Source of the DNA: Effrenium voratum
Taxonomy: Eukaryota > Sar > Dinophyceae > Suessiales > Symbiodiniaceae
Reading direction: 5' to 3'
DNA length: 64,000 nucleotides
Assembly (NCBI GenBank): GCA_963377175.1
Contig: CAUJNA010001236.1
Location: forward strand, 940,696 to 1,004,695
Below the pieces are notes generated by a model, which made no database searches, was not told the origin of the DNA, and saw only the letters and a list, made by a program, of their open reading frames with translations. The stretch's first letter is position 1; every line of letters starts with the position of its first letter. Below are positions 1 through 64,000 of this stretch, one piece after another. The position numbers were made by a program, and so were the translations under genes.

Positions 1-217
1 GCAAACTAGAAGTGGAAGCGAGAGGGAGAGGGAGGGAGTGAGAGGGAGAGCGCCAGAGAAATACAGAAAAGGTCCTTACTCTAGCTTTTGAAGCTGGACT
101 CTTTCCGATTTCGAAGTGCCAAGCGAGAAATGATCCGTTGAGCATGGTTTATTTTGGCTGGCCGCTGGCAAGCCAAAAAAAGGCAAAGAAATGTCCACGG
201 TGGGAAAAAACGTTGAG

Positions 218-787
218 GTGAGCCATGGACAGCGGATTCCATTGGGCATGCTGACTTTGGAGGTGAGGGGAACGCCAGGCCACACCGCCGGCTGCGTCAG
301 CTACGTGCTGTGCACGCGCACGGCGAGCTTCGCCTTCACCGGGAACTCGCTGCTGATCCGCGGCTGCGGCAACACGGACCATGGGGACGCTCGCCAGCTT
401 TACCGCAGCGTGCACCAGCAGATCTTCACTTTGCCAGGCAAGCGATTGTCGAGCTGGGAGGTGGTTCTTCTGATTGTATGGCATTTGTGTTGCACAACTT
501 GCCCGGCAAAAACGGGAGAAGTGCATTCTTGAATGAGGTATTCGTGTTGTTTTGGTCTATGCTAGGATCCTGTTTGCTTGTCCAATGCTTTCGGCCCGGC
601 TGAACTGCTGGCTCAGTCAGGTGATACCATTGTATGCCCTGGGCATGACGCAAAGGGCCGCAGTGTTTCGACGGTGGAAGAGGAGAAGCGTTTCAACCGA
701 CGCCTTGCAAAGGCTGAGGAGGAGTTCGTGTGTCGCATGGACTCTTGGCTTGACGTTGAAACGGGGGTTGATCAAGATTCCATATAG
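218..787 (+). CDS. ETHE1-like protein, array copy 1 (3' exons only)
   Basis: Two exons are readable: 218-437 and 621-787 (stop TAG at 785-787). They are separated by a GC-AG intron (438-620) whose removal restores LPGDT. The encoded part is the C-terminal half of the ETHE1/GLY3 persulfide dioxygenase family, a metallo-beta-lactamase fold that oxidises glutathione persulfide. Visible hallmarks are TPGHTAGC, FTGNSLLIRGCG, LYRSVHQQIFTLPG, CPGHDAKG and VSTVEEE. The metal-binding His of TPGHT is present, but the aspartate expected in FTGD is Asn, so iron binding is probably lost. The C-terminus runs about 13 residues beyond that of copies 2 and 3. The 5' exons lie outside the window. Assignment to the family is firm; whether the copy is expressed is unknown. 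Confidence 0.8.
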
Positions 788-2432
788 GGCCCCCAAATAA
801 CCATATGTAATTTTCCCATTTTGTGGTTGTAGTATCATCTGTTTGGTGCTTTTCGCTGAATGGTCATCCCATGTAAAGGACCTTGTGACCCCCAAGTTTT
901 GGACCAGCCCTTGTTCGGGTCCTAGCCGCGCCCGCGTATGTGGGTGTGAGCGCCTGCCGAGTCATGCACCTCATGCGGTGGGGTGAGGTAATTAGTGCGT
1001 GAGTGGGTGGGTAAGTGGGAGTGGGAGTGGGAGTGAGTGGAAGAGATGCACGCATGCAAGACCGCATGCTCGGCACACTGAGGAGAAGAGACATTGCTCA
1101 AGCCCACACCTTGTCACAGCCACTGCCACCACGCCAGACGACGAGGAGGACGCCATTGTGCACGACACTTGGTCCAAAGCTGCTAGCGTATTTCCTTTGG
1201 CGTGACTCATTTGAATGGTGCGCATGCTGTGTGAGGTGGTTAGTGTTATGATGTAGCCTTATGATGCAGCTATTTGTGTTGCCCTGTGATGTGTGTCTTT
1301 CACTCGAAATTGGATTTATGTACACCTCTAGGCCCTTGGGTGCAGATGTTCAGCAGAAAGAGGCTCAGTGCTTTTTTGTTCTGTTCTTTTCTATTTCTTT
1401 TTTTTGGCAGAGGGGCAAGGGGGGGAGGGGGGGGCCATAGTTTTCATCATTTGGATCACGTGCCCGAGAAGCGGAGCTGTTCCTGCCCCGACCTGGGTGT
1501 GAAGCCTACAGCCTCCATCATGCGGGAGGCGCTGTCCGAGGTGCAGAAGCGATTCACGGAGACCGGGCTGGAGGACGTGACAGGGCAAAGCTTTTGGTTT
1601 TTGCAACCCGGGCCTGGGATTTTTTTTTCGGGGGGAAGCCAACAGGAGGTCTTTGTGGACAAAAGGGGGTGCCAGATTACGGGGTTCAACTTGTGGTGTC
1701 TCTTCAAAATCACCACACAAAGGTACCCACGCAAAACACACAGATACGCAAATAAAGGTGGCTTACACATGTAGGGGCTCGCCCATCGCTGGAGGATTTT
1801 ACCGAAATCATCTACAGTTCGCTTTGAATTCAACCCTGTACAGATGCATGAAATCAGCCGCAGCCAAGCTGCAGGAATGAGAAGCACGAAGTGGGCGTGA
1901 AGCCTTGATGGGGCGGAAGCGCGCGAATGTTTGGTTTATTGCTGGGCTTGACCGAGTGTGGTGTGGGTTACGGAAAGATGCCGTGATCGGCTCCGCAGAG
2001 CTCTGCTAGGCCTTTGCTCAGGTTTTCCTCAGGCGCATGGCGCGCTTTCTGTCGAGGCTCCAGACCAAAGGCAAGCACTTGTCCGCGAAAAGTGGGAGAC
2101 GTAGATGGTACCAGCTCGCAAGAACCTCTCCAGTTGTCAGGCGTAGCTGTTCTCGCAGCAGCTGGGAAGCTCACAAATCAGAAAGGGACATTGACTTGAC
2201 AGTCGACAGGGGTGGTATCCACCTTATGGGGTGGACAAGCTCGCTTTTTTGATCACATGTTTTAGCGACTCAGTGCATGATGCCCTGCAAAGCGACCTAG
2301 ATTTCTGTTCGTTGCCAACTTGTCCAAGCTCGAGCCGCTTTTTCTTGCTGCATCGGAGTTGTGAAGGGCGATCAATTGACTGTCCGGCATGGAGCCACCT
2401 TTGGGCTTCAGAAGTGTCCAATCCGGCAACCT
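788..2432 (+). other. Spacer and conserved leader exon blocks upstream of copy 2
   Basis: No long gene is visible, but three short blocks recur at the same relative place before copies 3 and 4, so they are probably exons or 5' sequence. Block a (about 1,083-1,190) reads EKRHCSSPHL then IVHDTWSKAAS. Block b (1,469-1,583) reads KRSCSCPDL and ends at a CAG before a GC-type donor. Block c (about 1,839-1,875) follows CTGTACAG and reads MKSAAAKLQ. Their repeated KR-x-x-S-[CS]-P-x-L signature is not a domain I recognise. Because the phosphatase-domain exon has its own conserved ATG, these blocks may belong to a separate short upstream product or to the 5' end of the same transcript. Confidence 0.4.
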
Positions 2433-5400
2433 ATGGGCTGCCAAGTCTCCACAAGCTCCTCAGCTGGTCCGATTCCAGGTTGGGAAGCCATTGAGAAGGA
2501 GCATCCCGTGCGATTTCCCTGCCTTCCTGGAGATGTGCTCATCAGTGGCAGCCTGCCCAAGGAGATCGTTTTCCAGCTCGCTGGGTATTGCAAGGGCTGG
2601 CTGTACCTTGACCCAGAGCAAGACGAGTTCATGGCAGAGTCCATTTTTGCTCGTGGGTGTTCCCTGCAAGTAGTGCCATTCAAACCTGGCCGGGACACTT
2701 CCATCACTGCCATGCGGCACATGCTTGCGGCCATCAGCCAGATGCCCCGGCCTTTGATGATCCAGTGCAGCAGCGCGAACCGCGCGGCAGTTGCACTCCT
2801 TCTATACATGGCGATTCAGTATGGCTACAGCAGGGCGTCTGTGGATCAGTTGCTTTATGACCTGGACTTCCACACGGTGAAGTCTGATGCAAAACTGTGG
2901 CTAGATAGTCAGCTGCCGGATGTGGGGAAGGTGGAGCCTTTGATCTCGCGCAGCCCCGAGGTGACTCAACTCTACGACGAGGTCACCAGCACCTTGACGT
3001 GCCTTGGCGGGCTATGGCATGGCTGGTCTCAAAAGAGGGGACTCCAGACATGAATGGTGTTGTTTTGGCTTTGCTTTTTGAAACGCTGCCCAAAGGGGGG
3101 ACTTGTACCATCAAGAACGACGCCCCCATATCCCGCAACAAGAATAACCTTTAGCAAGGGATCAGTGCACCAAGGTACCTCGTGAAGTGCCCAGAAACAA
3201 AGATCGCGGCACTCATCGACCCAGTGCCAACAAAGGCAGAAAGGGACTTGGAGCTTTTGCGGAGCATGGGAACCTTGGCTTGGCAGCCCGCACGTTTCTA
3301 ACGTGTTTCTATGTCTATTGTGTTTCTATTGTTTTTCACTTGCTTCTACGCCCGTGCAAGAAGTCCATGCGAACATACATAAATCAAGATATGTCGTGCC
3401 GCTGTTCTTGCCACCATGCCCACCTTGCGGCATGCCTCGGGTGCACACTCAATGCCGCATCGCCAAGTTGGTGGACATACGGCCGCAGATGACTTTGAGC
3501 GGAGTGTCCGAAGCGCATGCGTGCTGCACGGTTGGTGTACGGACCTGCGCGAGGTCCGAGAAATTGTTGTCTATTAGTTAGTTTTTGAGCTGCAACCCCA
3601 CCGCCAAACCTGGCAAGGCTGTTGACGATGTAAGGGAAAAGTCTACGTCTGCCCGCTGCCCGCACCACATGACATAGAAACGTCAAGAAGCAAGTGATGT
3701 CAGTGTTTTAGTGCAGAACCCAACATAGCAACAAACAAAGCAAACTACGAAAACCGTCACTCGCTATGAATGTTCAAAAGCTTGTGGCTTCTGCTCAACG
3801 CAAACATGATACATATGTGCCATAGGTCGCTTTGACCTATGCAAAAGCAACTTTGTTGAGCCAACCTAAGCATGTCTCAATTGCCGGTAGGCGACACGTC
3901 CATGCCTTTTGCCTAGGAAGTTCGCTTGCCAACATCTTCTCCGTTTCGCCCTTGCAACTTCTTACGACATCCGCGGGGTTGAAGATGGAAGGGCTACCTA
4001 AAGAAGATGGATCTTGCCAATGCGCAAACGGCACTTGGTTGATTCGTCGCATGGGTTGTTTTCACAGTTTTCGCGCACTCTACTTCCGGAAATGCATTGG
4101 CGGCCAAGCGCGTGTTCCGAGGCCAGGCCTAGCGCGATGAGCCAAGCCACCCATGAAGTGAACGTTCCCCCCCCCAACCCCCACTCCCCACCCCCTTTGC
4201 GACCCAGCCCTTTGCACAAGAAGGGGCTGCGAAACTTCAAACACAGTGCGCCCTAGAACGCGCCGACGCTAAAAAAGCATAGTCGAAGAATCACTAAAAG
4301 ACTGAGTAACAAAGTGCACAGGGCCCCCTTGTTTTTCCAGTCCATGTGGCCAGCATATGTGCATCAGAACACAGGAGATTAATGGCCATGTGCAGGCGAA
4401 TGTGGTATGAACATTAACATATGCGCCGCAATCAAAATGCGAACAGATGAAGGGAAGTAAGGGGCAGTCACAACTGTCAATTGGTGTGGCTGCTCTGATT
4501 TGTCGCTGGGCTTCGGTAGAACGCCTTGATACCCGGTGCTGAGCATCCCCCGAAAGCTGGCCTCGAAATTGCTTGAGGTTTGTGCGTGTGCCAGAAGGTT
4601 TTTGTGCATTTCAGCGGTTCAACTGCCTTTCAGGGCTTCGCTCCGCCCTTTCTCAAGCCACAAGGGAGATTGATTTTCCTGTTGCACTTTGGGGCCCTTC
4701 CAGCCCAGGCCTGAGGCTGAAGTACATTCTGAACACGCACAGCCGTGCGGACAACACCGCCACGAGCGGCTTTTTGAGACAGAAGCAGCCAGGGCTGCGG
4801 ACAGTCATCTCGCAAGCCTCCGGTGCGGAGGCGGACATGCAGGCGGGGCAGAGGTGTAGCTTCAAAACATACGAAAGCGCGGAGCTTGTGCAGGTGCTCG
4901 GGTGCATTGCTCACAATTGGTCAACAAAAGCCGATATAGAAGTTGCAGCAAGATACCTTCCGATGGATTTGGCTGGCATGAGTTTCACTTCGACGGCCTA
5001 GGAAAGTGCAAAGGTGCAATACCTTTAAACTCGGGTATTGCGTTGTGCTTATGTATTTGCTGCAAAGTAGCTTCCGGGCTTCAAGCCAAGCAGAAGCAAC
5101 ACAGGCAGAGCGGCAAGATTCCGATGAGTTGCGCGTACTCCAAGTTGCGCAGGCCGTGTCGCACCACATTGCGTGTCTGTCTCGTAACAGCAGCTTCAGC
5201 CAAGGGACCGGACAACACCGCAACGTGAAGTTTGTAGATCTAGTCCTAAGGTTGGTCTGGGGGGATGCCTTGATTGAGAGATTGATGACATTTGATGCAT
5301 TTGGGGGGGGTTCTATGGTGGGACATGGATTCAGGCAGCCAGTCACTAGGTCTCGCCAGATAGATGGAATCTGGACATGAGAAGCCGGACATGTTGTTGG

Positions 5401-7231
5401 TCTTTTGTGTGTGCTGGATCTCGCCTTGTGCAGCACCTCAGGGAGAAGCACTTGTTCTCAAAAAGATTCAGGTCAGAGAAAAAAAACAAGAAACAAGGTG
5501 CTGAAGCTGAGGTGTTTCATGGTTCAACACGTTGCGTGCTTTGCAACAGGGAGCTACTTGGTTCGGTTTTGCCAGCAAATCAAATGTATGAGTTTCTCGG
5601 CTTTACCTGGCGATTCTGAAGCAACGCTGGGGGGTTCCGTTTCAAAAGCGCTCCGTAGGTGTTCCACGGCCAGACCATCAGCCTGGGCAACCTCATGATG
5701 GAGGTGAGGGAGACGCCGGGCCACACCGCTGGATGCGTCACCTTTGTGTTGCGCACGCGTACGGCCACCTTTGCCTTCACGGGAAGGTCGCTGCTGATTC
5801 GCAGCTGTGGCAAGACGGACCGGGGGCTTGCCCGGGTCCTGTACCGCAGCGTGCATGAGCAGATCTTCCGCTTGCCAGGCTGGCAGGGAGCAAAGGTGCC
5901 CGGTCAACAACAGACATTGAATGTGGGCCAGAGTTTTGCTTCAACTGCAAGAGACGCCACCGACACCACACCCATTCTTTGTCCTTTGAATGACACAGAT
6001 ACTTGTCAAAGATTGCCCTGCCCCCAGCCAGTCCAGCCCAAATTGTTCGGAAAGGTGGCCATATAGCCATGTCCAGGTGGGCTCAGTGTCGCGTGCGTCA
6101 TGACTGATTCAGCCCTCGCATGCTTATGCTGCCAACGTTGCGGCTAACCAGCATCCCCACTACCCGCAAAGGCCCACGCCGAAGGTGCCATGCATTTATT
6201 CAAAAAAGGGGGACATTGTTCTAATTTCACCTTGTGCCTCAGCGTGTTGATTGCCAAAATTACATATTATTGCAGAGATTTCATCTCTGCAAGGGTGTGC
6301 TAGTTCTGAACACATATGCTTGACAAATATATTCTGCCCCATGCGTATGTTTCAATTATTGCAAGCGTGCGATAATTCTGAACACACCTGTGTAGGAATT
6401 TGTGCACAAGATTAACTTGTGCAAGGTATGCTTGGCATCTATGCTTGGCAAGAGATTAGCCACACGCACAAGTATGTTAAAGTTGTTTCTGAAAGAGAGG
6501 GAGAAACTAGTTTAATAATTTGACCATACGTGCACTTGAAAATAGAGCTAATCACATGCTGATCCTCAGTACATCTTGCAGGCTGCGCCTGCAAGAACAG
6601 GCCAAGATGTCCAAAGGCTGAAGACTTATGAGCTTGCAGCCTTCACAAAGATTGCAAGCCTGAGCTTGCAATTCTCAGCAGGGACACAAGTAGTATACTT
6701 GCAATGATCTTGTGTTTGGAGGCTGTCTACCGTAAGCTTGTCAAGACCGAATTGTCCAAAGCGTGTCGATACAGATGAATGTTCACACAACAGGTGAGTA
6801 TTTGTACAGATCAAGCGAGAAGGCTAGAATCATCAGCTTCTATCTCTTTCGAGATGTGAATCTTCTGAATGTTCAGAATATAACATCACATAATCTTGCA
6901 TCATAAGATGTGAGCCTTCTCCCTTCTCACAAGACACAAGAGTTAGATGAGACATGTCATGTCTCATTCTTGCTTCAAGATTGAATGCAACCATTGTCCA
7001 TCTGATGTTCATCAGATGTTCATCATCAGGTGTGAAGCTTTATCGGTTGGAATTCTTATACAGCTATTCTTTTGAACAAGACTGGACCTTTGGTCCAGGT
7101 TACTGGCTATTGTTCCCCACTTCTTTGTGTGGGTTTTTTACTTTTACCGCTTGTCGTCCGGCCACGTCACTCTTTCTTCGCCTCCTACTCCGCCCGCCTC
7201 CTCCGTCACTCACTCACTCACACACACACTC

Positions 7232-7262
<31 letters not shown>

Positions 7263-10200
7263 GTCACTCTCACTCACCCAATGACTCTTACTCACTTGCT
7301 CGCTCCGCTCCGCTCCACGCCACGCCACTCCACTCCACCCCACTCCACTCCACCCCACTCCACCACCACTCCACCCCACTCCACCACCACTCACCCACCC
7401 ACTTACTCAATTATTGACTCACGCACGCACGCACGCACTCACTCACTCACTCATACACTCAGTCAGTCAGTCAGTTAGTCAGTCAGTCAGTCAGTCAGTC
7501 AGTCAGTCAGGCAGTCACTCACCCTCACTCACCCACCCACCCACCTCACTCACTCACTCACTCCCTCACTCCCTCACTCCCTCACTCCCTCACTCACTCA
7601 CTCACTCACTCACTCACTCGCTCACTCACTCACTCACTCGCTCGCACTCACTCACTCACTCGCAGTCACTCACTCACTCGCAGTCACTCACTCACTCACT
7701 CACTCACTCACTCACTCACTCACTCACTCACTCACTCACTCACTCACTCACTCACTCACTCACTCACTCACTCACTCACTCACTCACTCACTCACTCACT
7801 CACTCACTCACTCACTCACTCACTCACTCACTCACTCACCACACTCACTCACTCACTCACTCACTCACTGACTCACTCACTCACTCACTCACTCACTCAC
7901 TCACTCACTCACTCACTCACTCACTCACTCACTCGCAGTCACTCACTCACTCGCAGTCACTGACTCACTCGCAGTCACTGACTCATTCAGTCACCCTGTG
8001 GCAAGGGCGGCATTCGGTGTTCCTTATTTTGCGTGGCAGGCGCAGCATTGTGTGACTTGGCATGCAGCTCGTGGCAGCATTTGGTGAGCACAGATGTACG
8101 ATTGCCTGGCAGGGGCAGCATATGGCGCTTTGTACAGGACTTGGTGACACACTGCGCGTGCTTCGGGGCCTGGCACGCGCCGCAGTTTGTGACTTGGCGT
8201 GGAGATTTCGTGGCAGGGGCAGTGTTTGGTGAGCACGGGTGTACGATTGCCTGGCAGGGGCGGCATTTGGTGCTTCGTAAACTGGCTTGGTTGCCCACCC
8301 CGTTTGGCTTGGCAGGCAATTTGTTTGTGACTGGGCGTGCAGATGTACATCTGGCGGTGTCCAGAAAGACTTGGTGTTGCACTGCGTGCGCTTCGGGGCC
8401 CCATTCTGCGTGGCAGGCGCAGCACCGTAGCTTGGGGAGGAGGGTTGCGTGGCAGGGACAACTGCTCTCCTACAAAACTTGGTGCCGTTGCAGGCTCAAA
8501 ATAAAGTTGGGGCGGGTCGGATCCAAAAGTAAGTCATCTATTTTCTTTTATTCCATCCCCCTTTTTCCATTAAAACTAATTTTGGCCTCTTTGAAAAACC
8601 CTTCAGAGTTGGACTGAACTCATTTCAAATTAACCTGAGGCAGCCCGCTTCTTCCCCAGGAAGAGTTGGACCCCCTTGGCTTTATGTCCATCCAAAAATA
8701 AAGTGAAATACGTTTTGTCCAACTTGGACTGATCAAACCAAGCCCCCAAAATCAGGTCAAAAGCAATCGTGATTTGTCAATTTATCTTCTGTCAAAGTTG
8801 GACTATTTCATGTTATTTTCCAATAAGGATGGACTAACCCTATTTTATCTGATAAAATGGGGGGGGGGTTCAATGAACCTTGTCTGGAGCCTCTGACGCG
8901 GGTCTTGGTGCTGCGCTGCGCCCATTTTGCGTGGCAGGCGCAGCACCTGTGTGACTTGCCAGATCTTGTGGCGCGGACAGCATATTGCACGTCAGGGCGG
9001 CATTTGGTGCTTCGTAAACTGGCTTGGTTGCCCACCCCGTTTGGCTTGGCAGGCAATTTGTTTGTGACTGGGCGTGCAGATGTACATCTGGCGCTGTCCA
9101 GAAAGACTTGGTGTTGCACTGCGTGCGCTTCGGGGCCCCATTCTGCGTGGCAGGCGCAGCACCGTAGCTTGGGGAGGAGGGTTGCGTGGCAGGGACAACT
9201 GCTCTCCTACAAAACTTGGTGCCGTTGCAGGCTCAAAATAAAGTTGGGGCGGGTCGGATCCAAAAGTAAGTCATCTATTTTCTTTTATTCCATCCCCCTT
9301 TTTCCATTAAAACTAATTTTGGCCTCTTTGAAAAACCCTTCAGAGTTGGACTGAACTCATTTCAAATTAACCTGAGGCAGCCCGCTTCTTCCCCAGGAAG
9401 AGTTGGACCCCCTTGGCTTTATGTCCATCCAAAAATAAAGTGAAATACGTTTTGTCCAACTTGGACTGATCAAACCAAGCCCCCAAAATCAGGTCAAAAG
9501 CAATCGTGATTTGTCAACATATCTTCTGTCAAAGTTGGACTATTTCATGTTATTTTCCAATAAGGATGGACTAACCCTATTTTATCTGATAAAATGGGGG
9601 GGGTTCAATGAACCTTGTCTGGAGCCTCTGACGCGGGTCTTGGTGCTGCGCTGCGCCCATTTTGCGTGGCAGGCGCAGCACCTGTGTGACTTGCCAGATC
9701 TTGTGGCGCGGACAGCATATTGCACGTCAGGGCGGCATTTGGTGCTTCGTAAACTGGCTTGGTTGCCCACCCCGTTTGTCTTGGGAGGCACTTTGTTTGT
9801 GACTGGGCGTGCGTGCTCGGGGCCCCATTTTGCGTGGCAGGCGCAGCACCGTAGCTTGGGGAGGAGGGTTGCGTGGCAGGGGTGGCAGTTGGTGCTCTCC
9901 TACACAACTTGGTGACCCCCGTCGCAGGCTCAAAATAAAGTTGGGGCGGGTCGGATCCAAAAATAAGGCATCTATTTTCTTTGATTCCATCCCCCTTTTT
10001 CCATTAAAACTAATTTTGGCCTCTTTGAAAAACCCTTCAGATTTGGACTGAACTCACTTCAAATTAACCTGAGGCAACCCGCTTCTTCCCCAGGAAGAGT
10101 TGGACCCCCTTGGCTTTATGTTCATCCAAAAATAAAATGAAATACGTTTTGCCCAACTTGGACTGATCAAACCAAGCCACCGAAATCAGGTCAAAATCAA

Positions 10201-13152
10201 TCGTGATTTGTCAATTTATCTTCTGTCAAAGTTGGACTATTTCATGTTATTTTCCAAGAAGGATGGACTAACCTTATTTTATCTGATAAAATGGGGGGTT
10301 CAATGAACCTTGTCTGGAGCCTCTCACGGGGGTCTTGGTGCTGCGCTGCGCCCATTTTGCGTGGCAGGTGCAGCACCTGTGTGGCTTGCCAGATCTCGTG
10401 GCACGGACAGTATTTGGCAAGCACGGGTGTACGATTGCATGGCAGGGGCGGCAGTTGGGTCTCTCCAAACAGTGTGTTGCGTGGCAGGGGCAAGCACGGT
10501 GGCAGGGGCGGCATTTGGTGCTTCGTACACTGGCTTGGTTGCCCACCCCGTTTGGCTTGGCAGGCACTTTGTTTGTGACTGGGCGTGCAGATGTACAATT
10601 GAAGTTACATTGTGTGGCAGGGGCGGCATTTGTCGCTGTCCAGAAAGACTTGGTGCGCTTCGGGCCCCCATTTTGCGTGGCAGGCGCAGCACTGTAGCTT
10701 GGGGAGGAGGATTGCGTGGCAGGGTTGGTTCTCTCCAAACAGTGTGTTGCGTGGCAGGCGCAGCGCTGAGCGACTTGGCGTGCAGATTGCGTGGCAGGGG
10801 CAGTGTTTGGTGAGCACGGGTGTACGAGTGCGTGGCAGGGGCGGCAGCTCGTGTCGGAGCCCTCGTTTTGCGTGGCAGGCGCAGCGCTTTGTGACCGGGC
10901 GTGCAGCAGATTTCGTGGCAGGGGCTGCATGGAGGTGAGCACTGATGTACGATTGCGTGGCAGGGGCAACATTCGATACTCTCTAAAGGGGCTTGGTGTT
11001 ACACTGCGCGCGGACTCGTTAACAGGAAGTAACGATACACACTTGCTAGCTGTTTACTCTCACTCATCTCAGCTCTACTCATCTAAGCTCTTACTCATGT
11101 CACTCCCATTGCACATGGGCGCTTCTTCTTGCGCATCCAGCTGATCTTGACATATCTTGACATGAGATAGCTGGGAGTCGCTCGACACAAACACAGGGCT
11201 CACAGCTCCGGCTTCATTCATTCCTGCGTTCTTCCCTTCTTGCTTTCTCTCTCTCCACGCTGCTAGGTTTCTTTCTTCCGTGAGCCTCAATCATATTTGC
11301 CACAAAAACTTCCCACGTGGAGTTATGCGGTCCTTTAATTCTACATTGTTGATGTATTTTAACTAAGACTGCGCTGCGTGCAGGATGTGAAGCAGAGCTT
11401 CACATTGAACACAGTATGATGCGGGTATTACTTGGTCTGCTGCTTGATGAGTTGCTTCACTAAAAGGAGAAGAGCTTCTGAGAATTACGTTTATAACTAC
11501 TTGGCATTAACTTGCACGAAGATCTGCACGCTGTAGCACGCAGAATGTTCAGAATACGCATTTGGCAAATTGAAAACTTGCATTCTCCAATTCGTTGCTG
11601 TTTCGCTAGCTTCGCTAGCTCACAAGACTGCGGGCTTTCTTATATTCTAAGCAAGCCAAATGCACACAAATATTATCGTATCGCATGGTTGCAAAGCAAG
11701 CATGCTTATGAAAAAGATTCACAAGACACAAGTAGAGATGCGGGTTGGAGAGGTGGAAGCACATTTCACACCTCAAGTAGCATGAGCCCAAATATGCGAG
11801 GAGGACACTCAAAAAGTTGCACGAAAGCTTATCGATAAACTCAATAAACATAAACCGTTCTTCTTCATGAGAAAATCAGTAATATTAATCGAGAAGGCTC
11901 ACTGTGCGTAAGCATTATTCAAAAAGACTCAATAAGATTGTATTCATGAAACGAGATCTCTTCAGTCTTCTCCAACAGAATAGCTGCATAAGAATTCCAA
12001 CCGATAAAGCTTCACATCTGATGATGAACATCAGATGGACGATGGTTGCATTAAATCTTGATATGACATGTCTCATCTAATTCTTGTGTCTTGTGAGAAG
12101 TGACAAGACTCACATCTTACGACGCAACCAAGTGGGGAGTCGTATCTTTTAAAAACTGGGCTTGGTTAATCCGGAGTCCACATGAGGCGGTTTTCCATGT
12201 ACCCTCCGCAAAAACCAGAGGTTCAAACCCCGAATGGTACCCTGACAAAAGGTCTCGCAGGAAACCCTTGGCCACAAATTTACGACGCCAAAACCAAACC
12301 GCAAGCCCACCGATCTTTCAATCACTCTGCGCGTTGTGTCCTTAAGCCGGGCAAACCAAGCTGCAAACGCAGCGCCTGACTGCAAACCTTCGTGGATGGG
12401 CATGGGCACTTGCGTGTGCGCGGCGCTGTCTGGTGCCCTAAAGGGAATGAGGGAATGAATCCAGGGGTCCCCTTAAAGGAAGCCACAAGGGATGGTTTAT
12501 AAGGGTCATCCCCTCATCCAACAAGATGCAAGTTGGCCGGTTGCCATGCATCTTGAATGGGGGGAATGGGCTGCCGGTGCTTGCGTGAGTACGCGCATGC
12601 AGGCTGTGCTTGCTAATGTGCTGCCCCCCCCCTCCACCGCCGATTGCTTGTTGCTATTAAAAAAAATGGAGGTTGGTGGTTGTTGGTGGTTGTAGGCCAG
12701 GGTGCTTCAGAAGAGTTGCCTATGGCAAAACCAGAGCAGGCCAGACCAGCCAGCCACAGAAAGAGAGAAAGAGAGAGAGAGAGAGAGTGAGTGAGTGAGT
12801 GAGAGAGAGACGACGACATGGGCAGCGCTGCGCGTGTTTTTACCGTTGGCCAATATGCGATTAGTGACTAGTGAGTGACAGGTGCTGCGTTGCAGGCATT
12901 CACCATTGTTTGGGCAGCGGTAAGATATAGCAACACAAAACCCAAAAAGCACAGTTGGCGAGCAACAGCATGCAATCATATCATGTTCAACATGCCTTCA
13001 TGAGCACCGAATGCCACCGTGCAGGTGACACCATTGTTTGCCCTGGCTGGGATGCCAAGGGCCGCAGTGTTTCAACTGTGGAAGAGGAGCGACGCTTCAA
13101 CCTGCACCTCACAACTTGCGAGGAGGAGTTTGTTCATCGGATGGAGTCTTGA
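2433..13152 (+). CDS. DUF442/DSP-like phosphatase domain fused to ETHE1-like domain, array copy 2
   Basis: Proposed exons are 2433-2998, 3175-~3270, 4716-4842, 5659-5878 and 13025-13152 (TGA). Exon 1 starts MGCQVSTSS, a possible N-myristoylation/palmitoylation signal, chosen because copies 3 and 4 keep M-[GA]-C-S at the same place. It encodes a DUF442/dual-specificity-like domain with the loop QCSSANR (CX4R, with Ala replacing the usual Gly). Exon 2 has YLVKCPETK and LIDPV. Exon 3 has LKYILNTHSRADN, the degenerate counterpart of the HxHxDH metal motif. Exon 4 has TPGHT and FTGRSLLIRS. Exon 5 has CPGWDAKG and VSTVEEER. The second and last His of HxHxDH and the Asp of FTGD are missing, so persulfide dioxygenase activity is unlikely. 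The order resembles bacterial Blh proteins of sulfide metabolism. The last intron is about 7.1 kb and repeat-filled. Confidence 0.72.
6898..7085. repeat. Left arm of a ~170-190-bp inverted repeat
   Basis: This stretch, beginning GCATCATAAGATGTGAG and running through CTTTATCGGTTGGAATTCTTA, matches the reverse complement of 11,961-12,125 with scattered substitutions and small indels. The pair encloses about 5 kb of microsatellite and satellite DNA. It could be the terminal inverted repeats of a decayed DNA transposon or MITE pair. I see no clear target duplication. Confidence 0.75.
7200..8000. repeat. CACT/CAGT microsatellite tract
   Basis: About 800 bp of tetranucleotide repeat dominated by CACT, with local CTCTCTAT, CCACTCCA, CAGT and CTCGCAGTCACT variants. 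Open frames across it (reading THSLTHSL) are artefacts of the repeat. Confidence 0.95.
8001..10985. repeat. Satellite array, ~0.7-kb units of mixed GC-rich and AT-rich modules
   Basis: Repeat landmarks recur in direct orientation. GAACCTTGTCTGGAGCCTCT occurs near 8,876, 9,611 and 10,305, and GGGGCGGGTCGGATCC near 8,510, 9,245 and 9,940, giving units of about 690-740 bp. Each unit has a GC-rich part built of many short variants of GCGTGGCAGGGGCGGC or GCGTGGCAGGCGCAGC, and an AT-rich part with TAAAACTAATTTTGGCC. The first and second units are nearly identical; the third and the tail (10,380-10,985) are more diverged and made almost only of the short GC-rich module. No coding function is supported. 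Confidence 0.9.
11961..12125. repeat. Right arm of the inverted repeat
   Basis: Reverse-complement partner of 6,898-7,085, ending CTCACATCTTACGACGC. Similarity stops sharply on both sides, which suggests the arms are true element ends or an inverted duplication. Confidence 0.75.
12150..12240 (+). repeat. tRNA-derived SINE-like segment
   Basis: A box-A-like TGGTTAATCCGG (12,163-12,174) is followed 56 bp later by a box-B-like GAGGTTCAAACCCC (12,218-12,231), the internal RNA polymerase III promoter layout of tRNA-derived SINEs. It does not fold as a complete tRNA. It lies immediately outside the right inverted-repeat arm. Confidence 0.4.
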
Positions 13153-13940
13153 CGGTGAATTGCGTGGGTGAAGAGAGTTCTTTGTTCTCGACTTTGTGTT
13201 GAAAGTCCTTCCTACACACTGTGGATTCAAACAATACAGGACTCTTCTGTTCTTACCACCTTCCTGATGCAAAGCAGCATTCGTCTCACCCCTGCAGAAA
13301 AGTTCAAAGGAAACTACTTGCGGTCATTTAACTCCCAGGCCTTTGGGCCCTCAAGTGATGGAAATGCCATGTCAATATTTGGAACTGTGGCCAAATAGGC
13401 AAAGGAAGCTTGTGTAGAAGCAACCTATTGGGAACTGAGACATGCAAAAGCACTTTTATTGTTTACTGAGAGCACTTGCGGATGATCTTCAAGAGTAGAT
13501 GCGCCTTTCATGAAAAGGTAAGAGACAGATGGAAAACGCGAGGACTGGGAGATCGCAATAGGCAGAAAACGCCGTTGGTCCTGTGCATGATTTCGGCTCG
13601 TCGGCCAGTGTCAGTGTGCACAGCACTTGGTCACGAGTTGTGACAGCGGCAGGCTTGGAGCGGGTGCGGAGCGCATTCGGGGACGGGACCGTTCGCACAC
13701 TGTTCACAGCAAGCGAAGCTTTTGCGCACTTTCGGTGGGTCGACCCTCGGAAACTTGTGGTTTTCTACGATTTGCACTTAGTTCGCTTGACCCCCTGGCG
13801 TCCAATGGGTCAACCTCAGAAGACTTGTTTTACTTGAACGTTTTCCAGCTGGCGCAGCCATCAAAAGGCGATCCCTCTGCGGACTTGCGGCGGTTGACCT
13901 TCCAAGATTCGCAGCCCTTTGCGTTTTTCGCTTTCGTGGG

Positions 13941-14205
13941 CTGAGAGAGAGAGAGCGAGAGCCAAAGAAAAAAGAGAAAGCAAAAGAAAGAGAGAGAGAG
14001 AGAGAGAGAGAAGTGCAAGGAAGAAAGGTCAAGAAGAAGAAAGAGAGAGAGAGAGAGAGAAAAGCAAAGAAAAAGAGCATGAAAGAAAGGATAGAAAAGG
14101 AGAAGAGAAACAAATTGACAAAGAGAGTGGGACAAACAAAGAAAGAGAGAAGGACAACACGAAAGAGGGAACGCGAGAACAAAAGGACAGGGAAAGACAC
14201 GAAGG
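13941..14205. repeat. Purine-rich GA/AAAG tract
   Basis: Imperfect run of GAGAGA, AAAGAAAG and AAGAAGAA on the plus strand. Open frames over it are low-complexity artefacts. Confidence 0.9.
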
Positions 14206-15366
14206 GGGGGAGGAAAAACTAGCTCTGAACTATATATATGTATATATCTAGGGGGTTTTGCTTCCTGAAACTTCCGCCCCCGGGAAAAAATGAAAACAAT
14301 AATGTTTTGAAAAGGCTTGCTGCAATAGTGTTCCCCCGTGTAACTGCTGAAAGACGACCGAATGCAGAGGTTCTGTTCTGGCCGGCCAAGACTTAGCTCG
14401 AGCTCCCCCGGCGCTGGTAAACATGAGAACCACGCTCGTGGCACACGGCATTTCAGGAAAGGAGGCATTACTCGAGCCCCAATTTGATTGGCATCGGCGT
14501 CAGCGTATCGGATGAGAAGGAGCTGGCCGGCCCTGTGCATGACGCTTGTCGCAGAGCTGTGCTCAAGCCGGTTGCCACATGTCAAACAACAATTGCTATA
14601 TTTTGGTTTGCTGATTTTTTGCCTCGCTCGCTGGACACTATATCGCTAGGAGACCTTTGCGTGGCTGCTGTTTGCATTTGGGCAGCCATTCATTGTGACC
14701 CCCACCCCCAGTAGCTTGAGCTTGCAGGCCCCCGCCCGAAATTGCCACAGGGTTGGATTAACATTGGCGCAAGAAGGACCTGAAACATTGAGTTTGAGCC
14801 TGGACTTTTTTGTTTTTCTTGCTGATGTCTTGGCAGCTCAGACCAATCGCAGCGTGTCGTGCCCAGATCTGAATGCAATGAAGGCGTGTGCAGTGCGCGC
14901 GCTTACAGATACAATTCGGGAAGAACTTTCAGAGATTCATTTCAGCTCCCTTTGACACTGGTGCTGTACAGACCGAGCGGCAAAGCATGAGCGCAGCTAA
15001 GCTGCGCCCAGACATGTGGTTCAGCCTTCTGATTTTGTTTGTAGGCAGTTCAGATGAAGTCCACGAGTGACCTCCAACATGACAGCTCAAGAGCTGTTCA
15101 TCAGTTGGACGAACTGACTCAGACCTTTGCAGTTTCCCGCTTTTTGTTGGCTGTGTGGTGCAGGTTATGTGGCATGATACCGCGATGCGCCACACAATGG
15201 TCAAAAATACAGTCCTGCTTGTGGGCGTTGGATGCCCTCAAGTGTCAATGGCACTTTCTTTGCCAAACTCAGGGCAAGAGGCAACGAAGGCGCCGATGGA
15301 AGATCGCAGCCTCTCAAACTTCCTGCGCGTGCAGCCTGACAGTTGGCATCTTCGCACGCGGCAGTG

Positions 15367-15376
15367 TTGGCTCAAG
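15367..15376 (+). other. Possible relict spliced-leader end before copy 3 start
   Basis: TTGGCTCAAG equals the last 10 bases of the dinoflagellate spliced leader and sits 16 bp before the ATG of copy 3. A genomic leader remnant just before a start codon is known in dinoflagellates as a mark of mRNA reintegration. Ten bases is short, so chance is possible. Confidence 0.35.
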
Positions 15377-15392
15377 GGTGTGGGGTGCCGTG

Positions 15393-17779
15393 ATGGGTTG
15401 CTCAAGCTCGCAATCCCAAGCTGGTCCGATTCCTGGCTGGGAAGCTATTGAGAAGGAGCATCCGGCACGATTTCCGTGTCTTCCTGGAGACGTGCTCATC
15501 AGTGGCAACCTGCCCAAGGAGGTCGTTTTCCAGCTCGCTGGGTACTGCAAGGGGTGGTTGTATATTGATCCAGAGCAAGATGAGCTGAAGGCTGAGTCCA
15601 TTTTTGCTCGCAGCTGTTCCTTGCAAGTGGTGCCATTCAAACCGGGTAGGGACACTTCCATCAGTGCCATGCACAAGATGTTTACGGCCATCAGCCAGAT
15701 GCCGCGGCCTTTGATGATTCAGTGCAGCAGCGCGAATCGCGCTGCTGTAGCACTGCTGCTTTGGATGGCGATTCGGTATGGCTACAGCAGGGCTTCTGTA
15801 GATCAGCTGCTGCTAGACCTGGAGCTGAACTCTGTGAGGTCTGACGCAAAGCGATGGCTTGAGAGTCAGTTGCCAGAAGTGGGGAAGGTGGAGCCTTTGA
15901 TCTCGCGCAGCCCCGAGGTGACTCAACTTTATGACAAGGCAGCTCAGTCTCAGTCCAGTTCGCCGACTTTTTTTTGTTTCTCTTCAGCTTCAGTGTAAGT
16001 CGTGGTCGCGTGGTCGCAGCTTTGCCTTGCGCGAGGTAACTACCACCTTGACGTACGTGATCGCCTGCCCAGGGACTAAGGAAGCCCTTCTGATCGACCC
16101 AGTGCTGGGGCAGGTGGATCGGGACTTGGAGCTTTTGCAGTCCATGGGACTCTGGGCTTTCGTTTCTGCGGGAGTTGGTGAGGCCAAAAAGGGGGTTCAT
16201 TTTGGGGACTTTGGGATTTTGGGTTTGCTATGGATGCCTTGTCTATGAAGTTCTTTTGCCGAGGCGATGCCGAGGCATGGCTTGCAAAGGCTCAAAGAGT
16301 TGCAGATGTTCCATTGTGATCAGTTAGGCACGCAAAAAGGACGCCACGTGGGCTGAAGGTCGGAAACATGGATCAAGGTTTTTTTTTAAAGGCGGCCAGG
16401 CGTGTCCCAGCTGAGGATGCAGTCTGAAGTACGTGCTGAACACGCAGAGCCACCCCGAGCTCGGCGCCACCACCGGGCGCCTGCGGCAGAAGCAGCCAAA
16501 GCTGCGCACGGTGATCTCGGAAGCCTCTGGCGCAGAGGCGGATATCAAGGCAGGGGGCTTGATTCGGTTGCAGATGTGCGGGTCAAAACCGTTTTGGATC
16601 CCATTTTTTGGGGTAGAAGAATTCACCACCCATTGTAGAACCTATTTTAGTGGGGATTGGGATGTTCACTAGGGGTACGATTTGGATTTTGACACATGGC
16701 CGTGTCTTTATCTGGTTGCTGAGATTCAAGCTTCCTTTTGTTTTGAATAAACGTGAAGTTTTTGCATTGCGAGGTGCACCATGGACAGCGCATTGCGCTG
16801 GGCAAGCTACGTTTGGAGGTGCGGGGGACTCCAGGCCACACCACAGGATGCATCACCTGCGTGCTGCGAACCGGCACGGCGAGCTTCGCCTTCACCGGGA
16901 GCACGCTGCTGATCCGCAGCTGCGGGAAGACAGACCAAGGCTTTGCCCGTCAGCTCTACCGCAGCGTGCACGAGCAGATCTTTACTCTACCAGGCGGCAG
17001 AAAACTCCGAGGAACAAGCCGACAAAGCAAGAAAACCATAGAAAACCGGCAGAGCAAACAAGAGAACAAGCAAATATGAATGAATCCTCTCTTGACTTGT
17101 TGGCATGTGGCAGGGGCAAGGGGTTCAACAACTACCCCCTTGGATAGCCGCCTGAAAGCGCACTCTCACCTAACACGTTCCTTTGCTCGAGCTGCCATAA
17201 ACGCAAGTTGGCCTTTTCTTTCAACTTACACGTACTGTTGGCGTGCCGATTCGCTGGAGAATCAAAGTTGCACGTTCGCATTGTGAGTACAAACCTGTGG
17301 CTTTTGTGACTGGGCTTCACTCTTTTCGGCCGCGCAAAACTGTATTTGTGGGCAGTGGCGCAACATTCGTCCGGTTCTCCGGATGCATTGTCGGGGCAGA
17401 AGGCTTTGTCGCGGCACGTTCATTGCTTCTTGGTTTCAGATGTGGCTTGATGTTTTTTAGCGCGCCGCTGTGTGAGCCATGTGAAATGCGGGAGGTGGTA
17501 TCTTTCCCTCGAGTTCGCTCTGCACCTCTCTGTCCTCCTTCCTTTATCTCGTTTGTCAGCCAGAACCTGCCTAGCCAAACATCATCTCAGGGCGGGTGGA
17601 CTAGCTTCATCCCTTTCCCAATCTTTTCAGCTCTTGCCTTCCAGCCTGCAGGTGATACCATCGTGTGCCCTGGCCATGACTCCAAGGGCCGCAGCGTTTC
17701 TACAGTGCAAGAGGAGAGGCGCTTCAACCGACGCCTAACAGAGTGCGAGGAGGACTTTGTGAATCGGATGGCGCCTTGA
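15393..17779 (+). CDS. DUF442/DSP-like phosphatase domain fused to ETHE1-like domain, array copy 3
   Basis: Exons: 15393-15938, 16036-~16150, 16423-16549, 16774-16993 and 17652-17779 (TGA). Exons 3, 4 and 5 have exactly the lengths of copy 2 (127, 220 and 128 bp). The start is MGCSSSQSQ. The phosphatase-like domain carries [10 protein letters not shown] and the run [10 protein letters not shown]. Exon 2 encodes [10 protein letters not shown] and [16 protein letters not shown]. Exon 3 has LNTQSHPEL where the HxHxDH motif should be. Exon 4 has TPGHT and [10 protein letters not shown]. Exon 5 has CPGHDSKG and VSTVQEER. Three positions of the metal motif and the FTGD aspartate are changed, so the domain is probably not a working dioxygenase. 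A 97-bp GC-AG intron (15939-16035) splits a site that is uninterrupted in copy 2. The exon 2/3 junction is uncertain. Confidence 0.78.
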
Positions 17780-18280
17780 CTTTCGGGTTTGCTTGTACCT
17801 CGCGCCTTCCGATGCAGTCCATGGAGTTCTTCCCGCGCATGGGAAATCAAATTTGTGTCATTTTGCCTTGGATGCCAGTGGCTTTCAAGCTCATAACGTG
17901 TTCACAGCTACAATCAGGCCTCTCTCTTGTAAGCTTCTTTCCCAAGCTGCCCCTCTTCCAAAAAGGCCATGTGTCGCATGGGCGGCTTGTAGGGATCAGC
18001 TGCCTGGGCTGCCTGGGTGTTCAGCTCCATGGCACCAAAACGGAGGCCACCCAAAGCTCCAGCCAAGCGATGCTGCCCACAGGGGGAGCTGACCTGGCGC
18101 AACTGCCGGGCTTTTCGAGGTATAAGGCCTGCATGCAATCAACGAACAAAATGGCCGGCCGCAAACTTGGCTGACGTCTATCCATAGCCGTTTGTTGCAT
18201 TCAGCCCATGTTGTGTTTTGCGTCAGGCGGTTACAGATTGAAAAGGGCAGCCCCCACCCACAAGGACTGCTTGCTTAGCT
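17780..18280. other. Spacer between copies 3 and 4
   Basis: No coding block, RNA gene or repeat could be recognised here apart from ordinary mixed-composition sequence. Confidence 0.4.
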
Positions 18281-20300
18281 GCTTTAAGAGCTGAGGAGAA
18301 GAGGTTTTCGAGCCCCCAGCTTTGCAACACCTCGGAGGAGATGGCAACCATAGTGCATGACTCTTGGCTTGGAGCTAGCAATGTTTCAGTCAGCCGCACC
18401 TGAGTTTGGCTCAATGGTTTGCGAGACTAGCTTGCAGGTGGCACAACTAATTGTATTACTCTTGGATTTTAGAGAGCAGGCGTTTTTGACTCAAACCAGA
18501 ACCACCGCAGGCAAGACGTTGTGCCGTAGTCTTGGGTTTGGAGCTGTTGTTTCTGCAATGACAAGCCCTTGAACCTGTGCGTTGACCGAGCATAGTTGAG
18601 TAATCAGTAGGGTAGTCTTAGCTCTTGCTTGGTTTATGCCGTGTGCATGGCCCTCATAGACTCTCGCACAAGTGCTTTGACATCACCTTGTTGCACGGCA
18701 CTGCTCTTCGCATTTCACTGTCGGACTGTGCGGCCGCATGTGCCACCTACCTAAAAGATGCAGGCGTTTCTAGGTGCAGTACGCATGTCAATGCAGGCCG
18801 CAAAGAAGCTTCTACATTCCAGTTCATGGTCCTCGCTCTTTTCATGTCGTTGCTACAGACACCCAAATTAGATGCAATCTCTCGCTTGCATGTTGTTTGC
18901 CGCTCTGGTGTTTGTATGTTTCGTTGTTTTTCAGTGATACTTGAAGAGCTAAGAAGCGAAGCCTGTCGTGCCCCGAGCTGATGGGTTCTGCTGCGCCCAC
19001 AAAGCAGGCCCGCTTGCAGAGGAGCTTTACCGACGCCATGTTGGAACAGGTATCGGATATATATTTTGGTTCTTTCTGAGATTCAAGGTTCTGTACAGAG
19101 CGCTATGCATGCCCGCAGCTAAGCTGCATGAAGACTTAAGCTCTCTTTTTCCTCATTTTCAGGCCAGAAAGACGTCCACAAGTGACCTCCAACTGAACAG
19201 CCCAAAGGCTGTTTAATTGTTGGATCAAATGGCCATTGGGTCCCTGGGTGTTTGTCCATTTTCTGATGGCCAGGCTTGGGTGCAGATACAGTACGCTGCA
19301 CGGAGTTGAAACGCCAGGTCAAAGAACTACGCATTATATCGTCTTCCTTTGCTCACGGAGTAACTCAACTCTTTGAATGGCGCCTTGAAGGGGCTGCTAT
19401 CTTGATCAGACTCCGGACCAGAGGTAAGCCCTTGCCAATGAGAAAAAGAATGCTCTTGAGCGCACACGCACCACGGCCAGACACACCCACTCGTGCAATG
19501 AATTGGACACGCAAGGCGCACCGGAAAAAAAAAAAAAAAAAAAAAAAACTGCCATTTGTGGGCCGTTTTCAGCGGGCCGGAACTGTAAGCCACGGTGAGT
19601 GCCGCGCGGTTGGACAACTCGTGGTAAATCAGAACACAGCATCACACAGTGCACACTTGTTCAGAGCAGACGCTAAATAAAGGGGTTCCGAATCTATTTG
19701 TCAAGCCATGGGCTGAATGCTCCCATCCAATTTTTGCACCACTATGGCCTGCTCAAGCAGCATTTCCTTTCCGGCTTGCAGCCTTCCCTGTCTTCCGGGA
19801 GATGTGCTTGCGAGCAGCAGCCAGCAGCCTTCCCAAAGATGTCGTCCGCACATTGAGCCGGATCAAGATGAGCAGTTCATGCCTGAGGCCATCAGGGATC
19901 GGAACACACTGCTGGAAGCAGTTCCCTTCAAGCCTGGCGGAGATACATGATACATCCATCGGTGCCATGCATCGCAAGTGTGACACCCTCAGCAAGATGC
20001 CCTCGCTCCTTGATTCGGTGTAATGCGAATCGCGCTACCATCGAACCAGCTGCTTTGGATGGCACGGCACGGATTCGGGCAAGGCATCAGACCGGCGGCT
20101 CTTGGAGTTCTTCCCTGAGATCTGTTGCGAAAGGTGGCTGGAGGAGCAACTAGTTGCCCTTTCAAGGTGGAGCGCCATATCCCAGAGGTGATTCTACCCT
20201 ACAGGTTACCACCTTGGTGTAAATCGCTTGCCAATATAGGAGGTCTTGCTCAGCATCGTGACCTGGAGATTCTGCACATGGGACGCTGGGCCTGGGTGTT
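18281..20300 (+). pseudogene. Decayed array copy 4
   Basis: Leader blocks are still recognisable: block a near 18,290-18,375 (EKRFSSPQL, IVHDSWLGAS), block b near 18,960-19,050 (KKRSLSCPEL, SFTDAMLEQ) and block c near 19,105-19,135 (MPAAKLHE). The phosphatase-domain exon begins MACSSSIS at about 19,746. It keeps [16 protein letters not shown] and VPFKPGGDT, then needs at least two frame changes (near 19,950 and 20,010) to continue into SIGAMHRK and IRCNANRA, where the catalytic loop is altered. A remnant of exon 2 with an internal stop lies at about 20,200-20,290. No ETHE1 exons 3-5 were found downstream. This is therefore a truncated pseudogene at the edge of the array. Confidence 0.7.
19523..19548 (+). 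repeat. Poly-A run
   Basis: About 25 consecutive adenines inside copy 4. It may be a retroposon tail, but no element was recognised upstream. Confidence 0.9.
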
Positions 20301-23300
20301 TTGACTTGGTACCCCCGACGTACAGCGTTTGACATCATGGCTGTTTGGTCACGTTGCCGAATGAATGTTTACGTGTTTATGGCGTGGAGCAGCAGGTTTG
20401 TGACTCAAATGGTGAGCTTGCTTGCTTTGCTTTATATGGCGATTGACGGCTGCCAACATGCCATCTAAGTTTGCGTTGTACACGCGTTGCCACGTGGACG
20501 TCGGCATGACCAGCAGCCTGCAGAGAAAGCCAGAATTGAGACTTCCATGCTTCCATCGGCTGCGGAGACTTCCATGCTTCCTGTTTACCTTTTGGAGAGG
20601 ATGACTTGGGGTACGTGCACCAACTTACCACGAGAAGGAGTTGACTTGCTCAAGTCCGCTGTCGGGACACACCATGAGTATACGCTGCGGGCTCCTGTGG
20701 ATTTTGTAGCAAGACTGATCCGTGTTTTCAGGCAGTTCGGCTTGAATGGGTGACGTACCGCGGATTTTATGACCTGAGGCCTTTATCATGACACAGAGCG
20801 GTGGGGCGAATCAAAGGTGGTTTGCAAAAGTGAGCAACCAGCCCGCCCTTCTCAGACGAAAAGCCAACATTTGTCAAGCTATTCCTTTAACAATTTGGCA
20901 TGGGCCTTTGCTCGGCCTTGGCTCTCGGAGTTTTGATTGAATGTACACTTGTCATGGCCAGACCAGAGGTAGGCTGAAAACGGCCGAGTGAAGCCGCCTT
21001 GTATATGGAAGCTGGAAGTTCAAGTATTGACCCACCTTGACCAGTCCCGCGTAAATAGTTAGATAGTTGGCGAGGCAAACCGAACACCCAAAGCCTGGCC
21101 AGGTCGCTGGAAGTCTTGGCCACCAAGGCTGCCAGGGCCTCGTTCTGTGACGGAGGCGACCACACAAATTTGTCGGTTGTCCTTTTCGTGTCTCTTAAAA
21201 ACCACAAAAAGAGGCGCGCCGAAAGAAAGACACCGCCATTTGAGCATAGGTTTACTTTGTTTTCCACTTTGGTGCCATGCCAGAGCCAAAATCTTGACTC
21301 AACATACCAGAGCTTTGACGAGAGGTACATCAAGTAATGACACCAGAGCCAGCCGCATTTCCTTCTCGGCAGGTTGTTTGTTTGTGTATGCGTGTTTGAA
21401 TGTTGCTCGGTGGGTTTGTGGAGCAATATGCAAAACAAGCTGTATGTTTGCAAGAGTGGATTGTATTGGAGGGTGCCGGTCTGTCAAAGAGCCTCTCGGG
21501 AAGACGAGCCAAAACCAGAGTGACTCACCTCAGCTTCCAGGACATTGGGGACTGCATGTTAAGATGAGCTGCCTTGAACTGCATCAGGCAATTTCAACAA
21601 GTTGGGCAGTCGGATGCCTTCGTGCGAGTGAGTCGGCTGGGCATGTCTCCCAGTATGAAACAGGCGCGTTTGGCATTCTATTTGGACACTCTAAGGCTGC
21701 CCATTGGTGATGCTCAGGCTCCACTTGGGCGTACTCAGGCTTTACTCACCCCAAAGCAACATGGAGCTGGCTCACCGGATTCAGCTAATTTGGCCCCAGG
21801 TGGGCAACTCAGCTTAGCTGTTGACCAACTTGAGATCGAAACCGTCGCCGAATACAACGACATTCGGGAGACGGCCTGCGATCCTCCGGGCCCGCTGATT
21901 GAGGAGGCGGGGAATCTCTCGAGGCCTGATGAAGCTAAGCGTAGAAGTCTTTGTGGGTCCCACGAGGCATGTGAAGCATTGTCCAACTCGATGTCTGACG
22001 TTCGGAATGTGACCATGCCATGAAACGCCGCACTTTGTGCGGGCCCTTGGTCAGAGGCTTGCACGTGTCTTGCTGATGTTGCCTTCGACGTATTGGCGCA
22101 ACCCAATCTCTCATAGTCTTGCCGCTATCCCGTTTGCTAGCTTGTTTGATGAACGGCCAACAGGACAACCAAGCAAAACCATGCACAGGAAGCCCATTTC
22201 ACCGGTTCTTCCACTTGTCCCGAAAGATAGCTTTCTCCCATTTGCATAGTGCCTCCGCCTGAAAGACAAACATTCTCTTAAAAGCCCTGTCCGGGCTGGA
22301 CTGGTTTGCAGCTGCTGTCACTGGTTGCCTGGATGCATACTTTGCCCTGCCTTTTCAATCTTGGTTTGCCAGCGGGTGCACGCCCGATGCCTGTGAAGGG
22401 GACGTGTAGACCAGGCCGGTCAGCTTTTTCTCAAGTTTCCTCCAAGCTGGGCCACTTGTGCAGTGAATGGTCAGCCTGTGGACTGGGAGCATGGCTGCCA
22501 CAGGTTCGCTGGTGCTGGGCGCTTGGAATGCAAAGTCAGGCCATGTCAAAGTGACCCTTGGAGCGGGCAAGGGTTCGATCATGACCCATTTTGATGGGAA
22601 AGGCCTAAGGGATTGATCATGGCACATGGTAGATGTCCTTCCAGTTTCCTCATGCAAAAACACGTTAACACGGCTATCCTCATGTAAATGAGACACCCGC
22701 CATGTGTTGAGGCTGTCATGTGCTTGTCCCTGAATGTCCCCGCCTCGATGTTTCAACTCAGGCCTGGTCAGCGGCGGTGTCTACCGACATCCGAGTCAGC
22801 ACCCTCAAACGCGCATGGCATGGAGTTGTGGTTTTGTGCAGCGACCGGCCATTGAACGTGCTTTTTGATGATTTTAGATTCTATGTGCTTTCTCCCTAAC
22901 GTAAATGTGAATTAGGAGGCTCTGTCAAGGCTGCGCATTGTGTTTTGCTTCTTGGTTGTGGACCAAAGCCATGTTATTCGTTTGTGTCTTGTTCGTGGTA
23001 GCTAACTGCCGTGCCGAGTGCAGCCCAGTTTGGCCGCCCTTTGCCGTTGCCTGGTGAATGCCGATGCAGCTATCGCCTGAGATGTGAGCAAAGTGGACGT
23101 GGCGAGAATCACCATCCAGGGCATGAAGGCTGCTAGAGGACTGCGGCAGGTCCATTTGCACAGTCTTTTTTTGGTTGCGGACAGCAACAAAAATCGCGAA
23201 GTGGCGGAACCAGAGAGGCAAAACTGCATTTCCGGTTTGGAAGTGTGGCTCGGCTCCCCCCAACACATGGCATCCATCTTGGCCCAACCCTGTCTTGCAT

Positions 23301-23440
23301 GGCGCCGTGCGGGGGGTTTTTCGGCCCGAAGTTCCGCGGTTTATGTTGGATCCAGTTCCGGGCGCCTTTCTCAAGTGACCTCAGGATGAACGAAGGGATG
23401 TACATGGTAACTGCCTGCAAGACTCGGAGATAAACAAGGT
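20301..23440. other. Unassigned region
   Basis: No recognisable gene. The longest plain open stretch on the plus strand is 21,574-22,023 (149 codons), rich in charged residues (VDQLEIETVAEYNDIRE) but without a domain I know; it could be an exon or chance. The remainder shows no repeat or RNA gene by eye. Confidence 0.3.
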
Positions 23441-23447
23441 CCCCCAG

Positions 23448-23528
23448 CTAGGTGCCCTTTTACCCCCTTTTTTGGGGAGGGTTCCCCTACTAAAATAAAC
23501 TACAGAAGAAAAAAAAGGGCACCCCTAG
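23448..23528. repeat. 81-bp hairpin with 14-16-bp arms
   Basis: CTAGGTGCCCTTTT at the left is complemented by AAAAGGGCACCCCTAG at the right, with a T/G-rich then A-rich centre. It resembles a tiny palindromic MITE or a transcription-terminating stem. Confidence 0.6.
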
Positions 23529-24589
23529 TCTAACCTCTCTACTCGAGGACCTAGTAAAGCTAAACACGGGCCGGAAAGCTGAAGCCAGCGCCTTCACATC
23601 ACAGAGACTCCAAGTCGTTGGATCCTGAGCGCGAATCGCGAATCTCGGGAGGAGCGGATGGCTTGGTTCGGGGCCCCGGAGCAGAGGGGTGTTTGGAAGA
23701 TTGACCTTGGCGTGCGTGGTTTGGTCTTATGCACTGTCCAACATGAATGTTCTCCCTCCAACGAACCTGTTAAGTGTGTGTGTGTGTGCTTTGTGCTTGG
23801 CGCTGGGAATAAGCTGAGACCAGAATGATCTCCTTTCCCGTGCGCGTCAGAAGCACTGGGGTGCGGAACAGGGAGCGACCTCTCTTAGGACATTCTGCTT
23901 CAACTGGCTTTTGCAATTTGGAAGGGTCTCGTAATTTGTCGACGCATTGATTGTGAATTGTTCTATCAGTTATCAGGTCACGTTGATTCCGCTTGAGAGC
24001 ATCGGTTGAAACTGGAGGCTGGGCTCTAACAACATTTTCTGGCTTGCAGGTGGTGACTTTCGCATACGACGAGGATGTCTTTAAGCAGGCTTGGTCACTT
24101 TGACCCGGCAGTGTGTATGCTGAAATCTGGGGATCCAAGGCGACCATGAAGTCATGCGACAGCAGCCCTGGGTGCTTCATGATTATACGTATAGTGCCGC
24201 TGCTGATTTTGCACAATGTTAGCTGCAAGTGGCGGCCGGCAAACCACCGGGCCTTGTCTGCTAAGTGGAATCTTGCACTTAGTAACCTTTGTGTGAATGA
24301 CCAAGAGGGCGCAAGGGCGAGTGCAAGACACATGAATCACATGAACACACAGCCACACACGTAGCATGTTACAGCTGGAAGAATCCTCATGCATGATGCT
24401 TGCTAATCCTTTTCACTGGCTGAAGGAGCTTGGCATTTGTTTCTAAACGTTTCAGACCTGTTTCAGACTCAGCGCGGAGACACTACTGCTTTCTCATTCG
24501 CTTATTGCTTGTTAGCTTAGCACGTCACCAAGGTTCAGTGACACATCTTTTGCGCCGCATTTTTGCTTTAATCGCTGGTCGCACGTCCG

Positions 24590-24660
24590 CATCAACGCGC
24601 GCGCGCGCGAATTCCGCGCGTACGGATTTCGAGCGCAGACTCCGCGTACGCGGATTCAGC
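24590..24660. repeat. CG-alternating palindromic patch
   Basis: GCGCGCGCGCG and nested GCGTACGGATTT / CCGCGTACGCGG words form imperfect palindromes, flanked by inverted copies of CAGACCTGTTTCAGA and CAGGTCTGAAACCTG at 24,462 and 24,747. Confidence 0.45.
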
Positions 24661-24715
24661 AAGTACGACAAACTGTGTGTTTATGCATGTTGCGTCCAGA
24701 TGAACGTGTCATGAG

Positions 24716-25015
24716 CGCGTCACAAACTGGAGACCAAGTCTAAAACAGGTCTGAAACCTGTCTGAAGCAAGCCGGCCGCTGGCTGCACTGTTTGGAAGTG
24801 GAAAGCATGTCAAAAGAAGGTAGACACACATTGTCACATTGTTTTAGAATGCTAGATCATATCGCCTCCACGTTTATTGCGCAACGTGGCAGATGAAATG
24901 TCCCACAAATTGGAGACCTGTCTGGATCAATGCGGCCGCTGGCTGCATTGTTTGGTGGCTGGGCGCCTGAAAGAGCATCAAATCAAAGTAGACACAAAAT
25001 TATTGTTTCAGAGTA
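24716..25015. repeat. Two diverged direct repeats of ~120-130 bp
   Basis: CACAAACTGGAGACC, CGGCCGCTGGCTGCACTGTTTGG and GTAGACACACA in 24,720-24,845 recur with changes as CACAAATTGGAGACC, CGGCCGCTGGCTGCATTG and GTAGACACAAAA in 24,903-25,012. Family unknown. Confidence 0.6.
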
Positions 25016-25995
25016 CTACCCCCCAAAGGACAATGACTCGATGTAGCTCACGCTGAACCTATTGGAAATGCCAGCAGGGCAAGCAGGCGCAAAGACAAGG
25101 CGCAAGCACGAGCCGCAAGCCCTACCATCAATCATTTGCAACTACCCCCAAATTTCCCTCGCGGTCACGAGTCCGACACCTTGGCTTTGGAACTCGGTTC
25201 TTAGGTGGAGACAGGCAGGCAGAACGCTTTGATTTCGGCTGGCGCTTGGTCTAAGTTGGAGCCCGGCGGTGCAGGCCTGGGATATTGAGCAGAAGTGCTC
25301 CAAGGTGGGGACTGGGCAAATCGGCGAATCAACCCTTCACTTGAGTCACAATCAAAACTCTGGAGGGTAGAAAGGGACAATCCCCTTGCGATAAATGGGT
25401 GCGGCCGGCTTTTCAGTTCTTTACATGGCTCTGGGTAGATCATTTTTATGCCGGGTCTTGATTGTGACTCACATATGGAGATAGGATGTTGCATTCTCAG
25501 AAGAGGGAGGCATTTCTTTGCATTTTACATTTTATCAAGGGCACAGCAAGATTCAGCTATGAAGGGCGAATGCGTTCTGAATTGGGTTGTTCTCATTCTG
25601 GCGCTCAGCGAGGGTGCCATTGCTGCCGTTTCGTCATGCGCAACCTTTGAAAAACCCTTCTGACCGTATCAGAGCAGGCCTTGTTGCGTAACTCTGTGAC
25701 ATGGCGTCCGCAGGCAAAAGGAAACAACTTGTTGGCGCAGACGAGGGGGACAACTCCCCTTGCAAGTTCGGGGTCTTTAGTCAGTTGATTTCTCAGGAGC
25801 GAGGTATCGCAGGTGAGACTGTGAATTTGCCCAGGCAGTCTGACCCAGCGTGCCGGTGAGCTTGGCATTTTTGCAGTTTGCCTCATGGTGTTGCGTTCGG
25901 GCTATTGCACACAGTTTCTTTTTGAGTCTTTGTGCTACCGGGTCTTGGCAACATAGAAGCCCAAGATGAGATGTTTCCAATAGCTTTGCATTGAG
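25016..25995. other. Unassigned stretch
   Basis: Nothing gene-like. A 13-bp inverted pair (GAGTCACAATCAA near 25,343 and its complement ending at 25,470) brackets 100 bp. Confidence 0.3.
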
Positions 25996-25999
25996 CTAG

Positions 26000-26127
26000 G
26001 AAGGCTTGGCCGAAAGGAGGCCGCGTGGGCCCGTCGCAGCTTCGAGACTGAAGCCGCTAGATCAAAAACTCGTAGACTTTCAAGGCTGTGCGCGGAAGCA
26101 AAAACGGCGCTCGAAAGCCGACCATGA
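26000..26127 (+). CDS. Isolated exon-like block, unknown
   Basis: After a TAG acceptor, an open, Arg/Ala-rich frame reads RLGRKEAAWARRSFETEAAR and continues to RLCAEAKTALESRP and a TGA. The residue mix looks coding rather than random, but I recognise no family and no neighbouring exon. Immediately downstream the AT-rich island begins. Confidence 0.3.
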
Positions 26128-26234
26128 TTCAGCAAGGGATGTCGTTACACAATACAAATGGAAAAATACATTTAGATTACAACATGGAATGCACTATGCA
26201 TGCTCATATACACGATCTATTGCTTTATATTGAA

Positions 26235-29200
26235 ACATTGCTTTTTTGAGAATAATGACAATTTTTGTGGATTGAGGCCGGCATGAATGGGGAATTGATG
26301 AATTATTATATGTTTAATTTAATATTGTTTGAATATAATGAATGAAATTTGAATAATTAAAAGTATATCTATTATTGTTTATTATTGACATGTATATAGT
26401 TATTGTATTTTTTAGATTGTTTTTTTTGAAATGATATTTTGGATACATTGATATTTTATTAATTGGATATTGTTTTATTTGATGAATTATATATATATAT
26501 ATATTTATGTTATTATAGTATATTGTTTTTAATAATGTTTTGTTTATGGATTAATTATTTGTTAATAATTTGTGATTTATTATTTGTTTAAAAAAATGAA
26601 TTATACAAATTAATATTTTAATAATTATATATGGTTGATTATTGTATATATATGTATTTATAATTAAGAAATATAATATTGGGAATACAATATATATTGT
26701 TTAATATAATTCTTTAGATATATTTGATGATTTTTGGATTTTTATAATTAAATATATTTTTGATTTTATTTTTCGATTTTTTTTATATTTGGTTGGTATT
26801 TTAGGAGTTGGGTGGGTGTGTTTGGCGTTCGATGGGAGGTGGGCGGCGGAATTGTATGTGGATTCGGGGGCATTTTGAGGTTTGGTGATTTGGTATATGG
26901 ATAATAATTTTGATTTATAATTTTTTGGGATTTGATTTTTATTTTATATTAATATTGTATTTTTTGGTAAAATATTTATTTATATTAATGATAGATAAAA
27001 CATATTGGGTCTTTCTGAAAATATAAAGATTTAAAGTATTTTATATAATATAGTTGATTCTGAAAAATGGATTTATTTTAGTAAGGATTATTTTGCAATT
27101 CTTGATATATAAAGATTATATAATGAATGAAATAATATATATATATATTATTATATGAATGAATTATATAAATATTTATTATTATATATATAACATGAAA
27201 TTTAATTTATAAAATATAATATTGCTTAATTAAAATTTATACTAAATTTAAGATTATAGATTATTTTATAAATTGTATAGAAAAATAATATTCGTTTCTT
27301 TAATTAATGGGTGGGGTGTGATAATATTATGTTAAAAAATAGGATTGGACATTTAATTTTAATAGAATAATAATGAATATCTTATAATGTTTTCGTAGTT
27401 ATAATGGTGGAGCCTGGCATATATTTCTATATTATAATTTAATAAATCATATAATTTAGGAATTAGGAGAACGATATTCCTCCCCCCATATTAAGAATAT
27501 CAAAATGTTAGGAATGATTATAATTAATAATTATTAAATATATTTATAAACATCTAATTGTCAATCCAAATAATTAAATAAATCAAATTTAGATTAAATA
27601 TATATAAATATAAATATATTTAATATTATATCTAATATAATCCCAAATACGAAATATATATTTATAATTAAATTATTAATTATTAAAATCACAATTAAAT
27701 ATGTTATAAAATTTCTATTTAAATTAAATTATAAATAATCTAATAATATTTATATATTAATATATTATATATATATTAATTTGACAATCTATAATATAAT
27801 AGGCTATTCAGCCCAAATCTTCAAATCGAGATATTCGAGGACATTAACCACAAAATAGAGTCGGGAGATAGAATCTTGCTCACCCACAACCCAGCGCCAT
27901 TTTAGGCACGAATCTCGTCCGCGCGTCACGGCACGGGAGACTCACAGCCTGACCGCGGGCCTGGAAGGCTTTCAGAACAGACCCAAGGACGACCAGCTGC
28001 ATACGGCCAAAGTATATTAAATATTATATTTTAAAATTAATATATATAATTAATAATAATTAATCGAATAGTCTAATTATATATGTATAAATTGAATAAA
28101 TGAATTCATAAAATATTATTAATTATACAAAAAATATATATATAATATAGTCAATTATACAATTTGAAATATTAATTAAATTTATAATATAATATTATAT
28201 ATATATCTATATATATTAAAAACAAGCCATTAATTCCATCAATAACAATAGCAAGAAAAAATCAAAACAAAAAACACCAAATACATAGCAAATAAAAACA
28301 ATAAAAATACAAAACAAACACAAAACACAATAAAAAAAAAAACAATAAGAACACAATAAAAAAAAGAAAGAGAAAAAACACACAAAAAGGAATAAAAAGA
28401 AGAAAAAAAGAGAAAGAGAGGGAAAAAAATCAGAGAAAACGAGAGAAAGAAAGAAACAAAAAGATCAAGAAAATAAAAAAGAGAGAACAAAAAAAAGGAA
28501 AAAAAAAACAAGAGAAAAAAAGAGAAAGAGAAAAGAAAAAGAGAAGAATAAAAAAAGAGAAAGAACAAAAAAAGGAAGAGAAATAAAAAGAAAAAGAAAG
28601 AGAGAAAAAAAAAGAAAGAACAAACCAAAAACAAAAAGAGACAAATAGGCAGGCAAGCAAATAAGCAAACAAATCAAAACAATAAAAGATGGACAAAAAA
28701 AGAAAACAACGACACTCAAAAGAGAGAGATACGACACGCGCCAACGTGGAATGCGGCATCTTTGTGAACCGTTCCACAAAAAACAAACGCAAACAAACAA
28801 AAAAATACAGATAAAAATACATATAAACAAACATTACCAAATACACAAACACAAACACACGGAAATAGACAAAGAGACACCAAAAAAACGCAAAGATATA
28901 GAGACAAACAACAAATACGAACACATAGAGACAAACAGAGACAAACCGAGACAACCCGAGAGACAGAGAAACATGAAAAAGAAATAAATTAAGATACACG
29001 TAGATGCACAAAGCTAAATACAGAAATACAGAGATTATGAAACAAATAGATTTAAACACATAGAAACAAACTAAAAAACACAAAGAAAAACAAACATTTC
29101 CCCGAAAATCTAAAGAAATTTGTGGGGGTAACGTCCGGAAACCTAATCGCCGCATCGCCGGAAGCGACCCAAAATTCGAGCAAATTTTGCCAAATTACAC

Positions 29201-29760
29201 CACGAAAATTCTCTGCAAAATTGTTAAGAAGCCCCCCAAAATTTCGGGGCCTTCCGGGCCGTGCGAAAAAACGGGAGCTTATATCGCGAAGAAAAAAAAC
29301 AAAAAACAATACAAACATACCCACTTGCCGCAAACTACGACTCGGCCTAAATACCGCTACAACGGCTTCTCGGTACACGAGAAATACGATCTCAAAATCG
29401 TACCGGTTAAAAAAAATATATAATAATATCAATAATTATAACATTTGTTTAATATAATATTTTATTAAATTTATATATAATATATTTATATTATAATCAT
29501 AATTTAAACATATTATAATTGTTTATATATTATTTTAATAATATATAAAAAATATAAGTTATTCAAAAATTCATTATACATAATTAAAGTAAAATAATTA
29601 TAATAAATAAATTCCAATATAAATATATATATATAAACATTATCCCATATTCCTTATTCCAAATATAAATTTCCATCTTACCCTTCCACGAAGCTTCCGC
29701 GAGGCTAGTAAGACCACATTTTCTAATATGTGTCGACATATAAATAAGTTTCTAAAAAGA
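26235..29760. other. AT-rich island with strand-skew reversal
   Basis: About 3.5 kb is dominated by A and T, unlike the roughly balanced sequence on either side. From about 26,260 to 27,400 the plus strand is T- and G-rich; from about 27,480 to 29,740 it is A- and C-rich, including 28,240-29,100, which is almost only A, C and G. Small GC clusters interrupt it (26,800-26,880; 27,830-28,015; 29,100-29,410). Long open frames on the minus strand here read as runs of F, L and S and are compositional. Possible origins are organelle DNA, an AT-rich foreign insertion, or a structural region. No gene is recognised. Confidence 0.7.
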
Positions 29761-29954
29761 AAAAAAATATAATTAATAAATGTAAAAAACATATATCAAG
29801 TAAATCAAATATAAAACAAAAATGAGACGAAAAACGGAACGAATAAGACGAAAGAGAAGAATAAGCAAAGAAAGGAAGCAGAATAGCAAAACACCGGTAA
29901 AAAAAAAGAAAAGGGCAAGAAAGCGGCAACAAGCGACAAGCTACGCTTCATCAA

Positions 29955-30480
29955 GAAATTGGCCACCCCCCGCGCACAACGACAGCCACAATTCCGGGGG
30001 GGCTTCGTTACGGCATCGTTTTGGGCATCATTTTGAGTGTATGCTGCTTCAACTGCGGCATCCGCGGGCGAGAGAATGAGCGGAAGCACTAGAAAAACAA
30101 ACACGACCAACATTTCACGTTAAAAGACAAGACGGGTGGGCCAGCCCCCTCGCAAGGCGACAGCTGCAATTGGATGGATTTCGTTTTGGTATCGTTCTCA
30201 AGCGACATTTCATGCTGAAAGGAACGACGGGTGGCCTGGTGGCCAGTCCCTTTTTTGCGCGCGTTTCAACAAAGTCTCTTGCGGGAATAAAAAGGACTGC
30301 CGATCATGATGCCAGAGCGCTTTTCGAGGTCCGAAGCTTGTGAGAGAACGAATTTGCGGCCGAAATTTGTTTTTCCCCGTGTTTCACACTTTGGCAGCTC
30401 GAGTTGGCCCCAGGCATTGCGCGGTATCGTTCGGGGCATCGTTCTCAGCTCAGCACTGTTCAACACATGAAATACACTTT
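29955..30480. repeat. Diverged repeats of a ~90-bp module
   Basis: Three segments share the order GGCCA-CCCC, GACAGC, CAATT, TTCGTT-GGCATCGTT and CATTTTGAG or close variants (near 29,959, 30,134 and 30,385). They are too diverged to date, and no gene is evident. The sequence from 30,480 to 30,604 is unassigned. Confidence 0.4.
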
Positions 30481-30604
30481 GACATCGACTGCGCAGCTGA
30501 AACATAGCAGCTTTTAAGTACTAGCAGAGTACGAGCCGCCCCAGCTCAAGCATCACAACTTTTCAGTACTCATGTAGTACACGAGTAGGGCTTCATCTCA
30601 TGAT

Positions 30605-31069
30605 CATTCCCAAGGAGGTTTGACATAAACAGCACCGCAGCATTTTCACTCCAGCGATGCTACACGAGTCTGATAGACTGACAACCCACCTTTTCCTGTG
30701 GGATTTGCATTGGTATCCACAGCATGAATTTCCTCATGCTGTGGCCCAGCCAATTCGCCGATTTCCTCGGCACATCGGGTTTACCCCCGATAAGCTCTGG
30801 ATGCCCTGCATCAAGCAGGATACATCTCCCACCACAGAGCTTAACTGACTGACTGGGGGCCTGGTCCCCCAGGCATTCCCCAAGCGCGGCGCGCTCTTCA
30901 AAGATCACGGACGTCCCAACTAGGGGGGCCGGTGATCTAGGGCGGGATAGGGTGGGGTTAAAATTTAGCCAGTTTGGATCATGCTTGAGCCAAAAGGCCC
31001 CGCATGATCCAATACTCTCCTTGCAGAATGAAGCCTGTAAACCCAAGCCTTCCAACCTGATACAGGATT
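30605..31069 (-). mobile_element. Short, internally deleted unit of the tyrosine-recombinase retroelement
   Basis: Its first ~230 bp equal the left edge of the long unit (31,070-31,094 plus 53,198-53,402). Its last ~113 bp (30,957-31,069) equal 62,378-62,490. About 120 bp in between is unique and contains a GGGGGCC/GGTCCCCC hairpin. Because it lacks all genes it can only be non-autonomous. It abuts the long unit directly (GGATTA then CATTCCC), so the two form a head-to-tail pair. Importantly it keeps the uninterrupted sequence GACATAAACAGCACC, the empty target site of the 22-kb insertion that splits the long unit. Confidence 0.85.
30984..30998 (-). other. Relict spliced-leader sequence in the short unit
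   Basis: Read on the minus strand this is GCCTTTTGGCTCAAG, which equals the 3' part of the dinoflagellate spliced leader (GCCATTTTGGCTCAAG) with one base deleted. It lies inside a hairpin with ATCATGC/GCATGAT arms. The same sequence is at 62,404-62,418. Confidence 0.6.
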
Positions 31070-31094
31070 ACATTCCCAAGGAGGTTTGACATAA
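31070..31094 (-). mobile_element. Severed left edge of the long retroelement unit
   Basis: CATTCCCAAGGAGGTTTGAC followed by ATAAA is identical to the edge of the short unit at 30,605. It continues at 53,198 (AAACAGCACC...) after removal of the 22-kb insertion and one TAAA. Confidence 0.85.
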
Positions 31095-31130
31095 ACTGGG
31101 CGCTCCTTAAGGACATGCAAAATATGCTTT
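31095..31130 (+). repeat. Left terminal inverted repeat of the giant element
   Basis: Begins ACTGGGCGCTCCTTAAGG and ends AATATGCTTT. It matches the reverse complement of 53,162-53,197 at 35 of 36 positions. With TAAA as target duplication the element proper starts at the C. Confidence 0.9.
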
Positions 31131-31168
31131 GGTATGGGTGGAGCAAACTAAAAAATGCTTTACTCTCT

Positions 31169-31261
31169 GTCATTGTCCGCAGCTTGGCCAATGTCATCGT
31201 TGTCACTGCCCCATTCTCCGTGTCATTGTCCGCAGCTTTGCCAATGTCATTGTTGTCACTG
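31169..31261 (+). repeat. Tandem pair of ~41-bp repeats
   Basis: TGTCATTGTCCGCAGCTT...GTTGTCACTG occurs at 31,169-31,208 and 31,221-31,261 with few differences. It is the first cluster of TGTCA words inside the element. No gene is supported from here to 31,960; pyrimidine-rich CTTCCGTCCTCTTCC repeats occupy 31,800-31,950. Confidence 0.85.
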
Positions 31262-31961
31262 TCCTTGACCTGCAGTACTCCTGATGGTCATTTGCCACTC
31301 GTGCAGCAGGTCCAGGTCCTGGCTTAAGATGGTGTTGCCACAGGATGTGACTGAAAGCCAGGGTTTTGTTGATGGCCCGCTGCCATGGTTTGTGATGCTC
31401 CAGAAGCCGCGCTATGCCCAGCATTAGCCTGAGTGGCAGGAGGGGGTTTTCGTCGGGTAGAAAGAAACAGGTGCTCCAACTCAGACTCTCTCCCTGCCAG
31501 GACTTCCATTCCACGATTGCTCGGTGTGGGCCTGAGTGAGGTTGCCATGCACCCTCGAACTTTCAAATGTCACGGGGTCGTCGCTGCCCAGGAGTCGTGT
31601 CGGCCACCAGGATGCTGAGGTGGAGGCGCCGCTGCCGTTTTGTTGCTGTCGCATCGTCATGACCACTGCAATCATCATCCCACCATTGTCCTTGTGCTAG
31701 ACTACCACTACCACCACCACCACCACCGCCACCGCCGCCAGCACCAGCACCTAGCACCTAGCACCAGCACCAGCACCAGCACCAGCACCAGCCCACTTCC
31801 TTCCTTCCTCCCTTCCTTTTTCCGTAGTCTTCGGTCCTCTTCCCGTAATCTTCCGTCCTCTTGCCCTAGTAGTCTTCTAGTCTTCCGTCCTCTTCCGTCC
31901 TCTTCCAGTAGTCTTCCGTCCTCTTCCTGTAATCTTCCGTCCTCTTCCCGACATATGACAT

Positions 31962-32041
31962 AGGGCTGACGGGACTCGAACCCGCGACCTCCCCGGAAGC
32001 ACGCAGCCGCCGCAGGCACGCTGCCATTGCGCCACAGCCCT
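31962..32041 (-). tRNA. tRNA-like gene or tRNA pseudogene, long variable arm
   Basis: On the minus strand the ends pair perfectly over 7 bp (AGGGCTG with CAGCCCT). A box A (TGGCGCAATGG) and a perfect box B (GGTTCGAGTCC) are present, and the T arm is intact. The D stem is acceptable and a CTTC/GGAGG variable arm is possible (class II, Ser/Leu-like). The anticodon stem has a mismatch and the loop lacks the usual T33, so I cannot name an anticodon and suspect a pseudogene or SINE head. Confidence 0.55.
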
Positions 32042-32169
32042 GTTCTTCCACTGTGTCCAAAATGCATTTCCTGATGATACTTATCATCATCATCATCCAT
32101 TTCAAGTGTGGCCCATTGATGATTCAGATTCAGAGGATGCCACATTGATTGGTATTTTCACAAGGTCAT

Positions 32170-32386
32170 CATTGATCATCATCATCATCATCATCATCAT
32201 CGTCACCACATCATCATCATCATCATCGTCCTCATCCTCATCATCATCATCATCATTATCATCATCATCATCATTACGATCGTCATCATCATCATCACCA
32301 TCATCATCATAATCATCATCATCATCGCCATCACCATCATCATCACCATCACCATCATCAGCATACTCATCACCTCATCATGCATC
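32170..32386. repeat. ATC trinucleotide microsatellite
   Basis: Nearly continuous ATC/TCA repeat with occasional interruptions. Frames through it read poly-Ser, poly-Ile or poly-Met and are not genes. Confidence 0.95.
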
Positions 32387-33177
32387 ACGATCACCAGCAC
32401 CATCTTCAGCAGCAACAGCAAACAAGCTGCAGCTTCGACATCATTAGCAGCCGCAGCAGCAGCTGTTTGCTGCTTCTGCCATTGCCAATGCTGCTCATGC
32501 TGGGTTTTGCTCCTGCTATTTCTGTTGTTGATGCTGGCGCCTGCTGTCGGTAGTGTCCGAGATGCCGCCGCGCGTGGTCTTGCTGTTGAAGCTGCCCTTG
32601 GAACTGGTTATGTTGTGTTGGCTGCGTGGCAGTGATGTGTTTGTTTGGGTATTGTGTCTGATTTGTTGTTTTGTGATGCCAAATTCGCTGGCAGGCTGCT
32701 CGCGCCCATCGTCGAGATCGGTCCAGGCCCAGGTCTCGCCCATGAATTGGCAAGGACACCTGCCACTTGAAGCGACTGCACTGTCATTTATCATTTGTCA
32801 GTGTCGTGTTCGACACAATGTTGCAGAACTTTGTTTGTGTCAGGCTTTGCCAGTCTTCTTTCTGAACTTGCCCAACATGGCCACGGCCATGGCTCAGGGC
32901 ACCCTGGCCCAGTTTGTATGTGTGCTGTTGCCGCAGTTGCGCAGTCAATGATGACAGTGTCGTGCTTGTTGCGGGCTGGTTGTGGGAATCATGGTGGCCA
33001 CCGCAGCTGTGTCCAGCCAAGCGTGTCATTTGTCAGTGTCATTGTCATTGTCGGCAGGATGCAGGCAGGCCGCTTGTTGTCATGAAAACTTTTGATATCA
33101 ATGTCAAATTAAATTGTTTGCGCGCAATGCCATCCGTCAGTGTCAGCTGTCTTGCCGCCTGTCACTGCCCCGCGCAG
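32387..33177 (+). other. Unresolved stretch with possible first exons of the phosphatase-like gene
   Basis: Short acceptor-preceded open blocks occur, such as LLAPIVEIGPGPGLAHELAR after CAG at about 32,695 and MATAMAQGTLAQF near 32,876, separated by TGTCA-rich sequence. They may be 5' exons of the next gene; none is strong on its own. Confidence 0.3.
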
Positions 33178-36100
33178 GATGTGGTCGTATGGCCGGACTT
33201 CGTGATCATCATGGGCTGGGGGAAGAAGAAGAAGCAGCGAGTTGCGCCTTGACAACACACTTGTCTGTCAGTGTTTTGTGTGTATTTAGTCAGTGCTTTT
33301 CCAATTCTCATTTTTCATAATATTTGCAAAAAAATTGCCATTGTCAGTCAAATTTACAGTGTCATTTAGTTTGTCATTGTCACAGTTGTTTCCTGGGCTG
33401 AGTCGGTGCCCTTCGACGGACGAGTGCTGCAAGTTCCCGGCGACCTGTCGATGCTGGGGCAAAGCGTGGTCTATCACGACCTGCTGGAACTTCTCCCGGA
33501 GTCGCAGAGAGGTGAGCTGGGGCAGCGCTGCAAGAACCCTGGCATCTTTGAGGCCACTCAGAGGTCTGCGGCTTGCTAGCATTGGAAACTATTTTCCGGT
33601 CTGCCGTGAAACTTGTTTTGAATAAATGTTTACATGTAGTCAGTCAGTCTCAGTGTCAGTGTCAGTTAGTCAGTGTCACTGTCAGTTTAGTCAGTGTCAG
33701 TGTCAGTTAGTCAGTGTCAGTGCCAGTTAGTCAGTGTCAGCCAGTTTCATCACTACGAGGTGTTCAGCCCCCCCGGGGCGAAGAGGGCGCTGAAGAGGAT
33801 CTTGGAGGCGCCAGCGGAGGTGGTGCTGATCAACTGCCATGCTGGCTGGCACAGGACACCGGCCTTCTGCATGTTGCTGAGCGCATTGCTCACTGTACCT
33901 TGTCAATGTCTCACTGTCATTGCTCATTGTCGTTGCTCGAAACAAATATTATTTGATTAAGTGGTTGATTGCTTATTTTCATGTCTGTCATTTGTCGGCT
34001 CAACAGTGTCCGCTGAGGCATGTGGCGTCGGCAGCGTCTGCCTCCTGCCCAGCCTGTCGGAGGACCTTGAGTACGACTTCCGTGTGGCAATGCAGTTTGC
34101 TCGGGATAAGAACAAGACCTTCGAATCCGCGCTTCTTGCCCACAACCGGCCAAGTGTAATAATTTAATGATCTGTTGAATTGAGTGTCAGTGTCAAGCCA
34201 TCCGCCATCTTAGGATTCGTTGGCAGGATTGGGCTGCTGCCTGCACGGGATCCTTCTTTGGCAACGGCCGCCAAGTAACCTGGCCCTGGCAAGACGCCCA
34301 GCTCCAGGTGGTGAGGGTGTGGGAGGAGTTGAACGGCCAGCGCCTCGCCCGCGACAAATGTTTGTATTTTTGCGAAACGAATATCATGTTGATTGTCCTT
34401 GTCGAATTTCAATAGTCAAACATCATCACCACCTTCGAGTAACTGTTGAGTAACTTGGTCAGTTTCTTCGGTGTCAGGCTCCTGCTCCTGTCAATGTAGA
34501 GTATTGGATGGGCTTGATTATTGTCATTTGGTATCATCTGCCAAACAGCACCCATCGTCGAGCGTTGAGGATGTCCTGTCAAAGTATTGAGGCAGTAGTG
34601 TCACGGGAGTGAGTCTGGCACTTGTCACTGTCAGCTGTGATGTTTGAGTGTACTTTGCAAACTTCCTGCCAGGATCCATCTCCGCATTCGGAACCAGTCC
34701 CTCCATGATAAGAACATGGCGGCAGGTTCAAGGCCGGCCAAGGGGCCAAAGCCGGTGGAGGAGGCGGAGACGCCGGGTGCCAGTGGCAGCGTCAGTGTCA
34801 CGGATGATCAAGACCCGGCGGATGTCAGTGTCAAGGATGAGCAGGAGCCGGCCGTCAATGTCAGTGTCAAGGATGAGCAGGAGCCGGCCGTCAATGTCAG
34901 TGTCAAGGATGAGCAGTGGGAGGAGGTGAGCGTCATTGAGAAAGATGACCAGCCGGGGCCACATCCGCCAACCCAGCAGCATAACCTGCTGGAGGATGAG
35001 GTTGTGCCACCCTGCAGCAATTGGCAGCTATTCGTGGTTGTTAAACTTAGTTGTCGACATTGACATGACAATGTGACAATGACCGCAGTCTAAGTCTTGC
35101 GACTCAACAGTTGTTGTGTTGAACCGGCCAGGCAAAGCATCCTGGATGACAGCTGGATCCAGCCCACATTGAGGAGCGAGCTGGCCGGCATCCCGAGAGC
35201 GCGAGCCCTTCGGCTTTTGCCGCTTGGCTTCAGCTTTTCAGCTTTCACGCAGCAATGTCATGAGCGCAGGGAAATTGTCATTTCCTTGAACTCGATTTCA
35301 ACAATGCACCGTCCCCGAGGATGAAGCTTGTCGAGTTCGAAGGCCGGCCCCATGCGCCGCGCAACATCAACGGCTGGCTGAGAGCAGCAATTCAAGAAGA
35401 GGCTCGATCTTGAACATGAAAGAACGCCTTCTTCCGTCGTGCGAGTGTGCAGAAAAATGATGGCGGCCGGTGCCTTCTAGACATTGACATATGACAATGA
35501 CGGATGCCGCCTTGTCAAATTGCCATTTGTCATTGCCTGTGAATGGTCTTGCAGCCTGTTGCTTGCCAGGTTGCCGAATGCACGGACTTGCCAGAAACCC
35601 AGTCAGGGCGTCATTGTCATTGGCTGTCATTGTGTGCCAAACTGCGGTTTGTAAAGGGCATTTATGATCCTATGCATGTCCTGGCATGTTGTGAGATTGC
35701 GAGCAGTGATCAAGGCACTTGTGTGGTTTGCGACGTTCCTCCAGCCGGAGCAGGCGCGATTGGCTGACATACCTGCCTGTGGGGCTTTGTTTCCATGGCA
35801 AGTCCATCGTATTGCGACAGGCTGCCCATGATGAATGATACTGCTAATTTCGGCTCGAAAGCCGCCGTGTCATTGTCATTGTCATTGTCATTGTCGTTGT
35901 CATTGTCATTGTCATTGGTCATTGTCATCGTCAGTGTCTCTGCCCGCAATGTCGTCCAAAGTGGTCATTGCTGACCACCTGCCTCGGAGCTGGAGGCAGC
36001 TGGTCAATGAGGTGGACCAGCAGGCCTGTGTTGCTTCCAGTAATTGGCCAATGATTTGCAGTCTTGCACATGCTCATGCCATCAGCTACGAGTCCCCTTC

Positions 36101-37088
36101 TTGTAGGCTCAGCGCGCCCTGTACCTCGCCTTCTTGACGGATGAGGGCAAAACCCAGGAGCTGGTGTGTCTCGACTTGAATCGCGATAGTGGTTTCAAGT
36201 CAGTGGTCGTGCCAGCAGCTCCCCCTCCTCCCCGTGCAGTGGGCTGAAACTGAGGGACTTCTGGATGGACCGCGGGTGGAGGAGAATCGGCAACGCGTCG
36301 AACTGGTGCACGATGTCATGCCGCAAGCTGGTGTTTGAGCCACTCTGCAATCCGATTATCAGCCATCCTCAAAATTGTTGAATTATTGTTATCCTGGCTC
36401 TTGGGCCCGGCCAAGGCACAACATCAAGTCCGGCTATAAGAAGGACATGGATCACATGACGAAGAACGCTGACCACCAGGCCAAGAAGCAGAGGAGCATG
36501 GGGCTTAGGCTTAGGGTTTTGGGCTTGAACCAAGTGTCTTGTCAGTGTCCTGTCTCTTGCAAGATTTGTCAGTGTCTGTTGCTCTTGTCTTGAAACCACC
36601 CCTTGCCTGGCCAAGGCTCTTGAGAGGATGGCTGGTGCTTCCCACAAGGGGCTCTAACGGCGGCCACGGGAGCAAAAAAGCAAATGGCAGAGCCGCCTTG
36701 TCTTGCACTGCTGTTGAAGTTGTGGCACACGGATTTGGTTAGCGCTGGCCAGCTGAGCATTTATTGCCTTGTGTCTCCTGCTTGGTCAGGTGGCTGGTCC
36801 TCCCTGATCATCGTCGACATTCAGGCCTTGAATCAATATGGCTCACTTGTCTGCCCTTGACCTGTTCAGATTGCCAATTGGGTTCCTCACCAACCTTCAG
36901 GCCTGGTGCTGCTCGAGCTGGATGAAATTTGCTTTAGCCAGTCAATCAGACAGTCAATGTCATGTCAGCAGGTTAAGTTGCTGTCGCAGGATGGGCCCAA
37001 GGTCAGGTCAGTGTCAGTCAAGCGCCAGCCACACATGCGGCCAATGAATGACAATGACAACATGACGACAATGACAAAATCATATTGA
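33178..37088 (+). CDS. Multi-exon protein with CX5R phosphatase-like motif, giant-element gene 1
   Basis: Many short exons are readable. They include 33,178-~33,240 (DVVVWPDFVIIMGWGKKKKQ), 33,403-33,511 (VPGDLSMLGQSVVYHDLLE; clean GTGAGC donor), 33,745-~33,890, 34,007-~34,150 (LPSLSEDLEYDFRVAMQFAR), 34,233-~34,362 (FFGNGRQVTWPWQDAQLQVV), 34,673-~35,000, and 36,990-37,088 ending in TGA. The 33,745 exon holds VVLINCHAGWHRTPAF, a C-x5-R loop (Cys codon 33,835, Arg codon 33,853) of the cysteine-phosphatase type. The acidic exon at 34,673 has three in-frame copies of VSVKDEQEPA-type repeats built from the TGTCA word. Less certain exons lie at about 35,133, 35,335, 36,106, 36,245 and 36,872. The start was not found. 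Function beyond the phosphatase-like loop is unknown. Confidence 0.5.
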
Positions 37089-37165
37089 CAGCCAGACCAC
37101 ATAATAATAAGTAGTAGGCGGGGCATCATTGTTTGGTTTCGCAGTCATTGCGCCCGCTGCTTGCC

Positions 37166-40100
37166 ATGCAAAGCCTTGATGATGGTGGCGCCCAGCTGCA
37201 AAGCAAGTGGCTGCAAAGGTTTCCTTGGGTCAGGTTCTCTGCCGACGGCGCTGCCCGCTGCTCAAAGTGCGACTATGTCACGAAAAGCCCGACCTCCTTC
37301 AAGCTAAACCAGCATGAGAAATCCTTGGCCCATCTTTCAAAAACCACTGGAAACAGTGACAAGCCTTCCTTGAGGGGGGCGCCGTCAGTGGGGCAGTTCC
37401 AGGAGTTTGTTGAAGAGAAGCACAAGGGCATGTCCGCCCGCGGCAGCGGATTTGGCCAGAAGAAGTCAGCCAAGATGCTGTGGTGCATCAATGAAGCCAT
37501 ACTTGAACGGTGGCGGCGCCGCTTCAAGAATGCCATGTGCAGCTGCGTAACGCAAGATGTCCGTCAAACAACACTCAGTGTCAGGTTTTCTGCTGTCGGC
37601 AAATCATCCGGCCAGCCAGCTCAAGTAGCAGTGTTTGATTGTCATCGTCAAATGTCAGCATTCCCATCGGCCAGTGTCAGGGTTAATCCGCGCGCCGACT
37701 GCCATCCTAGGTCACGAGTTGCAGGCCGAGGCTGGCTTGGCAAGCTTCATCGTGGGCAACGTCAGCACTTCAGATCGGCTGGTGTCTGCAACGGAGAAGG
37801 CGGTCAAAGTTATGTTTGTCAAGCGGCGCAAGCCGCCAGCAGATTGGCAGGGCCCCCAACCTCTTTTTCTGAAGAGCGACTACCAGTCATTTTGCCGGTC
37901 TGTTGACACTTAAGCTCAATTATTTGTGTTTAATTTGCCAACATTGCATCATCGTGCTCGGTGATGACTGGTTGCCAATTGAGCTGTAGCCTCTTAAGGA
38001 GTGCTTCGCCAGTGACACTGCAGCCGATGAGCAGAAGGCGGGCAGGCTGATGCGCTTCGGTGTAGCTGGACAGCCTCCTCTGTTCCCTACTTTGCGGGTA
38101 CGTGTGAGGGACTTTGCTCACGCGGCTGGAAGGCCTCCTGGCTATATATTCTGAAATGCTTCCAAGTAGACACCGTTTAACTATAACTTATCACACCTGT
38201 CTTGCACCCTCAGGTTGACCAAGTGGAGCGCAGATCCATATTTGAACTCCTGCTTCCAAACGCTGATTACGGGCAAATTCTCCATCATGTCTGTAATTTG
38301 GAACTCGGCTTTCAACAAGTCCATCTTCCGGAAGTATGAGCCCTGGCCGATTAAGCTTGCAGACCAGTGGAACCTGACTCGCAGGGCGCTGTCTCAGCAA
38401 CTTCTTGGAGCTGAGGTGCTGAGAACCCGACGAGTTCCCTTTGATGCACGCAGGATTCGTTGTGTCCAGCTAGCCCGCCACCGCCATTGCTCATCACATA
38501 AGCCCACTGCCCGCTTCATACTCTTTGTAAGCGCAGTTCTCTCCACAGCTCAGGAGCCACCCAGCTTTGAATTAGTCATTGTTCAGTGTCAGTCTGTCAA
38601 TGTCAATCACATTAGTCGGAATTTTGTGGTCACGAAGTTTGCCCGGCAGTGTGTGTGAGTGAGGATTCAGTTTACCAAAGCAAAGCGATTTGCGACGATC
38701 GCGTCAGACTTCCTCAGAACCATCGACAGTGAGCGAATTCTCCAGCTATCCATGATGGCAGACGCTGCCAGCGAGGAGCTTGACCTGACACTCAGCGCTC
38801 ATCCTCTAGGAATGTCATTGTCTTTCACTTGATTCAGCTTGCAAAGTAATTACTCAGATTGTTGGATGTCGCTGTAGAAGCTTAGGATCAGAGCTGCTGA
38901 TGCCAATGACATTGACGCCGTGAAGTTTGCCAGTGTGGCTGAGCATACCATGCAACGTCTCCACGCGCTGTTTGTAAATGAGACAGCTGCGTCAATCCCA
39001 GGGTACACATCCTATGTGGCTTTGGCCTTGTCAGCACAGGGTGTTCGGCAATAAACCTACCTACTAATTTTTGATAGATAAAACATGTTTCTTGTGCTTT
39101 GGATCACCTCAGCGCCCCATGTCACTTAGCCCAGGCTCTTCGGTGGCTGCAGGAGCAGCATGTCATTGAAGTAGATGGCGGCTACCGGTCAGTGGGTGCT
39201 GATGTCTCCCAGGCCATCAAGCAGCGGTGCTTTGACCGGATGAGGTCCTGGTTTCAAATGGCTTGCCTGCAGATCAAAGCTGAGTGGGGGGAGTTCGAGG
39301 CAATCCATGCATTTGGTGTCTTCTCGCTCAAGCCCAAACTGTCATTGTCCACCGTGCGTGAGAAGCTTGACAAGCTGGTCACTGTCTTTGGGACAACGAC
39401 AAGGTCCCAAAATGCTGTGGACCGCTCTTCACCAGTTCCTGGACTACCAGGCCTATGCTTCAAAGCAACGCCCCTTGGCTGATATTAGCTTCAGCCTGCC
39501 AGTAGTCGTCGGAGTAGTGAAGCTTTGAACCAGACTTGAAGGTGGTAGTCAGCCAGTGTCTGTAATGATCACATTTGGGCAAGGTGCAATGATTGCTGAT
39601 GATGAGCGCCATCCGGATGTGACATCCTGGTGCTTGTCTGTCAGCAAAAAGCCCCAGCCAAGCAACGACCGTGACCTCACGTTGATGGTTGCCCGCTCGC
39701 TGATGCTCAAGCGGGCCCACTCCTCTGGTAATGAGCGGGACTTTGCCGACATAGTTTGCCGGTTGGGGAAGTCGCGCATGGCCGCCAAGGCGCAAATCAA
39801 ATCGATGGAGCGCCGCTTACGCGAGGCTTGCAGCAGCCCTGCTGCCACAGCGAAGCTCATCACGGCGGCGAGGGCTGTGTGGGCGCAGGGGTTTGGAGCG
39901 CAAAGGTCAGCGGGCAAAAGCCAACGAGGGCCGAACTGGATATCTGGTGCCAAGCTGGCAGCGAAAAGGGCTGTGGCTTGGCAAGGCTTAGGCCACACCT
40001 TGCCATATGACTTCTGTATTTCACTCCATGACAATGACAATCGTGACAGTTTGTTGATGTTTGTTGGCAGCCATGGAAATAATACTTGCTTGACATTGAC

Positions 40101-41596
40101 ATTGACATTGGCCATGAAAGCTGCCTTTCTTTGAACCTTCAGGCGCGGTCGGCGACTGACTCCGAGCAAGCGTGGGTGAAGCGCCGCCGGCTTGCAGTGG
40201 AGAAGCAGGTGACTTTAACTGAGTCGACAATGACGATTGATCAGCTGCAGCGCTCGGCCAAGCAGAAAGGCAGCACCCCGCTGAATTCTGACCAGGCAGG
40301 CAAACTTCTCGAGCTTGCCTCGCGGCTGCATTGGGTGTGGAGGTTGTCATTGTCATTGTCACAGTTGTCCTTGTCAGTGTCAATGTCGACCGTCATTGCT
40401 GCCACAGCTTCCAGTGGGAAGCGCAAGTGTCACAACAGCTGAGGTAAAGAAGCGAAGGTTTGAGGCCCAGCAAATGGGCAATTTGAGGAAGACCGAGAAG
40501 TTGTCTCCTGAGGACTACAGCGCTCGTGCCAAGACACTTGCCTGGCCAATCATTTTCCATTCTGTCATTATACATTGGCGAGCACATTCTAATTGTGCCC
40601 CCAACTGGCCAAGGAAGCAGCAAAAGGGTGATGAGGACAGGGCGCCTGACTTAGCTTCCTTAGCCTGTCTGTGTAAGAAGCTAGCCTTCCTCAGCGCCTC
40701 TGCTTGCCACCAAAGGCCAAGAAATCCCAGACAATTGAGAAGAAGTTCGCCCGCAAGACTACCCCCAATTTGGCTGGCGCGCTCCTTGAGCGGCAGAGTT
40801 GGGCAGGCAGTGTGTAACCACAATCTTTGGGCAGCCAAGGCTGGTCTATGTGGCCAAATGTGTCACCTCCCCAGCGGGCGCGAAGTCTCATTCGGCAGTT
40901 GACAGCCACTGAGACGACATCCTTGATGGACGCAACAGCCTTCATTGCGCGAGATGTCTTGGATCCTGGTCAGCGTGTCTCGTGGCGGGCGAAGTTGGCG
41001 GGGGGGGTGGTCTTGACCACCAAGCTGCATGGGCCCTGGATCAAGTGCCCTTGCCTGCTGTTTTGTGATATTGTCTCCAGGCCACTTTTCCAGTAACAAG
41101 GGTCGCCAGCCAGCCAACTCCTGACTGGACATGTTCCTGAGCATGTCGCCGTCCCTGTCAGACTTGTCATTGTAATTTACTTTGTCAGTGTCCATTTTTC
41201 TTGAGCTAAGGTATAACGGTGCGGCCAGCATCTCGACCAAGAGGTACCTCGTCATCACCCCTCAGTTTGACAAAGCGCACCCGGCCCTGGCTGAGATCGC
41301 CCGCCACTCTCTCATCACTCACGGCCGCGGTGGCTGGGTATGCCGTGCTGCTGGGCTGCATTTTGCCGGGTTGCAACACCAGCCTTTGTTCTATTTGCCA
41401 CTTGGTGAACTTGAAACAGCTGCTAGGATGTGAAGCAGGTCACTGGGAACACGGCGCCAAATGTCGTGCTGGCGGCAGTGTCAGAGAAAAAGTACCCCGG
41501 CAAGCACACTGTCACGCATGACAGCCGTAGCTTTATGAGCTGGCCTTTGGTCCGGCGTGTTGCGGCCAGCAACCTGAACCAGGCATCCTTGTAGTT
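37166..41596 (+). CDS. Zinc-finger protein with weak hAT-transposase resemblance, giant-element gene 2
   Basis: The first exon (ATG 37,166; donor after 37,584) begins MQSLDDGG. It contains WLQRFPWVRF, then CSKCDYV...LNQHEKSLAH, a BED/TTF-like C2H2 finger as found at the N-terminus of hAT-derived proteins. Later exon-like blocks: about 37,712-37,900, 37,995-38,098, 38,218-38,410, 38,684-38,805 (RILQLSMMADAASEELDLT), 38,878-39,000, 39,137-39,365 (WFQMACLQIKAEWGEFEAIH), 39,585-39,905, 40,143-40,340, 40,448-40,540 and others. The last runs from ~41,434 (VKQVTGNTAPNVVLAAVSEK) to TAG at 41,594. Order and residues faintly recall hAT-type transposases, but the element's 4-bp target duplication is not the 8 bp usual for hAT. 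It is the best candidate for the transposase of this insertion, at low certainty. Confidence 0.45.
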
Positions 41597-41879
41597 CAAC
41601 AATAGTAGGTGCCCTGAGCCTGCCGGAAGTCTGTCATCACTCTCATCCTTTTTTCTTAAAAACTGGGGATGCTTTTCAAATCAATTGGAACCTCGTCGCC
41701 CAACCTGTCAATTTTCAACAGTCAGTCAAGTCAGTTTCAATTGTAAGTGATTTACTCCCGTCAGGCTCAGAGGTCAGTTCGACATTGACAATTGAATTGA
41801 CAATGGCGACTGATTTGACTTGAAGGACCAGACCTTCTAAGTCTAATTTTGCACTTGTCGGCCAGCGGGGGAGCTGCAG

Positions 41880-42330
41880 ACTGGAAGAAAAGTAGTAAAT
41901 GGCGTCGGGGGGCCCACCCCCGATCCCGTAAGGGTGCACCCCCCTTTTTTGCTTAGCGAGTCCGGGGCGCCCCCGATTCCGTAAGGGGAGCAATTTGGCC
42001 CGCATATCCTTAAGGAGCGCTTCAAATAACAGGTACACTCCGTAAGGGGGGGGGCCGCCACGGCCCCCCCCCTTAGCGAGTGGGGGGCGCCCCCGACTCC
42101 GTAAGGGGGGGGTCGAACCCCCATGTGGGATTTGCTAAGGGGGGGGGCCGCCACACCCCCCCCCTTAGCGAGTGCCAAATAGGGGTTCAGCCCCCCCCTT
42201 AGCGAGTGGGGGGCGCCCCCGACTCCGTAAGGGGGGGGGGCGCCACGGCCCCCCCCCTTAGCGAATCCCACAGTGTTAAGCCGGGACGGTAAATTCTGAA
42301 GGTGCTTCTTAAGGATATGCATTCCATTGG
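41880..42330. repeat. Chain of GC-rich hairpins bracketed by internal TIR-like sites
   Basis: At least five copies of TCCGTAAGGGG / CCCCTTAGCGAGT half-sites alternate with GGGGGGCGCCCCC cores, so neighbouring runs of G and C can fold back on each other. On the left a right-TIR-like GCATATCCTTAAGGAGCGC (near 42,002) and on the right a left-TIR-like GTGCTTCTTAAGGATATGC (near 42,302) bracket it. It lies between genes 2 and 3 of the giant element. It might act as a structured regulatory, recombination or termination region. Confidence 0.7.
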
Positions 42331-42573
42331 CATCACCGAAGCCTTTTTGGCCCTTAACTTATGTCATTGTCAGCCTGCTCGCGTGGACCCACCACTGCCC
42401 GGCGCCGCCCCCAAATGCCTTTGATGCAGCGCAGGTTGAAACTGTCGAGTGGACAGGTTGCCTTTAACACCCGTTGCTGTTTTTGGCTTGTAGGAGTCGC
42501 CTGGTAACCACTGATTATCATTGGTCATTGTCAATCAGCCAGTGTCTTTTTGAATAGTCCTCCGCCGCCGGTC

Positions 42574-45500
42574 ATGTCCGGCTTCGTGTCTGGCCGGGAT
42601 GCTGATGACTTTGGCTGGCCACAGCCACCCACAGAGGTGCCCTTGACCCAGAAGTCTGTCGAGGCGTCGGAGTCCAACAACGACGAGTGCCAGTCACAGT
42701 CTGAGGAGGACATAGTGATGAAGCGGCCCGCTTCAAAGGTAGATGCAGCCCTGCAAAAAAAGGTGGCCAATTCGTCAATGTCGTCAAACAAGAAGCCAGC
42801 CAGGAAGGAAGTCATGCCAGAGAAGCCGACGAGGGCCACCAAAAAGAAAGCCATGCCTGTCGCCGCCGCTGGCAGCAAACCCGACGTGGAGGACAACAAC
42901 GCGGAGCCCCCCGCAATCATGAAGAAGCCCGCGGCCAAGAAGCTGGGAGACCCTGCCACGACTGGGTGCTCCAAATGCTACTTCCGCGGGTGTCGAGCAT
43001 GCAACTGGCGCGGGTCTTTCCAGAAGCGCGCCCGGCTCACCGGCGACAAAAACACGGACAATCTGGCCGAGCAAGGTGATCCAAAGGATGTTGATTGACA
43101 CTGACGATTGACAGTGAATTTCTGAAATGACGGCTGGCATTCTCAAACACATGCAGCCTGGTCGGGCATTTTGAATCGCGCGGCTGCTGCGGGAAAAAAG
43201 CCACCATTGTTTTGCCCTTGTCTTTGTCACGTCATTGTCGGTTCTTTTGCCCACACGCCCAGGCCATGCCCTTGAAGCAGTTGAAGAAGGTCATCCGGAT
43301 CGGGTCGGACTGCACCGGCCTAGGCACTGATGCCATTTCTTGTGCCGGGGCCTTGGTAGCTTCTGGTAATTGCAATGGCCTTGAAAACTTGATTTGTGTG
43401 GCTCACCCATCTGCGGCAAGAGCCTGCCACAGTCAGGCTGAAGTTGGTGTTCAAGAACATCTTCTGCTCAGACATCAGTGGTCATTGTCGCCAAGTTCTG
43501 AAACGCAGCCGTCATCGTCCCAAAAGGTTGTTCAGGCAGGCTACCGTGAAGGCGCCAGCCGTGGATCTGTACACGGCCGGCTTCCCGTGTCAGCCGTACA
43601 GCGCCGAGGCTGCACCTTCAGACGCAGCCTGTCAGCCGTCGGTTTGGCAATCCACTGGAGGGTCAGTGCAAAATTTCATTAACCTAAGAATAGTTTAATC
43701 AGCTTAGCCCAGGACGAGTGAGCGTGCAGTGGTGTAAGTGTGAGTGCGAGTGTGACAGAGTGAGAGAGTGAGAGCGAGAGAGAGAGACAGAGAGAGTGAG
43801 TGAGAGAGAGAGAGAGAGTGAGAGAGTGTGAGTGAGAGTGAGTGAGAGAGTGAAGAGTGAAACTGAGAGGGAGAGGCAGAGCGTTTTTTGAGAGTTAGAG
43901 TGGGAGTGTGAGCGCGTGAGTGCCTGCGAGTTGTCAATTTCAATTGCCAGTTGTCATTCAGTCGGCGGGTCGGTTAGCTAAGTCACTCATCCATTAAAGT
44001 GTTTCACTCATTCGTTGAATCACACATTCAATCGTTCAATCATTAAACTCATGGATTTGTTTTCTCAGGAGTTCACCCTTTCATCCATTCATCCATCCAT
44101 TGTCATTCATTCGTTCGTTCATTCGTTCTTTCCTTGATTCATTCATTCCTCCGTCCGTTCATTCGTTCATTCATTCATCCATCCATCCACCCATCCATCA
44201 ATCCATTCCATCCATCCATCCATTCATTCATTCATTCATTCATTCATTCATTCATTCATTCATTCATTCATTCATGCATTCATTCATTCATTCATTCATT
44301 GATTTCTTTTATGTATTTCTTTATTGTTATGTCTTTCCTGCTTTCTTTCTCTATTTGTTTTTCATTTCTTTCTTTATTTTGTTTCTTTCTTTCTTTCATT
44401 TGTTTGTTCGTTCTTTCATTCGCTCATTCATTGGTTCACTCTTTCCTTCGTTCATACATTCATTCATTCATTCATTCATTCATTCATTCATTCATTCATT
44501 CATTCAGTCATTCATTCATTCGTTCGTTCATTCATTCATTCATTCATTTTGTCATTCGTTCGTCATTCATTCATCCATTTCATCCATTCATTCATTCATT
44601 CATTCATTCATCCATCCATCCATCCATGAAATCATTAACTCATTCATTCGTTCATTCATTCATTCGTTCATCCATCCATCCATTCATTCATTCATTCATT
44701 TTGTTCACTTGTTCATGTATTCATTCATCATTCATCATTCATCATTCACTCACTCACTCACTCACTCACTCACTCATTTCATCATTTCATCATTCATTCA
44801 TTCATTCATTTTCATTTCATTTCATTTCATTCATTCATTCATTCATTCATCATTCCATTTCATTCATTCATTCATTCATTCATTCATTCATTCATTCATT
44901 CATGTATTCATTCATGCATTCATTCATTCATTCATTCATTCGTTCGTTCGTTCGTTCGTTCATTCATTCATTTGAAGTCATTTCATTTCAGTTCATTTCA
45001 TTCATATCGTTTGTTCGTCCGTCATTTGTTCATTCATTCATGTGCTTGTTCAATCATTCATTCATTCATTCATTCATTCATCCATCCATCCACCCATTTC
45101 ATTCATTCATTCATTCATTCATTCATTCATTCATTCAGTCATTCATTCATTCATTCATTCACTCACTCACTCACTCACTCACTCATTTCATTCATTTCAT
45201 TCATTCATTCATTCATTCATTCATTCATTCATTCATTCATTCATTCATTCATTCATTCATTCATGTATTCATTCATTCATTCATTCATCCATCCATTCAT
45301 TCATTCATTCATTCATTCACTCATTCACTCATTCGCTCATTCGTTCATTCATCCATTAATTCATTCGTTCAACCAATCAATCATTCATTTCATTTCGTTT
45401 CATTTTTCATTTCATTTAATTTCATTTTCATTTCATTTCAGGTCATTGTCATTTCATTTCATGTGCATTTCATTCACTTCATGCATTTCATTATTTATGT

Positions 45501-46737
45501 TGTTGTTTTGTTTTTTACTTGTTTATCAATTTTTGTTTTTTATTTCATTATTGCTTTCTCTTTCATTAATTGGTTCATTCATATTCATTCGTTTTCTATT
45601 CATTGATAAATTCAGCTAGTTAGAATCAGGCAGGGAGGCAGTCAGTAAGTCAGTCAATCACTCAACCAGCCAGCCTGCCAGTCAGGCAGTCAGTGAGTGA
45701 GTCAGCAGCCCGCACAGTCAGTCAACAAGACAACTTGGCAATTGGACTGACGATTAAACACAAAATGCCAGCCAGCCACCCACCCAGCCAGCAGGAGCCA
45801 GGAGATCAGGCACGGCCAATAACAGGCCAGCTGCCGTCGTTATGAATGATTGTCGTCGCTGGATTGCTTTCCGGTTGGCCCCCGCTGTGCTATAATAAGG
45901 TACGGCTGGGAAGCGGAAGGGCAGTTCCGACCCACGGGATCTTTCCCAGCAAGTGATGGATTATGTGACGGCTCGCCGCCCACGTGCAGTGGTGTTAGAG
46001 AATGTGGCGGCGCTGGCCAAGCACCAGAAGTACCGTGCTACTTTCAAGTTCATCATGACGACCTTTAAGAAGCTGAAGTATCAGGTGAAGGCCTTTGTCT
46101 TGGACAGCCGGGAGTTCGGATTGCCTCAGCGCCGCCGCCGCTGCTACATTATTGCCGCACTCCCGCCCAAGTCATTGTCCAACACCAGTGGCATCAGTGT
46201 CAAGCGCCCCAAGGCTGTCAATGTCAACCTCGAGAGTGTCTTGGCCAAGAAGCCCAAGGAGACTCTGCCGGACGCCCCAGGTGCCCGCCGCAACATCAAG
46301 GCTGCCTTGAGGAAGCTGCGGAAGGATGGCATTGACCTGGCGAAGCAGGAGTGCTGTGTCGACATTGCTGCTGGTGTTAAGTTCCAGCAGGTGTCTACCA
46401 ACTGCTCGCCCACACTCACACGGGCAAGAGGCAAGACGAAGGGCTTCTGGTTCACCAAGGCGCTGCCTGTCGTGTTGCGCCTTTCAGTGGATCTGAGTGT
46501 GTCATGGCCCTTGTTTGGTCTCGGTGACATGTGCTGCTGTCACAGGCGCACCGCACGATCTGCGTCGAGGACATGGCAGCACTTCAGGGCTTTCGCCTCT
46601 CCGAATTGGCGGGTGCCACAGGAGCGGTGTCTGAGGCTCAGCTGGGTGGGATGCTCGGCAACAGCATGTCAGTCCCCGTTCTATGCCAAGCCGTGAAGAG
46701 CGCCCTGCTGGCCAGTGGCCTGATTGTTGAGAAGTGA
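42574..46737 (+). CDS. C5-cytosine DNA methyltransferase with N-terminal KRPA/zinc region, giant-element gene 3
   Basis: Exon 1 (ATG 42,574 to about 43,077) is Lys/Pro/Ala-rich (MKRPAS, MKKPAAKK) and ends in a Cys cluster, GCSKCYFRGCRACN, a likely zinc-binding module. Exon 2 (43,264-43,355) has IRIGSDCTGLGTDAISC, motif I (AdoMet site). Exon 3 (43,438-43,608) has FCSDIS (motif II-like) and DLYTAGFPCQPYS, motif IV with the catalytic Cys. Exon 4 (45,914-46,459) has SDPRD, VVLENVAAL (motif VI) and GLPQRRRRCYIIA (motif VIII), then a target-recognition region. Exon 5 (46,546-46,737) has EDMAALQGF (motif IX) and LGNSMSVPVL (motif X) and a TGA. All catalytic motifs are intact; total about 500 residues. 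Introns 3 and 4 are GC-AG; intron 3 is 2.3 kb of microsatellite. The linkage of exon 1 to the rest is likely but not proven. Confidence 0.85.
43720..45610. repeat. GAGAGT and TTCA microsatellites inside methyltransferase intron 3
   Basis: A GAGA/GTGAGA tract (43,725-43,930) is followed by about 1.5 kb of ATTC/TTCA tetranucleotide repeat with CATC, GTTC and CACT variants. Very long open frames (HSFIHSF) in several frames are repeat artefacts. Confidence 0.95.
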
Positions 46738-46983
46738 CACTGGCAATTTAGCAATGTTGCTGCTGAGCGGCTGTGGTTTGCAATTCACCACCAGCCGTTG
46801 AATTCAAGTCAGACCGCAGAAGATTGCATTTCGCGCCGGTAAAGGGAGGCTTGCCTGCTATTATTTGTCATTGTTGATATTGCCACACCTGGCTTCAACA
46901 CATAGTGATCGTCATAGTGGTGTATGCCAGTGTTGTGTGGCTCGGAGTCGTAGTAGTCATTGTCATTGTCGCTCCAGCATTGT

Positions 46984-47993
46984 CATGCCGCCCAAAGGGG
47001 CCAAGTCCGCTGCTGCAGGCTGGGCGGCTAGCCTAAAAAGGCTTGAGCAATCGCCCGACATGCGCCGGCAGGCCAGCCGCCCACCAAGGGCAAGGATGTC
47101 TCCGTGCCGCAGTTCAAGTCGCTCAACCTTGAGCACATGGGGCGTGTCCAGGAGGCATGGGAATTCATCATGTCGCCATAGCCTCAGCCAGTTTGTTTTT
47201 CTGCACCCAGCAAATATGTTGAGTATTTGTGTTTCACGAGTCAGTAAGGCTGGATGAATTCCAGAACATCTCCTCCCGGGAGCCACTCAGTCTGGCAGAG
47301 GGCGGGTCTGCCGCTCCAGTAGACTTGCTGGTCATCAAGCAACGGCTGCAACAGTGCCCGGGCAGCTGGAGTGTCACAGGGGGCGGAAATGCGGCCTGGG
47401 TGAATTGGCACTGGACGGTCAACCAAGTGCCGATTTTGGAAAGCGGGGTGAAGTTTCTGCGGGACGCAAAGTTCAGGGAGCCCACGGCCTTGAAGGTCAC
47501 TGTCGTCGTCAGTGACAGCTTGAGCAACCCATGCAACGTCACGCACCGGGCGGGGTCCCTTTTGAGAAGGATCAGTCAGGAGGAGCTTCATCACGCGTGG
47601 ATTCTGGCAACTTACCGCGATGTCAAGGATGGCAAGCTGGTTCAGGACAGAATGTGTTGACATGGTCCAACTCCATGCACATCTGTTTAAAGATGAAATG
47701 CGCTTGGCTTGGCTGACTCTATCCCATTTTTGAACTAATCATCCTTGTCAAGAGTCTGGGTCTGTGTCAGTCGTTGTAGTAATTTTCATCAGACGATGTT
47801 TTTCTGACTGCGGTGAGGTGTTAGTGCCTGTCAGGAATGGGTCAAGGCATGGCTCAGCAGCATCATCACTTACCAGGCCAGCCCCTCCGAGTCCGAGATT
47901 GACGCCTTCTGGCAGTCAGCCCAGATTCGAGAAGAGGTGGGTATTGACTTCGAGGGCACCTACTACTCTGTAGTCGCTGCCCCAGCGAAGTAA
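46984..47993 (+). CDS. Small multi-exon protein of unknown function, giant-element gene 4
   Basis: A start at ATG 46,984 opens MPPKGAKSAAAGWAASLKRL. A following block in another frame reads VPQFKSLNLEHMGRVQEAWE (about 47,105-47,165), so an unseen small intron or a frame error lies between. Exon ~47,262-47,640 reads SREPLSLAEGG, DLLVIKQRLQQ, WSVTGGGNAAWVNWHW and ELHHAWILATYRDVKDGK. The last exon, 47,835-47,993, reads EWVKAWLSSIITYQASPSES and ends with TAA. I do not recognise the family. It sits 250 bp after the methyltransferase stop, on the same strand. Confidence 0.4.
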
Positions 47994-48076
47994 TTTGATC
48001 TTAGGTCAGTCAGTGTCCCAGTGGCCCGCACACTGTCAAAATCTATCCGTCATCATGGCCGCTTGTTGTGGGAACT

Positions 48077-51000
48077 ATGTTGGCCTCAGCCGCCGTCCGA
48101 ACCAAGGTTCAGCGGCTCTTCCAAGTCGGGACGTACCGCGCCATGCTGGAGCGGCATAACAATGGCAAGAAGATCGGGGTGGAGCAGCTGTTCCGTGACT
48201 TCAGCAAGCTCACTGTCGCTGCTGGAGAGAAGATTACCATGAACTACCTCACCAGCGCAGCGTCCATCTTCAACAAATTCTTCGCCAGCAATGTGCTCAA
48301 GGACACCGCTTTTCCGTCGCAGGTCTGTCAAGCATGTTCATTGTCATTGTCGGGTGTGTCAATATTATGTGATACTGTCATGTCATCCAGTCATTGTCAG
48401 CCACCGCCACATCAGCCAGTATTTGCCAATGTCCTCAACTTGTCTGGCAGGAGATGGCCTTCCTGGCCGATGAGCTTTTCGGGAAGAGGACTCCGATAGA
48501 TTCCGTCGCCAAGCTAGAGGACCTTATCAAAATCGCTCGCAGTGATGTGGAAAGCATCAGCTGGCTTTTCACGTCCTTGTGCGATTATGTGCTGAACGGG
48601 GTCTGCAAAGTCACAGAAATGAACAGCTCAGCCCTGAGCGGAGGCAAGTCGAATCCGAAGGGGCTGCCTGGAAAAATATGTTTAGCTTGGCCGGCCGGTG
48701 TCAATCGTCAATGCCAACGTTGAACTTGTAATGTGTGTCAGGCTGCGTGTGATAGTTCATCTCAGGCTGTACCATGTTTGGCTGTGGAAGCGGGAGAATT
48801 TGTCGCTGTTGCTGGCAAAGATTGAGATGCACGTGGATCAGGAGGATGTTGCCATTATCAGGCCAGTAGTCGTAGTAGTAGCAGCTGAGGTTGTCCCCAA
48901 TGATTGCCCGCCACTGTCCTGCCTCTTCTCAGAGTATGTTTCCCGTCGATTGTTGCAAGTCCGACAAGGTAAAGTGTCCCAACAATGTCCCAAAAGGCCC
49001 CTGCCCTGTTTTCATCACTCAAAAATAGACCCTTGCCAGGCGTGCCCTTGCCAGCCACACCGCCTACCGGGAGCACTTTGCGGGTGGCCTTTCAACCGGG
49101 CCACTCTGACCCAGAGGTTGGAGGGAGCGACTAAACCCGCCCAGAACCTGTCCTGGCTTGGTGCCCTGAGTGCGGCCGGGCAGCTTGCTGCGAAGTTTGC
49201 TGCTGACATAGCCTACACGGCGAAGTGGGACGGCGTGCTGAAGGGATCAGTGCGGTGGGGGGCCAGTCTTCAGGAGTTCCTCGAGCACACTGATGTTGCG
49301 CCACTATGGTCGAAGGTGTCAGGCTCCGAGAAAAATGACGCCGTGCCCATGGCGGGCAATGACAGTTTTTTGCAGTCGGCTGACGAGCAGCTCGATTCGT
49401 TTGTCTCCTTTGTCGCCAGCGAGGCCAAGGTCACTGTCAAAGAAATGAAGGATGATGATGCGTTGCAGGTGCGGGATGCCGTCGACGAGTCGAAGACACT
49501 GGTGTCATCTCTCTTGTCAACTGTCGATGGGTCAGTGTCATGCCAGCAGCTCGCCCTTGCCCTCCGTGCCCTGGAGGTGTCCAAGGTGCGTGGCAGCCCC
49601 AAAGCTGGCACTGTGCTGTTCTGGTATGACAACGAAAGCAGCGGCGAACAGAGCTCAGACCCAAGGAGGTCGCTGACTCCGCTGAGGAGGGAACAGCTCG
49701 AGAAGACTATAATGGCTGCCATGTCGATCAGGGAGCCTGAGGCGCCCGACTGGGATGCAGATGAGGCCCCGGCGCTGTGCCCGCAAGCTTGTGATGTCTA
49801 TATCTTCACTGATGGCGGGCGGTCCACGCATGGGACCAACTTCACGAGCATGTTCACCAAGACTGCCGGGAATGTGGCCCAAAGGCGGGTGAACTTAATC
49901 TACAGCGAAGAGGCCGTCACGGAGCACCGCAAGGCAGCCTGTGTTGTTTGCTTCTCCTTGTGATCTGTCCGTGTGCATCAATGCTGTCTGCAATGCTTGC
50001 ATTCCCGTCTTGACAATGACTCAGCCTTTGGAGCGCGAGGCCCGTGCTGTGAGCGGTGGCGCCCGGGACCGCTCCGCCGCTTGCTTGAGTGCTTGAAGTC
50101 GTCGTTGGCCCATGCCACACAAATAACAATAATAGTGTCAGCTTCCGTCTTGACAGGTGCACGCGCGAATCATTTGCAAGTAAGGTCTTGTGTTGAAGTT
50201 CTGGTGGTGTGTCGATGTTGCGCCTGTGGCCAGATCTCACAAATGTAGGCCCAGTCAGACAATGACATGGATTTGTTGTTGTGCTTTTCTAATTAGAAAG
50301 GCAGCTGTTTCTTGGCCTTTTGTTGCCACATGTCAAGGGCTTTAAATTTGTGAGTCTGTGCGCTCGTTGTCAGCGTCCAGTTGCCAGCAGTCAGTGTCTC
50401 AGGTGTTCCACCTCCAGCAGCTCGAGATGATCCACGTTGTCAGCTCCAATGACACGCCCCTTGCCGAAATCATTGGGTCCAGGAAGAATCTCCATCACCA
50501 AGGCTCAACAGCAGGTGACAGTGTTTACGGAGTGTCGAAGAACCCATTGGATGCCGAGTCCCTCATCGCCCGCCTGGGCATCGAGACGAAGGCCAAGTTG
50601 TTGGGAGCGGCCAGGGTGTCTGACCAGTCCAGGGGAAGGCGCAAGTCAAGTTCTGATGCGGCGGCTGGGTCGTCGTCTGGAGCTGAGGTTGGAGTGCCGG
50701 AGCCCATCAATTGGTCAGCCCCTCACAAGCACTTGGTGGAGGAGTTGGCCCACAGGTTCAAACCTCGTGTGGTGTACTTGCTCACTGCATCTTGCCCGAC
50801 AACAATTTTGCCTCTCCTGGCTCAGGGCATCCCGGTGTGTGCTGTGGGTGCCTTGTCTGCAAGCCACGCTTTTCAAGTTTCTGGGTAGTTTTCCAATTTT
50901 GCTAAGTAGTCGTTGTTGTTGGCCAATGACAGTGACAGTGACTTCTATTTATGTCACCACCAGGCTACACAGCGGATCATTGCACCTGGCTTCGCGCAGA

Positions 51001-51400
51001 GTGCCAGAAGCTGATCTTCCACAGCTTCACGGACGCCAAGAGTCGGCACTTCAAAGCCCCGCTTGCCAAGCTGCTCAAGAGTGCTCTCACGCTTGATGAC
51101 AGCAATGGCGGAAATCCGCCGAAGAAGGGCAAGAAGCAGGCCGCCAAGGGAAGCAACAAGAAACGCCGCAAGTCTCAGCAGGGCGGCAAGAAGACGGCCA
51201 GCAAGAAGCCGCGTGCCGAGGACGACAATGACGAGGAGGGCGGCCACGACGGCGAGGAGGGCGCCGGCGATAACATGTCCGACCTGGAGGCCTGCTTGGT
51301 TAATAAATTGATTGTGCTTAAAAGGCATGGTGTCCCATCTGTGCCTTGACACAGCCTTGTCGCCCAGGTGGCGGAGGAAGAGCTCAACTCGGAGGAGTGA
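48077..51400 (+). CDS. Large multi-exon protein of unknown function with basic C-terminus, giant-element gene 5
   Basis: Exon 1 (ATG 48,077 to 48,322) reads MLASAAVRTKVQRLFQ and FNKFFASNVLKD and ends at a GT donor. Exon 2 starts at 48,451 (EMAFLADELFGKR, ISWLFTSLCDYVLNG). A long exon of about 800 bp ends at 49,932 with a GC donor and has DVYIFTDGGRSTHGTNF. A small exon starts near 50,025 (PLEREARAVSGG). Exon 50,403-~50,880 reads FKPRVVYLLTASCPTTILPL. Exon 50,964-51,289 starts with a Cys/His stretch, then a Lys-rich and acidic tail (likely nuclear localisation). The last exon, 51,368-51,400, is VAEEELNSEE plus TGA. It is conserved-looking throughout, but no domain is recognised. As the longest unknown gene in the element it is an alternative transposase candidate. 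Confidence 0.5.
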
Positions 51401-53161
51401 GAGCGGGTCACTGTCTGAGTCTGAGCATTGTCGTTGTCATTGCATTGTCATTGTCCTGCCACTTTCGGCTGATTTTGGAAATGCGTGCTGGGCATTGTAC
51501 TGCCCCGGCGCTGGTGATTGTCGATGATCTTCAAGAGTCGGGTGAAAATGCGCTTGAAGAGCACAGCCGTTTGCTGGCTGCCAACTTGTCTAGCAGGCAG
51601 CGCAGGCCCTCGTGATGAATCCCTGAAAGCTGTAGCAGTCTCAAATCTGTCTTTTTTTTGATTCGTAGTTCAACGTCATCAGCCCGAGGAATAACTCAAA
51701 AAGTCATGGCATTTGATAAGGGCCAGAACTGGCTTTACTTGCCAGCTGCAGATTGATAGAAGTAAAGAGCGGCACTGACACATTGTTCTGTTCACAGTGC
51801 TGGCGCCGTTCCTTCATTGTCAGTGTGACGAAGGCGATGTGTTGGTGTCCTTTCGGCCCCTATCAAGCTGTTGGAGGTTGGTCCAGATTCACTTCCGGCT
51901 TGACATTGACATTGACATTGATGCATTGAATTTAGTTTTAGATTGAAACAAACTTGTGCGGCAGTGGCCAGCTGGCTTAGCCATCAGTCATTGTCCTGTT
52001 GTCGCCCACCACTGCCACCAATGACGCCTCTGGTGAAACAGCTGCACCTCAAGCAGCTTCGAAGCGACCGCCTTCAACTCTTGCTGAAGCCGGAGTTCCA
52101 GTCAGCAGGCCATAGCGACAGTGCTGATGCTGCCGAGCGGACAGTTGGTGACACCAACTGTGTCAATAAAGACCTGGCTGGGAACAGCCCAAAGCCTGAC
52201 AACATCAAGCTTGTTGTTGCCAATGACACTGTCCTCCCAGACAGTGATGAAGAAACCTGGGTTTTGCCAGGTGCCAGCCCTTGAGTTGGCACGTGCGGGG
52301 GGAAAATCAGGCATGTGCTGCGCTCATTCGTTGTATAATCTTGGCCGTTGTGACTGTTTGAAATCATGGTGGAACATCGCGCCCTGTCACGGTGCGCGCA
52401 GGTGGCTTGATCTTACCGTCCTGAGCTCAGCTAGCCCACCAGCTTGCAAGCAGCTTTCAAGAAGCAATGTGCCTGCCGAATTGCCAGGCCAGCTGGTTTT
52501 CGCATTGGAAGGAAAATGCTAGTCCGGCTGCTCTGCGTGTCTGTGTGGGCAAGAGCATTTATCAAGCATGGTTGGTAGTTATTTGCTGGAGCTGAATGTC
52601 TGCACCACAGAGTTGATGATTGGGAATCATGTCACTGTCATTGTCACTGTCGCTGTTGTTGTTGTTGCCCCGTTCGGCTTAGCATACCACCGATGGCGAT
52701 TGAAGTGCCAGAAGTAGACCTCGTTAATAGTGGGTTGACTTGCAACGTTGACTGACTGGGCACATCAAGCTTCCCAGGGTCAAGCCCGGGCGCTGCCACA
52801 GAGAAGCAACCTAGCCATGATGGAAGGTCAGTTGTCAGTGGCGCTCAGCTGCTTCACGAACCACAAATTGTCATTGTCCATAGCTGAATGGTCAAGTGAA
52901 TTCGCCGCAGGTGAAGGCTGCCACAAACAGTGGGCAGCTACTTTGCAGTTTTGTTCTATGAGCATTGTCATCTTCACTGTGTCGTCAGTGTCATCACGGC
53001 TCATCTGGCGCGCAATTTGGCCATGACCGAATCTTCATCCATGCGCGGCTGGATGGTATTAAATTTTAAAGTTTACCATGTTCACATCCTGAGATGACAC
53101 GAAAAATGTATCGTCGCCGGTAAACCCTTCAAAGATTAAATTACTCAATTAGACAATTTGA
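51401..53161 (+). other. Right flank of giant element, with one possible small ORF
   Basis: TGTCA-rich sequence. An 87-codon frame from ATG 52,020 to TGA 52,284 (MTPLVKQLHLKQLRSDRLQL ... DSDEETW) could be a small gene or exon but has no recognised relatives. Nothing else here is convincing; the TGTCA words stop near 53,000. Confidence 0.3.
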
Positions 53162-53197
53162 AAAGCATATTTCGCATGTCCTTAAGGAGCGCCCAGT
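53162..53197 (-). repeat. Right terminal inverted repeat of the giant element
   Basis: AAAGCATATTTCGCATG...GCGCCCAGT, the complement of 31,095-31,130. It is followed by AAACAGCACC, the resumed retroelement sequence. Confidence 0.9.
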
Positions 53198-53447
53198 AAA
53201 CAGCACCGCAGCATTTTCACTCCAGCGATGCTACACGAGTCTGATAGACTGACAACCCACCTTTTCCTGTGGGATTTGCATTGGTATCCACAGCATGAAT
53301 TTCCTCATGCTGTGGCCCAGCCAATTCGCCGATTTCCTCGGCACATCGGGTTTACCCCCGATAAGCTCTGGATGCCCTGCATCAAGCAGGATACATCTCC
53401 CAACGCACTTACTTTCACCACCTATTTCACAAACTCTCCCAATGCAC

Positions 53448-56400
53448 TCACAGGAACTCAGCAAAGGTAATCACTGCTCGGTACGGAAGCTTCAGTAGAG
53501 CTGGAGGGAAAAGACTGAAATTCAACTTGAAGTGGTTGGCCCTGTACCATGGGTCACTGGGTCCCAGTCGGCTGATCGCGTCAGCCCAATTGGATTTGGA
53601 TGGAATGTATTCCCAGTAGAGTGAGGCTCGCAACGCAAAGAGCAAACACTGGATATACGTCGCCATCTTGGCCAAGTCGGGGTTGTCACTCCTGCCCCTG
53701 ATCAAACACATAAGACTGGCGATGTTATCGATGAACCACACTCCGCGTCTCCCGCGGAATTGGTCGGGTCTCGCCGTAAGGGCGTGCACCACCATGAATA
53801 GCTCCAACTGGGCTATTTTATGGTCTCCTGGTCCCCACATATCGTAGGTCTGCGCGGGGATGATGGCTACAAAGGCCTCCCGAATCTGCACGCCGCCGTC
53901 CTGGAAGACCAAGTGGTATCCGCCGGATCCTTGACGAGGTGCCTCCAAGGCCGCGTCCGAGGCGGCCACCACCCTCGGCACATCCATGGGGAGGACCATC
54001 AGCTCTCTCCTGGGGCGCATACTGATGACAGCCTCCAACACGTCAAAAGCCTCCAGCAGGCTGGCGCTGGCCTTGCTGGAGCCCCCGTACTGGTGCTCCT
54101 TCAACGCCTGGATTTCGCCCAAGCCAATGCGCCCGAAGAGGCCATGCTCCAGGAAGTTGACCATGCCGTAGAGTTTCGCAGCTTGACCCGGGGTGAACTT
54201 CCCGCTCCTCCTGGCGTCACGCATGAAGGTGAGCACCTTCTGTTCGAGTCGCTCTCGAACCCAAAACCGCGCGCGCCCATGTGTGTGGACCTCCGAGAGA
54301 TCGAAATCAAGCCCCAAGAAGGTCCCGACATCCGCAGCTCCCTGGCGCTTCTCCTCAGCGAACGGGGTCCCCAGCAGGTCGTTGAGGGCGCCGAAACTCC
54401 ACTGGGCTGATGGGCCGTGTACTGCGCGGTCTGTAATGTGACTGTCGTCGAAATACATGGACACCATGATTGCCAGAAAGCGCCTGCCCATAGCTTCCGC
54501 CATCCGGGAGTAGCGGTTGAAGGAGGTGACCGCCAACGGAAGGCCGAACAAGAGGGCGTGGTATACCTGGAAGGCCGGCTCCTGCCAATCCTGGTGGTAC
54601 CAAACTACTACGCAGGCCAGGGCCTCCTGTCGTGACATGGGACAGTGGCGGTAGGCATTCGGCCAATCATCCCCAGCTCCTGTCCACTGCCCCTGCTGCG
54701 CGAACCGCTCCCAGGTGCACTCCTGAAGGCAGGCTGCCGCGGCTTGGACGTGGAGCGCTGGGCGGAGCGGCGTACACAAAACAAGTTTGTTGGCATCTCT
54801 GGACGATGCAGACTGCCCGCCCCGTGCTGCGTCGTCTATCAGACGCTGCTTGCCAGACGCCTGTGTGATGACACAGCGAGGTATAAGCCGGTATGGGTCT
54901 CCTTTGGCATACCGCTTGAGCTGGCTCAGGTTCATGGGGGGGGTGCAAAACCCCTCCTTGTGGTCCTTTGTGGACTGCTCCAGAACGAAAGAGTCCGTGG
55001 AACCCGGTCGCACTCCTGCGATAGTAGCGGCGTTGTGCTCCTCCCAGCCAGCCAGTACCTCCGAGTGGGCGATCGCCTCGACGGGTTGGTGGGGGAAGAC
55101 TCCGTAATGCGGGGCATAGCCCACTGCTGGAAGGCCTTTGATGAAGCCGTGAGGGAGGGCGAAGTCGCCCCACTGCATGAGGACGACGAAGAGCCCCAGC
55201 AAACCCAGATCGCGTTTCGAGGTAACTCCTCAGATAGCTTCGGACTGGAAGGCCACGAGGTGCTTGGACACCGGTGCCCACCTGCGCTTCAGTTCCTTGA
55301 TGGCCCCGATGGACGCCTGGCTCGTGATTCTCCATCACCATGCTGGCCGCGTACCATAGGTCGTCGTCCAACGTAGGAAGGACTTCCAACGGGGTTGCCG
55401 TGTTGGTCCACTGCAGGGATGCGGCGAAATGGGCGTCCGGCTCCAGCCCATATCCGACCAGAGGTGGAATGGAGGCCTTGTGGTTGTAGGCTCCATGCTG
55501 CTTCCCCTCCGCCAACCGCTGCCGCCTCCGACTAGCATTGGACGAAGAGGGTGGCCCCAGGGGTCCGTCCCACTCCATCCCACGACTCTGGCGCCAGTCC
55601 AGGTAGCATGTAAAGGGTTCCTTGTTCAACAGGTCCTCCAACATGGGCCACTGAAAAGACTGGAACCACTCTGCCGGGTAGAGCTTGCGAAAGGCCAAAA
55701 TTACATCCTCCTGCGGAAACCAGAGTGACATCGACTTCAGGGCGTCACTGCCTCGGAGCGATCCCATGATGGTCGCCGCCCTGACCACAGAGCCCCTGGC
55801 CTGCCTGTGCCGCCGCCCAGTGACTCTGGGCAGGCTGGCCTCGGCATCCGGATGGGTCGCATCAAAGACCATCCCGGCCAGCGCATCTGCCTCGCAGACA
55901 CCGTCCGGGCCGCAGTCGCATGCCAGCCGTTTGCCTTGCAGCGCAGGCAGCTCCGCCTGCAAGTTGGCGAGGACGAAGTCCACGTAGAGCGGCAGCCAGT
56001 CGTCCGTCGTACAGGTGTGCCCCTGCACGAACGGTGATGCCCACTGAGACCGTGGGACCCGGTGTGAGTGGTGGCCCTGACCCACGTAGACCACGTCCAG
56101 GGGCAGTTTACCATCTGCGAGCACATCCGCCACTCGTACCACCGTGGGCAGCCGTGCCCGCTCCTCGGGATGCAGCGGTGGCAAGCCGAGTGTGATGGCC
56201 AGTGGAGTCATGGCCCAGCCACGCATAGCTCTGGGATCGATGTCCAGCCAGTGTTGCCTCCGGCCACACGCTTCCAGCGGCGGCATCCGAGGCACGTGGA
56301 GACGGGCATGCCCTTCTCGGACCGCCCACCAACTGACCGAGACTGCAATTGCGAAGGCCAGGGTGGCTGAATACTCCGCCTCCTCCTTGGATGGGAACTG

Positions 56401-56583
56401 GTGTCGCCCCTGGGTGTCCTCCCAAGGATCCCACTCCCAGGCTGCATGCTGGTGGTGGCACTCACGGGGGTGAATCAGCTCGATCTCACGGATGTTGTGC
56501 CGCAGCCGCTGGTGCTTACAACGCGCTGACATGAAAACGCATGCCGAGTACGTCGTATCGTACCAGAGGCCGGATTCCATCAT
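53448..56583 (-). CDS. DUF4326 plus reverse transcriptase/RNase H polyprotein (two frames)
   Basis: The upstream frame starts MMESGLWYD at 56,583. Its DUF4326-like domain (about residues 155-240) has VVYVGQG, SQWASPF and LACDCGPDGVCEADAL. It is open until about 55,330, where similarity passes to a second frame; that frame also has one TGA near 55,250 before running open to 53,448. The second part is a reverse transcriptase: RLIDDAARGGQS, PNAYRHCPMS, LFGLPLAVTSFNRYS and catalytic YFDD (codons 54,443-54,454). An RNase H-like domain follows (VAASDAAL, LELFMVVHAL, FIDNIAS, SKSNWADAISR). The layout fits DIRS-type reverse transcriptases. The shift and stop suggest an inactive copy unless frameshifting or splicing is used. 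The tail of the first frame past 55,330 is out-of-frame reading and should not be used. Confidence 0.8.
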
Positions 56584-57104
56584 TGTCTCCTCCTGCGGCA
56601 GGGACCAATGGAGGCTTCGAGCCGGGTTCTCCCGCAGGGCCCCCCTGCCGTCGTCTGCTATAGCGCTTCAGGATCCAGGAACATGCCGCATTGTCCACAT
56701 CCACCCGCCTTTGGTTCTTGGGGTCAAGCCCGGGCAAACCTTCTGGGTGTGCCTCAGAACGCAGCGGTTTGGGACCTGGGCGGCCGTCCGCAAAGGTTCT
56801 GGGGATCTCCCTGGCCCTGGATTTCGTGGAGCAGTCCAGGGCTGCTGCTGTGAAGGCTGCTGACCGCATCGGAGCCTCCAGTGCTTGTTGCCTCACCGGA
56901 TTAGACAGGTCGTGCCCCGGGTCCAACGACCAGTCGATGGGCAGCACCCTCCAATCTCCAGCCACAAAACAGAAATGCCTTTGCCAGGGGCATATTGGGA
57001 CCACACATGAGGTCGACCATCAACGGACCACCCTCCTGGGATCCGGTGTGGGGGTGCGAGAGTTCTGACCCTATGGGGGAGTCCCCCTCCCCCCCAGGGC
57101 ACCC

Positions 57105-58289
57105 TCAAGACTTCTTCGCCGCCCGACACTCCTTGGCTCCGTGATTCTGCATCCCGCAGACTCGGTCGCCTCTGAGGATCGCAGCGCACCTGTGCTGGCC
57201 GTTGGGGCATGACTGCCCCGCCTTGCATTGCCCATGCTGGAAAGCTTGGCATAGCACAGTGCCATCCCTCATGGCGCGTGCGACCGCTCTCCCTGCGATC
57301 GGCTTCGCCAGCGGGGGTTTGCCCCCTTTCGCCGCTGGCTTGGCAGGCGATGCCTGCTGGCGCTCCCTGGCTGGCGCCGCGGGATGTCCGGTCGCGACCC
57401 AGTGAGCGTCCCGCGCCTCGTATGTGGCCTTGATGACCTGGCCCAGCGTCAGGTTGGACTCCCTGAATCGGCTCACCCAGTCTGCCCTCTCCTCGGTGTC
57501 CCGCTGCTGGAGCCATGCCAGTCGGCTGGCATAGGGCAGGCTGGCCGATGTGCGCCGGGCTCTCGCGTGGTAACGCATCACCACGTCCAATGGCACGTAG
57601 ACGAACTTCGTGGTGTCCGCCCCGAGCGCGTCTTCTTCCTTGGCCGGGGGCGCGTTGTCCAGCGCTTTCACCCCGCCCAGGGCGTAGGCCAGCAGCAACG
57701 TGAATAGCCTGTCCAGGTACGTTTCCCAGTCCTGGTGCCCGGGCTGCTCATCGTCTGGCTCCTCCGTCCACAGGCCTTCGCCCAGCTTGCGCTTCTTGCT
57801 GGAGGTGCCAAGCTGCCACTGCAAGGTTTTCACCTTCCAGACGGCCGTCACACACAAGAGGCGCTTGGACATTTCCCTAGACGCCCTGGACACGGCAGCA
57901 TCGCTGGGGTACACTTCCGTGGGGAATTTGAGCTTGTAGCGTACCCAGAAGGCCTCCTTGGCGGATCTCAACTCGGTGTCCCCGAGAAGGGAATCGAGGT
58001 CCTCAATGGCGACTCGCGAGCGGTCCTGCTCGGCGGTCTTGTAGTACAACGAGACCGAATGCCAGGCTCTCCGCAATCTGGCCGCTTGGATCTGAGCTTC
58101 CGCTCCCAACTGGATCTTCCCAAGCCAAGGTTCCACCTTGGCCTCGGCATCGAAGAAAAAGCGGAATTCTTCCAAATTGGCGATGCCCGCCTTGGAAAGC
58201 GCTCCCACTACCTCCGCTGCCAATTGAAAATTCTTGCCGAGCCTGTCCAGGCAATCGGCTCCGTCTGACGGGACAAGGGAAGTCGCCAT
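57105..58289 (-). CDS. Gag-like protein with C-terminal CCCH/CCHC zinc fingers
   Basis: ATG at 58,289 gives MATSLVPSDGADCLDRLGKN. The N-terminal two thirds are helical and charged without a known domain. The C-terminus has a Lys/Pro/Ala-rich linker and LCQAFQHGQCKAGQSCPNGQH followed by CGMQNHGAKEC, two zinc-binding knuckles of the kind found in retroelement nucleocapsid proteins. About 394 residues, uninterrupted. It lies between the recombinase and reverse transcriptase genes on the same strand, which supports a Gag role. The gap 58,290-58,752 holds no gene. Confidence 0.65.
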   Translation of the reverse strand: MATSLVPSDGADCLDRLGKNFQLAAEVVGALSKAGIANLEEFRFFFDAEAKVEPWLGKIQLGAEAQIQAARLRRAWHSVSLYYKTAEQDRSRVAIEDLDSLLGDTELRSAKEAFWVRYKLKFPTEVYPSDAAVSRASREMSKRLLCVTAVWKVKTLQWQLGTSSKKRKLGEGLWTEEPDDEQPGHQDWETYLDRLFTLLLAYALGGVKALDNAPPAKEEDALGADTTKFVYVPLDVVMRYHARARRTSASLPYASRLAWLQQRDTEERADWVSRFRESNLTLGQVIKATYEARDAHWVATGHPAAPARERQQASPAKPAAKGGKPPLAKPIAGRAVARAMRDGTVLCQAFQHGQCKAGQSCPNGQHRCAAILRGDRVCGMQNHGAKECRAAKKS

Positions 58290-58752
58290 GCGATTTCCAG
58301 GTGTCAATAATTACTTGGGCCTCAACTGACTCCCCAAACACATGAGTGGGGGGGGGAACGGAGGGGACACATGACCGAAATCAACCTAACCCTCAACTGT
58401 TAAAAATTGCATGGAGGATGACCCCTGGCGTGCACTCGCCGGTAGCTCCGCATGCCGCGACCGACGGCCGTACGGGAGGTAACGCCCCCCGGCCTCCTCC
58501 CTGGTATCCCCAGGGTGCCTGCCACGGTGCATGGTAAATCGGTTGAAACTGTTTGAAAAACGAATGCCACATGGTCGACTGGCTATGCTCCGTGACTCAT
58601 GCATGTCGAGGCAATCCACTGCCTGGTACTGCCGCTCCCGTTTTCCACACGGAAGAATGTGTCAGGCAAATGCCCCGCGGCACTCCTATGGCGTGCAAAA
58701 TGGGGGACTAAATTCGGGCAGCCCGAATCCGGCGCCCATGGCCAAAATTGGC

Positions 58753-61700
58753 TCACTGGGGGAGGAAACTAGCCGGGCACTTGCTCAGGCAAGTCCGGCA
58801 AAAGCGCTGCTCCCATGCGATGGCCTCGAACTTGTCCGAGGTGGTCAGCGGATAGGCCAGACGGTCAGCTCGGCGCGCCGCCTGCTTGTGCTGGCATAGC
58901 GGGTATCCCTTGGCCGTGCTGATGTGGACCTGGCTCCTCGCAGTGGCCATGAAACCGGTGCACTCCGGCTCAGACGCACCTGCTGATGAGCCCGCCAGCG
59001 CCTGGTGCACCCATCCGGCCAGCTTGCGGTCCTGCAGGGTCTTGGTGATTTCCACATCGCGGCATCTCCTGATCTCCCCCGCCGCGTCCGCCAGGCTGAT
59101 TCCCTTCAGCATCGCCAGCCACATCGCCGCAGCAAGAGCGGCTCGGTGACGCCCCGCCATGCAGTGGACGATGACGACGTCTCCGTGATAGAGCGAGCGC
59201 CGCACCAGGGGCCACACCCTGTCCCAGTCCTCCTGCCGTCGGTCGGCGTGGGCGATGGCGAAGTACTCCACGTGAGCCCCGGACAAGGGCACACCTTGCC
59301 GCTGGGCCAGCCTCTCCGGGAAGCAAACCACCTGGAGGCTGCATGCTGGAAAGGCTGCGGCCGTGAGGGCCGTGGGGATGCCCGCCAAAAAGAGGGCTCC
59401 TCCCCGCACGTTGTTGTAGAGCAGCGATGGGGTCTGGGCGGACTTCCCCCGCACGGTCGCCAACCGGTCCCATTTGCTGTCAGCTGGGTTCAAATCCAGG
59501 CACTCCGGGATCTCCAAGAAGTTGCCCGGGAGCTCGGCTGGTTCTGCCGGGCGCCTGGTATCCACCGAGGCAGGAACTTCGCCGACCTCCGCATCCTCGA
59601 CCTCCACAACGCGGTTGGCTGCTGCGGCCTCGCGGAGCTCCTCGGCCGACGGTCTGGATGACATGCATGGGCCCGGCCGGGGCGGCGATTGGCAGCGGCG
59701 GTGGCAAAGCGCCTCCGATGGCGCCCCTGCGGGGCGGGTCGCCCCCACCTCCACAGGGTCAGCCGGCACAGGCAGCCCCAGCTCGCGAAGCTTCGCCTCC
59801 GTCATGCGCCGCTTTGCTCGGCACTCGCTTGCCGGGTGGCGTCCTCCACACGCCCTGCCCGTCTGCTGCAACATCGCGCACAAGTGCTCCCTTGCGCACG
59901 GGTCCTGGCGGCATTCGCCTGTGTTGAAGTCCGGGCACAACGCTGTACCGTTCTTCAGATGCCCCGTGAGGAAGATCTCGCCCAGCCTGGCTGGCATGGC
60001 CCTGGCCGATGGAGCCGGCTTCCTCATTCGCTCACGGGCGCTGTGCACGAGCGACTGGCTCAGGGAGAAACGCCGCTTCAGCGCCGTGGTCTGCGGTGCC
60101 TGGGCCCAGATCACCTCTGTGTCCCCTCGGCAAGCCTGAGCGGCCTTGATCTTGGCCTCCTCATCCAGGCCTCGCAGTCCGCAACCTTGGCCGCCACGAG
60201 GAAGGCTCTCATCTTGGTACGCATGGACAAGGCGTACTTTCCGCCACTGTAGTGGAACGGCATCGCAACACGCTCCTCGACCTTGTCCTGCCAGTCTCCC
60301 AGGGAAACGATCTCCGCATCCTGAAGGCGGATCAAAGAGCCCACCGTCGGCAGCAATCTCCTCCAGGAATAGCTGGTGAGCTGCTCGAGGGGCTCCACCA
60401 CGCCATGGAAAAGGTGCTGAGTCACTCTCATGGGCCACGCCTGGCCAGAGGCTGGGTGAAAGCAGATGCCGCACTTGTCGTGCTGCTCCGGCGCTAGCCC
60501 CTGATAGTCCTCCAGGCCAACCGTTGGAGAAACGAGCTGGTGCACACCAGTCGAATCCTTGCCGGTTGTGGGACTGCTTCCCTTTGCGGCAGTGGCCGTG
60601 GAAGAACTCCCTGCTGACCTTCACCGGCGTGGACAAGCACAAGTGCTTGTAGCGCAGGCAACCCGAAGCCACGAGCCACGACGACAGCGCTGCTGTCCAA
60701 GCTGGATCTCGGGCTTGCTGCATCTCGATGATCCGGCCCTCCAGGGTGAGCAGCATGGGCGGTTCCACCACCACAGCCTGGGACCTCGCCTTGCGCACCT
60801 TCCCAATAACTTTGGGGGGCTTCAGGCGGTCCAGCTGCCACTGCAACCTGCCGTTGTTGGACAGCCAGCGCAATGACTGCAGCGCTCGCGATGGCGACAT
60901 AGCCTGCTCAAGGAAGGCGTGAAAGTCCAACTCCTCCGAATCCTGCACGCCCCTGGCTGCCAGGAAGAGCGAGAGCTCCTGGAAAGTCCTCACCGCGTTC
61001 AGGATCGTGGTCGCCTCGGACTGGGTGACTCGCTCCTGAGCCAGCCTCCGAACCGCCTGCTGCCAGTCGGCATAGCGATCCGGGTTGTCGTACCTCCGGG
61101 GCCGAAGGACTCCCAGCTTCATGAAGGCCTCCGTCAGCAGGTTGACCCTGCGGGCCACTGCTTCGGCGTTGTCCGGGTTCTGCCTCAACCGCAGGCCCAC
61201 GTTGCTGGTGGGGAGCCGCACCGCCGGCCGACGGAGGGTCGATGGCCCCACCGGCATCACTCGCCAGGGGTCCACCTCCACCACTGCCGCACCTGCTGGG
61301 AGGAGGTGGGCCTGTTGCTCCGCCCGCACCCGCGCCCATTCAGCGGCGACGAAGTGGCCACCCGCGCGGACTGCATCCTCGAAGGCCTCAAAGGCGAAGC
61401 CGAAGTCGGAGTCCTGCAGCAGCCCGTGCTTCTGCCGAAAGGCTCGAACATTGGCCTCCTGGACACGAGACATCAGCCCCTCGCCAGAGCCGCCCGGGTC
61501 GCCCCCGGAGTGCTCCATGGCTTCGGTGGCATAGCGCCCAGGAGTGGCATCACCGCGACCATGGCTAAGAGCAGCGCCCCAGCGTAGAGCCTTGGCAGCA
61601 GCGGATGGGGCAGGCTTCGCATTGATGGATGCCACATGAAGCGCACACAGAGTGAGTCCTGCATCCGCAGTAGGCGCAAAGCCCGCCCAGAGGGAGGTTC

Positions 61701-62340
61701 CTCCTGCCCTCGTCCAGCCACCCACGGAGAAGCCTCCCCGCTGTGGCTCTGGCCAGGGAGTCGCTCTCCCTGGGCCATGGCTCGGTCCACCTCCGAGCGC
61801 CCTCCATCTCCTCCAGGTCCCCATGAAGCCCCTGAAGGACACGAAGGGGAGGTCGCCAGATTCCACCCGGCCCGCAATGGCGGAGACATACATCGGGATG
61901 ATGTCCTGGGCGCGGAGGCCACTGCCTGCTTCAGCCACCATGGCCTCAGACAGGAGATCCTCCTCATAGCACCCATGGTAGGCGGTCCAAGCCTCCTCTG
62001 CAGATACGCCTTCTTGAGCCAAGACTGCACGCCGGCACCAGGTGCCAATGAACGGGAACTTGAAGCCGCCAAGGGACCCATCACATCTCGCACACTGGGC
62101 ATCAATGCAGGGCGCAAATTGCAGGTGGGGTATCTCCCCACTATCAACCAAGGGCAGGGGAGCTTGCACGAAAGGGGCATGCAACACTTCCACAGCCGAA
62201 AGCCAGAGCATCCGGGCCTCGCCATGCTTCCCCTGCTCCAGCAAGTTGCCCACATGGCGCTTGAAGTCGAGGTAGGCGCCTGTGGACAGGATAGGACGAT
62301 CCGTGTGCACGGCAAAGTCAACTCCTGGAACTGCCAACAT
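58753..62340 (-). CDS. Tyrosine recombinase - CCCH finger - dual-specificity phosphatase protein
   Basis: I take ATG 62,340 (MLAVPGVDF) as start; the frame is open further upstream without an ATG. The first third is unknown. The recombinase follows: an N-terminal core (VNLLTEAFMKLGVLRP, LFLAARGV), then SGCLRYKHLCL with the first catalytic Arg (about 60,655) and CRKGKQSHNRQGFDWC. Between about 60,525 and 60,165 the similarity moves to another frame (SYSWRRLLPT with the second Arg, MPFHYSGGK with the Tyr), then returns. Next come a CCCH finger (LCPDFNTGECRQDPCAREHL, about 59,880-59,940) and a dual-specificity phosphatase with VIVHCMAGRHRAALAAAM (HCx2Gx2R intact, about 59,135-59,175). The C-terminus is Cys/His-rich (CRTCLSKC). 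A phosphatase in such a protein is unusual. Confidence 0.75.
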   Translation of the reverse strand: MLAVPGVDFAVHTDRPILSTGAYLDFKRHVGNLLEQGKHGEARMLWLSAVEVLHAPFVQAPLPLVDSGEIPHLQFAPCIDAQCARCDGSLGGFKFPFIGTWCRRAVLAQEGVSAEEAWTAYHGCYEEDLLSEAMVAEAGSGLRAQDIIPMYVSAIAGRVESGDLPFVSFRGFMGTWRRWRALGGGPSHGPGRATPWPEPQRGGFSVGGWTRAGGTSLWAGFAPTADAGLTLCALHVASINAKPAPSAAAKALRWGAALSHGRGDATPGRYATEAMEHSGGDPGGSGEGLMSRVQEANVRAFRQKHGLLQDSDFGFAFEAFEDAVRAGGHFVAAEWARVRAEQQAHLLPAGAAVVEVDPWRVMPVGPSTLRRPAVRLPTSNVGLRLRQNPDNAEAVARRVNLLTEAFMKLGVLRPRRYDNPDRYADWQQAVRRLAQERVTQSEATTILNAVRTFQELSLFLAARGVQDSEELDFHAFLEQAMSPSRALQSLRWLSNNGRLQWQLDRLKPPKVIGKVRKARSQAVVVEPPMLLTLEGRIIEMQQARDPAWTAALSSWLVASGCLRYKHLCLSTPVKVSREFFHGHCRKGKQSHNRQGFDWCAPARFSNGWPGGLSGASAGAARQVRHLLSPSLWPGVAHESDSAPFPWRGGAPRAAHQLFLEEIAADGGLFDPPSGCGDRFPGRLAGQGRGACCDAVPLQWRKVRLVHAYQDESLPRGGQGCGLRGLDEEAKIKAAQACRGDTEVIWAQAPQTTALKRRFSLSQSLVHSARERMRKPAPSARAMPARLGEIFLTGHLKNGTALCPDFNTGECRQDPCAREHLCAMLQQTGRACGGRHPASECRAKRRMTEAKLRELGLPVPADPVEVGATRPAGAPSEALCHRRCQSPPRPGPCMSSRPSAEELREAAAANRVVEVEDAEVGEVPASVDTRRPAEPAELPGNFLEIPECLDLNPADSKWDRLATVRGKSAQTPSLLYNNVRGGALFLAGIPTALTAAAFPACSLQVVCFPERLAQRQGVPLSGAHVEYFAIAHADRRQEDWDRVWPLVRRSLYHGDVVIVHCMAGRHRAALAAAMWLAMLKGISLADAAGEIRRCRDVEITKTLQDRKLAGWVHQALAGSSAGASEPECTGFMATARSQVHISTAKGYPLCQHKQAARRADRLAYPLTTSDKFEAIAWEQRFCRTCLSKCPASFLPQ

Positions 62341-62403
62341 TCGACAAGTAACACTTGCCGAACCCGCAAACCAGAAGTTAAAATTTAGCCAGTTTGGATC
62401 ATG

Positions 62404-62418
62404 CTTGAGCCAAAAGGC
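62404..62418 (-). other. Relict spliced-leader sequence at retroelement 5' end
   Basis: On the minus strand: GCCTTTTGGCTCAAG, the dinoflagellate spliced leader 3' part lacking one A, within an ATCATGC/GCATGAT hairpin about 70 bp from the element's 5' border and upstream of the recombinase ORF. Confidence 0.6.
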
Positions 62419-62490
62419 CCCGCATGATCCAATACTCTCCTTGCAGAATGAAGCCTGTAAACCCAAGCCTTCCAACCTGATACAGGATTA

Positions 62491-63690
62491 AACACATAAC
62501 CCTCCGCGAAACTTCCGCTCGCCCTTCCGCGGCCTTCCGCAACCGCAGCGCCGTAACACCGAATATGCTTTCGTATTCAGCCCCTACCAAAAAAAAACAA
62601 AAGGGGGTTTTGGTCGATCCTCATATGTTTGTGTGTTCAATAGTTTTGTAGTTTGCGTTCTTCTTCGAGAAGAGTTTCGATGGGGCATCTGATGCACTGT
62701 AGCTGATGCACCGCATAGAAGCGCTCCAAGGCCTCTGTACAAGCTGGGGCCAAAGGACCGTTCGATTGCGCCGGGCCAATTCAGCGCCATGGCAAGGCCC
62801 GCCTGGGCAGGCAAAGCTGCAGCGGCTCCGCTTGCCATGGATCTGAATCGGCACATGACATGCGTGAGAGATGCGCAAACCAGCATACCGCAGGCCACAA
62901 AAACGCCATCTTCAACGTATAATTTACAGTAGAACATTGGAAAAGTTGCGGCCGCATCATGCTTGATGCCGCCTGTTCGAACGCTGGTCTTGGAAGCACG
63001 TGAGAAACTTGCAGGTGTCCGGCTACCTCAGACTCGATTGCCAAACATGGGATCTGCACATATTTGCGCTGAGATCCTTTCCGAAAACATCTTCACTCGA
63101 TGATCTGCGCCATCGTCTGTGTCTGAAAACCACGCGTGCAGTTGAATTAGGCGATCACAGCCTGACATCCGGCTATCTTGGGAACAAGGACAGATCCTGC
63201 GCAAAGCTTGCCATGACAAAAGACTTGTCTAGTCGCCACAAACAGAACCAAGCGCGCAACACGCGTCGCTGCCACTGTCAGCTAAGTTCAGCCAAAGCCT
63301 GCAAGCAAAAGAATACCTGTCAACTTGCACATGCAAACTGCATGTTCATAGCATCTGCCACTCCTCAAGGCATGGGCAATCCAGATCGCTGCCAGCAGAG
63401 CTTTTTCAGGCTGAGACACAGCACAGTGTCTCCAACAAAACATTCCTGAGCATACGATATCCCTAGGTCAAGCGCCAAACGGCCTCAAACGTCCCGAAGT
63501 CCCATCCGCCTCTACAAATCCTTCAACGTAAGCTTCGGCACCGCGTCCTCTTCAGCCTGAGTCCGACTGGCACGCACAGCTTGCTGGCGAGTCGCGTGCG
63601 CTGGCTCTACACTGGTTGCGCTACTCGGTCATGTGCGTGCAAGAAAAAAGCGCAAGTGTAAGTCATGTGTTTGCATGCGTCCCTTGCATG
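62491..63690. other. Unassigned flank
   Basis: No gene recognised. A CCTTCCGC-rich patch occurs near 62,500-62,540 and an A-run/T-run pair near 62,588-62,606. The open frame 63,000-63,449 has no recognisable features. Confidence 0.3.
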
Positions 63691-63850
63691 CATCTCTGTC
63701 TCTGTCTCTGTCTCTGTCTCTGTCTCTGCCTCTGTCTCTGTCTCTGTCTCTGTGTCTGTGTCTGTGTCTGTGGCTGTGTCTGTGGCTGTGTCTGTGTCTG
63801 TGTCTGTGTCTGTGTCTGTGTCTGTCTGTCTGTCTCTGTCTGTGTTTGTG
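63691..63850. repeat. CTGTCT/CTGTGT microsatellite
   Basis: Hexanucleotide repeat, first TCTGTC then TGTGTC, grading into GTGT-rich sequence to about 63,930. Frames across it are artefacts. Confidence 0.95.
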
Positions 63851-64000
63851 CATGTATGTATTTGTGTGTGTGTCTTTGCTTGTGCGTGTGTGCCCGTGCG
63901 TGTGAGTTTGCAGTTGCGTGCGTGTGTGCGTGCCTCGTACGGTTTGCCAGCTTCATTCTGCATCCACGTCAACTTCTTCGGTGTCATTGCTGGTCTGACT

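Follow-up and report, generated by a model that had tools for sequence, protein, structure and literature searches.

The window, a stretch of 64,000 nucleotides of the Effrenium voratum genome, contains a mobile element of 22,101 bp that is one of 11 copies with paired terminal inverted repeats (TIRs) in the genome of its host. We consider it probable that this element, from the genome of a dinoflagellate, is a giant DNA transposon moving by cut and paste, with a hAT-like transposase that makes 4-bp target duplications and a methyltransferase as a core gene. The element is probably autonomous at the level of its family, which we call family A.

Ends, target site and copies

The left and right TIRs of the element are identical at 34 of 35 bp, with a single mismatch, and TAAA is duplicated on either side of them. 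A sequence-only reading of this DNA had proposed a TIR-flanked mobile element with a TAAA duplication, and both proposals hold. It was right about the inverted ends and slightly wrong about their length, which it gave as 36 bp, since the extra A belongs to the duplication; its ends for the element, 31095..53197, were accordingly off by one. The features of this part of the window are as follows.

31096..53196, + strand: whole element, 22,101 bp, one of seven full-length copies
31096..31130, + strand: left TIR, 35 bp, starting CTGGGCGCTCCTTAAGGACATGC
53162..53196, - strand: right TIR, 35 bp
31092..31095, no strand: target site duplication TAAA, left copy, read from the sequence
53197..53200, no strand: target site duplication TAAA, right copy, read from the sequence
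30605..30831, no strand: local duplicate of the target, 227 bp in which the flanks stand joined, without mismatch
31961..32041, - strand: tRNA-like gene, Arg GCG (Ser GCT if an intron is assumed), from Rfam and ARAGORN

We searched the host assembly (1.156 Gb in 3,699 contigs) for the 23-mer of the TIR, allowing up to three mismatches and using the reversed sequence as control. There were 147 forward and 149 reverse matches, and 0 + 0 in the control, which excludes chance as the source of these 296 places. Among the best 100 of them, ranked by mismatches, 36 had at most two mismatches (the TIR type of the window) and 64 had three. Twenty-two of these 36 form 11 inverted pairs, the window's included, spaced 21,043-22,220 bp; two others make a 4.2-kb pair on C111, and 12 are unpaired. 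Besides the window's pair, we compared six pairs over their full length and four by their ends, leaving out the 4.2-kb pair. The sequence-only reading had staked its claim on further TIR pairs at similar spacing, and these are present in the host genome.

All 11 long pairs, including that of the window, are bordered by a perfect 4-bp duplication: TAAA, CAAA, TCAA, TCAC, ATGA, TCGG, GCAG, TATC, TGAA, GAGA and CCGG. No motif is common to them, and the expectation of "TAAA-type" duplications is thus contradicted by copies that agree in the length of the duplication and vary in its sequence. The seven full copies of family A occur in both orientations and have pairwise identities by substitution of 99.2-99.9%. 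In addition, an 871-bp segment of gene 1 (see below) matched 17 places of the genome, 14 of them full-length at 99-100%, two at 96% and one partial. Near-identical copies, each with its own 4-bp duplication, indicate that family A moved recently.

The flanks of the element also occur joined to each other. The sequence at 30605-30831 is exactly that of 25 bp of the left flank (31071-31095) followed by 202 bp of the right flank (53201-53402), in direct orientation, 466 bp upstream and separated by a 239-bp spacer. This had been described as the element's own empty site, with a joined-flank copy starting at 30621. The uninterrupted sequence is indeed there, with the flank copy GACATAAACAGCACC beginning at 30622, and it shows the pre-insertion sequence, yet it is a paralogous local duplicate and not an allelic empty site. 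It is unlikely to represent alleles concatenated by the assembler, because the identity of the left flank spans only 25 bp.

Two other traits of the element were considered and set aside. The tRNA-like gene (46.4 bits with the Rfam tRNA model, and also called by ARAGORN) was rejected as a mark of integration, being internal and common to all seven family-A copies. We make no claim of subterminal repeats, as the candidate 9-mer, with five occurrences in both 564-bp subterminal stretches combined, is present in the element's interior as well (24 occurrences in 19.1 kb).

The host was correctly recognised as a dinoflagellate from the letters. The 21-mer of the dinoflagellate spliced leader has 251 exact matches genome-wide (111 + 140; control 0), including a tandem cluster on C722, against 0 matches inside the window. 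The abundance of these repeats in the genome identifies its owner as a dinoflagellate.

A conserved core of three genes

Among the listed TIR matches with three mismatches, 63 of 64 read CTGGCCGGTCATTAAGGACATGC and represent a sister family (b), whose TIR is like that of the window at 20 of 23 bp. Our sample of this family consists of seven copies of 13.8-23.3 kb, five of which have perfect 4-bp duplications (ATAA, CTGG, TAAT, TCTA and TGTA) and two of which have no clean duplication. At the DNA level, blastn at 1e-5 found one match only between the sister family and the window element, of 104 bp at 71%, in comparisons that left out rows starting in the intron satellite (element positions 12,800-14,600). 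Three multi-exon genes are collinear and on the same strand in the two families, with mostly 25-55% identity per segment.

37196..41304, + strand: gene 1, candidate transposase, coding sequence conserved in 12 segments (boundaries and number of exons approximate)
43278..46734, + strand: gene 2, C5 cytosine-specific DNA methyltransferase, coding sequence conserved in 4 segments (exon boundaries approximate)
43710..45620 (approximate), + strand: presumed intron in gene 2, long and filled by simple repeats of TTCA type that have diverged
47223..50885, + strand: gene 3, orphan of about 850 residues, coding sequence conserved in 7 segments (exon boundaries approximate)

Genes 2 and 3 belong to a core and are not chance cargo, since the sister family keeps their order although the rest of its DNA is no longer recognisably similar. 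The sequence-only reading was right to see intron-bearing genes in the element; calling them cargo does not suit a conserved three-gene core common to both families.

The sister copies differ in how much of this core they retain. All three genes are present in bC40, bC72 and bC664. Genes 2 and 3 are present and gene 1 is absent in bC203 and bC228, the latter with a perfect duplication, while bC637 retains gene 1 in its 3' part alone, together with part of gene 2 and with gene 3. The copy bC6 has gene 1 and the left end, with genes 2 and 3 unmatched. Its right part encodes a DUF6570 protein (1.3e-14), a domain that is presumably linked to Helitrons, and gives a sub-threshold match to Helitron_like_N. 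On the basis of these two matches, the right half of bC6 has been replaced or entered by Helitron-like sequence, the outer duplication being still intact.

Gene 2 is, as judged from its sequence, a C5 cytosine methyltransferase, and the cytosine methyltransferase that had been noticed in the element is thereby confirmed. It matches Pfam DNA_methylase (PF00145) at 4.9e-20, with 72.6 bits against a cut-off of 22, and its best PDB matches are chains of HhaI (1.1e-13). The catalytic PC motif, FPCQPYS at 43582-43602, is conserved with the sister family. When the three + strand frames of 33001-53001 were scanned with Pfam (stops as X), the methyltransferase alone was above cut-off; MARVEL (E 0.0041) and Mem_trans (E 0.17) were below theirs and were taken as chance.

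The protein of gene 3 is 38% identical between family A and the sister family across about 770 residues. No homologue was found among 8,000 candidates scored, in a search that reaches only relatives sharing exact words, nor did gene 3 match a Pfam family or, by profile search, give a credible match in the PDB. A pattern-based scan of viral contigs found no relatives of it either.

Variation among the seven full copies of family A is low, and lowest across the spans of genes 1 and 3. Variable sites make up 0.6% of the spans of genes 1 and 3, 1.0% of the main stretch of gene 2 (DNMT), 1.3-2% of the other measured stretches and 4% of the intron satellite, the most variable of all (70/1,769). There are no in-frame stops in the coding segments of the seven copies (gapped codons skipped). 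Compared with the copy in the window, however, the coding segments of some copies contain indels that break the frame. Counting only codons ungapped in every copy, we found 5 nonsynonymous and 3 synonymous changes in gene 1 (pN/pS 0.51), 5 and 6 in the DNMT (0.27), and 10 and 2 in gene 3 (1.54). With counts this low, selection cannot be read from these changes. The deep conservation of the predicted proteins between families is a stronger argument for function than the changes within family A.

The candidate transposase and the rival readings

Gene 1 is most likely the transposase of the element. Its protein has an N-terminal C-C-H-H zinc-finger pattern (identified by eye), followed by QD, DxAxDE, DxxH and a late E. 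It is conserved in the sister family and has relatives in protein databases (P0001-P0005). In an alignment of seven rows (A, b and P0001-P0005), QD, DxAxDE and DxxH are found in 6/6 rows that reach them. The late E is found in the five of the seven rows that cover it, all five with basic residues 12-14 positions later. In P0003, for example, these residues are D165, D254, D289xxH292 and E638, and the basic ones, K and R, follow the E at distances of 12 and 14. At least 58 stretches of the host genome match P0001, many of them in long open frames (43 of 1,237 candidates scored).

Searches with known families returned little. Pfam at E up to 10 reported no transposase family for gene 1 of either family or for P0001-P0005, a negative that is limited by the HMMER filters, which discard most matches above E ~0.1. 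The hAT dimerisation domain was likewise unreported at E<=10 in these proteins, two of the five database relatives ending before that region. As for the zinc finger, zf-C17orf113 had a match below cut-off in P0003 (E 0.0017) and was matched by two of the five relatives, and zf-H2C2_5 matched gene 1 of family A weakly (E 0.082). Profile searches of the PDB with gene 1 gave no transposase match and nothing credible, and pattern-based scans of prokaryote genome contigs and viral contigs found no relatives. At the level of motifs, gene 1 would work like a hAT transposase. We do not file it in hAT, because Pfam and PDB give no support and the hallmark 8-bp duplication fails.

The alternative that survives best, although we think it unlikely, is that the element should be placed in a different superfamily that also makes 4-bp duplications, with Sola as the foremost candidate, the hAT-like motifs being general convergence of the RNase-H fold. 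Sola2 elements have duplications of the same length as family A (PMC3627910), and a 21.5-kb Sola1 element of the brown alga Ectocarpus is described as carrying a ParB-methyltransferase gene (PMC12477816). However, the duplications reported for Sola2 are AT-rich (AWWT, ATAT, AAAT, ATTT), whereas family A includes TCGG, CCGG and GCAG. Also, the Ectocarpus enzyme is predicted in its description to be of N4-cytosine or N6-adenine type and comes with ParB, whereas gene 2 encodes a C5 enzyme.

It is somewhat less likely still that gene 1 is not a transposase, and that the element is non-autonomous, with TIRs recognised by a transposase from elsewhere and three genes that are passengers. The two sister copies with genes 2 and 3 and without gene 1 fit this reading, particularly the one with the perfect duplication, which implies either movement in trans or later deletion; so does the failure of Pfam to support gene 1. 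Yet gene 1 and a similar TIR were retained in two families while the remaining DNA diverged, the putative catalytic residues form an ordered pattern, and in bC6 the right part was replaced but gene 1 was kept, as was the left end.

A Polinton/Maverick, or another integrated virus-like element with a methyltransferase, is very improbable, even if size, TIRs and multiple genes would fit. Polinton/Maverick duplications are of 6 bp, and those of family A are of 4 bp. In the + strand frames of 33001-53001, Pfam reported none of the genes expected of such elements: neither a DNA polymerase (protein-primed type B) nor an integrase, a protease, a packaging ATPase or a capsid gene. Pattern-based scans of the viral contigs detected relatives neither of gene 1 nor of gene 3. 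What speaks for a viral connection is that Mariner elements with methyltransferases are described in viruses (PMC3627910). Finally, the 227-bp flank duplicate so close to the insertion is unusual and might evoke an assembly join or a segmental duplication instead of transposition, but this is ruled out by the other copies, since eleven sites have each their own 4-bp duplication, the same exact ends and differing flanks.

The preferred reading, a cut-and-paste transposon with a hAT-like transposase, allows us to infer a mechanism. Binding of the element ends would fall to the putative N-terminal zinc finger of gene 1, and cleavage at CTGGG to its RNase-H-like core of hAT type (D, D, DxxH, insertion, E). 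This core would also join the ends to a target cut with a stagger of 4 bp, from which the 4-bp duplications would arise. The part played by methylation is a matter of speculation, as is that of gene 3: most likely gene 2 would methylate the DNA of the element or of the host, which may set the silencing of the element itself, access of the transposase or protection of copies. A broader proposal, which we advance tentatively, would make the element the founder of a new superfamily of giant eukaryotic transposons that move by cut and paste and are found across dinoflagellate genomes. Such a superfamily would combine a hAT-related transposase of 4-bp stagger with an obligate C5 methyltransferase and an obligate third protein, each element writing its own epigenetic mark.

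A DNA transposon that was active recently and bears a conserved methyltransferase would make it testable why mobile elements keep such enzymes, be it to hide, to protect themselves or to self-regulate. Near-identical copies with clean ends provide exact substrates for assays. If the transposase is hAT-related, its 4-bp stagger would loosen the accepted link of this fold with 8-bp duplications.

Comparison with known systems

The combination of traits in this element appears to be new, and its parts have parallels among known elements. The open-licence papers listed in our searches gave no description of a dinoflagellate TIR transposon with a C5 methyltransferase.

The closest parallel to gene 1 is in hAT (Hermes, Ac, Kat1), which it resembles at the motif level: D, D, C/DxxH and E come in the same order at comparable distances, basic residues follow the E, and a zinc-finger pattern can be seen by eye near the N terminus. 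In the published account of Kat1, a domesticated hAT transposase, the corresponding residues are D310, D377, C402xxH405 and E895; the stretch 907-911 after them is basic, K907 and R909 included (PMC4763223). In contrast, hAT elements are described with 8-bp duplications (PMC4763223, PMC10368747), against 4 bp in 11/11 copies of family A; gene 1 lacks the Trp found two residues past the first Asp (W312 in Kat1); and the window element is of 22 kb, with three core genes and no reported Pfam dimerisation match.

Sola shares the 4-bp duplications (Sola2, PMC3627910) and, in Sola1-1 of Ectocarpus, giant size with a methyltransferase accessory gene (PMC12477816). The window element differs in having a C5 enzyme instead of an N4/N6 one, no ParB match in the scanned frames and duplications without AT preference, a separation drawn from the published description of Sola. 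Giant KDZ and EnSpm elements of algae and fungi, compared here by description (PMC12477816), are similarly DNA transposons of ~10-30 kb with accessory genes. DNA transposons with a methyltransferase gene also include Mariner-2_PGv and Mariner-1_OLpv (PMC3627910); these are described as viral, with TA duplications and a Mariner transposase, whereas the window element is nuclear, of 22 kb and with 4-bp duplications.

Retrotransposons bearing a DNMT were already known in dinoflagellates (PMC5890265). Like the window element, SymbioLINE-Dnmt and SymbioDIRS-Dnmt3 are dinoflagellate mobile elements with their own C5 methyltransferase; unlike it, they are described as retrotransposons whose DNMT lies beside or inside reverse-transcriptase ORFs (PMC5890265). 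The Pfam scan of the + strand frames of 33001-53001 found no reverse transcriptase, and the window element is a TIR DNA element with 4-bp duplications.

A tRNA-like gene within the element

ARAGORN predicted a tRNA-like gene inside the element:

31961-32041, minus strand: tRNA-like gene, 81 nt

This gene is present in 7 of the 7 full-length family-A copies compared, and its ARAGORN identity is Arg(GCG), or mostly Ser(GCT) if an intron is allowed.

Phosphatase-like frames and the surroundings of the element

Open frames within and beside the element were as follows (window coordinates):

33691-33957, plus strand: open segment within the element that bears a phosphatase-like CX5R signature
53448-62487, minus strand: long open frames adjoining the element

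The CX5R motif of the first had no tblastx match in bC72, a copy of the sister family. Among the adjoining frames, one looks like a reverse-transcriptase polyprotein, judging from a YFDDS motif recognized by eye, and a different one carries an HCxxGxxR phosphatase-like motif. Elsewhere in the window, two phosphatase-like open frames (2301-3053 and 15045-15998, plus strand) form a duplicate pair spaced by 13 kb, with 87% DNA identity over 300 bp. The stretch at 26000-30000 is low in GC (~23-28% vs ~52% for the window) and gave no match in an Rfam search.

Sister copy bC6 and a spliced-leader cluster

In the sister copy bC6 (L027-L029), Helitron-like sequence replaces the right half; gene 1, the candidate transposase, is retained, and the outer 4-bp duplication is intact. 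Separately, the host assembly holds spliced-leader 21-mers in a tandem cluster (G000:C722:109307-122977), which probably represents SL RNA genes.
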